Below are positions 1 to 64,000 of a DNA stretch of 64,000 nucleotides, piece by piece. Within the stretch, counting starts at the first letter, position 1, and every line of letters begins with the position of its first letter. The position numbers and the translations under genes were made by a program. The DNA lies in NCBI RefSeq assembly GCF_000482365.1, contig NZ_KI535308.1:28449-92448 (forward strand), given 5' to 3'. This stretch comes from Porphyromonas uenonis DSM 23387 = JCM 13868. Its GTDB lineage: Bacteria > Bacteroidota > Bacteroidia > Bacteroidales > Porphyromonadaceae. Under the pieces are notes generated by a model, which saw nothing but the letters and a program-made list of their open reading frames with translations, ran no database searches and was not told the DNA's origin.

Positions 1-772
1 TGGCAGAGATCTCAGTCTGGACACCCCGCACGTTGCCACTACCCTTGAGAGCGACTGTACCGAAGGTATTCTTGATCATACCCGTCTTGCGGTCGAGGAC
101 GATGTTGTCTATGGCATTACCCTCAATGACCAAGCCATCTACAGGGGCGGTCGTCTTACCGTTGGTACGGAGCGTATAGTCTGTATCAGATACAGCTACC
201 AGCGTGACGACACCCTCGTAATCTGTACTAGCATCTTCGCCAGAGAAGAGAGGCTCATTGACCGTGAAGGACTCTCCCAGTGCTATCGGCTCTGCAGGGA
301 AGAATGCTGGAGCCTTCGCCAGAGAGGCAACACCCTTCCTGACGAAGTCATCTGCCATCTCTTCCTCAGGCTTATCTAGGGGCTGAAACTTAGCGTCCAC
401 CCACAGAGTAACCTTCTGATTGACGATCTTACGTAGCTGAGTGGTCATCTCGTCCTTAGCGTCTGAGTCTGTATCTATATTCATCTCTTGCCCCATAGAG
501 CTGGAGGAGGCTTGCATGCGATCGATGTTGATCTCCATTAGGTAGTTACCATCCTTGATGTCCAGTACCTTATAGGTATAGTTGATGGTCTGGGCTTGCT
601 TGAGCTCCACCTGCTGACCCATCATAGAGAAGGTCATAGGATTGTTGAGCGTCACCTGATAGGTGAAGGTCTGTCCCTTCTTGAGGTTCAGACGTATATC
701 ATACTTCTCCTGTGCGAAGACCGAGGTCATCACACCTAGGAGTAGTAGCGTGTGTAGAATAAACTTCTTCAT
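1..772 (-). CDS. Secreted DUF6263-like protein, copy 1 (partial, 3' end outside the window)
   Basis: The gene starts at 772 and runs off the left edge; by comparison with its two neighbours about ten C-terminal residues are missing. It begins with a cleavable signal peptide (MKKFIL, a leucine-rich stretch, then SVFAQ), so the product is exported. The mature part is a beta-rich domain of about 245 residues, opening YDLRLNLEKGQTFTY in its paralogues, which resembles the Bacteroidota DUF6263 family; that family name is given from memory. It is the first of three tandem paralogues that are close to each other at DNA level. Function is unknown. Confidence 0.8.
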   Translation of the reverse strand, partial: MKKFILHTLLLLGVMTSVFAQEKYDIRLNLKKGQTFTYQVTLNNPMTFSMMGQQVELKQAQTINYTYKVLDIKDGNYLMEINIDRMQASSSSMGQEMNIDTDSDAKDEMTTQLRKIVNQKVTLWVDAKFQPLDKPEEEMADDFVRKGVASLAKAPAFFPAEPIALGESFTVNEPLFSGEDASTDYEGVVTLVAVSDTDYTLRTNGKTTAPVDGLVIEGNAIDNIVLDRKTGMIKNTFGTVALKGSGNVRGVQTEISA

Positions 773-810
773 CGCGTATGAGTGTGGACTGTCTGTGATT
801 GCTTAACGCT

Positions 811-865
811 GTATGCAGTATGCCCTATACAAACCATCTTAGTATACGGCTAGTGGGCATTATAC
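811..865 (-). pseudogene. Fossil of the ribBA 3' end in the spacer between paralogue copies 1 and 2
   Basis: The stretch aligns with the end of ribBA at about 2621-2678, including the shared block CTAGTGGGCATTATAC against ATAGTGGGCATTGTAC. On the minus strand it still reads YNAH, then a stop where ribBA has YLHTKK. It has no start and cannot be expressed. It shows that each duplicated unit carried the tail of the upstream ribBA gene. Confidence 0.75.
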
Positions 866-872
866 GGAAGCG

Positions 873-1673
873 TTAGAGTAGGCGGATCGAGGTGATCGCG
901 TTTGAGGAGACCTCTGCCTGGACACCCTGTACGTTGCCACTACCCTTCAGAGCCATCGTACCGAAGGTGTTCTTTACCATACCCGTCTTGCGGTCGAGGA
1001 CGATGTTGTTTATGCCATTGCCCTCTAAGACCAAGCCCTCTACAGTTGTCGTCGTCTTGCCATTGGCACGAAGCGTATAGTCTGTATCAGATACAGCTAC
1101 CAGTGTGACGACACCCTCATACTGCGTATCAGCATTCTCCCCTGTGAAGAGAGGACTATTGACCGTAAAGGACTCACCCGGTGCTATCGGCTCTGCGGGG
1201 TAAAATGAAGGAAACATCGACATAGAGATGACGCCCTTCTTGACTAGGTCATCCACAAGTTCTCCCTCAGGCTCACCTAGAGGCTTAAGCTTAGCGTCCA
1301 TCCACTGAGTGACCTTCTGATTGACCATCTTACGTAGCTGGCTGGTTGCATCGTCCTTAGCGTCTGAGTCTGTATCCAGATTCATCTCTTGTCCCATAGA
1401 GCTGGTAGAGACTTGTATGCGATCAATATTGATCTCCATCAGGTAGTTACCATCCTTGACGTCTAGTACCTTATTGGTATAGTTGATGGTCTGGGCTTGC
1501 TTGATCTCCATCTGCTGACCCATCACAGAGATGGTCATAGGATAGTTGAGCGTCATCTGATAGGTGAAGGTCTGCCCCTTCTCCAGGTTCAGACGCAGAT
1601 CGTACTTCTCCTGTGCGAAGACGGAGGTCATCACACCAAGAAGGAGCAGGGTGGATAGAATAAACTTCTTCAT
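873..1673 (-). CDS. Secreted DUF6263-like protein, copy 2
   Basis: A 266-residue protein with an N-terminal signal peptide ending SVFAQ, hence exported to the periplasm or beyond. It is nearly collinear with the copies on both sides; differences are scattered substitutions, for example NYPMTISV here against NNPMTISM in copy 3, plus a 2-residue length difference. The body alternates short beta-type segments with a lysine-rich and acidic middle (DTDSDAKDD) and ends SIRLL. No catalytic motif is visible. It probably lies in the ribBA transcription direction and could be co-transcribed with it. Family placement (DUF6263-like) is tentative and function is unknown. Confidence 0.85.
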   Translation of the reverse strand: MKKFILSTLLLLGVMTSVFAQEKYDLRLNLEKGQTFTYQMTLNYPMTISVMGQQMEIKQAQTINYTNKVLDVKDGNYLMEINIDRIQVSTSSMGQEMNLDTDSDAKDDATSQLRKMVNQKVTQWMDAKLKPLGEPEGELVDDLVKKGVISMSMFPSFYPAEPIAPGESFTVNSPLFTGENADTQYEGVVTLVAVSDTDYTLRANGKTTTTVEGLVLEGNGINNIVLDRKTGMVKNTFGTMALKGSGNVQGVQAEVSSNAITSIRLL

Positions 1674-1713
1674 CGCGTATGAGTGTGGACTGTCTATGAT
1701 TGCTTAACGTCGT

Positions 1714-1767
1714 GTACAGTATGCCCTAGACAAACCCTTCTTAGTATACGGCTAGTGGGCATTATAC
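1714..1767 (-). pseudogene. Fossil of the ribBA 3' end in the spacer between paralogue copies 2 and 3
   Basis: This second decayed copy matches the end of ribBA (2621-2678) with the same pattern as the one at 811-865: CTAGTGGGCATTATAC and a stop after YNAH. Because both spacers carry the same fragment, the amplification unit must have been one paralogue gene plus roughly the last 55 bases of ribBA. Confidence 0.75.
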
Positions 1768-1774
1768 GGCAGCG

Positions 1775-2581
1775 TTAGAGTAGGCGGATTGAGGTGATCG
1801 TATTTGAGGCGGCCTCTGCCTGGACACCCTGCACGTTGCCACTACCCTTGAGAGCCATCGTACCGAAGGTATTCTTGATCATACCCGTCTTGCGATCGAG
1901 TACGATATTGTCTATGCCATTGCCCTCTATGACCAAGCCCTCAAAAGAAGCGGTCGTCTTACCATTAGCACGGAATGTATAGTCTGTGTCAGATACAGCT
2001 ACCAGCGTGACGACACCCTCATACTTTGTACTAGCATCTTCACCAGAGAAGAGCGGACTATTGACCGTGAAGGACTCACCCTGTGCTATCGGCTCTGCAG
2101 GGAAGAATGCTGGAACCATCGCCATAGTGATGACGCCCTTCTTGACTAGGTCATCTACAGCCTCGCCCTCAGGCTCACCTAGGGGCTTAAGCTTAGCGTC
2201 CACCCACTGAGTAACCTTCTGATTGACCATCTTACGTAGCTGATTGGTCATCTCGTCCTTATCGTCTGAGTCTGTATCCACATTCATATTCATCGCCTCT
2301 CCCGTAGTACTTGAAGTTGCTTGGACACGATTGATGTTGATCTCCATCAGGTAGTTTCCATCCTTGACATCAAGCACTTTATAGGTATAGGTGATAGTTT
2401 GGGTTTGTTTCATCTCCATCTGCTGACCCATCATAGAGATGGTCATAGGATTGTTGGCCGTCACCTGATAGGTGAAAGTCTGTCCCTTCTCTAGGTTCAG
2501 ACGTAGATCATACTTCTCCTGAGCGAAGACCGAGGTCATCACACCGAGGAGTAGCAGGGTGGATAGGATGAGTTTCTTCAT
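1775..2581 (-). CDS. Secreted DUF6263-like protein, copy 3 (ribBA-proximal)
   Basis: A 268-residue exported protein with a signal peptide (MKKLIL... SVFAQ), the paralogue nearest to intact ribBA and separated from its stop by 30 bp. Relative to copy 2 it has a 2-residue insertion in the acidic segment (MNMNVDTDSD). All copies end SIRLL. Position next to the intact ribBA makes it the likely parent of the array. The only recognisable feature is the DUF6263-like beta-rich fold; no role can be assigned. Confidence 0.85.
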   Translation of the reverse strand: MKKLILSTLLLLGVMTSVFAQEKYDLRLNLEKGQTFTYQVTANNPMTISMMGQQMEMKQTQTITYTYKVLDVKDGNYLMEININRVQATSSTTGEAMNMNVDTDSDDKDEMTNQLRKMVNQKVTQWVDAKLKPLGEPEGEAVDDLVKKGVITMAMVPAFFPAEPIAQGESFTVNSPLFSGEDASTKYEGVVTLVAVSDTDYTFRANGKTTASFEGLVIEGNGIDNIVLDRKTGMIKNTFGTMALKGSGNVQGVQAEAASNTITSIRLL

Positions 2582-2611
2582 AGTTCTGTTGTGGCTTGAT
2601 TGTTACGTTGT

Positions 2612-3832
2612 TTACTTGACGTTGTGCAGATCATGCCCCATACGCACCTTCTTGGTATGCAGATAGTGGGCATTGTACTGATTAGGCTTGATCTCTAGGG
2701 GAACGGTCTCCACGACCTTCAGCCCGTAAGCCTCGAGACCGACGCGCTTGACCGGATTATTGGTCATCAGGCGCATCTCGGTCACGCCAATAGCACGAAG
2801 TATCTGAGCACCGACACCATAGTCACGCTCGTCAACCTTGTGCCCGAGGTGTAGATTAGCATCGACCGTGTCGAGCCCCTCGTCTTGGAGCTTGTATGCC
2901 TTGATCTTGTCCATCAGACCGATGCCACGACCCTCTTGGTTGAGGTAAACGATGACACCAGCACCCTCCTGCTCGATAGTCTCCATAGCTTTGTGCAGTT
3001 GCTCTCCGCACTCGCAGCGCAGACTACCGAAGATATCTCCCGTAGCGCAACTACTGTGCATACGTACGAGGGTGGGCTTAGTGGTTGAAATGTCACCCTT
3101 GATGAGGGCAATGTGCTCTAATCCGTTGCTCTTCTGGCGAAATGGTATGATGTCAAACATGCCCCACTCTGTCGGGAGCTTGGCTCTCACGCCCTCCTCA
3201 ACAATGCAGTCCGTCTTGAGGCGGTAAGCGATGAGATCCTCGATGGAGATGATCTTCATATTCCACTGCTTAGCAATCTCCACGAGCTGAGGAAGACGAG
3301 CCATCGTACCATCCTCGTTGATGATCTCAATGAGTGCGCCTACAGGCTGGAGACCAGCGAGACGCGCTAGGTCAATAGCCGCCTCTGTGTGGCCAGCACG
3401 ACGTAGCACACCACGATTGCGCGCACGCAGCGGGTTGACGTGACCTGGACGAGCTAGGTCTGTGGGCTTGGTATTGGGATCTGCTAGCGCCTTGATGGTC
3501 ATGGCACGATCATACATCGAGACACCCGTCGTACAGCCGTGACCGATGAGGTCGACCGTCACGGTAAAGGGGGTCTCGTGTAGCGATGTATTCTCATGCA
3601 CCTGCATATTGAGTTCGAGCTGGGCTGCACGGTCCTCGGTGATAGGTGTGCAGAGGACACCCCGCCCGTAGCGCATCATAAAGTTGACCTTCTCGGGCGT
3701 TATCAGTTCGGCAGCCGTGATGAAGTCGCCTTCGTTCTCACGATCCTCGTCATCGACAACGATGACAAACTTGCCCACTTTGAAATCTTCGATAGCCTCC
3801 TCGATGGAGTTTAGTTTGAAGTCTTGGTTCAT
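2612..3832 (-). CDS. ribBA: Bifunctional 3,4-dihydroxy-2-butanone-4-phosphate synthase / GTP cyclohydrolase II
   Basis: This 406-residue cytoplasmic enzyme supplies both starting branches of riboflavin synthesis: ribulose 5-phosphate to dihydroxybutanone phosphate, and GTP to the diaminopyrimidine intermediate. The N-terminal RibB half shows the acidic loop [12 protein letters not shown] (about residues 26-37) and [16 protein letters not shown]. The C-terminal RibA half has the zinc cysteines in [20 protein letters not shown] and the motif [13 protein letters not shown]. Length matches fused RibBA. It follows the LptF/LptG-type permease gene by 30 bp and probably shares its transcript. All key residues look intact. 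Confidence 0.97.
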
Positions 3833-3862
3833 ATTCTAGGAATACTATATATAAGGAGCAGA

Positions 3863-5914
3863 TCACTCTGTCTGTAACTCGATCTGCTTGACAATATGGT
3901 TCAGTATAGGAGGCATCTGCCTCAGTTGCCTCTCGTTGCGCCGTAGAGCGATGGCTAAGTATAGCATCACAGGCAGGGAGACTGGTAGCAAAGGTATACA
4001 AATCCAGACATATAGCTTGCGCTGCCAGAGGCTACTTGCCAATGTTTTCCCTAGGAGAGGGATGTTGATGAGCTGTGCGAAGACATACTTGTCGGGATAG
4101 TTGTGGAGCGTCTCGACTGTCTCCTCTAGCTGCTCGTAAAGCTGCTGATACGCTGTGGCAAAGTCGGGCAGGCAGTCCAGTCTTAGCCCCTTACTCTGGG
4201 CATAAGTCATACCGAGCAGTGCGTCCATCTGACTTTGTAGCTGCCCTATCTCACGTAGCACCTCCTCAGAGGTGGCGGGCTGCATGATAATCTCCTTGTA
4301 CTCCAGCTGTCTAGCGTAGTTCGGGTGGAAGAAGCGACGGAAGAAGACCACGTAGGCATCGGCATTGAGCGTAGCTGAGTCTCGCGAAGCCTTGTAGGTG
4401 AGGAAAGCTCCCAGCGGTAGGATCACGGCACTCGATAGCCACATACCCGCCCAGACAGGGATCTGTCCGCTATTGATCATCTTGAGCCCGAAGGTATCGA
4501 TGACGTAGTAGATAATGAAGATCAGCACCGCTAAGACCATCGGCGTACCCACGCCTCCCTTGCGTACGATGGCTCCTAGCGGAGCGCCCACAAAGAAGAA
4601 GAGCAGACAAGCCACCGGGAAGGTAAACTTGCGGTGCATCTCCTGCGCATTGACACGGTAGTCCGAGGCGGCATCGTCATAGTAAGTGTCGGCTATCTGC
4701 ACCGACGAGGAGAGGTTGTCGAGCCACTCTAGGGCTTGCTTGTAGCCCATCAACTTATTCTGGTCGGAGGCTCTATCCATTAGCGTATCCAGCGTGTAGT
4801 GCGTTGGCGCAGCGTCGCTATACCCTGACACCAGCAGCTCGTCGTGGTCTAGTCGACGTGCGGAGACAATCGCAAAGGGAAGATGCGAGAGTTGATCCTG
4901 CTTTAGCCAAGCAGCAGCTTGCAGATTAGCGCCTGGCATCATCGTGCCTAGATCTGCTTGTCCAGGTGGCTGAAGCTTGCTATGTATATCAAAGAGTACG
5001 TCGCTCCCCACCTGACGCCCCACACTATCGGTCGCCATGCGGGTACTATCGCTGTAGTTAATGAGCTCTCGAAGGTTCTTGCCGACGAACTGAGACTTGA
5101 GGTAGTCATCGCCCATCATCTCAAAGTTGGCATCAAAGGGGATGAAGATCACCTTTTCCGTAAAGTGCTCCTTAATGTAGGAGGCGGGACGCTCATCCGA
5201 AGCTTGGCTGCCGGGGATCAGCGTCGTCTGACTACTGAGCTGCTCGAAGCTCTCACCACTTCGGAGCGACATAATAAGGTAGAGCTTGCTGTCGTCCATC
5301 AGCAGGCGTCCCGTATCGGCCAGGATGATACGCGGTGCACGCTGCTCCGAGAGGTCATAGATCATCACATTGTATAGCGTGCTCGTTGCCACATCTTTGT
5401 CCCCTACGTAGATACTGTAGCCATCGATACCGTTGAAGAAGATCCCCTTCGGTAGCTCTAGCTCTGGACGCGCATAGCGTGCCGAGAAGAGTATCTGATA
5501 AACTCGCACACTAGCCTTCTGCACGCCCCTATCTAGATAGACGAAGAGCCCCAGAGCGATGCAGGTCACGAGGATCACCAGTGGCTTCATGATCTTGCTC
5601 AGAGGCACTCCCGCCGACTTCATCGCGAGGAGCTCCAGTCGCTCGCCTAGATTGCCGAAGGTCATCAGCGATGCCAGCAAGACTCCCAGCGGGACGGCCG
5701 TAGGCAAGACATAGAGCCCTGCGTAGAAGATCACCTCCAGTAGCACCCCCACATCCATACCCTTGCCGACCAAGTCGTCAATATGCTGCCAGAGGAACTG
5801 CATCAAGACGACAAACCAACAGATCAAGATGGTCATCAGTAGGAGAGGCAAGAAAGACCTCACCATAAAGATGTACATGATCTTCGGTCGCAGACGCATA
5901 CCTCTTACTTGCAT
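3863..5914 (-). CDS. LptF/LptG (YjgP/YjgQ) family lipopolysaccharide export permease
   Basis: A 683-residue inner-membrane protein of the LptF/LptG family, which pairs with the LptB ATPase to extract lipopolysaccharide for export. It opens with a positively charged stretch and a long hydrophobic segment (FLPLLLMTILICWFVVLM), then two more N-terminal membrane segments including GLYVLPTAVPLGVLLASLMTFG, a long periplasmic domain, and a second membrane cluster near residues 430-510. The extra C-terminal region with a last membrane segment is typical of the longer Bacteroidota members. MRLRPKIMYIF five codons in is an alternative start. F versus G cannot be told from sequence alone. Confidence 0.92.
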   Translation of the reverse strand: MQVRGMRLRPKIMYIFMVRSFLPLLLMTILICWFVVLMQFLWQHIDDLVGKGMDVGVLLEVIFYAGLYVLPTAVPLGVLLASLMTFGNLGERLELLAMKSAGVPLSKIMKPLVILVTCIALGLFVYLDRGVQKASVRVYQILFSARYARPELELPKGIFFNGIDGYSIYVGDKDVATSTLYNVMIYDLSEQRAPRIILADTGRLLMDDSKLYLIMSLRSGESFEQLSSQTTLIPGSQASDERPASYIKEHFTEKVIFIPFDANFEMMGDDYLKSQFVGKNLRELINYSDSTRMATDSVGRQVGSDVLFDIHSKLQPPGQADLGTMMPGANLQAAAWLKQDQLSHLPFAIVSARRLDHDELLVSGYSDAAPTHYTLDTLMDRASDQNKLMGYKQALEWLDNLSSSVQIADTYYDDAASDYRVNAQEMHRKFTFPVACLLFFFVGAPLGAIVRKGGVGTPMVLAVLIFIIYYVIDTFGLKMINSGQIPVWAGMWLSSAVILPLGAFLTYKASRDSATLNADAYVVFFRRFFHPNYARQLEYKEIIMQPATSEEVLREIGQLQSQMDALLGMTYAQSKGLRLDCLPDFATAYQQLYEQLEETVETLHNYPDKYVFAQLINIPLLGKTLASSLWQRKLYVWICIPLLPVSLPVMLYLAIALRRNERQLRQMPPILNHIVKQIELQTE

Positions 5915-5941
5915 GATCGTAGGATTAGGTAGCTGTAAGCT

Positions 5942-6985
5942 TTACTTTAGGAGCTTGCCCTCGCCCTTCAGGTCTGTAAAGAGTCTGTCTAGCACAGCAT
6001 TGATAAAGGAGGCACTCTTAGCGTTGTCATACACCTTAGCCAGTTCGATGTACTCATTGATCGTCACGACAAGCGCTATATCAGGGCAACTAAGCGCCTC
6101 CGCGACAGCCATCTCCATCAGGATCATATCGACCAGCGCCACACGATCCTGCTCCCAGTTATCTAGTCGTGGCGTCAGCATGGCGTCATACTCCTCACGA
6201 TGTAGGAGCGTCTCCGAGAGTAGCTGATGCGCATAGAGACGATCCCGATCACTGTGAAACATCGGTAGCAGGTCGCCTGGGAGCTCTAAACCATCCTTAG
6301 CACCACGGCGCAAGGTCTTCAGCGCAAAGTCTTGTATCGTCACCACAGGCTGATTGGTGAAGGGGATAACACGATAATCGTCCGATCCCTTGAGACGCTC
6401 TACCGTTGCCTCCACCTGATCCACAGTAGGCATCTCCTCGACCTCTAGGCGCTCGCAGATAGCGGTCGCATCGGCCCAGTAGAAGGAGTTTGCTGCGAGA
6501 TGCTCATTGAGCTCCGCTGTGCGAAAGAGTTGCTTGAGTAGATTACCCCAATAGTCACATTGCTCCTGCATAGAGAGCGTGGAGACATCCTCAGGTAGAG
6601 CGCTGTAGGAGGGGTCTGTCTCAACCATATTGTAGAGCGTACGGAGCAACTGCTCGTCCTGCTCCCAGCGCCTCTGCATCTCGTCTAGCGGATTCTGTAT
6701 CTCCGTGCAGCGAGCTATCTCCTTGACGAGGGTCATATCCGAGAGCCTACGAGGAGTCACCTCGTCCGATGACTTGAGGAAGCGCCGCTCACGTATCTCC
6801 AAGAGCTCCCTCTGATAGGCTGCAAGCGCACGTATCAGATCTAGTAAATAGTAGTAGAGGTAGTAGGTGTGACGTAGGGAGGTCGTGAGCGACTGGTCCG
6901 CTAGAGCCACATCTAGACGACCGCTAGAGATAGACTGGTAAAGTTGCTGGAAGACGCGGATGCGTACGATAGACCGATTGATCAT
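5942..6985 (-). CDS. nusB: Transcription antitermination factor NusB (extended Bacteroidota form)
   Basis: A 347-residue protein whose C-terminal ~130 residues are the NusB RNA-binding helical domain (YAHQLLSETLLHREEYDAM ... LVDMILMEMAVAEAL ... TINEYIELAKVYDNAKSASFINAVLDRL). It acts with NusE in ribosomal-RNA antitermination. E. coli NusB is about 140 residues; the additional N-terminal half (starting INRSIVRIRVFQQLY) is the usual Bacteroidota extension. It heads the leftward set nusB - permease - ribBA with a gap of 27 bp to the permease gene. Confidence 0.93.
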   Translation of the reverse strand: MINRSIVRIRVFQQLYQSISSGRLDVALADQSLTTSLRHTYYLYYYLLDLIRALAAYQRELLEIRERRFLKSSDEVTPRRLSDMTLVKEIARCTEIQNPLDEMQRRWEQDEQLLRTLYNMVETDPSYSALPEDVSTLSMQEQCDYWGNLLKQLFRTAELNEHLAANSFYWADATAICERLEVEEMPTVDQVEATVERLKGSDDYRVIPFTNQPVVTIQDFALKTLRRGAKDGLELPGDLLPMFHSDRDRLYAHQLLSETLLHREEYDAMLTPRLDNWEQDRVALVDMILMEMAVAEALSCPDIALVVTINEYIELAKVYDNAKSASFINAVLDRLFTDLKGEGKLLK

Positions 6986-7113
6986 ATCACTCTATGGAAT
7001 AGATGAATATACTAGGAGCAAATGGTTACGAGGAGGGCACTACCCTACTCTGTGTGCGGCCTACGATGGACAAAGTCAAGGCCTCCGCCCTGCTGACCAC
7101 CCTAGATCCGCCA

Positions 7114-7121
7114 CAAAGGTA
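7114..7121 (-). promoter_or_regulatory. Candidate -7 box (TACCTTTG) for the nusB transcript
   Basis: On the minus strand the octamer TACCTTTG fits the Bacteroidota sigma-ABfr -7 consensus TAnnTTTG and lies about 130 bp upstream of nusB. No clear -33 TTTG is visible, so this is a moderate call. Confidence 0.45.
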
Positions 7122-7208
7122 CAAAAAAGGTATCGGAGACGGTCATCCATGCTCCTTGCGACCAGCGCTTTCCCTAGTAATCGGATGGAACTCGGGCTAG
7201 CAAAGGAT

Positions 7209-7315
7209 TTTCATACGGGTGAAACTCCAGTTTCATACGGAGGAAACTCCAGTTTCATACGGAAGAAACTCCAGTTTCATACGGAGGAAACTCCAGTTTC
7301 ATACGGAGGAAACTC
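7209..7315. repeat. 22-bp palindromic tandem array (about 4.9 units)
   Basis: Units start at 7209, 7231, 7253, 7275 and 7297, the last incomplete. Each unit reads TTTCATACGGAGGAAACT plus CCAG, with changes only at unit positions 11 and 12. Adjacent units meet in the perfect palindrome GAAACTCCAGTTTC. There are no spacers. The array is the only structure in the 437-bp gap between nusB and the dehydrogenase gene (6986-7422); its ACGGAGGAAA core resembles the GGAGGAA motifs of the MITE-like repeats elsewhere in the window. Confidence 0.9.
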
Positions 7316-7422
7316 TTATCGATCCTGTGGGTAGGGGGCAAAAGGTCAATGGGTTGAGCGAAAAGCGCTACCTTCGTGCAGTGAAAGCGTCACGAGGCTG
7401 TAGACTCTTCTCACACGAACGA

Positions 7423-8274
7423 ATGAAACTTCGCCCAATGCCCATAACGACCGCCACACTAGTACATAACTTTCTGTTTCCACCGAGACATCTCTCTACC
7501 GATGCGCTCGCCGAGGCGGTGCAGGGTAAGACGATCCTCATCACGGGGGCTTCGTACGGTATCGGGGAGGCTCTAGCGCATCGTCTCGCTGAGACTGGTG
7601 CACACTTGATTCTTGTGGCACGTACGGCTGAGCGACTGAAGGCTCTAGCAGATGACCTGACGACGACGGCAGCCTCTGTGCGGTGGCGGAGCGTGGATCT
7701 GAGAGTTGAAGAAGAGGTCGCAGATCTGATCGCATGGGTACGAGGGAACTATTCACAGCTAGATGCGCTAATACTCAATGCGGGGAAGTCGATACACCGT
7801 GCCTTCTACGACTCACTAGATAGGTATCACGATGTGACTAGAACGATCACAACGAACTACACCAGCTCCGCACAACTCATCATGGGTCTGGCCACGCTCT
7901 TACCCCATGGTAGCGGTCAGATCATCGCTTCTAATGCGGCTAGCACCTTGATGCCTCCAGCTCCAGGGTGGTCTGCTTATCAAGCCTCCAAGAGCGCTTT
8001 AGACAGCTATCTACGAGCTATTCGTCCAGAGCTACGACAGAGAGGGGTCGTGGTATCACTGCTTTACCTGCCCCTAGTACGCACGCGGATGATCGCACCG
8101 ACTGAGATGTACCGCTCTGCGCCAGCACTCACGCCCGAAGAGGCGGCCGAGCGTATAGCTAGCCTACTCTGTAGTCGACAAGCTAGCTTTATCCCGTGGT
8201 GGGTACGGTTAGCTCGTCCGTTTATGCCTCTCTTGCGTCCAGTTGTTCAGTCTATTGCTATGCGTCATCTATGA
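7423..8274 (+). CDS. Short-chain dehydrogenase/reductase (SDR)
   Basis: A 283-residue NAD(P)-dependent oxidoreductase of the classical SDR fold. The cofactor-binding glycine motif TGASYGIGEAL lies near residue 47, NAG (LILNAGKS) follows at about 125, and the active-site set is S (IIASNAAS) with YxxxK in WSAYQASKS. The substrate is not evident; the next gene encodes an acyl- or aryl-activating ligase, which suggests lipid or secondary-metabolite chemistry. MKLRPMPIT at 7423 is preferred because upstream codons run through the tandem repeat; 7438 is an alternative start. The stop overlaps the ligase start (ATGA), so the two are translationally coupled. Confidence 0.88.
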   Translation: MKLRPMPITTATLVHNFLFPPRHLSTDALAEAVQGKTILITGASYGIGEALAHRLAETGAHLILVARTAERLKALADDLTTTAASVRWRSVDLRVEEEVADLIAWVRGNYSQLDALILNAGKSIHRAFYDSLDRYHDVTRTITTNYTSSAQLIMGLATLLPHGSGQIIASNAASTLMPPAPGWSAYQASKSALDSYLRAIRPELRQRGVVVSLLYLPLVRTRMIAPTEMYRSAPALTPEEAAERIASLLCSRQASFIPWWVRLARPFMPLLRPVVQSIAMRHL

Positions 8275-9812
8275 GTCGAAGCTTACTGCACAAACTATAT
8301 CGCCTGCACCTGCTCTCACCGAGCGGGATCGCGCGCTTGCTCCATGCGCTATGGCGTGAGGGCGTCAACCTGATGGCAGTGACTCGCTTTGCCGCACACT
8401 ACTATCCCTCTATGCTAGCTGTCGCTGATGAGAGGCAAAGCTACACTTACCAGAAGCTTCATGTCAAAGCTAGAGCTTGGGCTGGAGTCCTCTACGAGCG
8501 AGGTTGGCGACGAGGCATGCGCTGCGCACTGCTAGGACGCAACTCGTCAGAGATGGTGATCGCCTCTCTAGCTCTCTCTCGTCTCGGGGTACACATATAT
8601 TATATGAGTACTGATCTAAGCAAAGAACAGGTAAAGCAACTGTGTCAAGAGCGACAGATAGAGACGGCTCTCGTGCAGGAGGAGTATGCCGACCGAATGC
8701 CTAGCGAGCTAGCTGTCAAGCTACTGGAAGACTTGAGCGAGAGCGATGAAAGTCTCTGTAAAGGGCGCATCCCGAAAGGTCGCGGAGGACGTATCATCGT
8801 CCTAACAGGTGGCTCCTCGGGTCACTACAAGGTGGCTGCACGTAAGCCTAGTGTGACCGCTTTCCTGCATCCTTTCTTTGCCTTGCTCAGAGAGATCCGA
8901 CTAGATGAGTGTCGATCGGTTTACATCGCCCCACCACTGTACCACGGCTTTGGCTTAGCTTCGCTGATTGTAGCTCTGGTGATGGGGCGGAGCGTTTATC
9001 TAAGCAAACGCTTCGACCCTCAGTCTGCTACACGACTACTCTCGGAGCACTCCATCGAAGTACTCATAGCAGTACCACTGATGCTACGACGACTGATCAA
9101 CGAGTCGCCAAGCGAAATACAATCGTTACAACGTATCCTCTCGGGTGGGGCTCCGCTCGATGCACCACTAGTGAGAGCTGTAGAGCAGCATTGGGGAGCT
9201 GTGCTCTACAATCTATATGGTACGAGCGAGGCTGGCTTCTTTATACTGGCGACGCCTGAGATCCTGCACGAAGCACCCCTAGCGCTGGGCAAGCCTATAC
9301 GTGGTGTGCGATGCAAGATCGTCAGACCTGATAGCCAAGGGGTAGGTGTGCTAGCCGTCCGTAGTGGCTGGGCTATGGACGACCGCAAGGGTAACTGGCA
9401 GGAGACTGGCGATCTAGCATGGATGGACGAGAGCGGAGTGCTCTTCCTGCGAGGACGAGCCGACTCAATGATTCTGTCGGGTGGCGAAAATGCTTACCCA
9501 GAGGTACTCCGCGAAGCTTTAGCAGCCCTTGATGCGGTGAAGGATGTGGCTGTGATAGCCTATCCAGATCTAGAGTTTGGTGCACGGCTGGCAGCATTCG
9601 TTGTACTAAAGGAGGGTTATAGCTCTACCTCAGAGGAGGAGGATCTACGGCTTCTACTCTCAGCAAAGCTTCCTCGCTACCAAATGCCTGGAAGGATCAT
9701 ACGCTTAGCAGTGCTGCCACGACTGGAGAATGGTAAGGTGGCAGAGGGTACACTCAGAGAGATGATGGAGATAACAGCACAAGCAGAGGAGCGTTATGAA
9801 GGTCGTGCGTAG
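8271..9812 (+). CDS. AMP-binding acyl/aryl-CoA ligase-type enzyme
   Basis: A 513-residue member of the adenylate-forming (ANL) superfamily, which activates a carboxylate with ATP and usually passes it to CoA. Visible motifs are the phosphate loop TGGSSGHYK (A3), LYGTSEAGF (A5), the ETGDLAWMDESG segment (A7) and GRADSMILSGGENAYP (A8). The start at 8271 is chosen because it overlaps the SDR stop as ATGA. A long-chain acyl-CoA or o-succinylbenzoate-type ligase is possible; the substrate cannot be told. The following small gene starts 17 bp before this one ends. Confidence 0.88.
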   Translation: MSRSLLHKLYRLHLLSPSGIARLLHALWREGVNLMAVTRFAAHYYPSMLAVADERQSYTYQKLHVKARAWAGVLYERGWRRGMRCALLGRNSSEMVIASLALSRLGVHIYYMSTDLSKEQVKQLCQERQIETALVQEEYADRMPSELAVKLLEDLSESDESLCKGRIPKGRGGRIIVLTGGSSGHYKVAARKPSVTAFLHPFFALLREIRLDECRSVYIAPPLYHGFGLASLIVALVMGRSVYLSKRFDPQSATRLLSEHSIEVLIAVPLMLRRLINESPSEIQSLQRILSGGAPLDAPLVRAVEQHWGAVLYNLYGTSEAGFFILATPEILHEAPLALGKPIRGVRCKIVRPDSQGVGVLAVRSGWAMDDRKGNWQETGDLAWMDESGVLFLRGRADSMILSGGENAYPEVLREALAALDAVKDVAVIAYPDLEFGARLAAFVVLKEGYSSTSEEEDLRLLLSAKLPRYQMPGRIIRLAVLPRLENGKVAEGTLREMMEITAQAEERYEGRA

Positions 9813-10149
9813 TAGGTGGATCCCCTTTAGGGGCTTCACAGCGATCAATCTCTTCGGGGTCATCTTCGTTCGCAAAGATCTCCCCGAGGAGTACCTGACG
9901 AATACGCGTTGGCTGGAGACCATCGTGCGTCATGAGCGTATCCACACCCGTCAGATGCTGGAGCTACTGGTGCTTCCTTTTTACCTCCTATATATAATGG
10001 AGTGGCTGGTGCGTCTCGCTATCTGTCGCAATGCCGATCGAGCCTACCGCTCTATCTCGTTCGAGCAGGAGGCTTACGACCACCAGGACGACCCGACGTA
10101 CGGCCAGCGGAGGAGGCCTTATGCCTTCCTACGGTACTGGCGGTCCTAA
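9796..10149 (+). CDS. Small conserved HExxH protein (putative membrane-associated metallopeptidase-like)
   Basis: A 117-residue protein with HERIH near residue 46, an HExxH zinc-site signature, followed about 40 residues later by a glutamate-rich helix (SISFEQEAYDH) that could give the third ligand. Between them is a hydrophobic stretch (LLVLPFYLLYIMEWLVRL) likely to sit in or on the membrane. Similar small proteins occur widely in Bacteroidota, to my recollection, and resemble the catalytic core of BlaR1-type M56 peptidases. It overlaps the ligase gene end. Activity is not established, and the protein is far shorter than known peptidases. Confidence 0.75.
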   Translation: MKVVRSRWIPFRGFTAINLFGVIFVRKDLPEEYLTNTRWLETIVRHERIHTRQMLELLVLPFYLLYIMEWLVRLAICRNADRAYRSISFEQEAYDHQDDPTYGQRRRPYAFLRYWRS

Positions 10150-10161
10150 ATTCTTTTTTCG

Positions 10162-10169
10162 TACCTTTG
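10162..10169 (+). promoter_or_regulatory. -7 box TACCTTTG of the tRNA-Leu promoter
   Basis: TACCTTTG matches the Bacteroidota -7 consensus and lies 24 bp before the first base of the tRNA, a suitable distance for a short 5' leader. Confidence 0.6.
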
Positions 10170-10193
10170 CAACCGTCTAGCGAGAGAAGCATC

Positions 10194-10277
10194 GCCCAGA
10201 TGGCGGAATTGGTAGACGCGTCGGTCTCAAACACCGATGGGGTTAAACCTGTGCCGGTTCGATCCCGGCTCTGGGCA
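10194..10277 (+). tRNA. tRNA-Leu (anticodon CAA)
   Basis: An 84-nt class II tRNA. The acceptor stem pairs GCCCAGA (10194-10200) with TCTGGGC (10270-10276), discriminator A at 10277. The D-arm has GGTAGACGC, the anticodon stem TCGGT/ACCGA encloses the loop CTCAAAC with anticodon CAA (reads UUG), a long variable arm follows, and the T-arm is GCCGGTTCGATCCCGGC. The CCA end is not encoded. Confidence 0.97.
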
Positions 10278-10285
10278 CAAAAATA

Positions 10286-10335
10286 AGAGCGAAGGCTAAG
10301 CGGTCAAGTCAACCACTTAGCCTTCGCTCTCTAAT
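10286..10335 (+). terminator. Strong hairpin terminator after tRNA-Leu
   Basis: AGAGCGAAGGCTAAG (10286-10300) is the exact reverse complement of CTTAGCCTTCGCTCT (10316-10330), with a 15-nt loop, followed by a T-containing run. It should end the tRNA transcript and could work in both directions. Confidence 0.85.
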
Positions 10336-10336
10336 T

Positions 10337-10378
10337 TCTAATCTCTAAAGTCTAACCTCTAAAGTCTAATCTCTAGCT
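10337..10378. repeat. Three 14-bp tandem units (TCTAATCTCTAAAG)
   Basis: Units at 10337, 10351 and 10365 differ by one to four bases. They fill the gap between the tRNA terminator and the promoter of the DUF721 gene. Confidence 0.75.
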
Positions 10379-10385
10379 TTCTTCT

Positions 10386-10393
10386 TATATTTG
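10386..10393 (+). promoter_or_regulatory. -7 box TATATTTG for the DUF721 gene
   Basis: TATATTTG fits the TAnnTTTG consensus and ends 26 bp before the start codon at 10420, giving a short leader. Confidence 0.6.
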
Positions 10394-10419
10394 CACCTAG
10401 CAAACGATAGACAACTCAC

Positions 10420-10710
10420 ATGCAGCGCAAAGATCCTAAGCCTCTAGGGGAAATCATATCCGACTGGCTCTCCGAGAGCCCAGAGGTAGACCAAGGGCTC
10501 CTCGAGCTCAAGGCGCTCCAATACTTGCGCACACGCTTCTACCCGCTCAGACGACAGATACGTGAGCTATCAATCTCAGACCATACACTGCGGATGCGCA
10601 TCACCTCGGCTAGCCTGCGACAAGAGATACAGCTCACGCAGCATCAGCTCATAGAGCAGATCAATGCGCACCTACAGTACGACCTTATAGACGAAATCAT
10701 AATCCGATGA
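10420..10710 (+). CDS. DUF721 (DciA-like) protein
   Basis: A 96-residue cytoplasmic protein of the DUF721 family; in other bacteria the related DciA loads the replicative helicase. Recognisable are the opening PKPLGEIISDWL and the basic central strand DHTLRMRITSASLRQEIQL, then QHQLIEQIN, and a hydrophobic end. Length is typical of Bacteroidota members. Its stop overlaps the next start as ATGA. Whether it loads helicase here is inferred from the family only. Confidence 0.85.
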   Translation: MQRKDPKPLGEIISDWLSESPEVDQGLLELKALQYLRTRFYPLRRQIRELSISDHTLRMRITSASLRQEIQLTQHQLIEQINAHLQYDLIDEIIIR

Positions 10711-12653
10711 AGCAGAGACTCGCTTACTTCTTTCACACTGGCAAACAGACGCTCCTGACTACGTTACTTTTGCTCCCGCTACTCCTCAGCAGTAGTTGTA
10801 GCAAGGTCCGAGAGGGGGTCTTTGGCTCTACCCCACTACTTGTAGACTATGTGGATGTGCATCAGGGTACGTGGGATGCCGAGCATAGCGAAGAGATATT
10901 TCCCATCGTACAGCTCCCTCATAGTCTGTTGCGTATCATCCCGTTCAAGGAGAGCTTGCGATCGGCTCGGATCAAGGGTCTACCGCTCTACACGCCAGAT
11001 ATAGATGGTCGCCCGCTCTTCTACCTAATCCCCGAGAGTGCCCATGCCAATCAAGACCCTTCGGGGAGGCTCAGCTTCGACTTTCAGGAGATTACCCCGT
11101 ACAGCTATCACCTTTACCTCGATGAGCTGCAGGTCAATGTGGACTTTTCGCTTACCTCTATGAGTGGTCTCTATGATCTCTCCTCACGCGACTACAATGG
11201 TAGCGATGCGCACCAGCTCTCCTTATATATAGACCGTCGCGACTCAACCACCTGGGAGCAAGTGGCCGATGATGCACTCACGGCTGAGGTCTCCTACGGG
11301 GGCACCACGCCGACACGCATCTACCTATACTTTCAGCTCAATACGAATATCGAGCAGATGACGAGTACCATATCCCCCAGCGACACAAGCTATGAGTGCC
11401 TCACACTACGACTACAGAAGCCCAATAAGCGAATCGTAGCCAAGTACGGTATATCGCTCATCAGTTGCGAGCAAGCTAAGCGAAACTTAACCACACAGAT
11501 CCAAAGCTTCGAGTACTCTCCACTGGTCAAGGCTGCCCGTAACGAATGGCAGAAGAGCCTGCGCAAAGTGGAGGTCTCTGGTGGCACGGAGGTGGACATG
11601 CGTAAGTTTTACACCGCTCTATACCGCTCGCACCTATGGCCCGTCAGCATCTCCGAGGATGGACAGTACTACTCCCCTATTGATGACTCGGTGCATAGCG
11701 ATGAAGGGATCACACAGTACAGCCAAGATGACCTGAGCTACACCTACGAGACCAACTATCCCCTGCTGATGCTCTATGAGCCAGATATGATGCATGCAGT
11801 TATCGTCTCCTACCTACGAGCTATACGTGATTCAGGGGGACGGCTCCTGAAGACGCTCGATCTAGGTAGTGTGATCTACACGGAGGAGTCACCACTCCTC
11901 TTCCTGCTCACGGATGCACTCGCCAAGGGGCTCCTCGACGAAGATATCAGACAAGCCTTTGAGGTACTCCGCACCGCCATCGATGCCGACCCTGAGCGAC
12001 GCTCTGGCTACAAGCTCTGGAGCCTCTCACAGCTTGCCAATAGTCTCGGATACACGGCTCTCGCTCGAGAGTACTCAGAGCTGAGCGATACCTATGTGCC
12101 AGTGACTGGCAGGCTCTCGGCGCAGCAAGTCGCCTCCATCCTAGAGCATCCGAGTGACTCGGCACCTATACTACTACCCGAGGGACAGATCAATATCGAT
12201 AGTCTCTTCAGCAGTTCGCTACACTCGCTCAATGTCAATCCCGATCTCTTCGCTTTCCTCTTTACCTACAACTTGATGGGTCGTCCACACGATGCGCAGA
12301 AGTTCGTCCGTCACACCATCGACTACTTCTTTGGGGTCGGTTCTTTCGGCTATCCAGGTCCTGACGACTACGGCTCTCTGAGCGCATCGCTGGTCTTCGC
12401 TATGATGGGCTTATACCCTGTAGCACCAGGCATCGACGGCTACTCGATTGTCGCACCTGTCTTCAATGAGATCAACATTGATATGGGTGGTGGGCGCCAC
12501 CTCACGATCAAAGCGAAGGGGGCCTCTCAAGTCAATAAGTATATCTCAGATCTCACCATCGGAGGGCGACCCCATACCGTTTACTGGGTCAAGCACAGCC
12601 AGATAGCCGGCGGTGGTACCATCTCAATGTTCCTCTCCGATGCGGACAATTGA
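10707..12653 (+). CDS. Divergent GH92-like lipoprotein (putative alpha-mannosidase relative)
   Basis: A 648-residue protein with a lipoprotein signal (LLLLPLLLSSSC near residue 31). It resembles family GH92 glycosidases: the N-terminal region begins YVDVHQGT, the middle has FYTALYRSHLWPVSIS, and the C-terminal beta domain ends with a recognisable GH92 pattern (GLYPVAPGIDGYSIVAPVF, then a lysine/serine-rich strand and GGRPHTVYWVKHSQIAGGG). Where GH92 enzymes normally have a G-N-(D/E)-D-x-G-Q signature this one has GPDDYGSLSA, and it is about 100 residues short, so activity may be altered or lost. Coupled to the DUF721 gene by a 4-bp overlap. Confidence 0.72.
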   Translation: MKQRLAYFFHTGKQTLLTTLLLLPLLLSSSCSKVREGVFGSTPLLVDYVDVHQGTWDAEHSEEIFPIVQLPHSLLRIIPFKESLRSARIKGLPLYTPDIDGRPLFYLIPESAHANQDPSGRLSFDFQEITPYSYHLYLDELQVNVDFSLTSMSGLYDLSSRDYNGSDAHQLSLYIDRRDSTTWEQVADDALTAEVSYGGTTPTRIYLYFQLNTNIEQMTSTISPSDTSYECLTLRLQKPNKRIVAKYGISLISCEQAKRNLTTQIQSFEYSPLVKAARNEWQKSLRKVEVSGGTEVDMRKFYTALYRSHLWPVSISEDGQYYSPIDDSVHSDEGITQYSQDDLSYTYETNYPLLMLYEPDMMHAVIVSYLRAIRDSGGRLLKTLDLGSVIYTEESPLLFLLTDALAKGLLDEDIRQAFEVLRTAIDADPERRSGYKLWSLSQLANSLGYTALAREYSELSDTYVPVTGRLSAQQVASILEHPSDSAPILLPEGQINIDSLFSSSLHSLNVNPDLFAFLFTYNLMGRPHDAQKFVRHTIDYFFGVGSFGYPGPDDYGSLSASLVFAMMGLYPVAPGIDGYSIVAPVFNEINIDMGGGRHLTIKAKGASQVNKYISDLTIGGRPHTVYWVKHSQIAGGGTISMFLSDADN

Positions 12654-12673
12654 CCACTTCAACCTTCGACCCC

Positions 12674-12704
12674 TTGCATATCTGATAGAAATGTTGTAAG
12701 TTAG
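12674..12704 (+). promoter_or_regulatory. Candidate promoter (-33 TTG, -7 TAAGTTAG)
   Basis: TTG at 12674 and TAAGTTAG at 12697-12704 are separated by 20 bp, as in Bacteroidota promoters, 45 bp upstream of the start at 12750. The -7 box deviates at one position. Confidence 0.4.
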
Positions 12705-12749
12705 TGGCGAATTAAGGAAACACATACAAATCATTAAGTGCATACAGTT

Positions 12750-13010
12750 ATGGCAAAGGAAACAATCTCATTCAACGAACTGCGTCGCATCAAGGATAGC
12801 CTACCTGATGGCTCGATGCACAAGATTGCAGAGCAACTAGGTCTCCGTGTAGACACCGTCAGAAACTACTTCGGAGGGGCTAACTACGAAGATGGTCGTG
12901 GTGCTGGAGTACACATCGAGGCAGGTCCCGATGGTGGTATCGTAGTCATTGATGACAACACCATCCTCAATCAGGCTCGTACCATCATAGGCGAGGAGCC
13001 TGTCCTCTAA
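12750..13010 (+). CDS. Small DNA-binding protein (HTH type)
   Basis: An 86-residue protein. Residues 5-35 (ISFNELRRIKDSLPDGSMHK, then IAEQLGLRVDTVRNYF) form a helix-turn-helix-like unit, followed by a glycine-rich acidic stretch and EAGPDGGIVVIDDNTIL. A conserved Bacteroidota family usually annotated only as DNA-binding protein. The ATG at 12750 (MAKETIS) is chosen over an upstream GTG in the same frame because homologues, as remembered, begin MAKE. It is monocistronic, closed by a hairpin. Targets are unknown. Confidence 0.8.
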   Translation: MAKETISFNELRRIKDSLPDGSMHKIAEQLGLRVDTVRNYFGGANYEDGRGAGVHIEAGPDGGIVVIDDNTILNQARTIIGEEPVL

Positions 13011-13025
13011 AGAAAAAGCTTGCAA

Positions 13026-13060
13026 CAGTCAGTGGCCTACCAGTCACTGACTGCTCTTCT
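13026..13060 (+). terminator. Hairpin terminator after the DNA-binding protein gene
   Basis: CAGTCAGTG (13026-13034) pairs with CACTGACTG (13045-13053) across a 10-nt loop, followed by a C/T-rich run. Confidence 0.7.
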
Positions 13061-13131
13061 CACACCCTATCACAAAGTTGTCGCCACCCGAGCGACACCA
13101 CACGATTACATTAACCATTATCACCACATCT

Positions 13132-14316
13132 ATGCCACAAGACAAAGACCAGTCCAAGCTGGTGACTGTAGCTATACACACCTACGAGAAGGCGCAGATC
13201 CTCCAGAGCCTGCTCGAAAGTCAAGGCATACCAGCTACACTACACAATGTCAATACGGTACAGCCTGTATTCTCGACAGGGGTACGAGTACGTATCGCAG
13301 AGCGTGACCTGCCTCGCGCACTAGCCTACATAGAGGATCTCAAGTGGGATCTAGACGAGGCATACGATGTCCTGCAGGAGAAGTCCGACCTAGCCAACGA
13401 ATCACCCGACACGGCTCACGTCGCTGCATACAAAGGGTATGTGCTCATCCCTGTGGACTTCAGCTCTTATACGGACAAGATCGTCAAGCTCGGCTTCCAC
13501 TTTGCAGCACGCCGAGAGCTACACGTGCTACTCATGCACGTATATACGGGCACAATGCCTCAGATGAACTTCCCCTATGGTGACTTTACCGCACTGCTAC
13601 CACAGATACAGGAAGCTTCGCAACAGGAGGCAGGAAAAGCTGAGCGTCAGATGACTGAGCTCTCGAAGGAGATCGATGCCAAGATGGCTGACGGCTCACT
13701 ACCCCAGGTCACCTACCGCACCACCATCCGTGACGGCATCCCTGCCGACGAGATCCTACGCTATGCTAAGCGTAACCTCCCCGCCATCATCATCATGGGT
13801 ACACGAGGCAAAACAGAGGATAGCGACTACATCGTCGGTAGTGTCGCTGCCGAAATCATTGATCGAGCACAAGCTCCCGTCCTGGTAGTCCCTGAGAAGG
13901 TTGCTATCGACGACCTCATGCAGGTCAAGCATGTAGGCGTGGCGACCAGCTTCGACCAGAGAGACCTCGTACTCTTCGATCAGATGATGCAACTGATGAA
14001 GCCCCTAGCGCCAGAGTATAGACTCTTCAACGTGTCACGCTCTGAGGGTAAGTGGGGAGACGTACAGCTACAAGCCATTCAAGGGTACAATAAGCAGCAG
14101 TACCCCGAGGCGCACATCGAGTGGACCAAGCTAAACGAAGGAGAGCTCTATGCCGCTCTAGAGGAGTTTGTCGCAAAGCATCAAGTCGAGCTCATTGTGG
14201 TCAATACCTACAAGCGACGTGTACTCGCCAAGCTCTTTAATCCGACGATGGCTCGGCGCATGCTCTTCCACGCTGGGACACCTATCCTCGTGATGCACAG
14301 CAATTCATCTAGGTAA
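13132..14316 (+). CDS. Double-domain universal stress protein with N-terminal DUF2007-like domain
   Basis: A 394-residue cytoplasmic protein. Residues about 8-65 (VTVAIHTYEKAQILQSLLES ... VRIAERDLPRALAYIEDL) look like the DUF2007 putative signal-transducing domain. Two UspA folds follow: the first opens GYVLIPVDFSSYTDKIVKLG and carries the nucleotide-site pattern IIMGTRGKTEDSDYIVGSVA with VLVVP; the second begins HVGVATSFDQRDLVLFDQM and ends TPILVMHSN. The start at 13132 (MPQDKDQ) is preferred over an in-frame upstream codon because the domain begins directly after it. Role in stress survival is inferred from the family. Confidence 0.88.
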   Translation: MPQDKDQSKLVTVAIHTYEKAQILQSLLESQGIPATLHNVNTVQPVFSTGVRVRIAERDLPRALAYIEDLKWDLDEAYDVLQEKSDLANESPDTAHVAAYKGYVLIPVDFSSYTDKIVKLGFHFAARRELHVLLMHVYTGTMPQMNFPYGDFTALLPQIQEASQQEAGKAERQMTELSKEIDAKMADGSLPQVTYRTTIRDGIPADEILRYAKRNLPAIIIMGTRGKTEDSDYIVGSVAAEIIDRAQAPVLVVPEKVAIDDLMQVKHVGVATSFDQRDLVLFDQMMQLMKPLAPEYRLFNVSRSEGKWGDVQLQAIQGYNKQQYPEAHIEWTKLNEGELYAALEEFVAKHQVELIVVNTYKRRVLAKLFNPTMARRMLFHAGTPILVMHSNSSR

Positions 14317-14354
14317 AAGACCCTACTAGCTGGAGGACAGCTATAGATACAATG

Positions 14355-14389
14355 AGAGCTCCGTAAGTCTAACTTGCGGAGCTCTCTTT
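14355..14389 (+). terminator. Terminator after the universal stress protein gene
   Basis: AGAGCTCCGTAAG (14355-14367) pairs with CTTGCGGAGCTCT (14373-14385), loop of 5, then CTTTG. One G-T wobble. Confidence 0.85.
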
Positions 14390-14404
14390 GTGTACGAAGT
14401 CCTC

Positions 14405-14414
14405 GGATAGCAGA
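14405..14414. repeat. Left copy of a 10-bp target duplication (GGATAGCAGA) flanking the interrupted MITE
   Basis: GGATAGCAGA stands directly before the terminal repeat at 14415 and again directly after the opposite terminal repeat at 51392-51401. A perfect 10-bp direct repeat at these two places is what transposition of the MITE, before the conjugative element arrived, would leave. Confidence 0.8.
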
Positions 14415-14646
14415 CAGGGCTGACGCATCATAATCAGCCCTTTAGAAGCCACACATGACGATAACTAGGGGATACGTGGTTTGAATATCGCTACAGAGTG
14501 GCTACAGGACCTCGCTGATTACACCTTCTCCCCGAAGAATGGAATTCCTACCTAGGAATTTGCCAAATAAGTACCTAGGAATTTGCCCATTTCCTACGTA
14601 GGAAATAAAAAATACTTCGGAGGAATCAAATGAAACTTCGGAGGAA
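14415..14646. mobile_element. Left part of a MITE-like repeat split by the conjugative element
   Basis: It begins with the terminal repeat CAGGGCTGACGC and continues with the same order of segments as the intact copy at 63576-63931 in reverse orientation: the TGACGATAACTAG block, GAGTGGCTAC, TGATTACA, then palindromes such as TTCCTACCTAGGAA and CTTCGGAGGAATCAAATG. Together with 51267-51391 it makes 357 bp, against 356 bp in the intact copy. No coding capacity. Confidence 0.85.
14636..14646. other. Left junction core of the conjugative element (attL, CTTCGGAGGAA)
   Basis: CTTCGGAGGAA occurs here and at 51256-51266. Up to this point sequence matches the intact MITE; immediately after it (GCGAAAG) the match ends. 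The 11 bp are therefore the shared crossover or target sequence. Confidence 0.8.
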
Positions 14647-14659
14647 GCGAAAGTGTTTT

Positions 14660-14724
14660 TATAAACGTCTCGTTTATAGAGCGATGCGAATGTTGTGAAA
14701 CATCGTGTAGCCATTTTGTAGCCA
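14660..14724. promoter_or_regulatory. Left-end sites: inverted repeat TATAAACG and two phased GTAGCCA motifs
   Basis: TATAAACG (14660-14667) and CGTTTATA (14671-14678) form a perfect inverted repeat 13 bp inside the left end. GTAGCCA at 14707 and 14718 are 11 bp apart; the same pair with the same phase occurs near the right end (51043, 51054). These could be integrase or excision-factor binding sites. Apart from these and the promoter at 15076-15106, I see nothing convincing in the gene-free stretch 14647-15188. Confidence 0.4.
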
Positions 14725-15075
14725 AACAGGCACTTTCAAAGACCTCGGTGGAAGGAGGTAGAAACTATCTCTTCATCACAAGGGCAAATATACAACTTAT
14801 TTTCCAAATAGACAAGAGGTTCCCCCTTAATCTTGGGGCATCTACAGTTTATTACAGCGACTATGCGTACCTTTGCGATGAAGAACTGACAACTTCAAGT
14901 GGGGAGATGTGATACCTGACGCTCTTATTTTCGAATACTTTGAGTCCATTATATACGTAAGCTCCAAAGAGACAGAATAATATGTCTAAAAAGATTGGGT
15001 TAAAGACCAGAATTTTAGGGCTACCTATAGGGGAAAACGGCAGAACTGAGAAAGCGGAAAATAAAGGTGGAAAAA

Positions 15076-15106
15076 TTTGGTGTGTCAGATGTTTTTGGTA
15101 TCTTTG
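15076..15106 (+). promoter_or_regulatory. Promoter of the lipoprotein pair (-33 TTTG, -7 TATCTTTG)
   Basis: TTTG at 15076-15079 and TATCTTTG at 15099-15106 are separated by 19 bp, a full match to the Bacteroidota consensus, about 80 bp before the first lipoprotein start. Confidence 0.7.
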
Positions 15107-15188
15107 TAATAGAGATGAAGAGAAATCTCTTGATTACAAACAGCAAGAGAGACAGCAATTTAGACAACCAACAAACTGAAATAGAGAT

Positions 15189-15752
15189 ATGAATACGACA
15201 AAGAAATGGAGCCTTGTAGCAGTGTTATGTGGACTGTTCACGATAACTCTCCTAACCGCTTGTGGCGGTGGTACGCGCAATGAGCCAAACCCTAATAATA
15301 AGGGTAATCACAACAATGCAGATAAAGTTACCGAACACACCATTGAGCATGTTTTTATGTTTGAGGCAAATAGTCCTGTTGATTTTACGTGGCGAGGTGG
15401 AGCATTTGCTTACAAAATAGACCTGCGATTTAATGGAAAAGAAGTCGGATACGCATTAGCTTCAGAAATTTCAGAAGAAGACATAACACACGGACATTAC
15501 GTTGTGACTGCAAAACTACAAGACGATGGACAAAACATTTCTGAAGAAGGAACATTGGAGTCCATTTTTCAGATACATATACCAGGCGATGCAGATAGTG
15601 ACTATCTGCTGAATAAGACAAAAAATTCTCTTACGTACACGATAGAGGAAAGAATTGATGGGGAAACAATAAAAAAGGAAAGCAAAACAATCGTCCTTGA
15701 TTACGACAATAGCAGTAATGTCGTGAATATCGTTTCTAATGTCAAATTCTAG
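15189..15752 (+). CDS. Cargo lipoprotein 1 of a twin pair
   Basis: A 187-residue lipoprotein: signal peptide with lipobox LLTAC (Cys 25), then a glycine/asparagine-rich linker and a beta-rich domain of about 140 residues ending with an EERIDGE / ESKTIVLDYDN strand pair. The leader through the linker is almost identical in DNA to the next gene, while the mature domain is different apart from the last strands (TIEERI...KKESKTIVL against TWQEKI...REESKTIIL). AT-rich composition unlike the chromosome. No function recognised; the surface is the likely location, given the SusD-like charged/Asn linker after the cysteine. Confidence 0.8.
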   Translation: MNTTKKWSLVAVLCGLFTITLLTACGGGTRNEPNPNNKGNHNNADKVTEHTIEHVFMFEANSPVDFTWRGGAFAYKIDLRFNGKEVGYALASEISEEDITHGHYVVTAKLQDDGQNISEEGTLESIFQIHIPGDADSDYLLNKTKNSLTYTIEERIDGETIKKESKTIVLDYDNSSNVVNIVSNVKF

Positions 15753-15783
15753 CAAGAAAGTAGATAAACCCAAATAGAGGGAT

Positions 15784-16374
15784 ATGAATACGACAAAGAA
15801 ATGGAGCCTTTTGGCAGTGTTATGTGGACTGTTCACAATAACTCTTCTAACCGCTTGTGGCGGTGGTACGCGCAATGAGCCAAACCCTAATAAGGGTAAT
15901 GAAACGAATAACGAAAACGAGGAGGTCATTCCTATTGAGCAAACACTAACATTAAAGTCCGATAGACCTATAATGTTTGACTGCTTTGCATTTGGGGTCT
16001 TTACGCTCTATGTAAATGGTGTTGACAAAGGGACATCGTATATTTCGTCTGATGAGCGAGATTCAGAAGAGGGGAACTTGGTTGTTCCAGCGAATACACT
16101 AAAAACGTATCACTTCACAACTGCTCCACACCCATATAGTCCAAGTACACCAATGGAGCTAACCTTGAATTTTAGCTTTGAAGCTAAAGACCAACGTTTT
16201 AAAGACCCTAACAAACCTTTCGACTTACCGCAACCTATTGAGACTACGGTCACATTTACTTGGCAAGAAAAGATAAACAAAAAGGTGACAAGAGAGGAAA
16301 GTAAGACTATAATCCTTTCTGAAGATAATGGGTGGAGCTATAAAAGCAGAGAATACAGTACAAAGTCAAAGTAA
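15784..16374 (+). CDS. Cargo lipoprotein 2 of a twin pair
   Basis: A 196-residue lipoprotein with the same signal peptide and CGGGTRNEPNPN linker as the preceding gene, 31 bp downstream of it. The mature region (TLTLKSDRPIMFDCFAFGVF ...) differs strongly but ends in a similar strand pattern (TFTWQEKINKKVTREESKT). The shared leader plus diverged body suggests duplication followed by diversification, or shuffling of a leader cassette. Nothing points to an enzyme. A terminator follows, closing a two-gene transcript. Confidence 0.8.
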   Translation: MNTTKKWSLLAVLCGLFTITLLTACGGGTRNEPNPNKGNETNNENEEVIPIEQTLTLKSDRPIMFDCFAFGVFTLYVNGVDKGTSYISSDERDSEEGNLVVPANTLKTYHFTTAPHPYSPSTPMELTLNFSFEAKDQRFKDPNKPFDLPQPIETTVTFTWQEKINKKVTREESKTIILSEDNGWSYKSREYSTKSK

Positions 16375-16402
16375 ACGCAACCATAGAAATAGAAAATAGA
16401 AT

Positions 16403-16447
16403 AAACACGGGCGGTAGAAAACCTCTATCGCTCGTGTTTTGTGTTTT
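16403..16447 (+). terminator. Terminator of the twin lipoprotein operon
   Basis: AAACACGGGCGGTAG (16403-16417) pairs with CTATCGCTCGTGTTT (16424-16438), two G-T wobbles, followed by TGTGTTTT. The gap 16439-16619 holds nothing else I can support. Confidence 0.8.
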
Positions 16448-16619
16448 ATCTCTTTACGAGATGGAGACGCACTTGACTCGCAGTTAGTGAGAACAGGAGC
16501 TGGGACACAAAGGCTCAACGCTTAAAACCGACAAACCACATACCCAACGAGCCTATTTTCCCAACTCCTGACATTCTCTTATATGAAATCAACAGAGATC
16601 TTCTATACTATATAAAGAC

Positions 16620-18245
16620 CTACTCAAGGACAGTAAAGAAGTCCGTGAAGCTATTCCAAAACGATTTTTCAGCCATACCTAGAAGTTGCAAAGTGCGAAT
16701 AGGTTGATCTGAATAAGGGGCACGCATCATAGCGAGCATAAGAAATAGAGGCTTGCGGTCGGTGCGACCATAGTCAGGAGAGCTGGGATCTGATATACTA
16801 ACGTTTGGTAAGACGACAACAATAAAGCCATCGGACGTGCCATAGGCGACTGAGTGAGATAGAGCTGTATAGTCAGCCTTAACCCCACGCCCTTTAGCCT
16901 TGTCTCGCATAGCCCAAAGGACGAAATTCTGACGGTCGCCATAAACGGCTCCATCTAGAGGGGTGACTAGCGGGACAAACTTGCCATCGCCTTTTTCCGA
17001 ATCCCACTGTGTCAGACGGAAGAAAAACTTAGAACCCTCATTGTGGCTGTAAATCAATTTGACAATCATACGTGAGGGTACGTAGGTGGTCTTGTCAGAA
17101 GAGTACTGCTTCCCATTGATAATGATAGACTTGGTGACACCAGTCTCAGGTAGCCCTTTGACAGGTAAGTCAGAGGCAGGTACGACAAAGCAACCATTCT
17201 TGTCGGTCTGGTATCTCTTGTCAGGTATACGGGGTAAGCCACTAATAGTGGCGAAGGGAACTGGCACAGAATCGGGGGAGAGACACTGATAGAGACAAGC
17301 TCCATCTTCTATACGTACGCCATTGGCGACCACCGTTTTCTTTTCGTTTGTTGTGGGATCAGTATAAGTCACCTCTGGAGACTTGCTAATGAGTAATACT
17401 TCGTACTTGCCTTGCTTTTTGAGGGCTGGGACAAGAACTCCGTCGGGATATTGGGGAGTAATAGGAGCAGGAGGTGCTGGGACTGGAGTTTTTACCCCGT
17501 CGATGTAGTAGTACCCATCAACTATAGTTACCACAGGTTTATGTCCAGGCTTGATAACAATACCAGTGTCCGCCCCATTGATATAGTAATTACCATTTTC
17601 TCCGAGAGCTACGTCTCCTATTGGTGGAATACTGCTCTCGTCAGGTTGGGGGTGGACAGGTACGGAGGTTTTTACTCCATCAAGGTAGTAGTACCCGTCA
17701 ACTATAGTCACTACAGGCGTGTGATTAGGGTCTGTAATAGCAATGCCGGTGTCAAAGCCATTGATATAGTAATTACCATTTTCTCCGTGAGTAACAACTG
17801 CCGATGAATCAGAAGGGCTGTCTCCTCCCCCAACTGAATTATCAGACAAGTTAAACTCTAATACTAGATTTTGCTCCTGACCAGCGTCATCAGACACGAC
17901 CAATTCGATGGTGTGCTGATTACCCTCTTTAGGAGTATAATATAGGCGGAAGTCGCCTACGGCTAAGTCGTAATTATCGTTGTCGGCAAGCTCAACACCA
18001 CCAACATTCAGTAGGAGGCATCCCTTGCCGCTACGTTGAAACTTACGTATGTAGTACTTGCGAGTGACAAAGAGCTTCTGTGGAGTGAGCTTACATCTCA
18101 CCTCCACTGCCTGCCCTTTAGTCGCATCTTGATGGTATGGCATCAGCTCTACCTCAAAGGGGTAGACCTCCTGCACATCAACCTCTCTAGAGCAAGCTCC
18201 TAGTAGCATTGCTAGCAGGATCGGTAGGATAAAGTATCTATTCAT
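16620..18245 (-). CDS. traQ: TraQ-type conjugal transfer lipoprotein with large C-terminal extension
   Basis: A 541-residue lipoprotein (lipobox LLGAC). Residues about 22-135 match the TraQ / DUF3872 pattern: VQEVYPFEVELMP, KGQAVEVRCKL, YYIRKFQRSGKGCLL, FRLYYTPKEGN, VVSDDAGQ. Ordinary TraQ ends there at about 150 residues. Here follow two copies of a ~60-residue repeat with GENGNYYING, DTGI and VVTIVDGYYY.DGVKT, then a ~270-residue C-terminal domain of unknown fold. It is the last gene of the tra operon, 11 bp after traO. The extension could be exposed on the mating surface, which is inference. Confidence 0.85.
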   Translation of the reverse strand: MNRYFILPILLAMLLGACSREVDVQEVYPFEVELMPYHQDATKGQAVEVRCKLTPQKLFVTRKYYIRKFQRSGKGCLLLNVGGVELADNDNYDLAVGDFRLYYTPKEGNQHTIELVVSDDAGQEQNLVLEFNLSDNSVGGGDSPSDSSAVVTHGENGNYYINGFDTGIAITDPNHTPVVTIVDGYYYLDGVKTSVPVHPQPDESSIPPIGDVALGENGNYYINGADTGIVIKPGHKPVVTIVDGYYYIDGVKTPVPAPPAPITPQYPDGVLVPALKKQGKYEVLLISKSPEVTYTDPTTNEKKTVVANGVRIEDGACLYQCLSPDSVPVPFATISGLPRIPDKRYQTDKNGCFVVPASDLPVKGLPETGVTKSIIINGKQYSSDKTTYVPSRMIVKLIYSHNEGSKFFFRLTQWDSEKGDGKFVPLVTPLDGAVYGDRQNFVLWAMRDKAKGRGVKADYTALSHSVAYGTSDGFIVVVLPNVSISDPSSPDYGRTDRKPLFLMLAMMRAPYSDQPIRTLQLLGMAEKSFWNSFTDFFTVLE

Positions 18246-18256
18246 AGTCTGTAGTT

Positions 18257-18889
18257 TTAGAAGTTAAATCGGAAGCCCATTGTGGCTAGAGGCCGAAATA
18301 GGTTAAGCTGGGAGCCGACTAAGAAGTTTCCATCACCACGTATCGTCAGGAGCCAATTGTCTGTAAGAAAGATTTCTGCTGATAGATGAGCAGAGCCTCC
18401 ATAGACAAAGTGGGAGCGAGAGCGTATGGTGGCTCCATTGCTTAGGTCATACTGTCGTCTATTAACGTCCTCGTAGCCACATAGCGCAGACAAGCCAGCG
18501 TAAAGCAGGAAGGTGTGGGTGTAGTCAGAGAGTATTGGGTACATATAGCCAGCTTTGAAGAGGTAATCCTCTACAGGTATAGAGTAGCTATTGGTCAAAG
18601 CATCAGAATAGGATCTCTTGTCGTGACTATACTCCATTCCTACCACGAGGTAGTCAGCGTGGAAGAAGTAGTGCGTATAGTCTATCCGAGCCGACCAATT
18701 GCCCCATTGGACAAATGGAGTCTCGTTGGTTAGCGGTACCCCACCCGATAGAATTAATCCATCTTGGTGGGGTATGGCACGTTGTGCCTTGCTTACACTT
18801 GGCAGAGCCAACAGTAATAGGCACAACAAAGCTACAGGAAGGCTAGTCAGCCTCCCATAGCGTATCGGATTATTGATTGTCATAGTCAT
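18257..18889 (-). CDS. traO: Conjugal transfer protein TraO (outer-membrane beta-barrel)
   Basis: A 210-residue exported protein with a signal peptide ending SVSKAQ and a small outer-membrane barrel with alternating strands (WSARIDYTHYFFHADYLVVGMEYSH ... SAHLSAEIFLTDNWLLTIRGDGNFL) closing on aromatic FRFNF. Size and position between traN and traQ fit TraO of Bacteroides conjugative transposons. It presumably forms part of the outer-membrane portion of the transfer channel. Gaps of 11 bp on both sides indicate one transcript. Confidence 0.88.
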   Translation of the reverse strand: MTMTINNPIRYGRLTSLPVALLCLLLLALPSVSKAQRAIPHQDGLILSGGVPLTNETPFVQWGNWSARIDYTHYFFHADYLVVGMEYSHDKRSYSDALTNSYSIPVEDYLFKAGYMYPILSDYTHTFLLYAGLSALCGYEDVNRRQYDLSNGATIRSRSHFVYGGSAHLSAEIFLTDNWLLTIRGDGNFLVGSQLNLFRPLATMGFRFNF

Positions 18890-18900
18890 AAATCAGGGGA

Positions 18901-19830
18901 CTAAAAGCGTAGTTCGAGGTCATCAATAGCTCTAGCCCTTACGAGGTCTTTATTGTCTACTGTAAAGGTTAGGGTGCGACCTCCATTAAGCTCGTGGAGG
19001 GATATTTCGAGGATTTTACCCTCAGGTAGTGAAAACGCTTCGAGAGCGTATATCGAGCGCAACTCGCTCTTAGGAGCAACAACAGCAAGGTCGTTGTAAG
19101 CTCGTAGTGGCTGGAGGATAGTTTCCTGTATAGCTGTCTGCTTTGTCACCGCCTTGTCTACTACCTTGAAGGTTACGTAGTCAATCTGGTAACGCATATT
19201 GGTTGTGTTGCGAATAGAGGTGTGGAAGTAGAGTAAGCCGTTGTGGGTATAAACCCCTTTGAGACCAAACTGCATACCAAACTGCTTGGCAGATATATGC
19301 TTGACTAGTCGCTTGTTCTGCTTGTGTATCGTAGACATAAGTAGTCGTACCAATGTTGGGGTCTCATTGCCAAGCTCCTTGAAGTATATATCCGCCTTAT
19401 TCGACGGTAGATTACCCTCACTGGCGTGCAGGAAGTCCACCATCTCTAGAGACAGCTTCTCAGGCTCGTTGGCATACTTCACGTTAAAAACATAAAAAGA
19501 GCCATCGTTGCAAATTACAGACAGATTGGTCTCTGTCTCAAAGTCCTTGACAGACGCTTTGACGCGAAGAACATTTTCTGCACTTTCTGCCCTACTAGCG
19601 ACTATGTTAGCACTCCCTAAGTCTACATAGCGTATTGGCGCAGGGAAGATAAGATGTGAGGTCTTGTCGAAGGTAACCTCTAGTCCATAGGGGATAACGG
19701 TACGACCATCAGGCATACCTCTAGTCAAGCCTTGATACAGGTCGCCTGACGACTGAGCGTGAGCGGTGGAGAAGGCGCCAGCTCCTAGTGTCAGGAGGGC
19801 GAAAATGATAGAGAATAAAGTCTTGTTCAT
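18901..19830 (-). CDS. traN: Conjugal transfer protein TraN (VirB9-like)
   Basis: A 309-residue exported protein; the start at 19830 (MNKTLFSIIFALL) is chosen because it gives a proper signal peptide ending STAHAQ, whereas the longer frame reads through an intergenic repeat. Signature segments are VIPYGLEVTFDKTSHLIFPAPIRYVDLGS and NVLRVKA followed by an N-terminal VirB9-type beta domain, with a second beta domain (GVYTHNGLLYFHTSIRNTTN). In the channel it would bridge inner-membrane TraM and outer-membrane parts. Confidence 0.9.
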   Translation of the reverse strand: MNKTLFSIIFALLTLGAGAFSTAHAQSSGDLYQGLTRGMPDGRTVIPYGLEVTFDKTSHLIFPAPIRYVDLGSANIVASRAESAENVLRVKASVKDFETETNLSVICNDGSFYVFNVKYANEPEKLSLEMVDFLHASEGNLPSNKADIYFKELGNETPTLVRLLMSTIHKQNKRLVKHISAKQFGMQFGLKGVYTHNGLLYFHTSIRNTTNMRYQIDYVTFKVVDKAVTKQTAIQETILQPLRAYNDLAVVAPKSELRSIYALEAFSLPEGKILEISLHELNGGRTLTFTVDNKDLVRARAIDDLELRF

Positions 19831-19868
19831 TGTATTGTTGATGTTTGGATATTGGACGATTGAATGCT

Positions 19869-19945
19869 TCCAACCGAGGAACCGAAGAGTTCCAACGGAG
19901 GAACTAAAAAGTTCCTCCCGAGGAATTTCCACATTCCACGGAGGG
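19869..19945. repeat. Palindromic GGAGGAA-type repeat between traM and traN
   Basis: Several imperfect inverted units of the form GTTCCnnCGGAGGAAC occur in tandem (ACCGAGGAACC, GTTCCAACGGAGGAAC, GTTCCTCCCGAGGAA, TTCCACGGAGG). They belong to the same loose family as the motifs in the MITE copies and the 22-bp array, but no terminal repeats are seen here. Located inside the tra operon, they may fold in the mRNA. Confidence 0.7.
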
Positions 19946-19952
19946 AAAGAGA

Positions 19953-21203
19953 TTAGCCTTGCTGAGATTTGTCATAGAGGTAGAGCTGATAGCCAGCCTT
20001 AATCTTGATTTTCACCTCACCTGCCTTCGAACGCAAATAATTGCCTCCTGAGCGTATGAGACCGTTTGAGACGTTAGCTAAGATTTGATCCTTACCACTT
20101 TGCTGTATAGAAATACCTCCCGTGGCAGTCTCTGCTAGTCCCTCTCCAAGAGCCTTAAGACCTACAGCTTCGGTGCTTAGCGGGACATAAAGTCCCTCTT
20201 GCCCATTGAGATCAAAGGCGGATAAGTCTACTCCTATAATCCGCTCTTTATACTCGATGGAGGTGACTTTGAGCTGTAGTCGATTACCCGAGAGGTTTGA
20301 CTTAGCCACTATGATAGTCCCTTTAGGTACCATCACAGAGCCTATCTGTATATCCTCCATAAGACGCATTTTGACATCATCGCCTAGCTTGATGGTCTTG
20401 GTCTCATCGATGATAGCTCGCATCGTGTTCTTGGCAACAGCCTCACTACGCAACGAGCCTACAGATGTGGTAAAGCGGTTCTGTAGCAAAGCCTCGTGCG
20501 CCTGCTGGCTAGAGGCATCTCTACCTGATTGAGATAGTGTAGAGACCACTGAGGTGTCTACAGTCTTGGCACCAACAGCGTCAAAGCTGACTGGAGCATT
20601 GGGATCCTTTGGAGGTTCAGGAGCGGGAGCAGGGGGTGCTGGCTTATAAGCATTGTTGTATATATCGTTTGCAGCGATCTGCCTATCCTTGATTTCACCT
20701 AGCTGGGTAAGATACTCACGCTCTTCGGCTAGGTCTTGTTTTTCACGCTCTAGCGAAACTAGTTGCTCTTCGAGGCGAGATATACGATCTTCCTCCTCTT
20801 GCTCACGAGCAAACTGAGCATACATCTCTTGAGAAGACTGATACCCCTCATCATCGTAAGGGTCGTACTCCTCATTGCGGGTATAGCGACGACTTGTATA
20901 TTCAATAGAATCATCGGCATTGTCCTGCTCGTCATAGAGCCGTTGGAGTCGTGGATCGACTTGCTCCTCATCAAGACTGACAAGGTCTGATCCCTTATAG
21001 GCTGATAACTTATCCTCAGGGAGCTTGGCTACATCAGCGTCAGGGACATTGGTGATGAGCTGTCCATTACCGCCTTTATCCTCCTTATTGAGGTAAGGAC
21101 GAAGTATCATATACAATGCTCCGACAAAGATGACGGAGATAATGGCCATCACTAGCCATTGCTTGAGCTTAGCCTTGTCAGGAGCTTTCTTGTTTGTATC
21201 CAT
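19953..21203 (-). CDS. traM: Conjugal transfer protein TraM (VirB10-like)
   Basis: A 416-residue protein with one N-terminal membrane segment (LVMAIISVIFVGALYMIL, about residues 17-34), an acidic and coiled-coil region (SRLEEQLVSLEREKQDLAEE), a proline-rich stretch (PAPPAPAPEPPKDPN), and a C-terminal VirB10-type beta domain (VMVPKGTIIVAKSNLSGNRLQLKV ...). Length and order match TraM. It spans the envelope and anchors the channel to the inner membrane. Confidence 0.92.
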   Translation of the reverse strand: MDTNKKAPDKAKLKQWLVMAIISVIFVGALYMILRPYLNKEDKGGNGQLITNVPDADVAKLPEDKLSAYKGSDLVSLDEEQVDPRLQRLYDEQDNADDSIEYTSRRYTRNEEYDPYDDEGYQSSQEMYAQFAREQEEEDRISRLEEQLVSLEREKQDLAEEREYLTQLGEIKDRQIAANDIYNNAYKPAPPAPAPEPPKDPNAPVSFDAVGAKTVDTSVVSTLSQSGRDASSQQAHEALLQNRFTTSVGSLRSEAVAKNTMRAIIDETKTIKLGDDVKMRLMEDIQIGSVMVPKGTIIVAKSNLSGNRLQLKVTSIEYKERIIGVDLSAFDLNGQEGLYVPLSTEAVGLKALGEGLAETATGGISIQQSGKDQILANVSNGLIRSGGNYLRSKAGEVKIKIKAGYQLYLYDKSQQG

Positions 21204-21204
21204 A

Positions 21205-21408
21205 TCATTTAATGATGTTGATTGTGATTACTAGAAGAAAAACAGCTAGGTAGACACCCATAGAGATAAACGTTAGTCGTTTACGCTCTTCTGGCGTTAG
21301 CTTGTCACACCACGCTTTGAGTCGGTTGATCTGTTTTTTCACCCAACCAAACTTTTCATTTTCAGGCATGGTACTGGCACTACCGGGGGAGGGTACGTCT
21401 TGTTTCAT
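21205..21408 (-). CDS. traL: Conjugal transfer protein TraL
   Basis: A 67-residue membrane protein with basic N-terminal part (KKQINRLKAWCDKLTPEERKRL) and one C-terminal transmembrane segment (ISMGVYLAVFLLVITINII), the usual pattern of TraL. It sits 1 bp from traM. The start at 21408 overlaps traK by 29 bp; an internal start at 21369 would give 54 residues and remove the overlap. Confidence 0.85.
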   Translation of the reverse strand: MKQDVPSPGSASTMPENEKFGWVKKQINRLKAWCDKLTPEERKRLTFISMGVYLAVFLLVITINIIK

Positions 21409-22003
21409 TGTTGATTACTCTAAACTTAGTGATTAGGAAGCCCTGTGGGTTGCGGTCACTACGTACCGTGTTGAGTAGGGAGCAGGCGGTCACAAGCGAT
21501 CGCTCTGTAACATTGCTCCTACGATAAATAGTCTGTGTGCCGTAGACAACAGCCTCATAGGGGTAGACATTAAAGTCACAGGAGATAGAATCCACCGTCA
21601 ACACCTGAGAAGTGTTTGTCGAGATGAGACGATTATAATACTTCTCCTCTTGCAAGTCGGTGTAGTAGTTATAAGCAGATTCGTCTGCCATATCCAACGC
21701 ACGACTGATATTGCTCTGTATCGCTTGCGATTCAGGAGCCAGTGTAAAGAACAATTCGTGAAATCGTCTGAGATGCTCACGAGCCTCTACAGGACGATTA
21801 GCTTCTACATCTTGCGACAGCGCAAGGATTAGAGACTTGCCTTGGTCAAGGACATAGATCTTCTCCCGTTGCTTATTCGCAAAGCTATAAGCACTTACGA
21901 GAGAGCTTATAGCAACGCCCATACACAATAGTGCAAAGACTATTGTGTACAGACGTATGCGCTTGAAGCTACTCTCTATATTGCGTAGGCTCTTGAACTC
22001 CAT
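21380..22003 (-). CDS. traK: Conjugal transfer protein TraK (VirB8-like)
   Basis: A 207-residue bitopic inner-membrane protein: short cytoplasmic part (EFKSLRNIESSFKRIR), membrane segment LYTIVFALLCMGVAISSLVSAY, then a periplasmic domain with FANKQREKIYVLDQGKSLILAL, as in TraK of Bacteroides elements. It lies 6 bp after traJ. It is expected to nucleate assembly of the channel. Confidence 0.92.
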   Translation of the reverse strand: MEFKSLRNIESSFKRIRLYTIVFALLCMGVAISSLVSAYSFANKQREKIYVLDQGKSLILALSQDVEANRPVEAREHLRRFHELFFTLAPESQAIQSNISRALDMADESAYNYYTDLQEEKYYNRLISTNTSQVLTVDSISCDFNVYPYEAVVYGTQTIYRRSNVTERSLVTACSLLNTVRSDRNPQGFLITKFRVINNETRRTLPR

Positions 22004-22009
22004 ACAGCT

Positions 22010-23023
22010 TTATTTTTTGAGCTTAGAACGAAGAAAGGAGGCCGCCTTTTGAGTGCCTTGAGCTCCTAGAGCGACGGCTCCACCTGCTACAGCTCCAGCT
22101 TTAGCAGCTCCACGAGACCCCATTGAGGTGAGGGTACGGGTCAAGCCACCACCGCCACCACCAGCCTCTACAATCCACCCTGAGACAGTCGGAACGGTTG
22201 TAAAGGCTACTAAGCCGATGATGTAGAAGATGATAATAAACCATGTGTCTGCACCCTCACCACTTTGTATGGCTAGCGTCTGAGCATTGCACATTTGTAT
22301 TTCTATACTGTTGAGCATCACTTGTAAGATATTCGCGACAGGCAACCATAGAGACAGATGGATATAGCGTGCTATCCACGAGACTAATCCCTGCTGGAAG
22401 CCATCAAAAATGGCAAAAGCAAACACGATTGGTCCGAGAATAGTCAAGATCAAAATCATAAAGGAGGAAACTGTGTACAGGATAAGCTTAGCACACTCCA
22501 TCACCCACTTGAGGAAGTCTCGCAAAAGATTGATGAACCAGCTTTTAACTTCGTACTTAGCGGTTTCCCAGTCTATCAGTGATGTAGGATCTTTGATTGC
22601 ATCTACGGTCTTCTCTACAAAGCCTTTCTCGGATTGTTCAGCTTGTCGCTCGGCTTCCTTGCGAGCAAGCTCCTGCTTTTCGGCATCATCAAGAGACTTA
22701 CGAGCTTGCTCTAGTTCGGAGCGGTTTGACTCAGCAACAGCCTCTGTGCTTTGCTGTATAGCTCCAACAACACTATCCATAAAACTGGTTACCCAAGAGA
22801 AGTTCATAATAAGTAATCCTATGACGAACGGACGCAAGAGCGGAAAAACATCTATTGGTTCAGCATTAGCCATTGACCGCCACACTCGATATGCAATATA
22901 GAGCAAGGCTCCTAAAGCACCTAGCGAGGTGGCTAGTGTCATATAGTTATTTAGATTAGCAGTTATAATAGCTTCTCTGACCTTGTCTAACTGCTCATAT
23001 AGATTTACAAAGCTATCATTCAT
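22010..23023 (-). CDS. traJ: Conjugal transfer protein TraJ (VirB6-like polytopic)
   Basis: A 337-residue polytopic inner-membrane protein. Hydrophobic segments are at about 28-45, 78-100, 175-210, 220-240 and 265-285; a charged helix (ELEQARKSLDDAEKQELARKEAERQ) separates the first two from the rest. The C-terminus is glycine-rich with GGGGGG and alanine/glycine tail. This arrangement is that of TraJ. The ATG overlaps the last base of traI, so the genes are translationally coupled. Confidence 0.92.
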   Translation of the reverse strand: MNDSFVNLYEQLDKVREAIITANLNNYMTLATSLGALGALLYIAYRVWRSMANAEPIDVFPLLRPFVIGLLIMNFSWVTSFMDSVVGAIQQSTEAVAESNRSELEQARKSLDDAEKQELARKEAERQAEQSEKGFVEKTVDAIKDPTSLIDWETAKYEVKSWFINLLRDFLKWVMECAKLILYTVSSFMILILTILGPIVFAFAIFDGFQQGLVSWIARYIHLSLWLPVANILQVMLNSIEIQMCNAQTLAIQSGEGADTWFIIIFYIIGLVAFTTVPTVSGWIVEAGGGGGGLTRTLTSMGSRGAAKAGAVAGGAVALGAQGTQKAASFLRSKLKK

Positions 23024-23625
23024 TACTTATAACCATTTAGCTTGTCAAATAGGCGTTGCGTCCCTGCTTCTTTGGCTCTGTACTCGCTTATACGATCGTA
23101 TTTGTACACAATGCGATAAGCTTGATTACGGAGTGCGATTACTTCGTCGCAAAGGCGATCAATCATCATTAACTTCGATTCAGCAGTAAGATTAGGACGG
23201 CCATCATCTTTGCTTGGGGTATATCTTCCATAGTTGCCAATTTCACTAAGAACATCAGTAGCTTCACTAAGAGTCAAAGACAAAGCATCAAAACAACTCA
23301 ACTTTTCGAAATCATAGAGATATTTGTTGTTGCGATACTTACGTAGTACTATGTCTGGAAGTCGGGATATATCTTTTAGAGCTTTTCCTGCGTCTTTGAC
23401 CTGCTTAAGACCTTTTGAAAAATCCCTGATTTTACCATATGTAGCAAGAAGCTCTTCTGCCTCTTTCTTATACTGTTTGAGATCTTGCAAGGATTGCTCA
23501 ATGGTTTTCGCAAGAATTGCAGGGTCGCTTACGACAAATTGAGCTTTAGCAGGTAGCCCTGCTCCAAGGAGGAGCAGAGCTGTAGTTATGACGGCTGTAA
23601 GCCATCGGACGTGATTACGTTTCAT
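23023..23625 (-). CDS. traI: Conjugal transfer protein TraI (DUF4141)
   Basis: A 200-residue exported protein with signal peptide ending GLPAKAQ and a helical mature part: FVVSDPAILAKTIEQSLQDL, coiled-coil KQYKKEAEELLATYGKI, and a C-terminal helix pair. It is the Bacteroides TraI of the transfer cluster, not the relaxase called TraI in Gram-negative plasmids. Here it follows a terminator rather than traG, so it probably opens a second transcription block or depends on read-through. Confidence 0.88.
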   Translation of the reverse strand: MKRNHVRWLTAVITTALLLLGAGLPAKAQFVVSDPAILAKTIEQSLQDLKQYKKEAEELLATYGKIRDFSKGLKQVKDAGKALKDISRLPDIVLRKYRNNKYLYDFEKLSCFDALSLTLSEATDVLSEIGNYGRYTPSKDDGRPNLTAESKLMMIDRLCDEVIALRNQAYRIVYKYDRISEYRAKEAGTQRLFDKLNGYK

Positions 23626-23679
23626 ACAATTGAGGAATTAGTATTTGAAAGAAGGTGTGTTGATTATCAGTTGCAAGGA

Positions 23680-23728
23680 CAAAGTCCTTTCCAGCTCTGC
23701 TCCTAAAGCGGAGCTGGAAAGGACTTTG
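23680..23728. terminator. Long perfect hairpin inside the tra cluster
   Basis: CAAAGTCCTTTCCAGCTC (23680-23697) is the exact reverse complement of GAGCTGGAAAGGACTTTG (23711-23728); loop 13 nt. It begins directly at the stop codon of the lipoprotein gene 23729-25084 and separates it from traI. Confidence 0.85.
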
Positions 23729-25084
23729 TTATTGACCTTTATAATACCAACGACAAGTGACAATCGAAGATTTATTCTTTATGGGTATAGAAAGAACATT
23801 CGCAGGGTAGTCTGTATCAACTGGGGCTTGTTTCGCATCTAGTTCGGTTAAACGAAGTCCATTATAAGCCCACCCAGCTAACCCGATAGGTGTAATCTCT
23901 ACTTGTGACTGAGTTGGTACAGCTACAATCTCATACGGAGGTATATCTGTGCTTTCACCTCCATAGCGAGCGAGTACTCTAAAGGGGCGATAAGGAGGCT
24001 TGACGTTTATATAACCATGCTCACTGCTTGTCTGCGTTTGGGAAGGATATGCGAGGTACGCAAATCCATTTGCAAGAGTGTAGCGCAGATTAAATGTAGG
24101 AGAGACTCCATCTACCTGCCAACTACGATTTGAATAACTCGTCCCAGCGTAAGTTAAAGTAGCTACTAAAGGACTCATCGCAGCCTCATCTAGAATGAAG
24201 CGAACTGATGTGCCAACTCGGACTTCTGGATAGGATATATCCCATTCTCCTTGAGGGGTTCGTGATGTTAACTCAGGGGTGAGTAGTTCACCATTTTCAG
24301 TCTCTACTTTAGGGAGAAACTTCTGAAAAAGCTCAAGATCCGATAACGTGTAATTAGAGTGTCTTTGGTATAGAGAAACGAGATCACTCCGTTGAAGCAA
24401 AAAATGAATACGACGCATTGGATTCTCTTCTGTAAAAGTAACCCGTATAGCAGTATTCTCTGAGACTACAAAACTCTTACTGGACAGGATATCCACTTTG
24501 TTTGCCGTCAGTGCCACTAGCTCCCAGCCATCGGCTGGTGTAGCCGATACTGTTAGCTCAGTACCTGCGGGTACTCGCTTGAGGTCCTTGGCTCCACGGA
24601 CGATTAGCTCGCCCTCACCCTCTTGTGAAGTCTCAATGTTGTAGGTGTCATCGGCATTGATTGTCCACGTTGCCTCTTTGCTTACAGCTTTAGGGGCATC
24701 GTTGGTGATGGTTACTTTGACTGTATTGCCCACAAGCTGCTTGGCTTGGTAGGTCAAGCTAAGGTTCGTTAGAGACGAAAGCGGGATAGGGGTACCAGTC
24801 TTAACACGCTTTCCAAGGAAGTGAAGAGTGCCGAGAGTTTCGTCATAAGTAAAGCTAGCGCTATACTTAGTTGGACGAGGACACTCGACCTCTTGTTCTG
24901 AGACTAAGATCTGGGTGTTAACCAGCTGTTCCTCACGCTCTATATGAGCGTACGTGGGAGAGCAAGACACGGAAAAATCCATTTCTTGCTCTAGAGGCTT
25001 AAGGTCGTCCTGGCAACTGCTCGCAAACAGCAGAGCTGATAGAGACGCTAGGACGAAGAATAATGTTTTGATTGTTTGGATCAT
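23729..25084 (-). CDS. Inserted lipoprotein with one InlB-type (Flg_new_2-like) repeat
   Basis: A 451-residue lipoprotein (lipobox FASSC). Residues about 30-140 form a beta domain whose pattern (PRPTKYSASFTYDETLGTLHF ... SLTYQAKQLVGNTVKVTITND) recalls the TraQ domain. Next is one divergent InlB B-repeat (GEGELIVRGAKDL ... PADGWELVALTANKVDILSSKSFVV), then a unique ~220-residue C-terminal half. Paralogous in its first half to the next gene upstream. It lies between traG and traI, where standard elements have no such gene, and is closed by a hairpin. Likely a surface adhesin or entry factor; unproven. Confidence 0.78.
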   Translation of the reverse strand: MIQTIKTLFFVLASLSALLFASSCQDDLKPLEQEMDFSVSCSPTYAHIEREEQLVNTQILVSEQEVECPRPTKYSASFTYDETLGTLHFLGKRVKTGTPIPLSSLTNLSLTYQAKQLVGNTVKVTITNDAPKAVSKEATWTINADDTYNIETSQEGEGELIVRGAKDLKRVPAGTELTVSATPADGWELVALTANKVDILSSKSFVVSENTAIRVTFTEENPMRRIHFLLQRSDLVSLYQRHSNYTLSDLELFQKFLPKVETENGELLTPELTSRTPQGEWDISYPEVRVGTSVRFILDEAAMSPLVATLTYAGTSYSNRSWQVDGVSPTFNLRYTLANGFAYLAYPSQTQTSSEHGYINVKPPYRPFRVLARYGGESTDIPPYEIVAVPTQSQVEITPIGLAGWAYNGLRLTELDAKQAPVDTDYPANVLSIPIKNKSSIVTCRWYYKGQ

Positions 25085-25130
25085 TGTATATGTTATTTAA
25101 GAGTGAATTATTTACGTGTTTAGTGTTTAC

Positions 25131-26894
25131 TTACTTGCGCTTGAAGAAGCATATCACTTCCAGATAGTTCTCTAATGGATTGGTGCGGTCCGAACAATGC
25201 GCAAGAGGAAGTTGGGTCAGCACATAACTGCCAGCTAGTTCGGGGATGCTGGCTAGAATTGGATCACTGGAAGCGAGCGTTTCTATTTTGTCTTTCCTGA
25301 ATGTCCCATCAATAGCTTTACCTACTGCATTAACGGTCGCATGAGAAAATATATAGTCTCTCAATGGCTGTTTTTGTTGTACTTGAAGAAAAGGTCTTAT
25401 AACCCGAGACCAGTCTATATAGAAGAAATCACAACGAAAAAGACCCTCTGATTGTTCGGAGAGTGCAACTTCCGAAAAATCAAATTTCACTCGACGATAA
25501 ATCTCATTCTCTTTCACGTGAACAGCCTCAATGTTTAAGTATTCCTTATACTGCTTGACAGGGATAGGAAGCTTCACCGTATCTTGATCTACCATAAGAA
25601 TCTTAATGGAGCAGTTACGCTGATAATCATATTCGTTAGGAATGTGATCGGGGGTAGGAACGTCGGGTATCGGAGGTCGCTTCTTGAAGACTACCTTCAC
25701 GACCGTGTTACTCGTCACTGTAAGGGTCTTACTGGCTGTAATATCCACACCATTAGCTGTTATAGACTTTAGCTCCCAGCCGTCGGCTGGCTCAGCGGTG
25801 ATCGTCAGCTTAGTGCCTGGAACAAGATAACGAATGCTAGACAAAACATACTGTGCATCGTCAGGTCTTTCAGGCTTGTCTTGAAGAGTGTAAACGTTAT
25901 TTTTTCTGGCATCATAAACCGTAACAGAAACTTTTCCTCGCCCATCCATAAACACCTTTGTGGAAAGCGTCCGCGCGCCAACCACCTTAAGAGTTGTATC
26001 CTCTGTTACCACAAAACTACGGCTCTTGAGTATGTCAGCACCATTAGCGGTCATAGAGGGAACGTAGAAATCCGCTGAATTAAAGTAAACCTTAACACTT
26101 AGCTTAGTGCCTGCTGGTACAGAAATGGCTTTACCTACTTCCAACTCTTTTTTATCACCATCAGGAAAAACGACCAAGACGCTAGCATCGCCCTCGCCCT
26201 CTTTGACGAGCGTGACCTTGTAGGTCTCTGGCGTCAGCTCCTTAAAGGTCGCTCGTACTATAGTATTCTCTGTGACTTCGAAGCTCTTGTCTTCGAGTAT
26301 GTCCTCCTCGTTGGCGGTCAGCGTCACCAGCTCCCAGCCGTCGGCTGGCTTAGCGGTAACCGCTAGCTTGGTGTCAGGCTCAACCGCATCGAGGTCGTCG
26401 GCTCCTGTGATGGTGATTTCACCCTCACCCTCTTGCTCGGACTTGACCCAGTAAGTTTTATCCGCAAGAATGTTCCAAACAAGCTCTTTACTGAGCTTCT
26501 TAGGAGCATCGTTGCTAACGGTTACATCGACTTTGTTACCCACAAGCTTTTTAGCTTGATAAGTCAAGGATAAATCGGAGAGTGACGATAGCGGGATAGA
26601 GGTTCCACTCTGAATAGAATCTCCGAGGAAAAAGAGCGTGCCTGCCTCTTCGTCATAAGTAAAGCTGACGCTATACTTTGTCGGACGTGGACAGTCAACT
26701 TCTTCCTCGTTGATTAAGAGCTGGGTCGTGACCGTTGAGTCGCCCTTCACAATCTGAGACTGTTCAGTAGTCAGAGACGAGTCAAAGTTCACCGCCTGCT
26801 CTTTTACGGCTAGCTCTTTTACACAGCTAACAACCGTCAGTAATGCTGACAGTGTAGCTAAGGCGAGCCACAGGGGTTTAATTATCATTCTCAT
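25131..26894 (-). CDS. Inserted lipoprotein with three InlB-type (Flg_new_2-like) repeats
   Basis: A 587-residue lipoprotein (lipobox VVSC near residue 24). The same N-terminal beta domain as its neighbour (PRPTKYSVSFTYDEEAGTLFFLG) is followed by three InlB-type repeats, each with PADGWELV or a degenerate form and ITANGVDI..SKTLTV, then a ~170-residue C-terminal domain that shares nothing obvious with the neighbour. The stop lies 46 bp before the next gene and the start 15 bp after traG. Such repeats are common in surface proteins that bind other cells. No catalytic motif. Confidence 0.8.
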   Translation of the reverse strand: MRMIIKPLWLALATLSALLTVVSCVKELAVKEQAVNFDSSLTTEQSQIVKGDSTVTTQLLINEEEVDCPRPTKYSVSFTYDEEAGTLFFLGDSIQSGTSIPLSSLSDLSLTYQAKKLVGNKVDVTVSNDAPKKLSKELVWNILADKTYWVKSEQEGEGEITITGADDLDAVEPDTKLAVTAKPADGWELVTLTANEEDILEDKSFEVTENTIVRATFKELTPETYKVTLVKEGEGDASVLVVFPDGDKKELEVGKAISVPAGTKLSVKVYFNSADFYVPSMTANGADILKSRSFVVTEDTTLKVVGARTLSTKVFMDGRGKVSVTVYDARKNNVYTLQDKPERPDDAQYVLSSIRYLVPGTKLTITAEPADGWELKSITANGVDITASKTLTVTSNTVVKVVFKKRPPIPDVPTPDHIPNEYDYQRNCSIKILMVDQDTVKLPIPVKQYKEYLNIEAVHVKENEIYRRVKFDFSEVALSEQSEGLFRCDFFYIDWSRVIRPFLQVQQKQPLRDYIFSHATVNAVGKAIDGTFRKDKIETLASSDPILASIPELAGSYVLTQLPLAHCSDRTNPLENYLEVICFFKRK

Positions 26895-26909
26895 AGGCTA
26901 TCATATTTA

Positions 26910-29423
26910 TTATATGTCCTTTTTACGTTGTGCTTGAGCCATCTGGCGAATAGCTAACTCAATGTTTCCTCCGAGCTGTTCTGCAAGTCGCTGGACGGCT
27001 ACTTTTTCTGTTGCTTCGGTTGTATAGGCGTAGTACTCCTCTAAGCTCACCTCTGTTGCATAGACGGCACTCACCATACCTCCTAAACCAAACCAAACCT
27101 CTTTGTAGAGACGGTTGGGATCGTTGTTCTGATTGATGGAGAGGATTTGCTCTTTCTCCTTATTGGTCAAGCCTAACGCATCTTGGATAGCGTCAAACTT
27201 GTTCATATACTTGCGCTGGTCAAGCAGTATCTTACAGTCGGAGTTGTTAATGATACTCTCACGCACGATTGGAGAGCGCAGAATATCATCAGGGTCTTGG
27301 GTTACCACAACTGCCTCTCCAAAGTGCTTACGCACGGTCTTGTAGAGGTACTTGATGAACTCAGCCATATTAGCACTGGAGATAGCTTTCCAAGCCTCCT
27401 CAATCACGATCATTTTGCGCTCGTCCTTCAGGCGACGCATCTTGTTGATGAAACTCTCCATAATGATGATGGTCACCACTGGGAAGAGGATCTTGTTATC
27501 CTTGATAGCGTCAATCTCAAAGACGACGAATCGCTTGCTCAGCAGGTCGATGTTGTCTGTTGAGTTGAGTAGGTAGTCGTACTCGCCACCTCGATAGTAG
27601 TGCTTGAGTGTGGTCAAGAGGTTGTCGATGTTGAAGTCCTCCCTTGTTACCTTTATTTCCCTACTGAGCAGATCTTGACGATACTCGTCAAGCATAAATT
27701 CGTAGTAGGTGTTGAAGCTGGGGACGATAGATCGATCCTCGGTAATCTTATTGATATAAGCTCCAATGGAGGCGAACAGCTCGCTGACCTCAGTCTTAGT
27801 CACTTTCTCATCTCCTGACTTCCACAAGGTGAGGATAAGGGTCGCCAAGCTCTCTTTCTTTTCTATATCGAAGACGTAGTCGTCGGTATAGAAGGGGTTG
27901 AAAGCAATGGGTGTCTCCTCTGTATAGGTATAGTAGATCCCATCCTCACCTTTGGTCTTGGCATGGATAAACTGACACAAGCCCTCGTAAGAGTTCCCTG
28001 TATCAATCAACAGTATGTGCGTTCCCTGCTCATAATACTGACGTACCATATGGTTACAGAAGAAAGACTTACCACTACCCGAAGGCCCCAAGATGAACTT
28101 GTTGCGGTTAGTGGTGATACCTTTCTTCATCGGCAGGTCGCTGATGTCTACGTGTATGGGTTTGCCCGACAAACGATCACACATCTTGATACCAAAGGGC
28201 GAGAGACTGTCCTTATAGTTGGTCTCGCCTGAGAATAGGCACAGCGCTGGCGGTATGAACGTCCAGTAGCTCTCCTCAGAGGGGAAATCACCTGCATTGC
28301 CAGGCATACCAGCCCAGTAAAGTGTGGCTGTGTCCACCGTATTGTGCCGTGGGGTGCAATCCATCGATGAGATAGCACTACCCACCATATTCTTGATGTC
28401 GGTCATCTCTCGCTCATTGTCACTCCAAGCCAAGACATTAAAGTGCGCTCGTATGGGGCTTATGCCCAGAGTTACCGATGTGTTGAGATAATCGTGTATC
28501 CACTCCTCATTGATAGCGTTAGCTCGTGAATAACGAGCTAGTGAGTGCATATTGCGGGCGGTACTTTCAAAGCGTTTTTTTGCCTCCTCACCATCTGGTA
28601 TGAAGAGGTACTGGTTGTAAATGTGATTGCAAGAGAGAAGGAGACCTACGGGACTACTAAAGGACAAGCGACAACTACTCTTGTCGGTCGATAATTTCTC
28701 ATAAGCCCTATCAGTACTTACACTGGTTGGTAAGTCCTCTGTGCTAGAGAGGGTGTGCAGACAGAGCATCTTGTCGCCTATCCGCACCTCTTTAGCACGT
28801 AGTGACAAGTCCTCTAGCGAGGCGGACTTGTCGCGCTCTAAGCTTAGATAGCGGTCTAAAAGACCTCGCTCATTATCCTTGCCTAGAAGCTCCTCCTCGG
28901 TGAGGCGGGCGATGCTAAACAAGCCTGAATCGTTGACAATGCGCTCAAACTGGTCTACAGCGTCTAAGAACGCACTGATACCCTCCTTGTCAGTCATCTC
29001 CTTTGGCACTAGTCGACCCTGCACAAGACTGGAGAAGTCGCTCTTCTGCGCCATACGCTGACGGGTTGTCTTGGTCAGGTAGAGATAACAGTCGTGATTG
29101 AGATAGGGACGCTCATTGAAGTGTCGCTCACTAGAACGGTCTAGAAAGCTCATCTGAGCGTCGCCTAGATGCTCAGCACGATAGGTCTCTGTCGTATACC
29201 AATCCTGCTTATGCACGATGCTATAGACGGGCAAGACCTTGATAGCCTTGCTCCAAGTACTATGTATTTGCTCATACTCCTCTTCTGTGATGGTGAAGAG
29301 TTCGGGCAGCTCCACCTTAAAGGCGACCGTCAGGTCGGCCTCCTTAGAGATGATGCAACCGTTCTCCACCGCAAGGAGCGGGAAGAGCCTCTCTAGAGTT
29401 CTTACTTTCGCAGTGTTGCGCAT
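26910..29423 (-). CDS. traG: Conjugation ATPase TraG (VirB4-like)
   Basis: An 837-residue VirB4-type ATPase that powers channel assembly and transfer. N-terminal domain of about 400 residues (with LERLFPLLAVENGCIISKEADLTVAF), then Walker A GPSGSGKS near residue 450 and LIDTGNSYEGL, and Walker B/downstream MIVIEEAWKAIS near 670, then VVTQDPDDILRSP. Length and motifs match TraG of Bacteroides conjugative transposons. Its start overlaps the end of traF by 22 bp, indicating coupling. Confidence 0.96.
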   Translation of the reverse strand: MRNTAKVRTLERLFPLLAVENGCIISKEADLTVAFKVELPELFTITEEEYEQIHSTWSKAIKVLPVYSIVHKQDWYTTETYRAEHLGDAQMSFLDRSSERHFNERPYLNHDCYLYLTKTTRQRMAQKSDFSSLVQGRLVPKEMTDKEGISAFLDAVDQFERIVNDSGLFSIARLTEEELLGKDNERGLLDRYLSLERDKSASLEDLSLRAKEVRIGDKMLCLHTLSSTEDLPTSVSTDRAYEKLSTDKSSCRLSFSSPVGLLLSCNHIYNQYLFIPDGEEAKKRFESTARNMHSLARYSRANAINEEWIHDYLNTSVTLGISPIRAHFNVLAWSDNEREMTDIKNMVGSAISSMDCTPRHNTVDTATLYWAGMPGNAGDFPSEESYWTFIPPALCLFSGETNYKDSLSPFGIKMCDRLSGKPIHVDISDLPMKKGITTNRNKFILGPSGSGKSFFCNHMVRQYYEQGTHILLIDTGNSYEGLCQFIHAKTKGEDGIYYTYTEETPIAFNPFYTDDYVFDIEKKESLATLILTLWKSGDEKVTKTEVSELFASIGAYINKITEDRSIVPSFNTYYEFMLDEYRQDLLSREIKVTREDFNIDNLLTTLKHYYRGGEYDYLLNSTDNIDLLSKRFVVFEIDAIKDNKILFPVVTIIIMESFINKMRRLKDERKMIVIEEAWKAISSANMAEFIKYLYKTVRKHFGEAVVVTQDPDDILRSPIVRESIINNSDCKILLDQRKYMNKFDAIQDALGLTNKEKEQILSINQNNDPNRLYKEVWFGLGGMVSAVYATEVSLEEYYAYTTEATEKVAVQRLAEQLGGNIELAIRQMAQAQRKKDI

Positions 29424-29725
29424 CTGAGCAAACTTCTAACTGTACGACGATGGATTAGGTAGTCGGGGTGCTTGGCAATCGCTCGGAGCTTCATCAAGCC
29501 GTGAGTGCCATACTTTTTATTCATCTTGAATACTGTATAGACCAAGACTGTCGCTAGTAGAGCTGAGATACCTACCATAAGCACAGACGGTACGCCAACG
29601 ATGTTAAGGACAACAGCCACGAGGAAGACTCCTCCCAAGCCACACGCAAAAATGACGAGGTACTGAGACTTGAGCCCCTTGAACTCAATGGAAGCTCCAA
29701 TGCCCTTATTGACTTCGTAGGTCAT
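29402..29725 (-). CDS. traF: Conjugal transfer protein TraF (DUF4133, VirB3-like)
   Basis: A 107-residue membrane protein. The start at 29725 (MTYEVNKGIG) is chosen because the pattern EVNKGIGASIEFKGLKSQYLVIFACGL is where DUF4133 proteins begin. Two adjacent transmembrane segments follow (LVIFACGLGGVFLVAVVL and VLMVGISALLATVLVYTVF), then a basic tail. Overlaps traE by 4 bp and traG by 22 bp. Confidence 0.9.
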   Translation of the reverse strand: MTYEVNKGIGASIEFKGLKSQYLVIFACGLGGVFLVAVVLNIVGVPSVLMVGISALLATVLVYTVFKMNKKYGTHGLMKLRAIAKHPDYLIHRRTVRSLLRCATLRK

Positions 29726-30060
29726 AGGAAAAAAGCTCGCAAGACGGTAGCTGAGATAACAAGGAAGATACAGGCTCCAAACCACGAAGCAGCGGTCTTG
29801 CCCGTGTCGGGGTCTCCTTGACTAAACTTTTGATATACTTTGATGGCTCCAATTAGACCAACGACAGCTCCGACAACATAAATGAGGGTCACTAACGGAT
29901 CAAAGTATTGGGTCAACGCATCTGAGGCTTGCTTGAAGGCTGCGACTCCCGATGTCGCGGACTTTTGGGCTGATAAAACAGAGCTGGTGAGTATATAGAG
30001 CATTGGTGCTAAAAAGACCTTGACAGCTCTTGAGGGGCAAGATATAATGTTTCGTTTCAT
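29722..30060 (-). CDS. traE: Conjugal transfer protein TraE (DUF4134, VirB2-like)
   Basis: A 112-residue protein with signal-type N-terminus and two C-terminal transmembrane segments in the DUF4134 pattern: FKQASDALTQYFDPLVTLIY, VVGAVVGLIGAIKVYQKFSQGDPDTGK and TAASWFGACIFLVISATVLR. It is expected to be the pilin-like channel component. The start at 30060 (MKRNIIS) fits the family; a longer frame reaches into the upstream gene. Confidence 0.92.
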   Translation of the reverse strand: MKRNIISCPSRAVKVFLAPMLYILTSSVLSAQKSATSGVAAFKQASDALTQYFDPLVTLIYVVGAVVGLIGAIKVYQKFSQGDPDTGKTAASWFGACIFLVISATVLRAFFL

Positions 30061-30076
30061 GAGTACTGGATTTATA

Positions 30077-30583
30077 TTAAGCAGGATAACTTGACAACTG
30101 GCTGAGAGCTGCATTGACGGCTTGTTGTTTCTCAGACACCCCATCTAGCTTGTCCGACCTCCAGTTCTTTTGTTCTGATGGAGACATCGATGGATAGCGG
30201 TCAAGCTCATCGGTGCTAAATTCATTAGCACTTGATGGCGAGCGGTCGTAGCTATTCTCTAAAGGAGAGGAGGGGGACGTAATACCTAGCTGATCGCCAA
30301 CTAGCTTCTCGACTTGATGGCGAGAGGCTAGACACTTTTTGTTTGGCTGACGGGGAACATCTGAAAAGTAGATGGAGATGTCTGTGTGGGGCTGCCCCAC
30401 AATCTCCATATATCTACCTCTCGTTCGAGAGGTAGACGTACGCAGCGGCTTAGACGGCTTTGGCTGGTCTGCTGTGGGCTTACCAAAACGCTTACGAGGG
30501 TTTACGTCAGGTAGTCGGAGGCTGACATAAACAACAGCCAAGCCGATAAAGCCTATTATAGCAAGAACAAAAAGCGCATTCAT
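30077..30583 (-). CDS. Small membrane-anchored protein at the traD position
   Basis: A 168-residue protein with one N-terminal membrane segment (LFVLAIIGFIGLAVVYVSL), a basic linker and a hydrophilic, serine/proline-rich remainder with a final helical stretch (SEKQQAVNAALSQLSSY). Position between the DUF3408 gene and traE corresponds to traD/traC of related elements, but I recognise no defined family. It starts 4 bp after the preceding gene's stop. Function unknown. Confidence 0.75.
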   Translation of the reverse strand: MNALFVLAIIGFIGLAVVYVSLRLPDVNPRKRFGKPTADQPKPSKPLRTSTSRTRGRYMEIVGQPHTDISIYFSDVPRQPNKKCLASRHQVEKLVGDQLGITSPSSPLENSYDRSPSSANEFSTDELDRYPSMSPSEQKNWRSDKLDGVSEKQQAVNAALSQLSSYPA

Positions 30584-30587
30584 AGCA

Positions 30588-30899
30588 CTAACTACTAATA
30601 CAGTCGGGTATGAGCGGTTGCTTGAGTCGCTTAGAAGTCTCAGTGTTGAGTATATCCTTATACTGAGTCAAGTGACTAAGAAGGATATTCTCCACATACC
30701 CACCCACGGTGCTTTCACCATCCCCTAGGTAGTTAAGTGTTCGCCTAATCATCAAGTAGACATCTTCATTAAGAGAGACGTTACATTTGCGATTGGAGAG
30801 GGACATACGTACGGGAGGTCGAAAAAATTCCGCAGAGTACTCTGAAAAGTTCTCTAAGGTGACAGTAGAGGTGTCTCTTTGTTCCGAATCTGTAGACAT
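30588..30899 (-). CDS. DUF3408-family transfer accessory protein (TraB-like)
   Basis: A 103-residue cytoplasmic protein with the DUF3408 pattern: basic strand VRMSLSNRKCNVSLNEDVYLMIRRTLNYLG then the helix STVGGYVENILLSHLTQYKDIL. This is a ribbon-helix-helix-like DNA-binding architecture. In Bacteroides elements such genes follow a ParA-type traA and precede traD; here no traA is present and the outer-membrane pair takes its place. Confidence 0.8.
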   Translation of the reverse strand: MSTDSEQRDTSTVTLENFSEYSAEFFRPPVRMSLSNRKCNVSLNEDVYLMIRRTLNYLGDGESTVGGYVENILLSHLTQYKDILNTETSKRLKQPLIPDCISS

Positions 30900-30910
30900 A
30901 GCTCGAATGG

Positions 30911-32299
30911 TTAAAGGTTCGCAGAAGACATCATTTCCGTTGCTACTGATAAGGGGAGCTTAGCACGTGCATCAGTACGAATGGGTGTGAGTAGCTGGTA
31001 AGCTAGCTCAGCGTTGTGTTCGTACTTGAGCAGGGCATTAGCATAGTTAAGAATAGCAACAGGATCTTTGGGGTACTGCTCATAAGCAGAACGTAGATAA
31101 GGCACGGGGCTAACACCTTGCTCCATCGCTTGCTCAGCTAGATAGAACAACTCGTTCTGCTTGAGCAGGAGAGGGTTCTTAGCATAGACGCTCGCTAGCT
31201 CGTCCGTACGAAAAGCTCCTACCTCGTAACTCATCGTAAAGGTGGTACGTCGCAACTGTGGATAGTAATCTGCTAGCAGATGTTTGTAGTTGCCTAGCTG
31301 GCACATAGACTTATCTCGCTTGACATCTGTGGGGACATCGTCTATGATGCGCAACACTTGAGACTTGTTGTCAAGAGTACTCTCAGAGACTAGCTGGCGT
31401 AGTCCAGACCAGTCCTCACCTTCACCTGACACCTTGACAGTGGCTACGAGGTTAGGGAAGCGACCCTGAACATAATCATAGAGAGCTTGCGCACGATACT
31501 CGCTCAAACGCTGATTGTAGTTAGCAGTTCCCTCTGGTGAGGCATAGCCAACAATAGCTAGCGAACTCAGTCGCACTCCCTCCTCTTGCTGAGAGGCAAT
31601 GATAAAGCGGTTGAGACGCTCTAGCTCTGCTGAGTTCTCGCTAGTAAAAAGCAACTCGCTAGAATCGTAGGGAAAGCGGACATAGCTGTCAAAGCTCTTC
31701 TTGTACTCTTTGGACTGCTCGTCGGCTGGACGAATAAAGGTATACTCGTAGCGGCCGAAATTGTAAGTGTCTAGATGGACAGGCTCGCTCTGATAAGAGA
31801 CGAGAGCTGAAGGGCAAGAAGCACAACCATAGCGCTGCATATAGAGTCGTAGCTCTCCATTACGCATCCACGGCTCAAAATCAATTTCGTAATGAGGTGC
31901 GATAATATCCCCCTTGCGGGCGTAAATTGACTCCACAGGGCGGTTGACTATTTCATAGACAACACCCTGAGCATTACGTAAGAGCTTGTTGCGCTGTATC
32001 TGCTTATGGCGACGATCGCCTACAACGTAGATGGGTGCGAGCTTTTGCTCTTTCTTACCATCACTAGAACGATAGATAGGATAGATGCAAAGAAGCTCCT
32101 GACTCTTGACCTTGCTGTAAGACGTGAGGTCTACATCTATAGTCAGAGCGTTAAGGTTACGCTGATAGCCAATCTTGTAGTCATGCCGTGATAGAGAGAT
32201 TAGAGAGGTCTCTTCCAAAGGATAAGCCTGAGCCGACAAGACAAACAGACTGCCAAACAAGAGCGTGACAAATATAGATATATTACGAAGGTGTTTCAT
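30911..32299 (-). CDS. DUF3868 / OmpA-like outer-membrane protein
   Basis: A 462-residue exported protein (signal peptide ending VLSAQA). The N-terminal half matches DUF3868 (beta-rich, with GYQRNLNALTIDVDL); residues about 205-330 are an OmpA-type peptidoglycan-binding domain (VRFPYDSSELLFTSENSAEL ... LAIVGYASPEGTANYNQRLSEYRAQALYDY), and the end is helical and TPR-like. In Bacteroidota such proteins usually accompany DUF3575 proteins in fimbria loci. Here the pair heads the tra operon, 11 bp from the DUF3408 gene, suggesting a role in anchoring the mating apparatus. Confidence 0.85.
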   Translation of the reverse strand: MKHLRNISIFVTLLFGSLFVLSAQAYPLEETSLISLSRHDYKIGYQRNLNALTIDVDLTSYSKVKSQELLCIYPIYRSSDGKKEQKLAPIYVVGDRRHKQIQRNKLLRNAQGVVYEIVNRPVESIYARKGDIIAPHYEIDFEPWMRNGELRLYMQRYGCASCPSALVSYQSEPVHLDTYNFGRYEYTFIRPADEQSKEYKKSFDSYVRFPYDSSELLFTSENSAELERLNRFIIASQQEEGVRLSSLAIVGYASPEGTANYNQRLSEYRAQALYDYVQGRFPNLVATVKVSGEGEDWSGLRQLVSESTLDNKSQVLRIIDDVPTDVKRDKSMCQLGNYKHLLADYYPQLRRTTFTMSYEVGAFRTDELASVYAKNPLLLKQNELFYLAEQAMEQGVSPVPYLRSAYEQYPKDPVAILNYANALLKYEHNAELAYQLLTPIRTDARAKLPLSVATEMMSSANL

Positions 32300-32322
32300 T
32301 GTTGTTCTGATTGATAGAGAGG

Positions 32323-32907
32323 TTACTTGAAGAAGAAGATGTAAGATAGCGTGGCTTTAGTCGGGCCAACATAATTGGCTGAAGCCTCGCTATTCTTATA
32401 GCCACACGCTGTACACTTGTTGTAGTCGACACGAGCATAACCTCCACCAACAGACAACTCAATAGAAGAGCGGGGAGATAAGACCCACTGATAACCGACA
32501 CTGAGACCTCCTCCATAAAACCATCCGATATATCGCTGGTTCTTCATTATGGCGTTCTTGTTCTCTAACACAAAGGGGATATTAACGTGTCCTATACGAA
32601 ACTGTCCTCCAAGAGCGTGTAACCCAAAGAAGAGTCCATTGAAGGATTCGCACGTCCAGTAGCGAACCTCACTTTGTGCTAGCCAGTGAGACCATTCAGG
32701 CAAACGGTCTTGCTTGCGAAAAACAAAGGTGTTGTTGCTGTACTGAGTGTCCAGCGTTATTCGATCTCCCAAGGAAAACTCTATCCCTAAGTTAGGAGCT
32801 AGTAGCGCATCATAAGCAAAGTTGTGCTTGATGGCGATTTTCTGTGCGTGCGAGATGCCGATCGTTGCAAAGCACAGAAGCAGTAAAGTGATAATCTTTC
32901 GTCTCAT
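32323..32907 (-). CDS. DUF3575 outer-membrane protein
   Basis: A 194-residue beta-barrel-type protein with a signal peptide ending GISHAQ. Typical DUF3575 features are AIKHNFAYDALLAPNLGIEFSLG, LGGQFRIGHVNIPF and a C-terminal barrel strand ending YIFFFK. First gene of the leftward tra transcript, 23 bp before the DUF3868 gene. The two form a known pair in fimbrial clusters; that they act in mating here is inference from position. Confidence 0.85.
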   Translation of the reverse strand: MRRKIITLLLLCFATIGISHAQKIAIKHNFAYDALLAPNLGIEFSLGDRITLDTQYSNNTFVFRKQDRLPEWSHWLAQSEVRYWTCESFNGLFFGLHALGGQFRIGHVNIPFVLENKNAIMKNQRYIGWFYGGGLSVGYQWVLSPRSSIELSVGGGYARVDYNKCTACGYKNSEASANYVGPTKATLSYIFFFK

Positions 32908-33040
32908 TTATTATAGGGTTGATTACTTGCTGAGAAAAGAAACAGTGTAGAAAAGACGAGCAACGGCATAACCAAAACAATGCGATGAAGAAGATGAAGA
33001 GATTTCCACCGAAGGGTCTTTTCCACCTCTGTTTCTAGTG

Positions 33041-33056
33041 CAAAGGTTCAAAGATC
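33041..33056 (-). promoter_or_regulatory. tra operon promoter, overlapping -7 boxes AACCTTTG and GATCTTTG
   Basis: On the minus strand AACCTTTG (33041-33048) and GATCTTTG (33049-33056) both approach TAnnTTTG, about 135-150 bp upstream of the DUF3575 start. The first lies exactly 21 bp from the 49-bp repeat, the same distance as in the primase promoter. Confidence 0.5.
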
Positions 33057-33069
33057 GGTGAGCTTTTTC

Positions 33070-33118
33070 AAGGGACGAGTAAATTGCGGTAAGTTGCGGT
33101 AAATCTTAGTAAGTCTAA
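33070..33118. promoter_or_regulatory. 49-bp repeat, copy 1 (upstream of tra operon)
   Basis: The 49 bases are identical to 46644-46692 and in the same orientation. Internally they carry direct repeats TTGCGGTAAG TTGCGGTAAA and AGTAAGTC. In both places the repeat lies directly upstream of a leftward operon promoter, so it is probably a binding site for a common regulator. Confidence 0.75.
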
Positions 33119-33147
33119 CCACTAGATTCTTACAAACAATGCCCCTA

Positions 33148-33155
33148 CCTTTGCA
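33148..33155 (+). promoter_or_regulatory. Candidate rightward -7 box (TACCTTTG) toward the mobilisation genes
   Basis: TACCTTTG fits the -7 consensus on the plus strand. It would give a long leader (about 540 nt) covering the hairpin region before the mobilisation genes. Confidence 0.4.
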
Positions 33156-33506
33156 ATGCAACAAGCAATCAAGAGCAAACTTTCGCTCAAACAAACGAGC
33201 AAACACAACTAAAAAAACAACAGCACACTCTCACTTGATTATAAACAATCACTTTAAACCACACAAAAAGGATAGAGACGAAACGACTTTACCCACAAAG
33301 CGAACCACTCGGACAAGCGAATAGAACAAAAGAGAACACACAACGGGAAACGAAAAATCGAATGGAAAGCACAACACAACAAATAAACAGCACGGCAACA
33401 GCACACCCGCACTCTTGCACAGCAAGGCGGAAAAACAGAGCCAAAAGCGGAGCTCTTTTTAACAAGCTGAAGACTAACGAATGAAACAAAACGAAAACGG
33501 AGAGAA

Positions 33507-33628
33507 CCACACCCCGTTGGACTTTGTCCGACAAGGGGTGGCTATAAAACGGAAAATGGGCAAGAAGTGTTTTTGTCGGACAAGGGAAATTTGCTCCGCA
33601 AAATTTCGCCTCCAAAAACACCTTGCCC
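33507..33628. other. Hairpin cluster upstream of mob genes, candidate oriT
   Basis: Hairpin 1: CCACACCCCGTTGGAC and partner around GTCCGACAAGGGGTGG (33507-33541). Hairpin 2: GGGCAAGAAGTGTTTTTG (33558-33575) pairs with CAAAAACACCTTGCCC (33613-33628). GGAC or TTGTC(C/G)GAC-type motifs recur at 33519, 33574 and inside the first mob gene (33831). Location in the divergent 795-bp gap (32908-33702) between tra and mob operons is where oriT is usual. The AC-rich stretch 33160-33460 shows nothing else. Confidence 0.5.
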
Positions 33629-33702
33629 TCACGGGAATCCAGCTCCAAAGTCGCATCTAGAAACAGATTAAAAAAAACAACTAAGAACAAACTGTCAAGC
33701 AA

Positions 33703-34119
33703 ATGAACGAGGAGGGAAAAACAAAAACTCTCCCCAGCAAGTGGAATCGCTGGGACGTTAGGTTATCAAACCCTGAAGATCAAATAAGAGTTATTGAATC
33801 TTTTAAGCGGTCAGGGTGCGACACAAAGTCGGACTTTGTCCGAAAAATGATACTTAGAGAAGACTTTCGGGTAGTCAAAACCAACGGAGACCTTATTAAG
33901 TTCACCACAAAACTGACAGATTTCATTTTTGCGGTGAACAAAATTGGAGTGTTATACAACCAAGCCGTCAGGGCGATGAACAAATATCACTCAGAGGAAA
34001 AAGCTGAACAGTTGCTAAACAACGTGAGCAACCAACAGATGGAGCTTATGGATAAGCTCCTCGAAGTCATTAACCTTACAAAGGAACTGAAAGATGATTG
34101 TCAAAGTGAAGTCCCCTAA
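33703..34119 (+). CDS. MobA-type relaxosome accessory protein (ribbon-helix-helix)
   Basis: A 138-residue cytoplasmic protein. The N-terminal part has the ribbon-helix-helix pattern of Bacteroides mobilisation proteins (RWDVRLSNPEDQIRVIESF, KSDFVRKMIL), followed by long helices (FAVNKIGVLYNQAVRAMNKY). It would bind the transfer origin and help load the relaxase. Its end overlaps the relaxase start by 26 bp. Confidence 0.85.
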   Translation: MNEEGKTKTLPSKWNRWDVRLSNPEDQIRVIESFKRSGCDTKSDFVRKMILREDFRVVKTNGDLIKFTTKLTDFIFAVNKIGVLYNQAVRAMNKYHSEEKAEQLLNNVSNQQMELMDKLLEVINLTKELKDDCQSEVP

Positions 34120-35302
34120 GTCCCTATTAAGGGTCTTAACCTACAACCTTAATAAGGTGGAACGTGGTGTTGGGGCGGTTCTTTATACCCAAGGGGTATA
34201 CAATTCTATGGGACAGGTGCCGTCTCCTCAGGCTATCTACGAGGATATGATGATGCAGATACCCTCTAAAACGAGGGTGAAGAACATCGCTTTTTCTTGC
34301 TCGCTCAATCCTGACCCCTCGGAGACGCTATCTGATGAACAATATGTGCAGATAGCTCAAGAGTTTATGGAACGTATGGGATATGGTAGCCAACCTTTTG
34401 TTGTGGTCAAGCACTGGGATATTGCTCGACAACATATCCACATAGTATCTACGAGAGCAGATAAGCTGGGCAAAAAAATCTCAGACAAGCACGAAGGACG
34501 AAAAGCTCGCAAGGTCGTTGACGCTCTAGAGCGCAAATACAACCTTAAGCTAACAAAGCCTGACAAGGAAAAGACAGCAAAAAAGAAGCCTGTGGAACTA
34601 AAACAGGCAAAACCTATCAATGTCAAAGAGGGCAATGTTACAGAACAAGTATACAATGTGGCTCGACAAGTGGTGCAGAAAGGAGCTTTTACCTCTATTG
34701 GAGGTCTAAACGCTTTACTGGCTCCCTATAACTTGTCGGCTAAGTTCACCAAGTCCGAACGTAAAGGCAAGCAATACGACGGCATTGTGTACATACCTAT
34801 GGAAGAAGGGAAGCCCGTGGCTCCCCCAATACCCTCTAAAGATTTAGGAAGAGGTGTAGGATATACAGCGGTCAAAACGGCTATGTACAAGTCGGGTAAG
34901 AAGTGCCAAGAGAAGGCGGAAGAGATGAGAGCTATTATCGCTAGCGTGATGATTACACGGCCAAAGACACTGGAAGAGTTTACAGACAAGCTCAAAGAAA
35001 ATGGACTGGAACTAATGGCTAAGCGCAACGAGAATGGACGTATCTATGGGGCTACCTATGTGGACAGAAACGATATGGTTGCTATTAGCGGGTCAAAACT
35101 GGGTAGTGATTTTTCAGCTAACACGCTCAATGAACTATTCGGAACCACTCAAGAGAGCAATACAGACAGAGAAAAACAGACCGAGAGAACTCAGAGACGG
35201 AGGTACAGCTCGTCATCGCACCGACCAAATATAAGCGGGGAGGACTGGAAGGAGATAAGCTGGCAGAAGTACCTGAGACGCAAATACAACAAAATCAAAT
35301 AA
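34094..35302 (+). CDS. Relaxase / mobilization nuclease (MobB-like)
   Basis: A 402-residue relaxase that nicks oriT and leads the strand into the recipient. The N-terminal relaxase domain has the metal-binding histidines in VKHWDIARQHIHIVSTRAD (HxH), preceded by NIAFSCSLNP. A candidate tyrosine lies in the N-terminal segment LRVLTYNLNKVERG. The second half is basic and helical, ending RRKYNKIK; it does not carry the VPSSPVQ tag found in other proteins of the element. Belongs to the Bacteroides branch of MOBP-like relaxases. Confidence 0.9.
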   Translation: MIVKVKSPKSLLRVLTYNLNKVERGVGAVLYTQGVYNSMGQVPSPQAIYEDMMMQIPSKTRVKNIAFSCSLNPDPSETLSDEQYVQIAQEFMERMGYGSQPFVVVKHWDIARQHIHIVSTRADKLGKKISDKHEGRKARKVVDALERKYNLKLTKPDKEKTAKKKPVELKQAKPINVKEGNVTEQVYNVARQVVQKGAFTSIGGLNALLAPYNLSAKFTKSERKGKQYDGIVYIPMEEGKPVAPPIPSKDLGRGVGYTAVKTAMYKSGKKCQEKAEEMRAIIASVMITRPKTLEEFTDKLKENGLELMAKRNENGRIYGATYVDRNDMVAISGSKLGSDFSANTLNELFGTTQESNTDREKQTERTQRRRYSSSSHRPNISGEDWKEISWQKYLRRKYNKIK

Positions 35303-35322
35303 CAAATAGAACAACAAGAAAT

Positions 35323-37362
35323 ATGGGACAAGAAGACGACCTAAGAGGACTAGCTAAAGTGATGGATTTCATACGAGCCGTTTCCATACTTTTCCTCATA
35401 ATACATATCTACTGGTACTGCTACTCTGCTTGGGCGGAGATGGGCTGGACTGTGGGGTTGGTGGACAGATTACTGAAACAGTTTGACAGGGCTACAATCC
35501 TTTTCGCTTCACCGTGGGTAACTAAGGGTTTTTGCCTCCTCCTACTAGCACTATCTTGCTTAGGTACACGAGGGGTCAAGAACGAAAAATACACGTGGGG
35601 GCGCATATACAGCACGCTACTATTAGGACTAGTTTTGTTTACGGGGTCGTGGCTGATACGACAGCTGCCTATAACCCCGCTGATAACAAAAGCTGGGGTA
35701 TATACCTTAGTTATATCGGCTGGATATGTTTTTCTGATGCTGGGAGGCACGTGGATTTCTCGCATTCTAAAGCAAAATGTAATGGACGACGTATTCAACG
35801 TGGAGAACGAGAGCTTTGAGCAGGAGCGTCAGCTGATGGTCAACGAGAACTCAGTCAACATACCTACGAAGTTTTACTACAAACAGAAGTGGAACGATGG
35901 TTGGATAAATGTGGTAAACCCGTATAGAGCTTCCATTGTGCTTGGAACACCTGGATCTGGTAAATCGTTTGCAGTAGTGAACAACTACATCAAACAGCAG
36001 ATTGAAAAGGGATTTTCAATGTACATATACGACTATAAGTTTCCCGACCTATCGATCATTGCTTACAACCACTTGCTTAAGCACGCTGGTAAATATGATA
36101 AGCTACCGCAATTCTACATCATAAACTTTGACGACCCGCGCAGGAGCCATCGGTGCAACCCTATTGCCCCTGAGTTTATGAGTGATATATCGGACGCATA
36201 CGAGAGTGCCTATACGATTATGCTTAACCTGAACCGCACGTGGATTCAAAAGCAGGGAGACTTCTTCGTAGAGTCACCTATCATTCTTTTTGCGGCCATC
36301 ATTTGGTATCTCAAGATTTACGAGAATGGACTGTACTGTTCGTTTCCACACGCTATTGAGTTCCTTAACCAGCCGTACTCAGACATCTTTGAGATACTGA
36401 TGAGCTATGATGAGCTGGCAAACTACTTAGCACCCTTTATGGACGCTTGGAAGGGGGGAGCGCAAGACCAGTTACAAGGTCAGCTCGCTTCAGCTAAAAT
36501 CCCGCTCGCTCGTATGATTTCACCACAGCTTTACTGGGTGATGACGGGTAACGACTTTACACTGGACATTAATAACCCTGACGACCCAAAGGTGCTTGTC
36601 GTGGGCAACAACCCCGACAGACAGAATATCTACTCTGCGGCACTGGGTCTATACAACAGCCGTATCGTCAAACTGATTAACAAGAAGAAGATTAAGAACA
36701 AGGAGACAGGGGAGGAAAAGCGAACGCTCAAAAGCTCTGTTATCATTGATGAGTTACCTACAATCTATTTCCGTGGACTAGACAACTTGATTGCAACAGC
36801 TCGATCTAATCGTGTGGCGGTATGCCTAGGATTTCAGGACTTCTCACAGCTGGTCAGAGACTATGGTGATAAGGAGGCAAAGGTTATCCAAAACACGGTG
36901 GGTAACATCTTCTCGGGTCAGGTTGTTGGCGAAACGGCTAAATGGCTTTCGGAGCGGTTTGGCAAGGTACTACAACAGCGTCAATCAATCTCTATTAACC
37001 GCAACGACACCTCTACATCTATTTCTACACAGCTGGAGAGCATCATTCCTGCATCTAAAATCTCAGGACTGACACAGGGGTTCTTTGTGGGTGCCGTGGC
37101 TGATGAGTTTGACCAACGCATCGAGCAGAAGATTTTCAACGCTCAGATTGTGGTTGATGTGGCTAAAGTACAGGCGGAAGAGAAGGAGTACGTCAAGGAG
37201 ATGCCACAGCTACTGCATAACCTTCGTGGCGAACAGCTCACGGACGATGAGCTTGACCAAATAATCAAAGCCAACTACACCAAAATCAAAAAGGATGTCC
37301 TGTCTATCGTTATCGTGGAGAAAGCTCGAATAGCTAAAGAACAGGAAATGGCAACGGCATAG
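35323..37362 (+). CDS. Type IV coupling protein (VirD4/TraG-type, YWFCY domain)
   Basis: A 679-residue inner-membrane ATPase linking relaxosome to channel. The N-terminal region has four membrane segments and IYWYCY, the hallmark of the YWFCY-domain group usually called MobC in Bacteroides. Walker A is GTPGSGKS near residue 208; Walker B region is SSVIIDELPT near 475, with RSNRVAVCLGFQDFSQL after it. It recognises substrates, so it would be the receptor for any C-terminal delivery tag. It is followed by a terminator. Confidence 0.93.
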   Translation: MGQEDDLRGLAKVMDFIRAVSILFLIIHIYWYCYSAWAEMGWTVGLVDRLLKQFDRATILFASPWVTKGFCLLLLALSCLGTRGVKNEKYTWGRIYSTLLLGLVLFTGSWLIRQLPITPLITKAGVYTLVISAGYVFLMLGGTWISRILKQNVMDDVFNVENESFEQERQLMVNENSVNIPTKFYYKQKWNDGWINVVNPYRASIVLGTPGSGKSFAVVNNYIKQQIEKGFSMYIYDYKFPDLSIIAYNHLLKHAGKYDKLPQFYIINFDDPRRSHRCNPIAPEFMSDISDAYESAYTIMLNLNRTWIQKQGDFFVESPIILFAAIIWYLKIYENGLYCSFPHAIEFLNQPYSDIFEILMSYDELANYLAPFMDAWKGGAQDQLQGQLASAKIPLARMISPQLYWVMTGNDFTLDINNPDDPKVLVVGNNPDRQNIYSAALGLYNSRIVKLINKKKIKNKETGEEKRTLKSSVIIDELPTIYFRGLDNLIATARSNRVAVCLGFQDFSQLVRDYGDKEAKVIQNTVGNIFSGQVVGETAKWLSERFGKVLQQRQSISINRNDTSTSISTQLESIIPASKISGLTQGFFVGAVADEFDQRIEQKIFNAQIVVDVAKVQAEEKEYVKEMPQLLHNLRGEQLTDDELDQIIKANYTKIKKDVLSIVIVEKARIAKEQEMATA

Positions 37363-37380
37363 CAGTTGCACTCAAACTAC

Positions 37381-37425
37381 AAAGATGTAGCCCTCTTAAC
37401 ATCGTTAAGGGGGCTACGTCTTTGA
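37381..37425. terminator. Bidirectional terminator between mob operon and leftward block
   Basis: AAAGATGTAGCCCTCTTAA pairs with TTAAGGGGGCTACGTCTTT (one G-T wobble) around a 5-nt loop, between the convergent coupling-protein and toxin genes. T-rich ends exist on both strands. Confidence 0.88.
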
Positions 37426-37446
37426 ATGATAGCTCAAACAGAAAGA

Positions 37447-38244
37447 CTACAGCTTATGTCGACGAGACTTGCCCTCTGTCTGAACTTCTTGCTCAGTCTT
37501 TAACGCTTGAGACGCTTGATCTTTTCTAGTATCAAGTATCGCTTGTGCTTCCTCCTGCACAGGCGAGCTGGGGACAACTATCTTTGAAGACTTTCTAGCA
37601 GGTGAAAGAGGAGGCAAGGCAAAGACCTTAGACTGATGAGCAGTCATAGCTTGAAGCCTGTCCGCTATCTTCTGCCAAGAGTAAGTACCCTCTAGCATCA
37701 CAACAGTCTCCTCGTGATCAATGTCATCAAAGTACGTTATACCCTTTAATGGACGAAGAGGGCTAGAGGTCGGAAACTTCTGAACGTAAAATCCTAGCAT
37801 CTCTTGAAAAGAGTACCGAGTAGAGAGGTAGGCGATGTCTATAAAGTCTTTGAGCCTAGAACCATTATCTGCTATGGCTGACAGCTTCATAGCTATAATA
37901 TCAGGCTGACTATACAAGCGTATTCCCTCTTCCTCTAGAGGATTTTGCAAGAGAGGGTAAGGGTGGGTGATACAGTCTATCTTTACTCCATCAATGCGAC
38001 CTTTGAGCGTGTTTTGTTCACTATAGTCGCCTTGAAATCCAAACTTTGTAACAAGGAAATGCTCTAAGCGGGCTGTATTGAAGGGATAAGGAGTAAAGAG
38101 GTCTAAGTCAATACTCTTGCGATGCCCCAAATAAAGAGCTAGAGCGGTGCCTCCAGCTAAATGAAAGTTAGAAAATTCGGACTGAGACTGTAACTGCTTT
38201 AAGAGTTCCAGCGTTCGCTTCTCAACTGTTGTCGTCTGTAACAT
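37447..38244 (-). CDS. AbiEii-like nucleotidyltransferase toxin with C-terminal VPSSPVQ tag
   Basis: A 265-residue protein. Residues 1-205 are an AbiEii/AbiGii-type nucleotidyltransferase: GGTALALY near residue 32 and SIDLDLF near 44 give the polymerase-beta-like active site, with KLSAIADNGSRLKDFIDI downstream. AbiEii toxins stall growth, probably by modifying RNA. The last 42 residues (VPSSPVQ ... HKL) are not part of the toxin family and match the ends of three other proteins of this element. It overlaps the antitoxin gene by 46 bp, so the two are coupled. Confidence 0.88.
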   Translation of the reverse strand: MLQTTTVEKRTLELLKQLQSQSEFSNFHLAGGTALALYLGHRKSIDLDLFTPYPFNTARLEHFLVTKFGFQGDYSEQNTLKGRIDGVKIDCITHPYPLLQNPLEEEGIRLYSQPDIIAMKLSAIADNGSRLKDFIDIAYLSTRYSFQEMLGFYVQKFPTSSPLRPLKGITYFDDIDHEETVVMLEGTYSWQKIADRLQAMTAHQSKVFALPPLSPARKSSKIVVPSSPVQEEAQAILDTRKDQASQALKTEQEVQTEGKSRRHKL

Positions 38245-38528
38245 AATAACTCTTCTTTATTTAGCTTGAAAAAGGAACAGACAAAGGCAATATCCTTTTG
38301 AGAGAGGTGACGAACAGCCTTAATAATCTCTCGAAAATTCTCAATGCCTCCATAGCGGTTTATAGCTCCACGATAGTCTTCTAGGCGACCTCGCTCGATA
38401 ATACGCTCTACAACTATGCACTTTGATTTATCCCAATCAAAGCTGGTCAAGTCATACTCCCAAAGCAGGCTGGGAGAGATAGCTTGACTATCACCGTAGG
38501 GTATGTATTGCTCAATAGGATAAAGCAT
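38199..38528 (-). CDS. Antitoxin partner of the AbiEii-like protein (DUF6922-like)
   Basis: A 109-residue cytoplasmic protein (start MLYPIEQYIPYG, DLTSFDWDKSKCIVVERIIERG, ENFREIIKAVRHLSQKDIAFVC). Small proteins of this kind often stand directly before AbiEii-type genes in Bacteroidota; the DUF6922 name is from memory. It has no VPSSPVQ tag, in contrast to its toxin partner. Overlap with the toxin gene indicates one transcript. It probably neutralises the toxin, directly or by repression. Confidence 0.75.
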   Translation of the reverse strand: MLYPIEQYIPYGDSQAISPSLLWEYDLTSFDWDKSKCIVVERIIERGRLEDYRGAINRYGGIENFREIIKAVRHLSQKDIAFVCSFFKLNKEELLCYRRQQLRSERWNS

Positions 38529-38642
38529 TGCTTAGAGATTTACTACTACATAGCAAATATACTAAATTCTCATCAGACCAAAACGAATTTGCGCCACTGG
38601 ATAGCTTGAAATTCTCTCCGTGGCTATTTACTACTACAAAAT

Positions 38643-38927
38643 CTATTTCGAAGCTAAAGCATACTCTCTATAGAGTTGCAACTCGCCTCTATGATAAACG
38701 CTATATATGTGACGACTGGGGTATAAGAGCAGACACTCGCCCTCTCTAAAACCGTCTTGATAGCTTACTCGCTGGCGCAAGGTGCCGTCAGGGTTCCATA
38801 CCTCGTGAACTCCATTGGGGTAGCCGTCTTTATAAGGCAAGCGCTCCCTGAGCGTGCCGTCAGAATAACGGCTCTCACAAACACCCGTATAGGGTTGTCC
38901 ATTGTTACTATATTTTATTGTCTCCAT
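38643..38927 (-). CDS. Small MORN-repeat (YwqK-like) protein
   Basis: A 94-residue protein made of about three MORN-type units (YSDGTLRERLPYKDGYPNGVHEVW; NPDGTLRQRVSYQDGFREGECL). These repeats are the same kind as those in the C-terminal half of the primase fusion at 44565. Proteins of this type are often labelled YwqK antitoxin. No tag at its C-terminus (ends YALASK). The 114-bp gap to the antitoxin gene is empty. Role unknown, perhaps immunity or protein binding. Confidence 0.7.
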   Translation of the reverse strand: METIKYSNNGQPYTGVCESRYSDGTLRERLPYKDGYPNGVHEVWNPDGTLRQRVSYQDGFREGECLLLYPSRHIYSVYHRGELQLYREYALASK

Positions 38928-38940
38928 TAACTCAATCTGA

Positions 38941-39906
38941 TTATAGTTTATGTGATTGGTTTTTACGCTCTACCTGCTCCTCCTGAGCATTCTTGAGCGT
39001 ATTGTCATTGCGCTCTCTTTGTGCGTCAAGTGTTGCTTCCGCCTGCTCTTGCACGGGAGAGCTGGGGACAACGATTCGCGTTGCTTGTTTTGTCAAAGCA
39101 ACCATCTCTGCTTGCGCTTGCTTGACAGACTGTAGTGGGTCTGAAAGTGTAGTTGATAGACGCTTGTTTCGTGCCGTTTCGTACACTTTGACTAGCTCTG
39201 TATAATCGCCCGTAAGAGCGAATTGATGGCAAGTCTGCATAGCGTCAAGGAGCTTGACGTTTGGCTCGTAGGACAATTCGACTCCTTTTAGTAACTTTGC
39301 AAGTGAGATAGAGCTACTAAGTAGCGCCACGTGATCCTCTGACATCGTTATGGTTCGTGGCTTTGGGCTTAGTAGCTCTATTTCTGTTATGTCATACCCA
39401 TGGTATTTGCCTATCATATTTTCAAGACGTAAGACTTGAATTGTGGTTTTTACTCGATACAAAGTAGAGTTTATAGACAAACACCCATAAAGCCTTTGAA
39501 CTTTCTCTATTGCAGGATCACTTGGAGATGTAGCTATTCGATTATTATCTTCTACCTTTTTTCGATCACGATGTTCCTCTAAAAGTAACGACGATTTTAT
39601 TAGAGGAACAACATAAGGAATGGCTTTGATATAAGCCTTTTGAAGTCCTATTTCGTAGTTGCTAATTGAATGGAATAGCTTGTCTCTAGACTTGTTGCTA
39701 ATCCGAACTTCTCCAACACCTTCGGGAGTTTCAGATTCGGGAAGTATTCGTGGCAATTCCGCAATCATATCCCTTGCATCAAAGTAATTGATATCAAGAT
39801 TGGGATTGCTTTGTACGACCATAACTTCAGTATTAGGGTCTAAGCTAGAGACTTTCAATTTCTCGTCGTAATCGGACGGAAAGGGCAATAGGATATTCTC
39901 CTCCAT
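38941..39906 (-). CDS. Polyvalent-type protein with LPD3/BECR-nuclease-like domain and VPSSPVQ tag
   Basis: A 321-residue protein. Residues about 65-190 (VRISNKSRDKLFHSISNYEI ... RLYGCLSINSTLYRVKTTIQVL ... YHGYDITEIELL) resemble the LPD3 domain, a putative Barnase-EndoU-ColicinE5/RelE-fold nuclease described in polyvalent proteins of phages and conjugative elements. A helical linker follows (residues 200-275), and the last 42 residues are the shared tag (VPSSPVQ ... SHKL). Domain assignment is by pattern memory. Likely made for action on or in the recipient; unproven. Confidence 0.72.
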   Translation of the reverse strand: MEENILLPFPSDYDEKLKVSSLDPNTEVMVVQSNPNLDINYFDARDMIAELPRILPESETPEGVGEVRISNKSRDKLFHSISNYEIGLQKAYIKAIPYVVPLIKSSLLLEEHRDRKKVEDNNRIATSPSDPAIEKVQRLYGCLSINSTLYRVKTTIQVLRLENMIGKYHGYDITEIELLSPKPRTITMSEDHVALLSSSISLAKLLKGVELSYEPNVKLLDAMQTCHQFALTGDYTELVKVYETARNKRLSTTLSDPLQSVKQAQAEMVALTKQATRIVVPSSPVQEQAEATLDAQRERNDNTLKNAQEEQVERKNQSHKL

Positions 39907-39918
39907 AATGTAGCTTGA

Positions 39919-41370
39919 TTAGACTTTGTGACCTTTAGTCTGCTCCCTAGACAGCTTCTGCTTAGGAGCTTCTTTATCGTTTGGGACTAACCGAACCTCT
40001 CTCTTTTGAGCTTGCTTGGTCAAATCGGTCGGGTCGTACTTACTGTATCGAACTCTCTGAGTAGACGCATCGTAAGAGACATAGCTGTTAAAGCTCTTCT
40101 TCGTTCGAGAGTTTTTCAAGCCCTCTAGATAGAGCGTCTCGCCCTTAGCTAACTTGTCTTGCGCCTCCTTGGTCAACACTTGACCATTAAGTATCGTCGG
40201 AACACCATCGGCTTGCCTCGTACCTAAGACTTGCTTCACTTCGTTTGTCGGGAATGTGAACGACAGAGCTCGCTTACAAGCGTCAACCTGTATAGTGGCT
40301 GTGTACTCTTTGCCCTTCGCACTTACACCTGAGAAGGATAAAGGCTCGCCAGCACGTAGTGTGGCTCGCTGGTCGGGAGAGAGGTCTACACCACTAATCG
40401 TTTGAGGTATATAAACTCTAGCGGTCGGAACGTACACAAGCGTATTGGTATCTTCATCGACAGAGACGTAAGCAGAAAACTCTCGCCCATCAGCTCCTTT
40501 AAGTTGTGCTACTCTTCCCAAGTGACCTGTCTCTAACAAACTCTCCTTATCCTGCTCGGTAAAGGAACAACACATATAGGGAGCTTCTAGATTCAACTCC
40601 TTGCGTACGCAACGAACAGAGAGACTCTCGCTACCATCGGGTTGAGTACGGAGGGTTAGTCGCCCCTCCGTTCTAATATCAATGTCGCCAGTCTTGATGC
40701 GAACAGGTAAGAGGTCGGTAGGCTTAAAGGATAGGAGGTTTTCCAGCTGTCCTCGCTCCTCCAGTATTTGTTTAGACAACCCTAAGCTTGCCAGCTTAGC
40801 CTCTAGCCCATCTGTAACCTTAGGAGCTTCTAGATAGTCTTGCGGACGCACCCTACTATCCTTTATATACTCCCCGTGATTTTTTGGATCGTGGAGAGCT
40901 TGACGGAGATTATCTATGCCAGCAGATATGCCCTTAATGCCCTGAGATAGCACAGGCACAAGCCACAAACGGTAGTCGCCTGACCTAGCAAAGCGCACAA
41001 AGTTGCGTAAAAATGGCTCCAATAGCGGTATGTCGTAGTCTTTATCAATAGTAGGCTTAGGCTTGCCTGATTTGCCCGTCTTCGCAGACTGACCAAACTG
41101 CTCTTTCTCAAACTTAGGCACAGTCTGTGCTGTATCGTCCGTTAAGTCCGATACAGACACTCCATCAATGCTTCCACCGTCCGCAATAGAGCGAACAACT
41201 TGCATCTCGCCCACGTCATCGCCAAAAGACACCTGTGAGCGGTCTTCGGCAACTAGGATATAGTTGTCAGCATCGTAAGATAACTGCTCCGTTGCGGCTC
41301 GCTCGTCAAGCGTTGACGGATTGTCGGGAGAGTCTATAAGCTCTCTATTATCAGTTTCTATAGCAGACAT
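39919..41370 (-). CDS. DUF3945/DUF4099-type protein ending HKV
   Basis: A 483-residue cytoplasmic protein common in Bacteroides mobile elements. N-terminal ~110 residues are acidic and variable; the middle and C-terminal parts are repeated DUF3945-type modules (LSPDQRATLRAGEPLSFSGV ... ; LTKEAQDKLAKGETLYLEGL ... ), like the module at the end of TopB here. The C-terminus is basic and ends KGHKV, close to the HKL ends of four neighbours but without VPSSPVQ. Function of the family is unknown. Confidence 0.8.
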   Translation of the reverse strand: MSAIETDNRELIDSPDNPSTLDERAATEQLSYDADNYILVAEDRSQVSFGDDVGEMQVVRSIADGGSIDGVSVSDLTDDTAQTVPKFEKEQFGQSAKTGKSGKPKPTIDKDYDIPLLEPFLRNFVRFARSGDYRLWLVPVLSQGIKGISAGIDNLRQALHDPKNHGEYIKDSRVRPQDYLEAPKVTDGLEAKLASLGLSKQILEERGQLENLLSFKPTDLLPVRIKTGDIDIRTEGRLTLRTQPDGSESLSVRCVRKELNLEAPYMCCSFTEQDKESLLETGHLGRVAQLKGADGREFSAYVSVDEDTNTLVYVPTARVYIPQTISGVDLSPDQRATLRAGEPLSFSGVSAKGKEYTATIQVDACKRALSFTFPTNEVKQVLGTRQADGVPTILNGQVLTKEAQDKLAKGETLYLEGLKNSRTKKSFNSYVSYDASTQRVRYSKYDPTDLTKQAQKREVRLVPNDKEAPKQKLSREQTKGHKV

Positions 41371-41381
41371 AGATAGTATGT

Positions 41382-42425
41382 TTATAGTTTATGAGATTGG
41401 GATTTGCGCTCTACCTGCTCCTCCTGAGCATTCTTGAGCGTCTTGTCATTGCGCTCGCCTCGCCCATCAAGTATTGCTTGTGCTTGCTCCTGTACAGGCG
41501 AGCTGGGGACAACGATTTTTGTCTTTTGCGCTTCAGAGGTTGTATCAAGCTGGTTGTCTTGATTCTCCTCTAAAAACGAGAGTGTCTCCTCTAGATGGTC
41601 AGCAATGAGTTCATTGCTGTTGCCTTGCAAAAAAGCCTCTACCTGCTCTTTTGTCAAGTCCTCAGACCAAGACGCTAAGGTGTTCTGTATGTTTTCCTCT
41701 AGACCGTCTACAACGATACTAGCGCACCGCTCTGTAACAAGCCAAACTGCACTGTTGTAACGAGGGTGGTCTAGTGTAATGGATTCCCCGAGATCATCTT
41801 CGAGGTCATATATAAAGTCCTCAATATCGTCTATGTGCTTTGTGTAAAACTCCTTTGTATCGCTGTAATAGACAAAGTCAGACAATATCCCTGACACGCA
41901 TCCGTGAATGCTGATCTCTTCAACCCCATCCACAGGGTTGTCATACTTAGCCATATGGTCTAGTAGGACGGTCTGCATATCAGTGGAGAATGAGCGGTCG
42001 GCTAGACCCGTCTCCTCAAAAGTGCGGGACAAAGCCTCTTTCATAACGGCTTCGTTGAAGTAGTCGGCTGGAGTAAAGCCATAGTGATAGTCTACAGCAT
42101 CGGTTAGGCTCTGTAGCTCGTTCTTACACCACTTCATATCGTCTAGCAGGTCTTGCAAGTCTCGAGGTTCACCTCTGTTTGCTCCATACCATACCATCGT
42201 TTGCTCGTTAACATCATAAGATGCCAACTGAGCATTAAGGTCGTCGAGAGTCTCTCTGTAGTCTAGAGGCTTCATAAGCTCAATCGTGAAGTCCTGTCTA
42301 CGAGGAGAAAACTTTTGAAGAGTTATATTCCCGTCTTCATCTTGCGTGAAGTTGAAGCCTTCTTTCGTAGCAATGTACTCTAGTTGTTCTTGCCAGTTGT
42401 CTGTTGTGGGTATTGTAAAATCCAT
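41382..42425 (-). CDS. Acidic protein of unknown function with VPSSPVQ tag
   Basis: A 347-residue strongly acidic protein. Residues about 160-240 contain SIHGCVSGILSDFVYYSDT, KEFYTKHIDDIEDFIYDLED and AVWLVTERCASIVVD, a segment I associate loosely with DUF7222-like proteins of Bacteroidota mobile elements. The last 42 residues are the shared module; at DNA level the tag is nearly the same as in the gene at 38941, so the tag was copied recently. Acidic proteins of this kind can mimic DNA or inhibit enzymes, but nothing here proves that. Confidence 0.75.
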   Translation of the reverse strand: MDFTIPTTDNWQEQLEYIATKEGFNFTQDEDGNITLQKFSPRRQDFTIELMKPLDYRETLDDLNAQLASYDVNEQTMVWYGANRGEPRDLQDLLDDMKWCKNELQSLTDAVDYHYGFTPADYFNEAVMKEALSRTFEETGLADRSFSTDMQTVLLDHMAKYDNPVDGVEEISIHGCVSGILSDFVYYSDTKEFYTKHIDDIEDFIYDLEDDLGESITLDHPRYNSAVWLVTERCASIVVDGLEENIQNTLASWSEDLTKEQVEAFLQGNSNELIADHLEETLSFLEENQDNQLDTTSEAQKTKIVVPSSPVQEQAQAILDGRGERNDKTLKNAQEEQVERKSQSHKL

Positions 42426-42459
42426 TGTTCTATTATTGTTTAAGGGTTAATTGATTGTT

Positions 42460-44559
42460 TTACTTGTTCTTCCGACTGTTGCTTGGAAACTCAAAACTCG
42501 TTTTCCCCGTGTCGTGGTCAAGGACGAGATAGGCACTAAAGGTCTTACCTGCTTTGCTCGTAAGTCCTTTGAGGAGGCTGGTCTTACCGTTCGAGAGTAG
42601 CTGCTTGCAATGTTCTTCCGTAAGTGGCACTCCCGCAACAGTGCGCCATACACTAAACTGGCAACCATCATTTTGACAGCGCATACTCTTACTATATATA
42701 CGGACGCTCTCTTGATGACACAAAGGACAGATATAGTTAGTACCTAGCGACACAGACGTGGATAGCAATTCGTCTGTAATCTGCTTTGTGTAATCCTCTA
42801 TCTGAGCGTTGAAGGTCGTTGGAGGCAGGTTCCCAGCCTCTATCTCTGCTAGAGACTTCTCCCACTGACCCGTCAATTCGGCATTACCTATGAGACGTGA
42901 CTTGACTAAGTTATAGACGGCTAGTCCACGTTCTGTAGGTATGAGCTGATTCTTTTGCCTGAGTACATAATTCTGGCGCAAGAGTTTCTCGATGATACTG
43001 GCTCGGGTGGCTGGTGTACCCAAGCCAACATCTTGCATTGCTTCTCTAGCCTCCTTATCCTCAATCTCCTTCCCTGCTCGCTCCATAGCACCGAGTAAAG
43101 TCGCCTCAGTATAGATAGGCTTAGGCTTTGTCTCACCCTCTTTAAGAGTTGCTTGTACCAAAGACAGCTCATCACCTTCCAAAATCGACGGGAGCGATGT
43201 TAGAGAGACCTCGTCACCATCAGGGTCGTCAGTTGTTTCGTCTTTGACAACTCGCCAACCCTTTTTCGTGATACAAGAGAGGGTGGTCACTAGTTCCTCA
43301 TCGCCTCCTAACAAGGTCAAGGACAACAGTTCTTTGTTAGACGCAGGTGAAACAGCCTCTAGCATTCGCATTGCTATCATCTTGTATATGATAGCTTCGC
43401 CCTCAGTTAGGTCTGCTGTCTCGCCTGTGGTTATGATAGCGTGGTGGTCGGTTATCTTACTGTCATCGACGGAGCGTGTATTTAAGCCCGCCACGATAAG
43501 ACCCTGAGCATAGATTTGATACTCTTGGTAAGGTAGCTGGCGGAGCAGATAGGACATAGTATCATAGACATCTTTAGGTATGTAGCGACTACCTGTACGA
43601 GGGTAGGTCGTAACCTTCTTCTCATACAAGCTTTGCGCTATGTTAAGCGTCTGTTCGGCGGTAAAGCCTTGCTTATTAGCCTCCTTCTGCAAAGTTGTGA
43701 GGTCATACAGTAGAGGTGGCTGGGTAGAAGTACTTTTGCGCTCTGCCTTTGTCACGGTCAGCGACGTTAGACTACTAACAGCGTAGAGCTTTGAATCAGC
43801 TAACCCCTTGTTGGTGATTGGCTCTGGACTGGAGACGGTGAAAGTTGCATCGCTACTTTTGACTTGTGCATTAATCTTCCAAAAAGGAGACTTGACAAAG
43901 TTCTTGTTAGACAAGTAGCGGTCACATATCATACAGAGCGTAGGGGTCTGCACTCGCCCTAGAGACAGCCCCCCACCGCCATTGCTGGCTATGGTGAGCG
44001 CACGACTAGCGTTCATTCCTACGAGCCAGTCAGCCTCGCTACGAGCCTTGCCTGCTAAGTAGAGCTTGTCGTACAATTGTCCCTCCTTAAGCTTGGTAAA
44101 CGCATCTCGGATAGCTTGGTCGGTCATAGACGAGAGCCACAAGCGGTCAAAAGGCTTACTACAACCTAGATAGTAGTAGATATAGCGAAAGATAAGCTCT
44201 CCCTCTCGCCCTGCATCAGTAGCTACGATGATACGCTCAGAGCTGTCAAAGCACTGCTTGATTACATCTAGCTGCTTACGGGCAAAGCTGTCCTCTTCAT
44301 AACCCTTACCATCTTTCTTTTTGACTTGTCGTACGACAAGCTTAAATGGCTTCGGGAGCATAGGTAGCTCCTCTCGTGCATAGATTGTGAAGCCGTACGT
44401 CTGAGGATCTGCGAGGGCAACTAAATGCCCATAAGCCCAAGTAATCTTGTACTGGTCGTTGTAGAGGTAGCCCTCGCTCCTATGCGTGACGTTAAGCACT
44501 TTGGCTATATCATTCGCAACCGACGGCTTCTCTGTGATTATACAGACTGGATTATTCAT
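42460..44559 (-). CDS. topB: DNA topoisomerase III (TopB)
   Basis: A 699-residue type IA topoisomerase, typical of Bacteroides conjugative elements. The TOPRIM start (VCIITEKPSVANDIAKVL), IIVATDAGREGELIFRYIYY, the active-site tyrosine region (KKVTTYPRTGSRYIP) and GLGTPATRASIIEKL are all intact. The end carries a zinc-type part (CPLCHQESVRIYSKSMRC) and a DUF3945-like module (LTEEHCKQLLSNGKTSLLKGL). It decatenates DNA during replication or transfer. No tag at the end (SNSRKNK). Confidence 0.95.
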   Translation of the reverse strand: MNNPVCIITEKPSVANDIAKVLNVTHRSEGYLYNDQYKITWAYGHLVALADPQTYGFTIYAREELPMLPKPFKLVVRQVKKKDGKGYEEDSFARKQLDVIKQCFDSSERIIVATDAGREGELIFRYIYYYLGCSKPFDRLWLSSMTDQAIRDAFTKLKEGQLYDKLYLAGKARSEADWLVGMNASRALTIASNGGGGLSLGRVQTPTLCMICDRYLSNKNFVKSPFWKINAQVKSSDATFTVSSPEPITNKGLADSKLYAVSSLTSLTVTKAERKSTSTQPPLLYDLTTLQKEANKQGFTAEQTLNIAQSLYEKKVTTYPRTGSRYIPKDVYDTMSYLLRQLPYQEYQIYAQGLIVAGLNTRSVDDSKITDHHAIITTGETADLTEGEAIIYKMIAMRMLEAVSPASNKELLSLTLLGGDEELVTTLSCITKKGWRVVKDETTDDPDGDEVSLTSLPSILEGDELSLVQATLKEGETKPKPIYTEATLLGAMERAGKEIEDKEAREAMQDVGLGTPATRASIIEKLLRQNYVLRQKNQLIPTERGLAVYNLVKSRLIGNAELTGQWEKSLAEIEAGNLPPTTFNAQIEDYTKQITDELLSTSVSLGTNYICPLCHQESVRIYSKSMRCQNDGCQFSVWRTVAGVPLTEEHCKQLLSNGKTSLLKGLTSKAGKTFSAYLVLDHDTGKTSFEFPSNSRKNK

Positions 44560-44564
44560 TGTGA

Positions 44565-46559
44565 TTATAGTTTGTGTTTATATTCTTGATGCTGGGAGGG
44601 GCGAGCTTCTGCTTGTTGCCCCACCTTTGGTGCGTTATAGCCCCGTGCGTCGAGTATCGCCTGTGCATGCTTCTGCACTGGAGAGCTGGGAACGATGACC
44701 TTTGAAGTCTGCTTCTTGTTAGCCTCTAGTTGCTCTAGCTCTTCAGGCTTACCTGACTTGACTGAGAGGTCGTTCTCAAAGAGAATCCAATGATACATCT
44801 CCCCACTCTCAGGGTCGTATTGTAGGTGTAGACCATCTTTTTTATTGTCTTTGTAGAGGGTTTGAGAAAGAAGATTTCCACCACCGTCCCAAAGCTCACA
44901 CAAGCCATCTAGCTTGTCGTCTTTGTAGTTCCAACGAGTTTGTGGACGACCATTCGGGTACCAAGTCTCAGATAGACCATCTCGCTTGCCAGCCCTGTAT
45001 TCTCTTCGTGACTTGAGTTGTCCGTTGTCATACCACTCCTCACTAACTCCTTCTCGCTTACCAGCCTTATAGGTGGCACGCTCCTCTAGTGCGCCATTAT
45101 CGTAGTAAGATTGACCGACACCGTCAAGCTTTCCAGCTTTGAAGGTGCATCGACCAGCCAACTGTCCATTACGATGCCAGCTATACCCCATACCTTCGGC
45201 TAAGCCGTCTTTATAAAACTTGCGACGGGAAATCTGACCATTGTCGTAGTGACACAGTTCGTGCAACTTACCTGTGGGGTACCAACCAAGATAAACTCCA
45301 TCTAGCTTACCTTGCTTAAAGTTAGCTCGCAACCATTGCTGTCCATCCTCATACCACGACTCGTATAAGCCGTCCTTTTCACCTCGCTTAAAGTGTAAGC
45401 GATCAAACAATTGACCGTTGGTATAGTGACCCTCCTGAACTCCTGTCAGCTGGAGGTTATAAATCTCATCTCTTGAGAGCTTGGAATCAATAAAGTTTTC
45501 TAGATTATCCATAGAGTTGTCTTGTTGTTTTATAGTTCGCATTATAATATCCTGCAAGGCTGTAGCAGTACCGCCTTGAGAAAAGTAGTCAGAGACATCT
45601 TTTTCGCTCTTACTACCTGACAAGGGGAGGTCAATACGAAAGAGATTGGGAACAGCAGGATTGTTCTCTATTATCCATTGAGACTGGCGTATGCCTGTAT
45701 CGTCCATATCATAGAGTACACCGACCGCATCAAAGCGGTCGGAAAGACCCTGTAAAAGAGTTTGAGGCAAATGAGCCGTCTCACTATTGAGACAGAAGGC
45801 TGAAAAGCCGTGAGAGGCAAGACTTAGAACGTCTTTTTCCCCGCCTGTAAGAAGAACATACTCTCCTTTAGAGGGTAGTTGTGTATATCCAAAGATGTGG
45901 TCTCTAGATCGTACACCCGCATTTAAGAAGCGTACCTTACTGTTGGGACGATAAATCTTGACGCTATCACCGAGCTGATAGCAATACATCGGCTCTGTAG
46001 ATTTATAGTGGAGCTGGTAAGGCTGACCCTTACGATTGTATGAAGAGAAGCTCGCTAGTGAGCTAACACCGTACTGTTCTAGCGTTTCTTGACTTATGCC
46101 ATACTTACCCCAAAACTCTAGGTCGGTCTCAGTGAAAGGCTGGGTCTGAACACTATACTTGCCAGTCATTGATGGTTGACTGAAGGGCAGGTCAGAAGAA
46201 GGTACTGAGACTTGGGGACGAATGGGAGCTTTAGCTAAGCTCTCCTGAGTAGTAATATCTAAGGGTAGATTTAAGTCCTGAACTATTTGAGCTAAGATTT
46301 TCGGAAATTGAGAGCTTAGTTTGTAACCAAAGAGCTCACCAACAAACCAAAAAGCGTCGCCACCACTTCCTCCATTACCAAAGTCCTTATACCGCCAAAC
46401 ACCGCTGTGATCTTGGTAAATGGTACAAGAGGCTTTCTTATCATCATAAAACGGACTTCGAAAATTCTTGCCTCCAGTAACATTTGGCAGGTAAGCTCGG
46501 AATATATCCAAGCCTCCACCTGTCAGTTGCAAGATTTCATCTCTGTCTCCATATTTCAT
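44565..46559 (-). CDS. Primase-like protein fused to MORN repeats and VPSSPVQ tag
   Basis: A 664-residue three-part protein. The N-terminal ~100 residues look like the zinc-ribbon region of conjugative-element primases (FRSPFYDDKKASCTIYQD ... KDFGNGGSGGDAFWFV) but lack the CHC2 cysteines. A TOPRIM domain follows with GGEKDVLSLA and YDMDDTG as acidic catalytic positions (about residues 235-310). Then come about eight MORN/YwqK units of 22-24 residues (YDNGQLKSRREYRAGKRDG and similar), and the 42-residue tag. Start 46559 (MKYGDRDEIL) is preferred; a longer frame begins at 46601, only 14 bp from the -7 box. Confidence 0.82.
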   Translation of the reverse strand: MKYGDRDEILQLTGGGLDIFRAYLPNVTGGKNFRSPFYDDKKASCTIYQDHSGVWRYKDFGNGGSGGDAFWFVGELFGYKLSSQFPKILAQIVQDLNLPLDITTQESLAKAPIRPQVSVPSSDLPFSQPSMTGKYSVQTQPFTETDLEFWGKYGISQETLEQYGVSSLASFSSYNRKGQPYQLHYKSTEPMYCYQLGDSVKIYRPNSKVRFLNAGVRSRDHIFGYTQLPSKGEYVLLTGGEKDVLSLASHGFSAFCLNSETAHLPQTLLQGLSDRFDAVGVLYDMDDTGIRQSQWIIENNPAVPNLFRIDLPLSGSKSEKDVSDYFSQGGTATALQDIIMRTIKQQDNSMDNLENFIDSKLSRDEIYNLQLTGVQEGHYTNGQLFDRLHFKRGEKDGLYESWYEDGQQWLRANFKQGKLDGVYLGWYPTGKLHELCHYDNGQISRRKFYKDGLAEGMGYSWHRNGQLAGRCTFKAGKLDGVGQSYYDNGALEERATYKAGKREGVSEEWYDNGQLKSRREYRAGKRDGLSETWYPNGRPQTRWNYKDDKLDGLCELWDGGGNLLSQTLYKDNKKDGLHLQYDPESGEMYHWILFENDLSVKSGKPEELEQLEANKKQTSKVIVPSSPVQKHAQAILDARGYNAPKVGQQAEARPSQHQEYKHKL

Positions 46560-46614
46560 AATGTCGTGGGGAAGTGGTGACGACCACTTATTAACTACCA
46601 AATTGTTCTTGCCT

Positions 46615-46622
46615 CAAAGATA
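46615..46622 (-). promoter_or_regulatory. Promoter -7 box (TATCTTTG) of the primase operon
   Basis: On the minus strand TATCTTTG is a perfect -7 match, 56 bp before the preferred primase start. The 49-bp repeat begins 21 bp upstream, as at the tra promoter. Confidence 0.65.
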
Positions 46623-46643
46623 AGGGGCTAAGCGCACCTTAAA

Positions 46644-46692
46644 AAGGGACGAGTAAATTGCGGTAAGTTGCGGTAAATCTTAGTAAGTCTAA
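46644..46692. promoter_or_regulatory. 49-bp repeat, copy 2 (upstream of primase operon)
   Basis: It is identical over 49 bases to 33070-33118, with the repeated TTGCGGTAA units. Its far end overlaps the stop codon of the upstream small gene (46689). Same orientation and spacing relative to a -7 box as copy 1. Confidence 0.75.
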
Positions 46693-46934
46693 GAATGAAT
46701 CTTATCAGCATCTAGTGTGGTTCGGATCCATTCTTGATAGATATGCAGGCGCAAGTCTACGGCATCTAACATCTTGTAGACCAGCTTGAGAAATTGCATA
46801 TCTTCATCGCTCCAATCGTCGGAGTTGAGCATATTCTTTGTTAGCTCGGTAATCCTAGGCAGTTGGCAGTGTCGAAACTCTGAAACATTAGTTTCGGTCT
46901 CTACGAGACAGTCGAAAATCTCATCGTGTAGCAT
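46689..46934 (-). CDS. Small protein of unknown function
   Basis: An 81-residue acidic, helical protein (MLHDEIFDCLVETETN ... WSDEDMQFLKLVYKMLDAVDLRL). No recognised family. It lies 4 bp after the next small gene upstream and its end overlaps the 49-bp regulatory repeat. Coding is supported by position in a tight leftward set; function unknown. Confidence 0.6.
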   Translation of the reverse strand: MLHDEIFDCLVETETNVSEFRHCQLPRITELTKNMLNSDDWSDEDMQFLKLVYKMLDAVDLRLHIYQEWIRTTLDADKIHS

Positions 46935-46938
46935 AACA

Positions 46939-47109
46939 TTACTCTCCTAGCAGGGAATCGTACGTATCCATCAGTTCCTTCTCTTCAGCAGAGCGACTTA
47001 AATTGAGGTCGTAGCTCCTTGCCTGCTCTGATAAGGTTCTCAGATGATCTTGAGACAAGCCAGCTATATTGATCTCTTCTAGCTTTGCGATCATTTCTTT
47101 TAGTGTCAT
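46939..47109 (-). CDS. Very small protein of unknown function (56 aa)
   Basis: Start ATG at 47109 and stop TAA at 46939-46941. The product MTLKEMIAKLEEINIAGL ... DTYDSLLGE is helical with heptad leucines and charged residues. It precedes the 81-residue gene by 4 bp and follows the excisionase-like gene by 39 bp. No family recognised; tight packing and codon use like its neighbours support it. Confidence 0.55.
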   Translation of the reverse strand: MTLKEMIAKLEEINIAGLSQDHLRTLSEQARSYDLNLSRSAEEKELMDTYDSLLGE

Positions 47110-47148
47110 ACTGTTTTTGACTTGATTGATGTTAGTGTGTACACGTGC

Positions 47149-47694
47149 CTAGGATATAGTTGGATCCCAAGTCTCATAGAGCAAGCAACAGCGCTTTAGC
47201 TCCGCAGACCCAATATGGAATCTGTTCTTGACGATGAGACAAGCATTGAAGTGAGAGTTGTTTAGCCGATTGATTTCGTAAGCGTGCGCTATCTGATAAG
47301 CTCGCTCTGCATCGTATAGGGCATCTTGCTCTTTGGCAAGAGCTTTTAGCTCCTGCTCTGACAACTCCTCAGGATCTGTCTCAGCCTTAGTTGGAGACGA
47401 GGCTGGTTGTTGAGAGCGTTGCTCCAAAAAGGCCATTACATCTGACTGCTTGAAAAGTAGTCGTCCTGTAGCCCTATTTGCAAACAACACACCTCTACTA
47501 ACCCAGTTGTAAACCGTCTGACGAGCAACCTTGCAGAGCTTAGCCACATCGGAGACATCGTAGTAGACCTCCTCCTCTTGAGTGGGGCGAGAGTTGTCAA
47601 GAGAGACAAGAAGGTTGTCAAGCTTGGCAGAAATGTTGTTAAGCTTATCCATAAGACTATTCAAGGTCTGGTTGGGAGATTCTGAATTGCTCAT
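47149..47694 (-). CDS. Excisionase-type HTH DNA-binding protein
   Basis: A 181-residue protein: N-terminal coiled coil (LNSLMDKLNNISAKLDNLL), then a MerR/excisionase helix-turn-helix (YYDVSDVAKLCKVARQTVYN, WVSRGVLFANRATGRLLFKQ, SDVMAFLEQR), then a hydrophilic tail. Such proteins in Bacteroides elements direct excision or replication genes. The start overlaps the end of the next upstream ATPase gene by 4 bp. It may control integrase direction or bind the 49-bp repeat; both are guesses. Confidence 0.8.
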   Translation of the reverse strand: MSNSESPNQTLNSLMDKLNNISAKLDNLLVSLDNSRPTQEEEVYYDVSDVAKLCKVARQTVYNWVSRGVLFANRATGRLLFKQSDVMAFLEQRSQQPASSPTKAETDPEELSEQELKALAKEQDALYDAERAYQIAHAYEINRLNNSHFNACLIVKNRFHIGSAELKRCCLLYETWDPTIS

Positions 47695-48386
47695 TGTCGT
47701 GTGGTGGGGGAGGTGGAACTTCTGTAGGAGTTGTTTTCAAAAACAACTATTTCGAGCATCTCATTAAATCGATCTGCTATACGAGCTTGATATTTACGAC
47801 CTAGCTCAGACGGTGTCAAATTGGTACTGACTATGGTTGGGAGCATATTTTCGTAGCGGTATTCTAGTAACTCAACAACAGGGGTCGTTATATTGCCGTA
47901 CTCAACACGCTCTGTAGGCTCTTTTCCCAAATCGTCTAAAAACAGCAAGGGCAAACTCTTCAGCTTACGAAAGGCTCGAAAATCCTTCGATATTTGAGCT
48001 ATCTCTCGAGCGTCATACATCGGGGCGGAGACCGTACGATACGGAACGTCCCATAGTCCATTGTTGTTGGTGAAAAAGATTAGCTCTCGGATAGCGTGGA
48101 GCATAGTCGTCTTGCCGTTACCAACGGCGCCACACAGCAACAAGCCAAACTTACATCTTGGATTTGTTAGGTAGTAAGCGATGTGGGTAATGATTTCTCG
48201 GAGAGTGCTGTCCATAGCGAACTCTCTCAAACGTCTCTCCACAAGCACCTGATAGCTAGCCTCTAGAAGACTTTCAGCTTGAGCTGTCGTGAAAGGAAGG
48301 TTAAAACGAGGTGTAGTAGTCGCTTGCGCTCGTAGCAGTCGGAGAGCATCCTCGACGTGGATCGTATGATTTTGAGGTAGTCGCAT
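47691..48386 (-). CDS. DnaC-like helicase-loader ATPase
   Basis: A 231-residue AAA+ protein with Walker A GAVGNGKT near residue 86, Walker B LLFLDDLGKE near 150 and sensor STNLTPSELGRKY, as in DnaC/IstB-type loaders. The pair with the preceding DUF6291-like gene resembles phage O/P or DnaT/DnaC modules and suggests autonomous replication of the excised element. It overlaps that gene by 86 bp. Confidence 0.85.
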   Translation of the reverse strand: MRLPQNHTIHVEDALRLLRAQATTTPRFNLPFTTAQAESLLEASYQVLVERRLREFAMDSTLREIITHIAYYLTNPRCKFGLLLCGAVGNGKTTMLHAIRELIFFTNNNGLWDVPYRTVSAPMYDAREIAQISKDFRAFRKLKSLPLLFLDDLGKEPTERVEYGNITTPVVELLEYRYENMLPTIVSTNLTPSELGRKYQARIADRFNEMLEIVVFENNSYRSSTSPTTRQ

Positions 48387-49395
48387 TGGTAGTGTTACTG
48401 GCGGTGAAGAGTTCTTTGTAGTTGTTTTCTAGAACCTTTGTGAAGTTTGAGGACTGGATAAACCAATCGAAAGTAGCGTGCCAGCCTCTAGCGTTCCGAC
48501 CATTGAGCATCTCGCTTGACACGAGATTGTCAACAGCCTCCATCAGGGCATCTTCGCCATACTCTCGAAGACGAGCGTTTAGCTCAGTTAGACGCTTTCC
48601 TTGTAGTGAGCGCAACGAAGGTATGCGCGATTGTTTTTTTGCGAGTTGGGCATTGAAATAAGCCACAAACGAGCAAGCTTCTTGCCCCATTAAATCTTTA
48701 TGGGGTGATACGTCCGTCAGGCTTAATTGCCCTTTATCGCAACCCCAAAATTTTGCTTCACGCGCACGTGGCTGGTGCTGGGTCATCTGAGCGAAGCGAA
48801 GATGACGAGGAGATTGGGGGATTATAGGGGGATTAGTGATAGGGGTTATAGGGGAAAGAGAAAAGGGGGACGAAAGGGGGAAAGAGGCAAAACCTTTTGC
48901 TTTTTCCACCTGAGTGGTGCAAGAAGAGCTAACAGGATCACTGTCTTTTTGCTCTACATCAGTCGCTTGCATATTCTCTGAAAGCAAATAAACCTTTTGC
49001 TTTTCATCCGCTTTTGGAGCCGAAGAAACCAAATAAACCTTTTGGTTATTTTGCTTCTGACCACCTCCTAGATTTGAGTTGTCATTCGCATCTTTATTAG
49101 GTGTTGTCGAGGTCGCTTTTGCGCTCTGTTCGCTTTTGCGAGGGCGACCGCCTAGCTTACCGCAAGCTTTGCGGATAGCGGAGATTTCGGTCTGACGCTG
49201 TACGTCTGCATCAATCTGCTCTCGCACAACTAAGAAGATGCCCTGAATCATAGCGGGGTAGTCATCTAGATTAGGATCCAAACCCTTTAAGGCATAACCC
49301 ATAATTAGCGAGTAAGCTACTCCTTGACTGGGGACGGGTAACTGTGCAATAGCCTCATACCACGATGATCGGAACTGAAAAGACTTATCTTTCAT
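48301..49395 (-). CDS. DUF6291-like replication-initiation type protein
   Basis: A 364-residue protein. The N-terminal ~90 residues (FQFRSSWYEAIAQLPVPSQG ... EQIDADVQRQTEISAIRKAC, GRPRKSE) match the DUF6291 pattern of Bacteroidota element proteins. A disordered stretch follows (residues 95-210). The C-terminal ~100 residues (LRSLQGKRLTELNARLREYG ... NGRNARGWHATFDWFIQSSNF) resemble the C-terminal domain of phage replication proteins that contact a helicase loader. Acts presumably at the replication origin of the element. Confidence 0.75.
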   Translation of the reverse strand: MKDKSFQFRSSWYEAIAQLPVPSQGVAYSLIMGYALKGLDPNLDDYPAMIQGIFLVVREQIDADVQRQTEISAIRKACGKLGGRPRKSEQSAKATSTTPNKDANDNSNLGGGQKQNNQKVYLVSSAPKADEKQKVYLLSENMQATDVEQKDSDPVSSSCTTQVEKAKGFASFPLSSPFSLSPITPITNPPIIPQSPRHLRFAQMTQHQPRAREAKFWGCDKGQLSLTDVSPHKDLMGQEACSFVAYFNAQLAKKQSRIPSLRSLQGKRLTELNARLREYGEDALMEAVDNLVSSEMLNGRNARGWHATFDWFIQSSNFTKVLENNYKELFTASNTTNATTSKSYDPRRGCSPTATSASDYYTSF

Positions 49396-49407
49396 AGTTG
49401 ATAAGCC

Positions 49408-49725
49408 TTAGAGATTTATCAGTTGGCGATAGGCACGGAGACGTTCCAAAATGTCAGTACGCTCCTGCTCTGTTATCAGAGGGGAAAGTTCACGCATCTC
49501 GATGGCAGAGAGGACAGCATTGTAGCTATACTGGGGAGCAGAGTTAACTGGCACTAGCTTTCCTCGCTGGACCGCTAGCTCAATCGAGGTGCGAGGTATC
49601 TGTAGCAACACCTCCAGTTCTGTGTGGGACAAATAGACCTCATTACGATTGGTCTCATCTCTACGAGCAAGCAGAGCTTGCAGGAGTAGGAGCTGGACTT
49701 GTGGATCAACTGGAGACTGGTTCAT
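49408..49725 (-). CDS. Small HTH-like DNA-binding protein next to the integrase
   Basis: A 105-residue protein, start MNQSPVDP at 49725, 11 bp after the integrase stop. Residues 35-65 (VYLSHTELEVLLQIPRTSIE, LAVQRGKLVPVN) look like a helix-turn-helix of excisionase size. Its place directly downstream of int suggests a recombination directionality factor; not proven. A longer frame starting at 49752 would overlap int. Confidence 0.65.
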   Translation of the reverse strand: MNQSPVDPQVQLLLLQALLARRDETNRNEVYLSHTELEVLLQIPRTSIELAVQRGKLVPVNSAPQYSYNAVLSAIEMRELSPLITEQERTDILERLRAYRQLINL

Positions 49726-49736
49726 ACTGTATAGGG

Positions 49737-50969
49737 TTAATTGGTTACACATTCTTCTTGTAGGCGATTATCCAAGCAGCGCATTTCTTCACTCACCTTC
49801 ATAGGGAGGACACGAGCGTAAATACGGGTCGTTGAGAGGCAACTGTGACCTAGTACACTTCCAACAGTGTCAAGGCTTACACCCTTAGTCAGGGCAAGCG
49901 TCGCAAACGTGTGGCGAGCTAAGTGGTAAGTGAGTACTCGCTTCACACCACTTAGTCGTTGTATTTCTTTGAGTTGTTGATTGACGTACGGATTTGTACA
50001 TAGGGGGAATATCCTACACTCTGTAGAGGTCGCCTGAGCGAGATACGGAGTTAGGATATGCACGGCGACAGACATTAAAGGGATAGTGCTAAGAACACCC
50101 GTCTTCTTACGACGGATAACAACCCAGCTCTGACCGTGCATAGATATGATATTGTCTCTCTCTAGACGAGATATATCTGCATAAGATAGACCTGTATAGC
50201 AAGAAAAAAGGAAAGCATCTCGTACTAGTAGTAGCTTAGGGTTCGTTAGTTCAACCAAGCGCAAACGCTCTAAGTCTGCATCGTCTAAGAAACCCCTATC
50301 TGTAGGTTGGGTACGCAAAACGACCTTTGGAAAAGGTACGCGCATTAGCAAATCACCTTCGACAGCTCGCTCCATTGCTTTTTTCAAAAAGCGCAGAACT
50401 TTGATGGCGGTGTTGTGAGTGTAGCTTTTTTCTCCTTTTAAGTATAACTCGTAAGTGGAAAGCTCATCCTTCTGCACAGCAGAGAGGGGTAAGTCGTCCT
50501 TACCATATTGATGGCGCAAGTACCCTTGTAATAGGGTCATCTGATAGTTGTGCCATCTAAGTGTGGCACTTGTTATGTTCCCAACACGATATTGCTCTGC
50601 ACTTTCATCGAGAAGCGTTCTGTACACACCAACTAGAGTATAGTCGGTCGGACGGCTGGGAGACAGAGCTTCTCGCAGGTGGGAGAGTGAAAGCGTTCCC
50701 TTCGCACTCAATTGCTCTGCTAGCAATTGTATGCGACACTCTACATCTTGTAGTGCTTGGTTGATTTCTTCGCTTTTGGGAGCCGATGCCACAACCTTGT
50801 TATTAACCAAATAGCAAGGTTGTACAGAATAGCCAACCTGACCTAAGCTGGAACGCTCACCTTGTACGTACAGGCGTATCATAATAGGGCTATCGCCTTG
50901 ATAGCTCTTGTTATGCCTCGTGTAGTAGCGGACTTTTACGTCCAAGTCTAATCTCTTCATCACGAACAT
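49737..50969 (-). CDS. Tyrosine recombinase (integrase) of the conjugative element
   Basis: A 410-residue integrase with an N-terminal arm-binding part, a SAM-like core-binding domain (residues 110-210) and a C-terminal catalytic domain. Catalytic positions: HLARHTFATLAL (H-x-x-R), LGHS (His) and the nucleophile in TTRIYARVL. At the first arginine position it has CYTGLSYAD, with Ser in place of Arg, like IntDOT of CTnDOT. It sits 286 bp from the right end, transcribed inward. Confidence 0.93.
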   Translation of the reverse strand: MFVMKRLDLDVKVRYYTRHNKSYQGDSPIMIRLYVQGERSSLGQVGYSVQPCYLVNNKVVASAPKSEEINQALQDVECRIQLLAEQLSAKGTLSLSHLREALSPSRPTDYTLVGVYRTLLDESAEQYRVGNITSATLRWHNYQMTLLQGYLRHQYGKDDLPLSAVQKDELSTYELYLKGEKSYTHNTAIKVLRFLKKAMERAVEGDLLMRVPFPKVVLRTQPTDRGFLDDADLERLRLVELTNPKLLLVRDAFLFSCYTGLSYADISRLERDNIISMHGQSWVVIRRKKTGVLSTIPLMSVAVHILTPYLAQATSTECRIFPLCTNPYVNQQLKEIQRLSGVKRVLTYHLARHTFATLALTKGVSLDTVGSVLGHSCLSTTRIYARVLPMKVSEEMRCLDNRLQEECVTN

Positions 50970-51255
50970 TGGTAGTTAGTAGTTTGGTGATGAAGAGAAA
51001 GTGTTCAAAAAACCTTACATCTCAATCCTTGAAAATCTAATTGTAGCCAATCTGTAGCCAAACAAACATTACGTTCGTGAAACGATAATACAAAACACTA
51101 ATGCTCAGAAGACTACATAAACCCCTGTAAAGACTAACTATCACCATCTCTCTAGAAAACAGATTATCAAATCGTCTCCGCTAAAAGAAGATAATCAAAT
51201 AGCTATCAGCAACATATCCGCAAAATCACACTCTCTAAAAACGGTATCTTTCAGT
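50970..51255. other. Right-end noncoding region with phased GTAGCCA motifs
   Basis: GTAGCCA at 51043 and 51054 are 11 bp apart and followed by AACA, the same arrangement as at 14707 and 14718 near the left end. Otherwise the stretch is AT-rich and holds the int promoter region and possible arm sites; no gene is visible. Confidence 0.5.
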
Positions 51256-51266
51256 CTTCGGAGGAA
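51256..51266. other. Right junction core of the conjugative element (attR, CTTCGGAGGAA)
   Basis: Second copy of the 11-bp core. Sequence to its right (TCAAAAAATAAGTCCGAAG) resumes the MITE exactly where the left junction broke off, when compared with the intact copy. Confidence 0.8.
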
Positions 51267-51391
51267 TCAAAAAATAAGTCCGAAGAATTTCCCATTTCCT
51301 AGGTACTTATTGGGCCAATTTCTAGGTAGGAATTTTGGAAATTCCTAGGTAGGAAATAAAACGAGCTTATTTTTATCATGCGTCACCCCTG
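51267..51391. mobile_element. Right part of the interrupted MITE-like repeat
   Basis: It contains TCCGAAGAATTT, TTCCTAGGTAGGAA-type palindromes and ends in GCGTCACCCCTG, the inverted partner of the terminal repeat at 14415 (one mismatch). It is directly followed by GGATAGCAGA (51392-51401), the right copy of the 10-bp target duplication. Confidence 0.85.
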
Positions 51392-51432
51392 GGATAGCAG
51401 AGGAGGCGCAGGCTTAGTAGTGTGAAGTTTAC

Positions 51433-51440
51433 TACCTTTG
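51433..51440 (+). promoter_or_regulatory. -7 box TACCTTTG for lrgAB
   Basis: TACCTTTG lies 36 bp upstream of the lrgA start, the usual position for a Bacteroidota promoter. Confidence 0.55.
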
Positions 51441-51476
51441 CAGGCAATTCCTTTTGAGTTCATGTTGATTTTATAG

Positions 51477-51848
51477 ATGAAGTCTCTCGTACAATGCTTT
51501 TGGGTGCTCTTTTTCTTTGCCGTGGGGGAACTGATCGGCATGATGATCGGGCACTTTCTACCAGGGAGTGTGATCGGACTGATCCTCCTCTTTCTAGCTC
51601 TAGAGACGAAGCTGATCAAGCCTGACAAGGTGGACAGCGTCGCCAAGTTTCTTACGCTCAATATGGGTCTCTTCTTCGTGCCGGCTGGCGTAGGATTGAT
51701 CACCCAAGTGGAGCTTATCCAGCAGTATTGGGCTGCCATCGTTATTTCTATGGTCGTCAGCACGGCACTGGTCCTGGTGGTCGTGGGACGAATGCAGCAC
51801 CGCTTCGAGCGGCACCATAAGGAGCAAATACCTAACGACAACGCATGA
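51477..51848 (+). CDS. lrgA: LrgA/CidA-type holin-like protein
   Basis: A 123-residue inner-membrane protein with four transmembrane segments and the CidA/LrgA signature (FAVGELIGMMIGHFLPGSVI, GLILLFLALETKLIKPDKV, FFVPAGVGLITQ). LrgA with LrgB modulates cell lysis or transports small acids such as pyruvate. The stop overlaps the lrgB start (ATGA). Confidence 0.93.
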   Translation: MKSLVQCFWVLFFFAVGELIGMMIGHFLPGSVIGLILLFLALETKLIKPDKVDSVAKFLTLNMGLFFVPAGVGLITQVELIQQYWAAIVISMVVSTALVLVVVGRMQHRFERHHKEQIPNDNA

Positions 51849-52558
51849 TGAACCTCGTCACACTACTCCTGAGCAAGCCCATCTACTGCTTGCCACTCAC
51901 TATAGGGATCTACTTCCTCAGCTTACTTCTATACCGCAAGGTGCGGATCGGGCTCTTTCACCCGCTCATCGTTACCATAGGACTCATCATCTTGATGCTC
52001 TACCTCTCGGGGACCTCGTACGAGGAGTATAAGCAGGGGAGCCAATTGATCGACTTCCTCCTAGGGCCTTCGGTCGTGTCACTGGGCTACATCCTCTACG
52101 AACAGTCTAAGTACCTCCGTGGTCGCGTCGTCTCTATCCTGGTTTCGCTCTTTGTAGGCTCGCTGATCGGCATCCTCAGTGCTGTCGGGCTAGCCTATGC
52201 GCTAGGTGCTGGTGCCCCCATAGCGCACTCGATGGAGTCTCGCTCGGTCACGACCCCTATCGCCATCGCACTCTCAGAGCAGTCGGGCGGTATTCCAGCC
52301 CTGACCGCCGTCGTGGTCGTCATCTCTGGCATCATCGGTGGCGTCATAGGACCTCCACTCTTCAAGTGGTTGCGCATAGAGAGCAGCATAGCCAAGGGAC
52401 TGGCACTAGGGGCAGCAGCGCACGGTGTGGGCACCTCGGTAGCCATCCAGATGGGAGCCCTAGAGGGCGCTATCGGGGGCTTGGCGATTGGCATCATGGG
52501 CGTCTTCACCTCCATACTGATACCGATCGTCCACTACGTCGCTCAGCTTTTTGTATGA
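51845..52558 (+). CDS. lrgB: LrgB family membrane protein
   Basis: A 237-residue polytopic inner-membrane protein with the LrgB pattern (LLGPSVVSLGYILYEQSKYL, SVTTPIAIALSEQSGGIPAL, GLALGAAAHGVGTSVAIQMG). It works with LrgA in the same coupled transcript. No terminator is visible before the protease gene. Confidence 0.94.
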   Translation: MMNLVTLLLSKPIYCLPLTIGIYFLSLLLYRKVRIGLFHPLIVTIGLIILMLYLSGTSYEEYKQGSQLIDFLLGPSVVSLGYILYEQSKYLRGRVVSILVSLFVGSLIGILSAVGLAYALGAGAPIAHSMESRSVTTPIAIALSEQSGGIPALTAVVVVISGIIGGVIGPPLFKWLRIESSIAKGLALGAAAHGVGTSVAIQMGALEGAIGGLAIGIMGVFTSILIPIVHYVAQLFV

Positions 52559-52611
52559 GGTCGTATGTGGTTGAAAAAGGGTACCTTTACCGCACCAAAA
52601 ACACTATCTCT

Positions 52612-55452
52612 ATGATTAGATTTACTCGAAACATACTCTTAGCAACGCTTTGCTTGCTCTGCAGTATCACCTTGGCACAGGCGCAGATCTCCTTCGGCGG
52701 AGTGCCTGCGATCACAGCCCAATCACATCGTGTGGTCGAGATCATTCCTCCGTTCAACGCTCAGGACTTGCGCTCGGCAGAGCAATGGCATCAAGTAGAC
52801 AACGGCTCACCGCTCATCGTGGGGCGCATGCTGCCGCTCTCGGGAGACTTCTACCAGCAGGCAACCCATGAGGTAGTCCAGGGGCGGAGTGTCTATCACC
52901 TAGAGCTCACAGCGCCTGACGCACAGGGCTTGTCGCTTTCGTTTGACAAGCTAGCCCTGCGACCAGGCGATCGCCTCTACCTCTTTGACCCCGCTAGAAA
53001 GCAAGTGCTAGGAGCCTTCACCAGTGAGAGCAATCCCGATGGCGGAGTCTTCGGCACCAACCCCATTGCAGGCAATTCGCTGGTCATACAGTACGAGCCT
53101 GCGGGAGCTTTGGCGGACATTCAGCTAAAGCAGCTCGGCTACTTCTTCGAGTCAGTTGCCGCTCCTTATAATATTCTTGGCGAGGGAGCCTCAGGCGTCT
53201 GCAATGTCAACGTCAACTGCTCCGAGGGCGCTGATATGCAGGATGTCAAGAATGGTATCGTGCAGATACTTGCTGTCATCGAGGGTAACATTGGCTCTTG
53301 TAGTGGCACGCTGGTCAATAACACCAACCAGGATTGGCGTCCGCTCATCATGACCGCTCAGCACTGTACTTTTGGCAAGAAGCCGCTCACGGGCGAGCTT
53401 ATGAATACGACTGAAGAGGACTTTCGTCAGTGGGTTTTCAACTTCCACTACGAGCGCCCTGGGTGTGCCAACAATCAGTGGGTAGGCGAGCAGGCTTACT
53501 CCATCAGTGGCGCTAAGCGCCTGGCTCAAGTACCGATGGATCACGGTAGCGATGGGCTACTCGTGGAGACGCTAACGCCGATACCCGACTACTACGGCGT
53601 TTACTACAATGGCTGGGACCGCTCCGGTACGCTAGAGTCTAAGGCTAAGGGACTACACCACCCGAGTGGCGATGTGATGAAGGTATCTACGATCAAAGAG
53701 CCTCTCAAAAGTGGCACTTGGATGACGAAAGACAATGTTGGCGCGAAAGATGCACACTTTGCGGTACGCTATGCCAAGACGGAGAACGGTCACTGCGTGA
53801 CTGAAGGTGGTAGCTCAGGCTCAGGACTCTTTAATAGTAAGGGCCTCTTCATCGGCACGCTCTCAGGAGGAGCTGCTGAGTGTGATAAGGGGATCAATGC
53901 CCTAAACATGTACGGCAAGCTGAGTGAGCACTGGGCTCGATCCAAGCAAGATGACTCTCTGCATCTACAACCGCTCGCACAGATACTAGACCCTAAGGGT
54001 CATGGCACAGCGATGACTCTGTCTGGTGCCTACAAGCCTGGTGCCACGCTGATCGCTCCTGTGGCGCAGCTACAGGGTGTCTACCAGAATGGTCAGGTCG
54101 CTTTATCATGGCAACCGATGACCGCCTTGTCCGCAGGCATCACAGCTGAGGTGCAGATCTTGCGCAACGGCAAGGAGCTAACGAGCCTGCCCGTTAACAC
54201 GGGACACTATACAGATAGTCAGGTAGGCAACGAGAGCGGTATCGTAACCTACACACTACGCTATAGCTATTCCATCGGGCAGGAAGATACAAGGCACTAC
54301 ACAGCTCCTCGTCATATCTCTTTCTTCACATCAGACCTAGCGGGTGTCTCGCAGTTTGAAGAGAAGAAGGAGGGAAGCCAGGTAACCCTCACTTGGCGTA
54401 AACCTGTCAATCGTCAGCTCATCTCTCAGCTCACCCTCTCTAGCGAAAGCGAAGCTAAGGGGGTTGCTCCTCTAAAGTACCCAGACTTAAATCCTGAGTA
54501 CAACGAGGTCTACCTGGGCGTCCGCTACGATGGTCATGACTTCGCTTCCCTAGGACAGACTCGCCTAGCTGCGATGCATTTTATACCAGCACGCATACCT
54601 CGTGCGCACACCTACACACTCTTCGTGCGCAATGGTCAGAATATACATGTCATCACCAGTCAGGCAGATCTGGATTGCTACAGAGTGCTTGAAGACGATG
54701 CCACCACGACGATAAACTATCCTGTCGGAGATAAGTTTACGCAAAAGAAGTGGCTCTGGGTAAAGGGCTTTACGCCAAAAGTGATACGCCCCGAGGAGAT
54801 GCTCGTCGTAGGCTATAGGCTTCAAACAAGAGCGGCCTTTGATAGGGATGTGGCGATGATCGACCCAACGCCCGCTACGGAGTGGAGCGACCGTCACAAC
54901 GTCCTCTCCTTCGATACGCACTACTGGATGCCCGCAGACATTCAGGGGGCCCTACCTATCAACGGTGGCGCCCTTGCCATCGAGTTTATGATAGATGATG
55001 CAGCGCCGGGCGCACCTGTTGATGTGACGGGATCAATAGCTCGTGGCTTCCACCCAGCGCAGTGGCCCGTGGTCAAGGAGTATATCATCTATGCTGATGG
55101 TGCCGAGATAGGACGCACGCAAGGGCTCAGCTACACAGTCACCAATGCAACGGGCAAGAAGTACAGCGTCAAGCCACTCTACGAGAATGGTCTCATATCA
55201 GCCACCAGTCCAGTGCTGGCAACGAGCGACGCCGTACGTGTCTACCCGACGATCTGCACAGATCATCTGACGATTCAGACGAATGGCGTGACGGGTAGCT
55301 ACCAGCTCTACACGCTCGACGGCACGCGTCTCTCTGAGGGCGTACTGGCAGACCGCACCATCGACACCTCCTCGTGGGCTGTCGGCAGTTACCTCCTACA
55401 GGTGACGCTTGCGGACGGCACGACGACGCTCCACCGCATCGTCAAGCGATAG
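52612..55452 (+). CDS. T9SS-secreted trypsin-like (lysyl endopeptidase-type) protease
   Basis: A 946-residue exported protease resembling PepK of P. gingivalis. Start 52612 (MIRFTRNILL) gives a proper signal peptide ending TLAQAQ; TACCTTTA at about 52582 may be its -7 box. After a ~180-residue propeptide comes the catalytic domain: His in MTAQHC, Asp in HGSDGLLVE, Ser in TEGGSSGSGLF, with cysteines as in lysyl endopeptidases. Several beta domains follow. The end (VYPTICTDHLTIQTNGV ... YQLYTLDGTRL ... GSYLLQVTLADGTTTLHRIV) is a type A T9SS sorting domain, so the enzyme is anchored to or released from the outer surface. Confidence 0.9.
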   Translation: MIRFTRNILLATLCLLCSITLAQAQISFGGVPAITAQSHRVVEIIPPFNAQDLRSAEQWHQVDNGSPLIVGRMLPLSGDFYQQATHEVVQGRSVYHLELTAPDAQGLSLSFDKLALRPGDRLYLFDPARKQVLGAFTSESNPDGGVFGTNPIAGNSLVIQYEPAGALADIQLKQLGYFFESVAAPYNILGEGASGVCNVNVNCSEGADMQDVKNGIVQILAVIEGNIGSCSGTLVNNTNQDWRPLIMTAQHCTFGKKPLTGELMNTTEEDFRQWVFNFHYERPGCANNQWVGEQAYSISGAKRLAQVPMDHGSDGLLVETLTPIPDYYGVYYNGWDRSGTLESKAKGLHHPSGDVMKVSTIKEPLKSGTWMTKDNVGAKDAHFAVRYAKTENGHCVTEGGSSGSGLFNSKGLFIGTLSGGAAECDKGINALNMYGKLSEHWARSKQDDSLHLQPLAQILDPKGHGTAMTLSGAYKPGATLIAPVAQLQGVYQNGQVALSWQPMTALSAGITAEVQILRNGKELTSLPVNTGHYTDSQVGNESGIVTYTLRYSYSIGQEDTRHYTAPRHISFFTSDLAGVSQFEEKKEGSQVTLTWRKPVNRQLISQLTLSSESEAKGVAPLKYPDLNPEYNEVYLGVRYDGHDFASLGQTRLAAMHFIPARIPRAHTYTLFVRNGQNIHVITSQADLDCYRVLEDDATTTINYPVGDKFTQKKWLWVKGFTPKVIRPEEMLVVGYRLQTRAAFDRDVAMIDPTPATEWSDRHNVLSFDTHYWMPADIQGALPINGGALAIEFMIDDAAPGAPVDVTGSIARGFHPAQWPVVKEYIIYADGAEIGRTQGLSYTVTNATGKKYSVKPLYENGLISATSPVLATSDAVRVYPTICTDHLTIQTNGVTGSYQLYTLDGTRLSEGVLADRTIDTSSWAVGSYLLQVTLADGTTTLHRIVKR

Positions 55453-55480
55453 ACCCACACAGAGCCATCAACTAGAGATA

Positions 55481-55513
55481 GGGCACTCCTCGTCAGGGGG
55501 GTGCCCTTTTTCT
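55481..55513 (+). terminator. Terminator after the protease gene
   Basis: GGGCACTCC pairs with GGGGTGCCC around TCGTCAG-type loop, followed by TTTTTC. Confidence 0.85.
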
Positions 55514-55599
55514 TGTATGATGGGTATGTCATACTAGACGATACTGCTCGTTGTGACGCATTAGTCTTGAACGGTCAGTCGCTACTCCTTGCTTGTTTG

Positions 55600-55607
55600 T
55601 ATCTTTT
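55600..55607 (+). promoter_or_regulatory. Candidate -7 box TATCTTTT for the macroglobulin gene
   Basis: It departs from TAnnTTTG by one base and lies 34 bp before the start at 55642; a TTG is not obvious at -33. Confidence 0.35.
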
Positions 55608-55641
55608 CAAGTAACTTAGGGGTATCAAACGGGACTATATT

Positions 55642-58600
55642 ATGAGACTTCGCACCACACTATGTATATTGTTTGCCACTTTACTATCTGTCACTATGAC
55701 CATGGCACAGCAACCAGCCAAATCTAGCCAAGCTCTCTACAAGGAGCTACAGGAATTACAGAAGAAGCGGCTGCCGACACAGACGCTCTCCTGCGCTGAG
55801 CGACTCGCCACTCAGGCTCTCCGTGAGGGCAATCTCTACTACACCATCGAGGCACTGGAGGCGCACAAGACGGCTCTTCGCAGATTAGACTACAACCGTC
55901 TGCTGGAGCAGTTTCCCCTACTCCACACCACGTGGCAAGGACGGAATAAGTTGTCAGAGCGGGATCAGCGCTTCCTCGCTCTATACATAGCACGGGAATA
56001 TATCGTCAAGAGCTCTGATTGGAGCTTTAGGTCAGAGGGACTAAGCCTCACGGATCAGGAGCAGGACAGCGTCACGCCTCGCTACTGGAGTGAAGCGGAC
56101 TATATGAAAGCTATAGATCCGCTGCTGGAGATAGCTTTCGCTCCAAGTGCTGAGCTCTACAAGGTGATACCACGACAAGAGGCGAAGCAGCTACCCGAGG
56201 CGCTTTACGCTGATCGCCTTCCCGAAGAGGGTAACTATACGTTCATAAGCCACCTGCTGAAGGCTCTACCTATCTCTCTGTTGCATCAGCTAGAGCAGCA
56301 AGTCGGACGCACACAAACTTGGTCGGCTCGGATCGGTGCGCTCCTGACGGAAGATCAACTCCAGCAAGCGGACGAGGGGGCTAGGCTCTATGCCCTTTAC
56401 CAAGCGGTGACGCTCGAGGAGACAACCCGTGGCACAGCTCTCAGTACCGTAGCGGAGCAATTAGAAGGCTTACTCAAGCAGAGCCAGCAGATGCACCTTG
56501 AGACGATGGAGATATACAAGCGACTCTTCCAATACTACTATGCCAACGGCTCTGACCCTCTGCGTGCCTACCACTTCATCACGCCTTACCTAGAGTGGCT
56601 CGACAAGCAGGGCAAGTACCCTGAATTCTGTAAGGAGATCCGCCGACAACTATTTACGCCACAGGAAAGCATCTATCTAACTGGCTTTATCTTAGCCGAA
56701 CATCAAGGAATGGTAAAGATGAAGCTGGCCAATGTAGAGCGACTGGAGCTCAAGCTCTTTGCGCTTACGCCACAAGATGCCATCAAGGCTGAAGGAAACA
56801 CGATTCCCGAGCAAGCCAAGCTCGTCTGGAGTCACACATATCAGGGGAAGCAAGGTCTGGATGCGATGGTGCACCAGAGCGACTCGATAGAGCTTCCCTC
56901 CTTGCCCACGGGGCACTATCGCCTGCAAGTAGTCTCTCATCGCACAGCTGAAGCGCAACAACTAGAGGACGTGGAGCAGACAGACACAATGACTTACGAC
57001 TGCACTGTAAGCGACCTATGGACGCTGGATCTAGGTAACGGAACAACTCAACTGCTGAATGCCCTCACGGGGCAAGCTCAGACGGCGCCCATACAGCTAT
57101 GGAGCTATGGAGACAAGCGCTCAGGATGGCACTCGAACTATAAGCCTACACTGGACAAGATTGGCAAGCGAACACCAGACAAGCTCGGCATCTTTGCAAC
57201 ACCTAGGCAGGCTCAGCGACAGCGTGCTGAAGCTTTTCGGGTGGAGAGTGCAGACCATCGGTTGCTCTTACCCTTATGTAACGATTGGTATGGCTACCGT
57301 GGCGAGCGTGGCACTTTTCAGCTATCCAAGACGGTAAGCACGGCGCTCCTACAGACAGATAGAAGTATCTATGAGCTGGGTGATGAGATTCAGCTTTACG
57401 CTGTCGCTTACCGAAGGGGCTACGACCCGAAGCAAGCGATGGTGCTGCCCAAGCTTGACCTGACTATCGAGTTATACACGCCACAGGACGATATGATCGA
57501 CTCGATCACAGTCCAGACTGATCAGTGGGGTCGTCTCCATGCGACCCTCCAGCTACCCAAAGAGGCGATGACGGGCGGCTACACCATTGAGGTCTCTTGT
57601 GATAGCGATCTAGATGATTTCGACGAATATGAGACAACCATTCATGTAGCGGAGTATAAGCGTCCGAGCTTTAAGGGTGCCTTGACCCTGCCCGAGGTGG
57701 CTATGAAGCTGGGAGACACGATTACCGTCCGTGGCTCTGCGATGACTTACAGTGGCTATCCGCTCGCAGAGGCATCTGTAGCCTACAGCGTGACGGGAAG
57801 CTATAGGAACTGGTTGTTTGATGAGGTTGTTCCCGATCAGCTACTCACCTCTGGCACGCTTCAGGTCAATGAGCAGGATGGGAGCTTTGAGTTCCCGATT
57901 ACCCTCTCAGACTTACGCACCGAGGCTATGCGTCAGTACCAGCAAATTTGGGCAGTTCACACCTACCGCATAGAGGTGACCATCACAGCGCCCAGTGGCG
58001 AGACGCAACGGCTAGAGCGATCTATTTGGATCGGCTCGAAACCTGTATCTATAGAGTACAAGGGGGCAAAGACCTTCTTCAAGGATAGGCCAGAGGAGAC
58101 TCAGACTTTTACCATCCGTGTGACCAACGAGGACGATGCTTCCATAGCCACGACGATAGAGCTACGACTCACTTCGCTCGCTGATACGACAAGCTCTTGG
58201 TCGGTAGAGGTGCCCGCCAACGAGAAGCTACACCTGCCCGCTGAGTGGCTTCGCCTACCTTCGGGCTCCTACCGCTTGACTTACATTTACCACGATAAGA
58301 CGGGTGAGACGCTAGAGAAAGAGCAAGAGATAGTCCTCTTTGATGAGCATGACAAGCGTCTACCGATACAAAGTACGCTGTGGGCGGCTTCGCCCTCGGA
58401 GGAATACCCACGAGGTGGCGCACCTACGATATACTATGCCAGCAACGAGAACCAGCAGGCGATCTACTATGTCATCAATACTATAGGTCAGCCCGCTATC
58501 TACGGACAGCTCCCCGCGCTCCCCGCTCAGCAGGTAGGACGCTGGCAGCCGACGCTCCCCAAGAGTGTTGACCCGGAGGGGCAGATCTGCATAGAGCTGT

Positions 58601-61410
58601 ACTGCGTACGCGACGGACGCTACACCTCTCAGAGCTTAGAGTATCGCTATACGGCCGACCAGCCGACCCTGCAGCTCTCGTGGATCGAGATGCCCGACAA
58701 GCTCCTCGCTGGCGAAACCCACACGTGGCAAGCTCGCCTCACCTACAGCGATGGCACGCCTGCTCGCCGCATCCCCGTCATGGCGTGGATGTATGACGCT
58801 GCCTTGGAGAGCCTGCGCTCGCACAGCATCAATCGCTTGGCTCAATACATACCGCTCTACCTTCAGAATGTCAGCCCGAACCCTTGCTTCAGATTCGGTC
58901 TAGAGGACTACTCGTCAATGGGTTATGGTGCGGTTTATGGTGCTAGAGCAGGCATTTTAGTGAGGGGTGTTTCTAAGAGCGTCGTCCTAGTGGAGGATGA
59001 CCTAGAGCTTGCCTATGACGAAGCCGGAGCAAAAAGAGAGAGCAGCAACAGACTAGACGAGGTGGTGGTCACTGGCTTCGCCGCGCCTATTTTGCGGAAG
59101 GACTTCTCTCAGACCGCCTTCTTCCTAGCGGATCTCTACACCGACGACGAGGGCGTTGTCACCTTTACGGGCAAGATGCCCGAAGCGCTCTCCAGCTATC
59201 GCCTTGCGCTCTTTGGCTACGACAGCCGACTGACGGACTGCGCCGCTACGGCCGACATCAAGAGCTACCGCCAGCTGATGGTCGAGACGCTGCAGCCACG
59301 CTTCCTCATGCAGGGAGACCAAGCTTACCTGACAGGGTCGATACGTAACCTCACCGAGGAGCCGCTCCGTGGCAACCTTCGACTAGTCCTCTACGATGCT
59401 CTGGCGGCGGACAGCACGGCGACTCCGCTTGCCGACGGCATGCTGGAGCTCGCTCTCACCGTTCCCGCCAGTGGCGTGACGCCCTACGCCATCGCCCTAC
59501 CCGCTCTGCCAGACCTCTCGGCACTGCGGGTGCAGGCCTACTTCGTCAGCGGCTCACTCAGCGATGGCGAGGAGTACGTCATCCCCGTACAGCCAGCGAC
59601 GGTACGCACCGTCGAGAGTATCCCCTTCGCTTGGGACAAGCAGGCGAGCTACTCCTACCCGCTCAGCGCGTTGCTCGGGCAGGCAAGCGATCCGTCAGCT
59701 TCGCTACACTTACAGCTCTGGAGCAATCCACGCTACTTCGCCTTGCAACAACTGCCGATCCTCTTTAACAATGAGGAGCGAGACGCGATCAATACGGTGA
59801 TGCGCATCTACACTTTGACCCGCACGCAGCAACTGCTACGCCAGCCGGAGATAGCTCAGTGGGTTCAGGCACAAGCTCAGGCGAAAGCAACCGAGGGCGC
59901 CAACAAGTTGACCAGCAACCGTGAGACCACACTCCTACCGCTAGACGAGACTCCTTGGCGTGCTACCGAGCGGTGGCTAGACGGTGCGCAGGAACAGCTC
60001 TGGACACTCTTCAAGGCGCCCAATAAGCGCACCGCTACCAAGGACATAGCGCAGTTGCGCAACCTACAGACTGGTTCGGGAGACTGGTCATGGTACCCCG
60101 ACATGCCGAGCTCCTCTTACCTCACGCCGCTCATCCTCGACTACCTTGCAGCGGTCAGTGAGCTAGAGCCAAACGAAGATATAACCTCCATGCTCTCCCG
60201 TGGTTGGCAGGCTTACGACCGCACCACGACCAAGCTGATGCAAGAGATGAAGAAGGAGCTAGCCAAGAGCAAGCGGAAACCTACCCTCCCCGCATGGGGT
60301 GCCGAGTGGCTCTACCTCTCCTACCGCTGGCGTGACGCTAAGGCTCTGCAAAAAGACCCGACCACGAAGGCACTCATCGACTACCTCACGCCACTCCTCG
60401 TCAAGGAGGCGCAGCAGCTCCCCCTCTACGCCCTACCGCAAGCAGCCTACACGCTCTACAAGCTGGGCAACCTGTCGCAAGCACGACAGCTCGCCGAGAT
60501 ACTGCACGACCACCTATCCTACGAAGCGGCGCAGGGAGCTTTCTTTGCCAACACCCTCGTTGGTGGTTACTTCTGGCGAGACCGCTCTATGTCGCTACAG
60601 CGAGAGACCATTGAGCTTTTCGAACTGTTCGGTATCTATCCCGACACGGTACAGCAAATGCGTCGCTGGGCGATGGAGTACCTACGCACCAATCTGCGCG
60701 CCTCCAACCTCACGCAGCTAGAGCTCCTGCTCACACTCCTAGAGGACGGCGCTGGGGAAACGGCTAAGCACGACCAGGTGACCATCTCCATTCCACTTGC
60801 CGATGGTACGACCGAGCGCATCGAGACCAACTCCTACTGCGGACTACAGTACAAGCCTAGCCAGCTAGACCGCACGGGTAGCATCGTCATCACGCACAGC
60901 GACCCGCAAGCGATCCTCTGGGGTGGCATCCTAAGCGTTGGCGAGAAGCCGCTCAGCGAGGTGTCCGAGCGACAAGGCGAACTGATGATCGAAAGCGAGA
61001 CTTACGTTCGTGAGGAGATAAACGGTCAACTGCAAGAGCGTCCCATCCAGTCTGGCGAAAAGCTCACCGTCGGGACTATCCTCATCACGAAGCTCCGCAT
61101 CACCACCCGTCGTGACTTAGACTTCGTCACCATACGAGACATGCGTCCCGCATGCTGTGAACCGCTAGAGCAGCTCAGTCACTACGAGTGGCAGGGCGGT
61201 CTAGGCTACTATGTCGAGGCACGCCACTATGCGCAGATATACCATATCAATAGTCTACTCCGTGGCTCCTACGAGATCAGCTACGAGCAGAGCGTGGTAC
61301 GTCCAGGCACCTACCAGCGTGGTGTCACGCAGGCTCAGTGCGCTTACGCCACCGAGTACTCCGCACAGACCGCTATGCCAACCCCTTACACCGTAATAGC
61401 AAATGATTGA
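55642..61410 (+). CDS. Alpha-2-macroglobulin-like protein with TonB-plug-type motif
   Basis: A 1922-residue exported protein (signal peptide ending TMAQ). Macroglobulin domains include the MG2-type segment LLQTDRSIYELGDEIQLYAV near residue 570, and the A2M core with TAFFLADLYTDDEGVVTFTG and MPEALSSYRLALFGYD near 1150-1190; a helical thiol-ester-type domain follows. No CxEQ thioester is present, so it would not trap proteases covalently. Between them, RLDEVVVTGF near residue 1135 resembles the plug motif of TonB-dependent receptors. It may protect the envelope from proteases. Its last bases overlap the HD gene. Confidence 0.88.
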   Translation: MRLRTTLCILFATLLSVTMTMAQQPAKSSQALYKELQELQKKRLPTQTLSCAERLATQALREGNLYYTIEALEAHKTALRRLDYNRLLEQFPLLHTTWQGRNKLSERDQRFLALYIAREYIVKSSDWSFRSEGLSLTDQEQDSVTPRYWSEADYMKAIDPLLEIAFAPSAELYKVIPRQEAKQLPEALYADRLPEEGNYTFISHLLKALPISLLHQLEQQVGRTQTWSARIGALLTEDQLQQADEGARLYALYQAVTLEETTRGTALSTVAEQLEGLLKQSQQMHLETMEIYKRLFQYYYANGSDPLRAYHFITPYLEWLDKQGKYPEFCKEIRRQLFTPQESIYLTGFILAEHQGMVKMKLANVERLELKLFALTPQDAIKAEGNTIPEQAKLVWSHTYQGKQGLDAMVHQSDSIELPSLPTGHYRLQVVSHRTAEAQQLEDVEQTDTMTYDCTVSDLWTLDLGNGTTQLLNALTGQAQTAPIQLWSYGDKRSGWHSNYKPTLDKIGKRTPDKLGIFATPRQAQRQRAEAFRVESADHRLLLPLCNDWYGYRGERGTFQLSKTVSTALLQTDRSIYELGDEIQLYAVAYRRGYDPKQAMVLPKLDLTIELYTPQDDMIDSITVQTDQWGRLHATLQLPKEAMTGGYTIEVSCDSDLDDFDEYETTIHVAEYKRPSFKGALTLPEVAMKLGDTITVRGSAMTYSGYPLAEASVAYSVTGSYRNWLFDEVVPDQLLTSGTLQVNEQDGSFEFPITLSDLRTEAMRQYQQIWAVHTYRIEVTITAPSGETQRLERSIWIGSKPVSIEYKGAKTFFKDRPEETQTFTIRVTNEDDASIATTIELRLTSLADTTSSWSVEVPANEKLHLPAEWLRLPSGSYRLTYIYHDKTGETLEKEQEIVLFDEHDKRLPIQSTLWAASPSEEYPRGGAPTIYYASNENQQAIYYVINTIGQPAIYGQLPALPAQQVGRWQPTLPKSVDPEGQICIELYCVRDGRYTSQSLEYRYTADQPTLQLSWIEMPDKLLAGETHTWQARLTYSDGTPARRIPVMAWMYDAALESLRSHSINRLAQYIPLYLQNVSPNPCFRFGLEDYSSMGYGAVYGARAGILVRGVSKSVVLVEDDLELAYDEAGAKRESSNRLDEVVVTGFAAPILRKDFSQTAFFLADLYTDDEGVVTFTGKMPEALSSYRLALFGYDSRLTDCAATADIKSYRQLMVETLQPRFLMQGDQAYLTGSIRNLTEEPLRGNLRLVLYDALAADSTATPLADGMLELALTVPASGVTPYAIALPALPDLSALRVQAYFVSGSLSDGEEYVIPVQPATVRTVESIPFAWDKQASYSYPLSALLGQASDPSASLHLQLWSNPRYFALQQLPILFNNEERDAINTVMRIYTLTRTQQLLRQPEIAQWVQAQAQAKATEGANKLTSNRETTLLPLDETPWRATERWLDGAQEQLWTLFKAPNKRTATKDIAQLRNLQTGSGDWSWYPDMPSSSYLTPLILDYLAAVSELEPNEDITSMLSRGWQAYDRTTTKLMQEMKKELAKSKRKPTLPAWGAEWLYLSYRWRDAKALQKDPTTKALIDYLTPLLVKEAQQLPLYALPQAAYTLYKLGNLSQARQLAEILHDHLSYEAAQGAFFANTLVGGYFWRDRSMSLQRETIELFELFGIYPDTVQQMRRWAMEYLRTNLRASNLTQLELLLTLLEDGAGETAKHDQVTISIPLADGTTERIETNSYCGLQYKPSQLDRTGSIVITHSDPQAILWGGILSVGEKPLSEVSERQGELMIESETYVREEINGQLQERPIQSGEKLTVGTILITKLRITTRRDLDFVTIRDMRPACCEPLEQLSHYEWQGGLGYYVEARHYAQIYHINSLLRGSYEISYEQSVVRPGTYQRGVTQAQCAYATEYSAQTAMPTPYTVIAND

Positions 61411-61963
61411 CCCCATACAGATCATCGAGCGTTACTACCCTACCGACACGCTCGGCTACCGCATCCTGCTGACCCACAGCCAGCAGGTTGCCGAGCTGGC
61501 ACTTGAAGTTGTCCGTCAGCACCCCGAGCTAGCGTGCGACGAGCGATTTGTCTACGAGGGAGCCATGCTCCACGACATCGGCATCTACCTCACCGACGCC
61601 CCCACGATCGGTTGCTACGGCACCGAGCCCTACCTACGGCACGGCTACCTTGGTGGCGAGCTACTTCGCGAGCTAGGTCTGGAGCGTCATGCGCAGGTTG
61701 CCGAGCGGCACACCGGCACAGGACTAGATAGCGAGACCATCCGCACTCGGGGACTAGATCTTCCGACCGACCGCCTCTATATGCCCCAGAGCATCGAGGA
61801 GCGGGTCATCTGCTATGCCGATAAGTTTTACTCCAAGACCCAGCTAGAGCATCAGAAACCCCTAGAGAAGGTACGCACCTCGCTCGCCAAGTATGGTGCT
61901 GACTCTTTAGCTCGCTTCGACGAGATGCACAAGCAGTTTCAGGTGCCCAGTACATTAGTCTAA
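61403..61963 (+). CDS. HD-domain phosphohydrolase-like protein
   Basis: A 186-residue cytoplasmic protein with HD-superfamily metal ligands: H in [16 protein letters not shown] in [12 protein letters not shown], and later [15 protein letters not shown] and YADKFYSKT. Such proteins hydrolyse nucleotides or phosphate esters; the substrate is unknown. Start overlaps the macroglobulin end by 8 bp. Confidence 0.88.
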
Positions 61964-62003
61964 AGCACCTATCCATTATTCACCTCTCAAGACTCCCAAA
62001 ACA

Positions 62004-62615
62004 ATGTTGATACACTCCGCTACCTTCGTACAGAGCAGTCCTTCAGTCAAGTCCTGTCCCCAGAGCACCCTCCCCGAGTACGCCTTCATCGGGCGCTCCA
62101 ACGTGGGCAAGTCCTCGCTCATCAACATGCTCACAGGGCACAAAGGGCTAGCGATGACCTCGCAAAAGCCGGGTAAGACACAACTCATCAACCACTTTCT
62201 GATCAATCAGTCGTGGCATCTCGTGGATTTGCCTGGCTACGGCTACGCACGTCGGAGCCTCGAGCAGCGGGAGCAGTTTCGCAAGCTGATCACCGAGTAT
62301 GTCTCGAAGCGCGAGGCTTTGGTCAATCTATTCGTCCTCGTGGATATCCGCCATGAGCCACAGCGCATCGACCTAGAGTTTATCAACGAGATGGGCGAAA
62401 AAGGCATCCCCTTCAGTATCGTCTTCACCAAAGCGGACAAGATCGGCAAGCAGGTACAGCGAGAGGCTGTAGAGGCTTACCGATCTCGTCTACTAGAAGA
62501 TTGGGAGGAGCTACCGCCCCTCTTCGTAACCAGTGCATCGACTGGCATGGGGCGTGACGAAGTCCTAGATTATATCGATCAGCTCAACCGTATGATAGGT
62601 GAGCTAGAGAGCTAA
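62004..62615 (+). CDS. engB: Ribosome-biogenesis GTPase EngB/YsxC
   Basis: A 203-residue GTPase essential for large-subunit assembly. G1 [10 protein letters not shown] (about residue 32), G2 region [10 protein letters not shown]3 DLPGYGYA, G4 TKADK and G5 TSAS are all present, as is the family length. It follows the HD gene by 40 bp. The stop overlaps the convergent outer-membrane gene's stop. Confidence 0.96.
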
Positions 62616-63196
62616 AACTCTAGCTCCAGTCCGAGCATCAGGTGCTCTGGCGTGAAAGAAAAGCCGAAGCCATTCGAAGGCACGTCAGGCTCCTCCCCGT
62701 GGAAGCTCTTGCGATAGCCCAAGAATCCCAGACGCATACAGAGACACAAGCCCTCAGCAAGGTCTAGACAAGCGCCTGGACGCAAGCCCACCTCAAAGCC
62801 GTGGTGACCATCTCCGCCGCCATGGATCTCATAGTTGTACCCTACATTGCCGTCTAGATAGAGGTTGAAGGGGCCTTTATGCAGGTAGTAGTAGCGCACG
62901 AAGGGAGAGAGCGAGAACTCGTGCTGTAGCACCTTCTTACTATCCGTCTCTTGCGACTTCAGTCCATAGCCTGCGATAAGCCCCACAGCCCACGTGTCAT
63001 TCAGGAAGTGACCTAGCTCAGGATTAAACTCTAGCGACGTCGTCTTGGCATCACTATTAACCCAAAAGCTAGCGACACCGCCCACGAACCACGATGCGTG
63101 GTCTTCGTGCTCGTCCGTTGTGGTCTGTGCCTGTAGTGAGCCGCAGCTCCAGAGGAGGGCTAGTAGCCCTGCGAAAAGTGTGAATAGTCTCTTCAT
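62612..63196 (-). CDS. Outer-membrane beta-barrel protein
   Basis: A 194-residue exported protein (signal peptide ending SLQAQ). Alternating strands ([67 protein letters not shown]) and a terminal LMLGLELEF indicate an eight-strand barrel of the OmpX/OmpW-like class. Convergent with engB and overlapping by 4 bp. No specific role. Confidence 0.82.
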
Positions 63197-63297
63197 GTTT
63201 AGTCCTATATGTGATTACAGGCGACAAAGGTCGGAATCTTTTAGGAGAAAAGCAATACCAATATAAGGGTAATGCCAGTGGAGGTTGGGACTTATTC

Positions 63298-63484
63298 ATA
63301 GGTGAGACTGTTGCATAAAGGCGAATCGCTGTGTTGCTTTCGGGATTCGGCTTCGGTCACATACGGAGGTATGCTCCCTTCAGACCTCACCCTCAGCGCC
63401 TTGCGCTTCATTCTTTCTGCAAAGTCAGGACAATCTTGTAAGCAAGATTGTGAGACTGTTGACTTTTGCAACAGTCTCATAGGT
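63298..63484. mobile_element. 175-bp MITE (63304-63478) with perfect 6-bp target duplication
   Basis: Terminal inverted repeats GAGACTGTTGCA (63304-63315) and TGCAACAGTCTC (63467-63478) flank 151 bp without a plausible gene. ATAGGT stands directly outside each end (63298-63303 and 63479-63484), the mark of a transposition. An internal hairpin GAGACTGTTG..GCAACAGTCTC lies at the right end. Confidence 0.75.
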
Positions 63485-63575
63485 AGCAAAGCGTCAGTTC
63501 TCTCCACGCACGCTTTTTTGAAGCCTCAAGATAACAGTTAACCCTCATCGGAGAGCGGGCTGACTTAGTCGATGG

Positions 63576-63931
63576 CAGGGCTGATGCATTGTAAAAAATG
63601 AGCTCGTTTCAATTCCTACCTAGGAATTGCCCAAATTCCTCCGTAGATATTTTTGATTTGCTACCTAGGGAATAAAAAATTCTTCGGACTTATTTTTTGA
63701 TTCCTCCGAAGTTTCATTTGATTCCTCCGAAGAATTTTTTATTTCCTAGGTAGGAATTGGGGGAATTCCTAGGTAGCTATTTGGCAAATTCCTAGGTAGG
63801 AATTCAATTCTTCGGGAGAAAGATGTAATCAGAGAGGATCCGTAGCCACTCTATAGTGATGCTCGAACTGCGTATCTCTAGTTATCGTCATGCGCAGCTT
63901 CTAGACGGCAGGTTATCAGGCATCAGCCCTG
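63576..63931. mobile_element. Intact 356-bp MITE-like repeat
   Basis: Terminal repeats CAGGGCTGATGC (63576) and GCATCAGCCCTG (63920) are perfect inverses. Between them lie palindromes (TTCCTACCTAGGAA, CTTCGGAGGAA inverses at 63701 and 63722) and the block ending GTTATCGTCATG. ACTTAGTCG occurs 4 bp outside each end (63563-63571, 63936-63944), a likely target duplication. It is the reference copy for the element interrupted at 14415/51391. The remaining stretch 63932-64000 shows only a promoter-like AT region. Confidence 0.85.
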
Positions 63932-64000
63932 GCTAACTTAGTCGGGGAGCCTATTTGTATCGCTTATTTTGCTAACTTTGTCGCCAGAGCAGTAACAGCA

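Follow-up and report, generated by a model that had tools for sequence, protein, structure and literature searches.

Four unrelated proteins of a conjugative element in Porphyromonas uenonis share one C-terminal tail of 42 residues, a separable protein module that is under purifying selection at both ends and is exchanged between protein bodies. In our best reading, this PSSPVQ module would be the form taken in Porphyromonas by a C-terminal signal that marks the substrates of conjugation in Bacteroidota. In the window (the whole stretch of DNA analysed, 64,000 nucleotides; Table 1), the tail probably acts, with a probability of about 0.56, as a type IV secretion system (T4SS) substrate signal, which is predicted to be read by the YWFCY coupling protein, and the tailed proteins would enter the recipient with the DNA.

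Table 1. Genes of the element and their C-terminal tails, in positions of the window
Feature	Positions	Strand
MobC_2-family mobilisation protein	33703..34119	+
MobB-type relaxase (PF03432); no tail; basic end LRRKYNKIK	34094..35302	+
YWFCY coupling protein; predicted, proposed tag reader	35323..37362	+
AbiEii-like nucleotidyltransferase (PF08843, E 2.1e-16); tailed	37447..38244	-
AbiEii tail and stop, subtype D (IVVPSSPVQ...RRHKL)	37447..37581	-
DUF6922 protein adjoining AbiEii; no tail	38199..38528	-
MORN-repeat protein, 94 aa; no tail	38643..38927	-
LPD3-like protein; tailed; LPD3 match E 0.0041, below Pfam's cut-off	38941..39906	-
LPD3-like tail and stop, subtype A (...NQSHKL)	38941..39075	-
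DUF4099/DUF3945 protein, end KGHKV; short end signature, no PSSPVQ module	39919..41370	-
DUF7222 protein (PF23864), acidic; tailed	41382..42425	-
DUF7222 tail and stop, subtype A (...SQSHKL)	41382..41516	-
TopB-type topoisomerase; no tail, no end signature	42460..44559	-
Toprim-like/MORN protein; tailed; Toprim match weak (E 0.04)	44565..46559	-
Toprim-like/MORN tail and stop, subtype C (...EYKHKL)	44565..44699	-
Tyrosine integrase; no tail	49737..50969	-

The preliminary description had placed the same module at the ends of the AbiEii-like, LPD3-like, DUF7222 and Toprim-like/MORN proteins, and it is present there as described. Exactly 35 residues follow VPSSPVQ in all four proteins, with AxAxLD at positions 3–8 after this motif and HKL at the end. 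The DUF3945 protein ends in GHKV, in line with the HKV reported earlier, and inspection of the C-termini found the tail absent from the relaxase, TopB, the DUF6922 protein, the 94-aa MORN protein and the integrase. The alignment of the four tails has 14 invariant columns out of 45. With one tail as the query, a search of the genome it comes from retrieved the other three (E 1.3e-18, 8.4e-11 and 2.8e-6) and beyond them only noise (E 0.32). Pairwise DNA identity among the four genes is 20–44% over the 45 bases upstream of the tail, 67–82% over the first 20 tail codons and 25–37% over the stop codon and 60 bases downstream; thus, the homology is that of the coding tail. The overall charge of the tail is mixed rather than polybasic, with basic and aliphatic last residues. 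A low-confidence structural model of the AbiEii tail shows a helix and, after it, a disordered stretch. As for the bodies, the ORF finder starts the Toprim-like/MORN frame at 46601, and its relatives begin with MKYGD or MKYED. The DUF7222 relatives in G002 and G018 have ~275 extra residues ahead of the tail. Two homologs of the LPD3-like protein match LPD3 at E 8.5e-5 (P0203) and 1.7e-7 (P0207), only the latter over the cut-off, and when the model of the LPD3-like protein was used for a fold search, no PDB entry matched with an E-value below 0.2.

Three Porphyromonas genomes and 105 proteins from databases proved to carry the tail, a sample in which larger tailed proteins are under-represented because the search did not take in the tail region of the Toprim-like/MORN protein. 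It is strictly C-terminal in 104 of the 105 relatives, the other continuing 15 residues past it, and an internal copy was seen in none. Counted from VPSSPVQ, it spans 42 residues in 93 relatives, 39 in seven, 40 in three and 57 in one, and one relative has IPTSPVQ in place of VPSSPVQ; the fixed length claimed earlier is true of the window, but family members vary. A scan of genome contigs returned P. uenonis 60-3 and one Porphyromonas MAG, viral contigs and plasmid records yielded no tail, and carriers outside elements were seen in none of the 61, 26 and 395 genomes searched. Weak phylum matches in four genomes (E 0.0016–0.006) turned out to be unrelated proteins, and a match in G023 (E 0.02), presumably a BatC-like protein, was counted as another. 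In all three Porphyromonas genomes with known DNA context, the tail sits on functionally unrelated proteins encoded with a T4SS and a coupling protein; the latter was seen in each of them, in G018 on one of three short contigs. Wherever DNA context is known here, the tail lies in a conjugative element. The PSSPVQ module was found only in Porphyromonas; the short end signature described below is a wider phenomenon.

The proposed movement of the tail as one piece is borne out by one body occurring with different subtypes and one subtype on many bodies. The AbiEii body bears subtype D or A (P0045), the LPD3 body A or D (P0193–P0195) and the Toprim/MORN body C or B, and additional proteins of 151, 211 and 267 aa bear A or C. 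Across 11 distinct tails, with dS of 1.0–1.4, dN/dS is 0.11 for codons 1–20, 0.44 for codons 21–41 and 0.02 for the last three. Selection therefore does not keep the whole module but its beginning and its end, the first 20 residues and the last three.

Unrelated tails are frequent on these bodies in other settings and on further cargo of Bacteroidota elements, and they have converged on one kind of terminus: it is basic, the penultimate residue is K or R and the last is L, I, V or M, although AbiEii often has R there. Elsewhere, LPD3 and AbiEii bodies have unrelated tails ending in KGMKL, NGLKL or KRGLKR. A PSSPVQ-type tail is present in 41 of 55 LPD3-body homologs; among the remaining 14, six end in KGMKL, one in SRGMKV and one in SKGFRR, and six have neither type. 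The AbiEii homologs of other lineages are 61–65% identical; 47 of 76 are 214 aa long and end at the body, whereas 15 reach at least 228 aa, and a G-x-[KR]-[KRL] end is present in 12 of these 15 versus none of the 61 shorter ones. Genes for MobA, MobB, YWFCY, DUF3945 or TraG lie nearby at 7/9 loci where AbiEii is extended by at least 20 residues and at 2/50 other AbiEii loci, in a sample including 40 hand-picked matches (top ones and some with long frames) and 13 more, for which extra flanking stretches were taken at some loci only, mostly tailed ones. When the span searched is made equal and the locus (G002) that entered the sample through its tail is left out, the counts are 5/8 versus 2/50 (Fisher 2.3e-4); at the first cut of 15 residues, which counts four borderline AbiEii without the signature as tailed, they are 9/13 versus 0/46 (p 5.7e-8), and these p-values overstate independence because few lineages contribute the tailed loci and the sampling was our own choice. 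The AbiEii of L135 and L186 lie near mobilisation genes with only ~15 extra residues and no signature, and the LPD3-containing giant in G391 ends in ESRNK, also lacking it. On plasmids, AbiEii gave two distant Hymenobacter matches, and in viral contigs none.

The short end signature was defined as M1, K-[LIVMF]-COOH with at least two K/R/H in the six residues before, after the ends in L021–L025 and L036–L068 had been read; L069–L095 and six later plasmids were unseen. M1 occurs in 19/34 DUF3945 proteins, 10/22 SNF2/methylase giants, 11/14 PSSPVQ-tailed proteins, 7/47 relaxases and 14/1183 other ORFs, and is absent from YWFCY (0/48), TopB (0/28), MobA (0/28), integrase (0/26), RteC (0/19) and TraG (0/8). 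Shuffling the last 20 residues gives expected counts of 0.57 for DUF3945 proteins and 0.33 for giants. In the unseen L069–L095, DUF3945 proteins and giants together have M1 in 11/20 cases versus 4/225 for others (p 5e-11). The six held-out plasmids, of which the sixth was H34 where H33 had been named beforehand, have M1 in 4/209 ORFs, three of them cargo and one a T9SS protein; with cargo assigned by hand, this amounts to 3/16 versus 1/193 (Fisher, p 0.0014). Their three DUF3945 proteins end in RGRKR, TSLKI and RMRI, none matching M1. A second form, M2 (G-x-[KR]-hydrophobic), was defined after the first set had been seen, in which it occurs in 20/34 DUF3945 proteins, 9/22 giants and 3/1183 other ORFs; given this post hoc definition and its occurrence in 0/209 held-out ORFs, it was dropped as a rule. 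The end signature is a tendency, not a rule. Relaxases have a polybasic and hydrophobic end in 23/47 cases versus 3/1183 other ORFs, and at L188 the relaxase and AbiEii of one locus share the end RGR[KR]M. Within elements, relaxase–cargo similarity is 2.85 versus 0.59 (65/5000 permutations), uncorrected for relatedness. The relaxase of the window ends in KYNKIK, which is not K plus a hydrophobic residue. TGA recoding, considered for G370 because two coupling-protein matches contain in-frame TGA, is not supported, since the control L093 gains long frames likewise.

Some published T4SS signals are no more than a group of positively charged or hydrophobic residues at the C-terminus (PMC3297438, PMC11288057), and those of Agrobacterium VirB/D4 and Legionella Dot/Icm, as far as described, are likewise short and C-terminal, consist of a few such residues and occur on proteins that are not related to one another. 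By comparison, the putative signal here finishes the protein with K/R and an aliphatic residue, and the Porphyromonas version of this end sits in a conserved 42-residue module. The Bartonella Bep BID domain with its charged tail, in the accounts available, and the XVIPCD of Xanthomonas-type T4SS effectors are also modular C-terminal delivery units on diverse bodies. Both are larger folded domains, whereas the Porphyromonas tail has 42 residues, modelled at low confidence as a helix with a disordered end; no BID or XVIPCD match was found in the four tailed proteins (Pfam, E<=0.1). LPD3 and methylase-SNF2 helicase proteins belong to the polyvalent proteins, for which entry alongside the DNA has been proposed (Iyer et al. 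2017, PMC5512222), and the available portions of that paper describe no shared C-terminal signal. In contrast to polyvalent proteins, each domain here has its own protein, and what these proteins have in common is the tail. The AbiEii-like and LPD3-like proteins show one domain each, and those with Toprim (weak match) and MORN, or with DUF7222 and extra sequence, could be called polyvalent in a loose sense.

Several other roles were weighed against that of a delivery signal. The tail might be a donor-side docking tag that recruits proteins to the relaxosome, TopB, the oriT complex or the membrane, with no export; the tailed genes of the window all lie in one gene run with TopB and DUF3945, and DUF3945 matches at the cut-off of that family occur within the relaxases of L189 (E 7.9e-5) and L196 (E 1.5e-4), so that this domain, together with its end, could belong to the relaxosome as a module. 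We consider docking unlikely, as the tag occurs on bodies without an obvious common donor function (AbiEii, DUF7222, MORN), and TopB and MobA, as counted above, never bear the end signature. A ClpX signal of the MuA type, clearing or remodelling proteins after transfer or in the donor, is improbable. The ends KKRGRRM, KGMKL and RHKL loosely resemble RRKKAI of MuA, a listed C-terminal ClpX degron (PMC8138137) in which basic residues likewise precede a hydrophobic last residue; the sequences differ, however, and the distribution here follows conjugation cargo. Moreover, similar ends are frequent on relaxases, the PSSPVQ tail also conserves a segment ~25–40 residues upstream of its end, and a degron would leave the association with mobile elements unexplained.

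It is more doubtful still that the tail DNA mainly serves homologous recombination of cargo genes while the peptide does little. In G018, which has an extra 211-aa body, subtype C stays beside TopB and the upstream gene has B, as expected if a unit of tail B and a new body enters by recombination inside the tail, and the DUF7222/DUF3945 boundary in G002 and G018 shows the same pattern with subtype A. Against this, dN/dS is 0.11 and 0.02 at dS of at least 1, meaning that synonymous sites have diverged while residues were kept, and the same bodies elsewhere have unrelated tails with similar ends instead; such a joint may operate alongside a signal. Type IX secretion sorting domains, or another surface-export signal, come to mind because the host is a Porphyromonas, in which T9SS C-terminal domains are common. 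This seems extremely improbable, as the four tailed proteins have no Pfam or NCBIfam sorting-domain match and, judged by eye, no N-terminal signal peptide, and the low-confidence model of the AbiEii tail is helix and disorder.

For the favoured role as a T4SS substrate signal, the last residues would be the recognised part, presented by a short helix formed by the VPSSPVQ...LD segment, which may also be the recombination joint for new bodies. The YWFCY coupling protein would read the tail, and the tailed proteins would pass through the mating channel into the recipient along with the DNA. The delivery tag proposed earlier is indirectly supported by the AbiEii and LPD3 comparisons and by cargo and relaxase ends elsewhere, but was too narrow as the PSSPVQ module alone. 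What is new here is the looser C-terminal end signature beyond this module. More tentatively, at somewhat less than an even chance, Bacteroidota conjugation may use a C-terminal address code (roughly K/R-rich, then (G)-x-K-[L/I/V/M]-COOH) on relaxases and injected cargo (DUF3945, SNF2/methylase giants, LPD3, AbiEii and Toprim proteins), with the Porphyromonas tail as a swap-in cassette whose conserved joint recruits new cargo in one recombination step.

In the literature searched, we found no identification of the proteins that Bacteroidota elements inject during mating. These elements carry resistance genes, and tet(Q) is present in one record examined. With a C-terminal signature, the expectation that polyvalent proteins are probably transferred could be narrowed to named candidates for testing, and a natural control exists in the AbiEii and LPD3 bodies, which occur both tagged and untagged. 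The tail would supply a reporter tag and a hint of how genes become injected cargo and, if the address code is true, much of the injected protein set would be predictable from sequence alone.

The genome containing the window (2.25 Mb; same genus as P. uenonis 60-3) harbors a conjugative element, in which genes for a TraG ATPase, DUF4133/DUF4134, a MobC_2 protein, a MobB-type relaxase and a YWFCY coupling protein are followed by a convergent run of AbiEii, DUF6922, MORN, LPD3-like, DUF4099/DUF3945, DUF7222, TopB and Toprim/MORN genes, and last by a tyrosine integrase. The AbiEii-like, LPD3-like, DUF7222 and Toprim/MORN proteins share a C-terminal tail, whose four sequences are as the preliminary description had them; a search of the own genome returned these carriers and one noise match. 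DNA comparison placed the homology borders at the first tail codon and the stop codon. DNA from three genomes gave 11 distinct tails of 44 residues; their dN/dS is 0.11 over codons 1-20, 0.44 over codons 21-41 and 0.02 over the final three (dS 1.0-1.4; nearly equal values with one duplicate included). A looser linker joins the two conserved ends of the tail, and the module is maintained at the protein level.

Coordinates of the element and of loci mentioned in the text
Feature	Stretch	Position	C-terminal end
Conjugative element	window	~26.9 to 51 kb	
Protein taken to be BatC-like	L026 (genome G023)	9249-10034	
436-aa protein adjoining a YWFCY coupling gene	L186	14213-15523	EERSYGRKM
Giant frame with LPD3-like stretch	L211 (genome G391)	4860-13586	
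Relaxase with DUF3945 domain	L189	14861-16120	
Relaxase with DUF3945 domain	L196	51-1103	
Adjacent DUF4099, DUF3945 and Toprim genes	L201 (plasmid pBFY46)	13414-16822	NNIKL, TSLKI, KSLKI

The tail profile matched 4 of 61 genomes, the own among them and the fourth by a weak unrelated match, 3 of 26 at the genus level, and 5 of 395 at the phylum level, namely the own genome plus four whose weak matches are unrelated proteins. The tail turned up in no further lineage when genome contigs, viral contigs and plasmids were scanned; contig C5 of the Porphyromonas genome G002 and NZ_ACLR01000246.1 carry the tail. A protein of G023, presumably BatC-like, has an end loosely resembling the tail middle; the resemblance is weak and probably due to chance. 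The protein database, covered for proteins of roughly 190-607 aa, yielded 105 tailed proteins in that size range. The tail forms the extreme C-terminus in 104 of them; P0017 continues 15 residues beyond. Counted from VPSSPVQ, the length is 42 in 93 proteins, 39 in seven and 40 in three; the other two are P0017 (57) and P0055, which reads IPTSPVQ. The YWFCY coupling protein, proposed as the reader of the tail, does accompany it in all three known contexts, the window, G002 and a further Porphyromonas genome, G018 (three short contigs, with the coupling protein on one).

Four tail subtypes diverge after the conserved first 20 residues, ending ...NAQEEQVERKSQSHKL (A), ...QVNKSSLKI (B), ...QQQEYKHKL (C) and ...KSSRHKL (D). 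AbiEii bodies mostly have D or D-like tails (A on P0045), and LPD3 bodies mostly A (D on P0193-P0195). The Toprim/MORN body bears C both in the window and in G002; in G018 it bears B, and a 211-aa protein with C lies between it and TopB. On the DUF7222 body the window has A. In G002 and G018 this body bears B, and between it and DUF3945 lies a protein of 151 or 267 aa with A. The window DUF7222 protein and the 621-aa form have the first ~300 residues in common, and ~275 residues before the tail are absent from the former. Tails therefore hold position while the bodies in front change; units of tail and body would enter through recombination within the conserved tail segment.

Similar ends occur outside this module: KGHKV on the window DUF3945 protein, SRGRKM, SRGMKM, KKGRKI and similar on DUF3945 proteins of other elements, and KGLKI, SGIKI, NKPKL and AGPKL on giant SNF2/methylase proteins there. 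A motif, M1 (K-[LIVMF]-COOH with at least two K/R/H in the preceding six residues), matched 56 of 849 ORFs from 63 stretches at first count, and was then counted in a larger set of 1515 ORFs, which took in AbiEii loci from other genomes. It was formulated when the ends in L021-L025 and L036-L068 were known and those in L069-L095 were unseen.

M1 matches by protein class, with the mean after shuffling the last 20 residues
Class	1515 ORFs	Shuffled mean	Unseen L069-L095
DUF3945	19/34	0.57	7/11
Giants	10/22	0.33	4/9
PSSPVQ-tailed	11/14		
Relaxases	7/47	1.81	4/22
AbiEii without module	2/58		
Other	14/1183		4/225
YWFCY	0/48		0/25
TopB	0/28		0/8
MobA	0/28		0/15
Integrases	0/26		0/3
RteC	0/19		0/7
TraG	0/8		

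The three PSSPVQ-tailed misses are of subtype B (SLKI), and some of the 14 other matches lie within transfer regions (L037, L068, L186, L190). A polybasic plus hydrophobic end (M3) occurs in 23 of 47 relaxases vs 3 of 1183 other ORFs. Six held-out plasmids (209 ORFs) gave four M1 matches: NNIKL on the DUF4099 protein and SKSLKI on the Toprim protein of pBFY46, YRTKL on a Toprim protein from a Fibrella plasmid, and the end of a T9SS protein. The three DUF3945-annotated proteins on these plasmids (RGRKR, TSLKI, RMRI) all lacked M1, the G-x-[KR]-hydrophobic end (M2) had no match, and both M3 matches were relaxases. The end signature is therefore a tendency.

Several observations stand beside these counts. 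Three adjacent pBFY46 genes have ends close to subtype B. The end of the L186 protein is resembled by VKSYGRKF on a 450-aa Flavobacterium plasmid protein (L068). The own genome has additional DUF3945 genes, belonging to a different kind of element, in L037 (C1), L053 (C15) and C19, with SRGRKM ends in L037 and L053, and a 519-aa protein of L037 with a weak SMC-like match ends in KSRGFKL. LPD3-like stretches lie within ~2900-3160 aa frames of L211 and of G212 contig C4, the L211 frame lacking the end signature. In genome G370, in-frame TGA codons in coupling-protein matches (L092, L094) and a giant split into two abutting frames (L094) were considered as recoding; they look like decay instead.

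The bodies also occur without this tail. The best 120 of 7179 AbiEii hits include 76 homologs from other lineages (61-65% identical). Among these, 47 have a length of exactly 214 aa and stop at the body, and 15 have at least 228 aa, 12 of which end in G-x-[KR]-[KRL] without PSSPVQ similarity, an end found in 0 of the 61 shorter ones. For the 59 genes with DNA context, mobilisation genes lie near 7 of 9 extended by at least 20 residues vs 2 of the other 50; the remaining two of the nine adjoin tyrosine integrases. With equal search span and the tail-recruited locus excluded, the counts are 5/8 vs 2/50 (Fisher 2.3e-4), with fewer independent cases than apparent because several loci are closely related. 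LPD3 homologs have PSSPVQ-type tails in 41 of 55; the other 14 end in KGMKL (P0197, P0201-P0205), SRGMKV (P0200) or SKGFRR (P0207), or lack the signature (P0198, P0206, P0208-P0211, several of them short).

When the AbiEii and LPD3-like proteins are modelled with AlphaFold2, their bodies come out with high confidence and their tails with low confidence: the AbiEii tail is a helix at 228-252 and then disorder, the LPD3 tail a helix reaching residue 313 with pLDDT below 50. These models are weak evidence on the tails. According to PMC3297438 and PMC11288057, a T4SS signal can be as simple as a cluster of positive or hydrophobic residues at the C-terminus, and one possible origin raised there is shuffling with relaxase genes. 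The tail fits this class by its position, its presence on unrelated proteins, the selection acting on its final residues and its association with mobile context. The likeliest reading, therefore, at somewhat better than even odds (about 0.56), is that the tailed proteins are exported through the conjugation channel; the YWFCY protein would recognise the tail. A role of the tail in docking on the donor side ranks next after export. Titles and abstract openings, with few subscription journals covered, contained no C-terminal signal of Bacteroidota conjugation cargo.

Relaxases and putative cargo may have similar ends within an element: IHKKNRGRKM with AbiEii IQPKKRGRRM in L188, a presumed mobilizable element, KKNEGRKI with RRKSRGIS in L189, and KIKRPRL with RRKSRGIR in L190. 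Across 28 elements, 65 of 5000 permutations, which ignore kinship, gave a similarity as high; the window's own relaxase end fits poorly. In two presumed mobilizable elements, a DUF3945 domain follows the relaxase domain (L189, E 7.9e-5; L196, E 1.5e-4, just under the cut-off), so the likeness may partly stem from this shared module. The domain on these relaxases is a link between the relaxase and the commonest family of proposed cargo.
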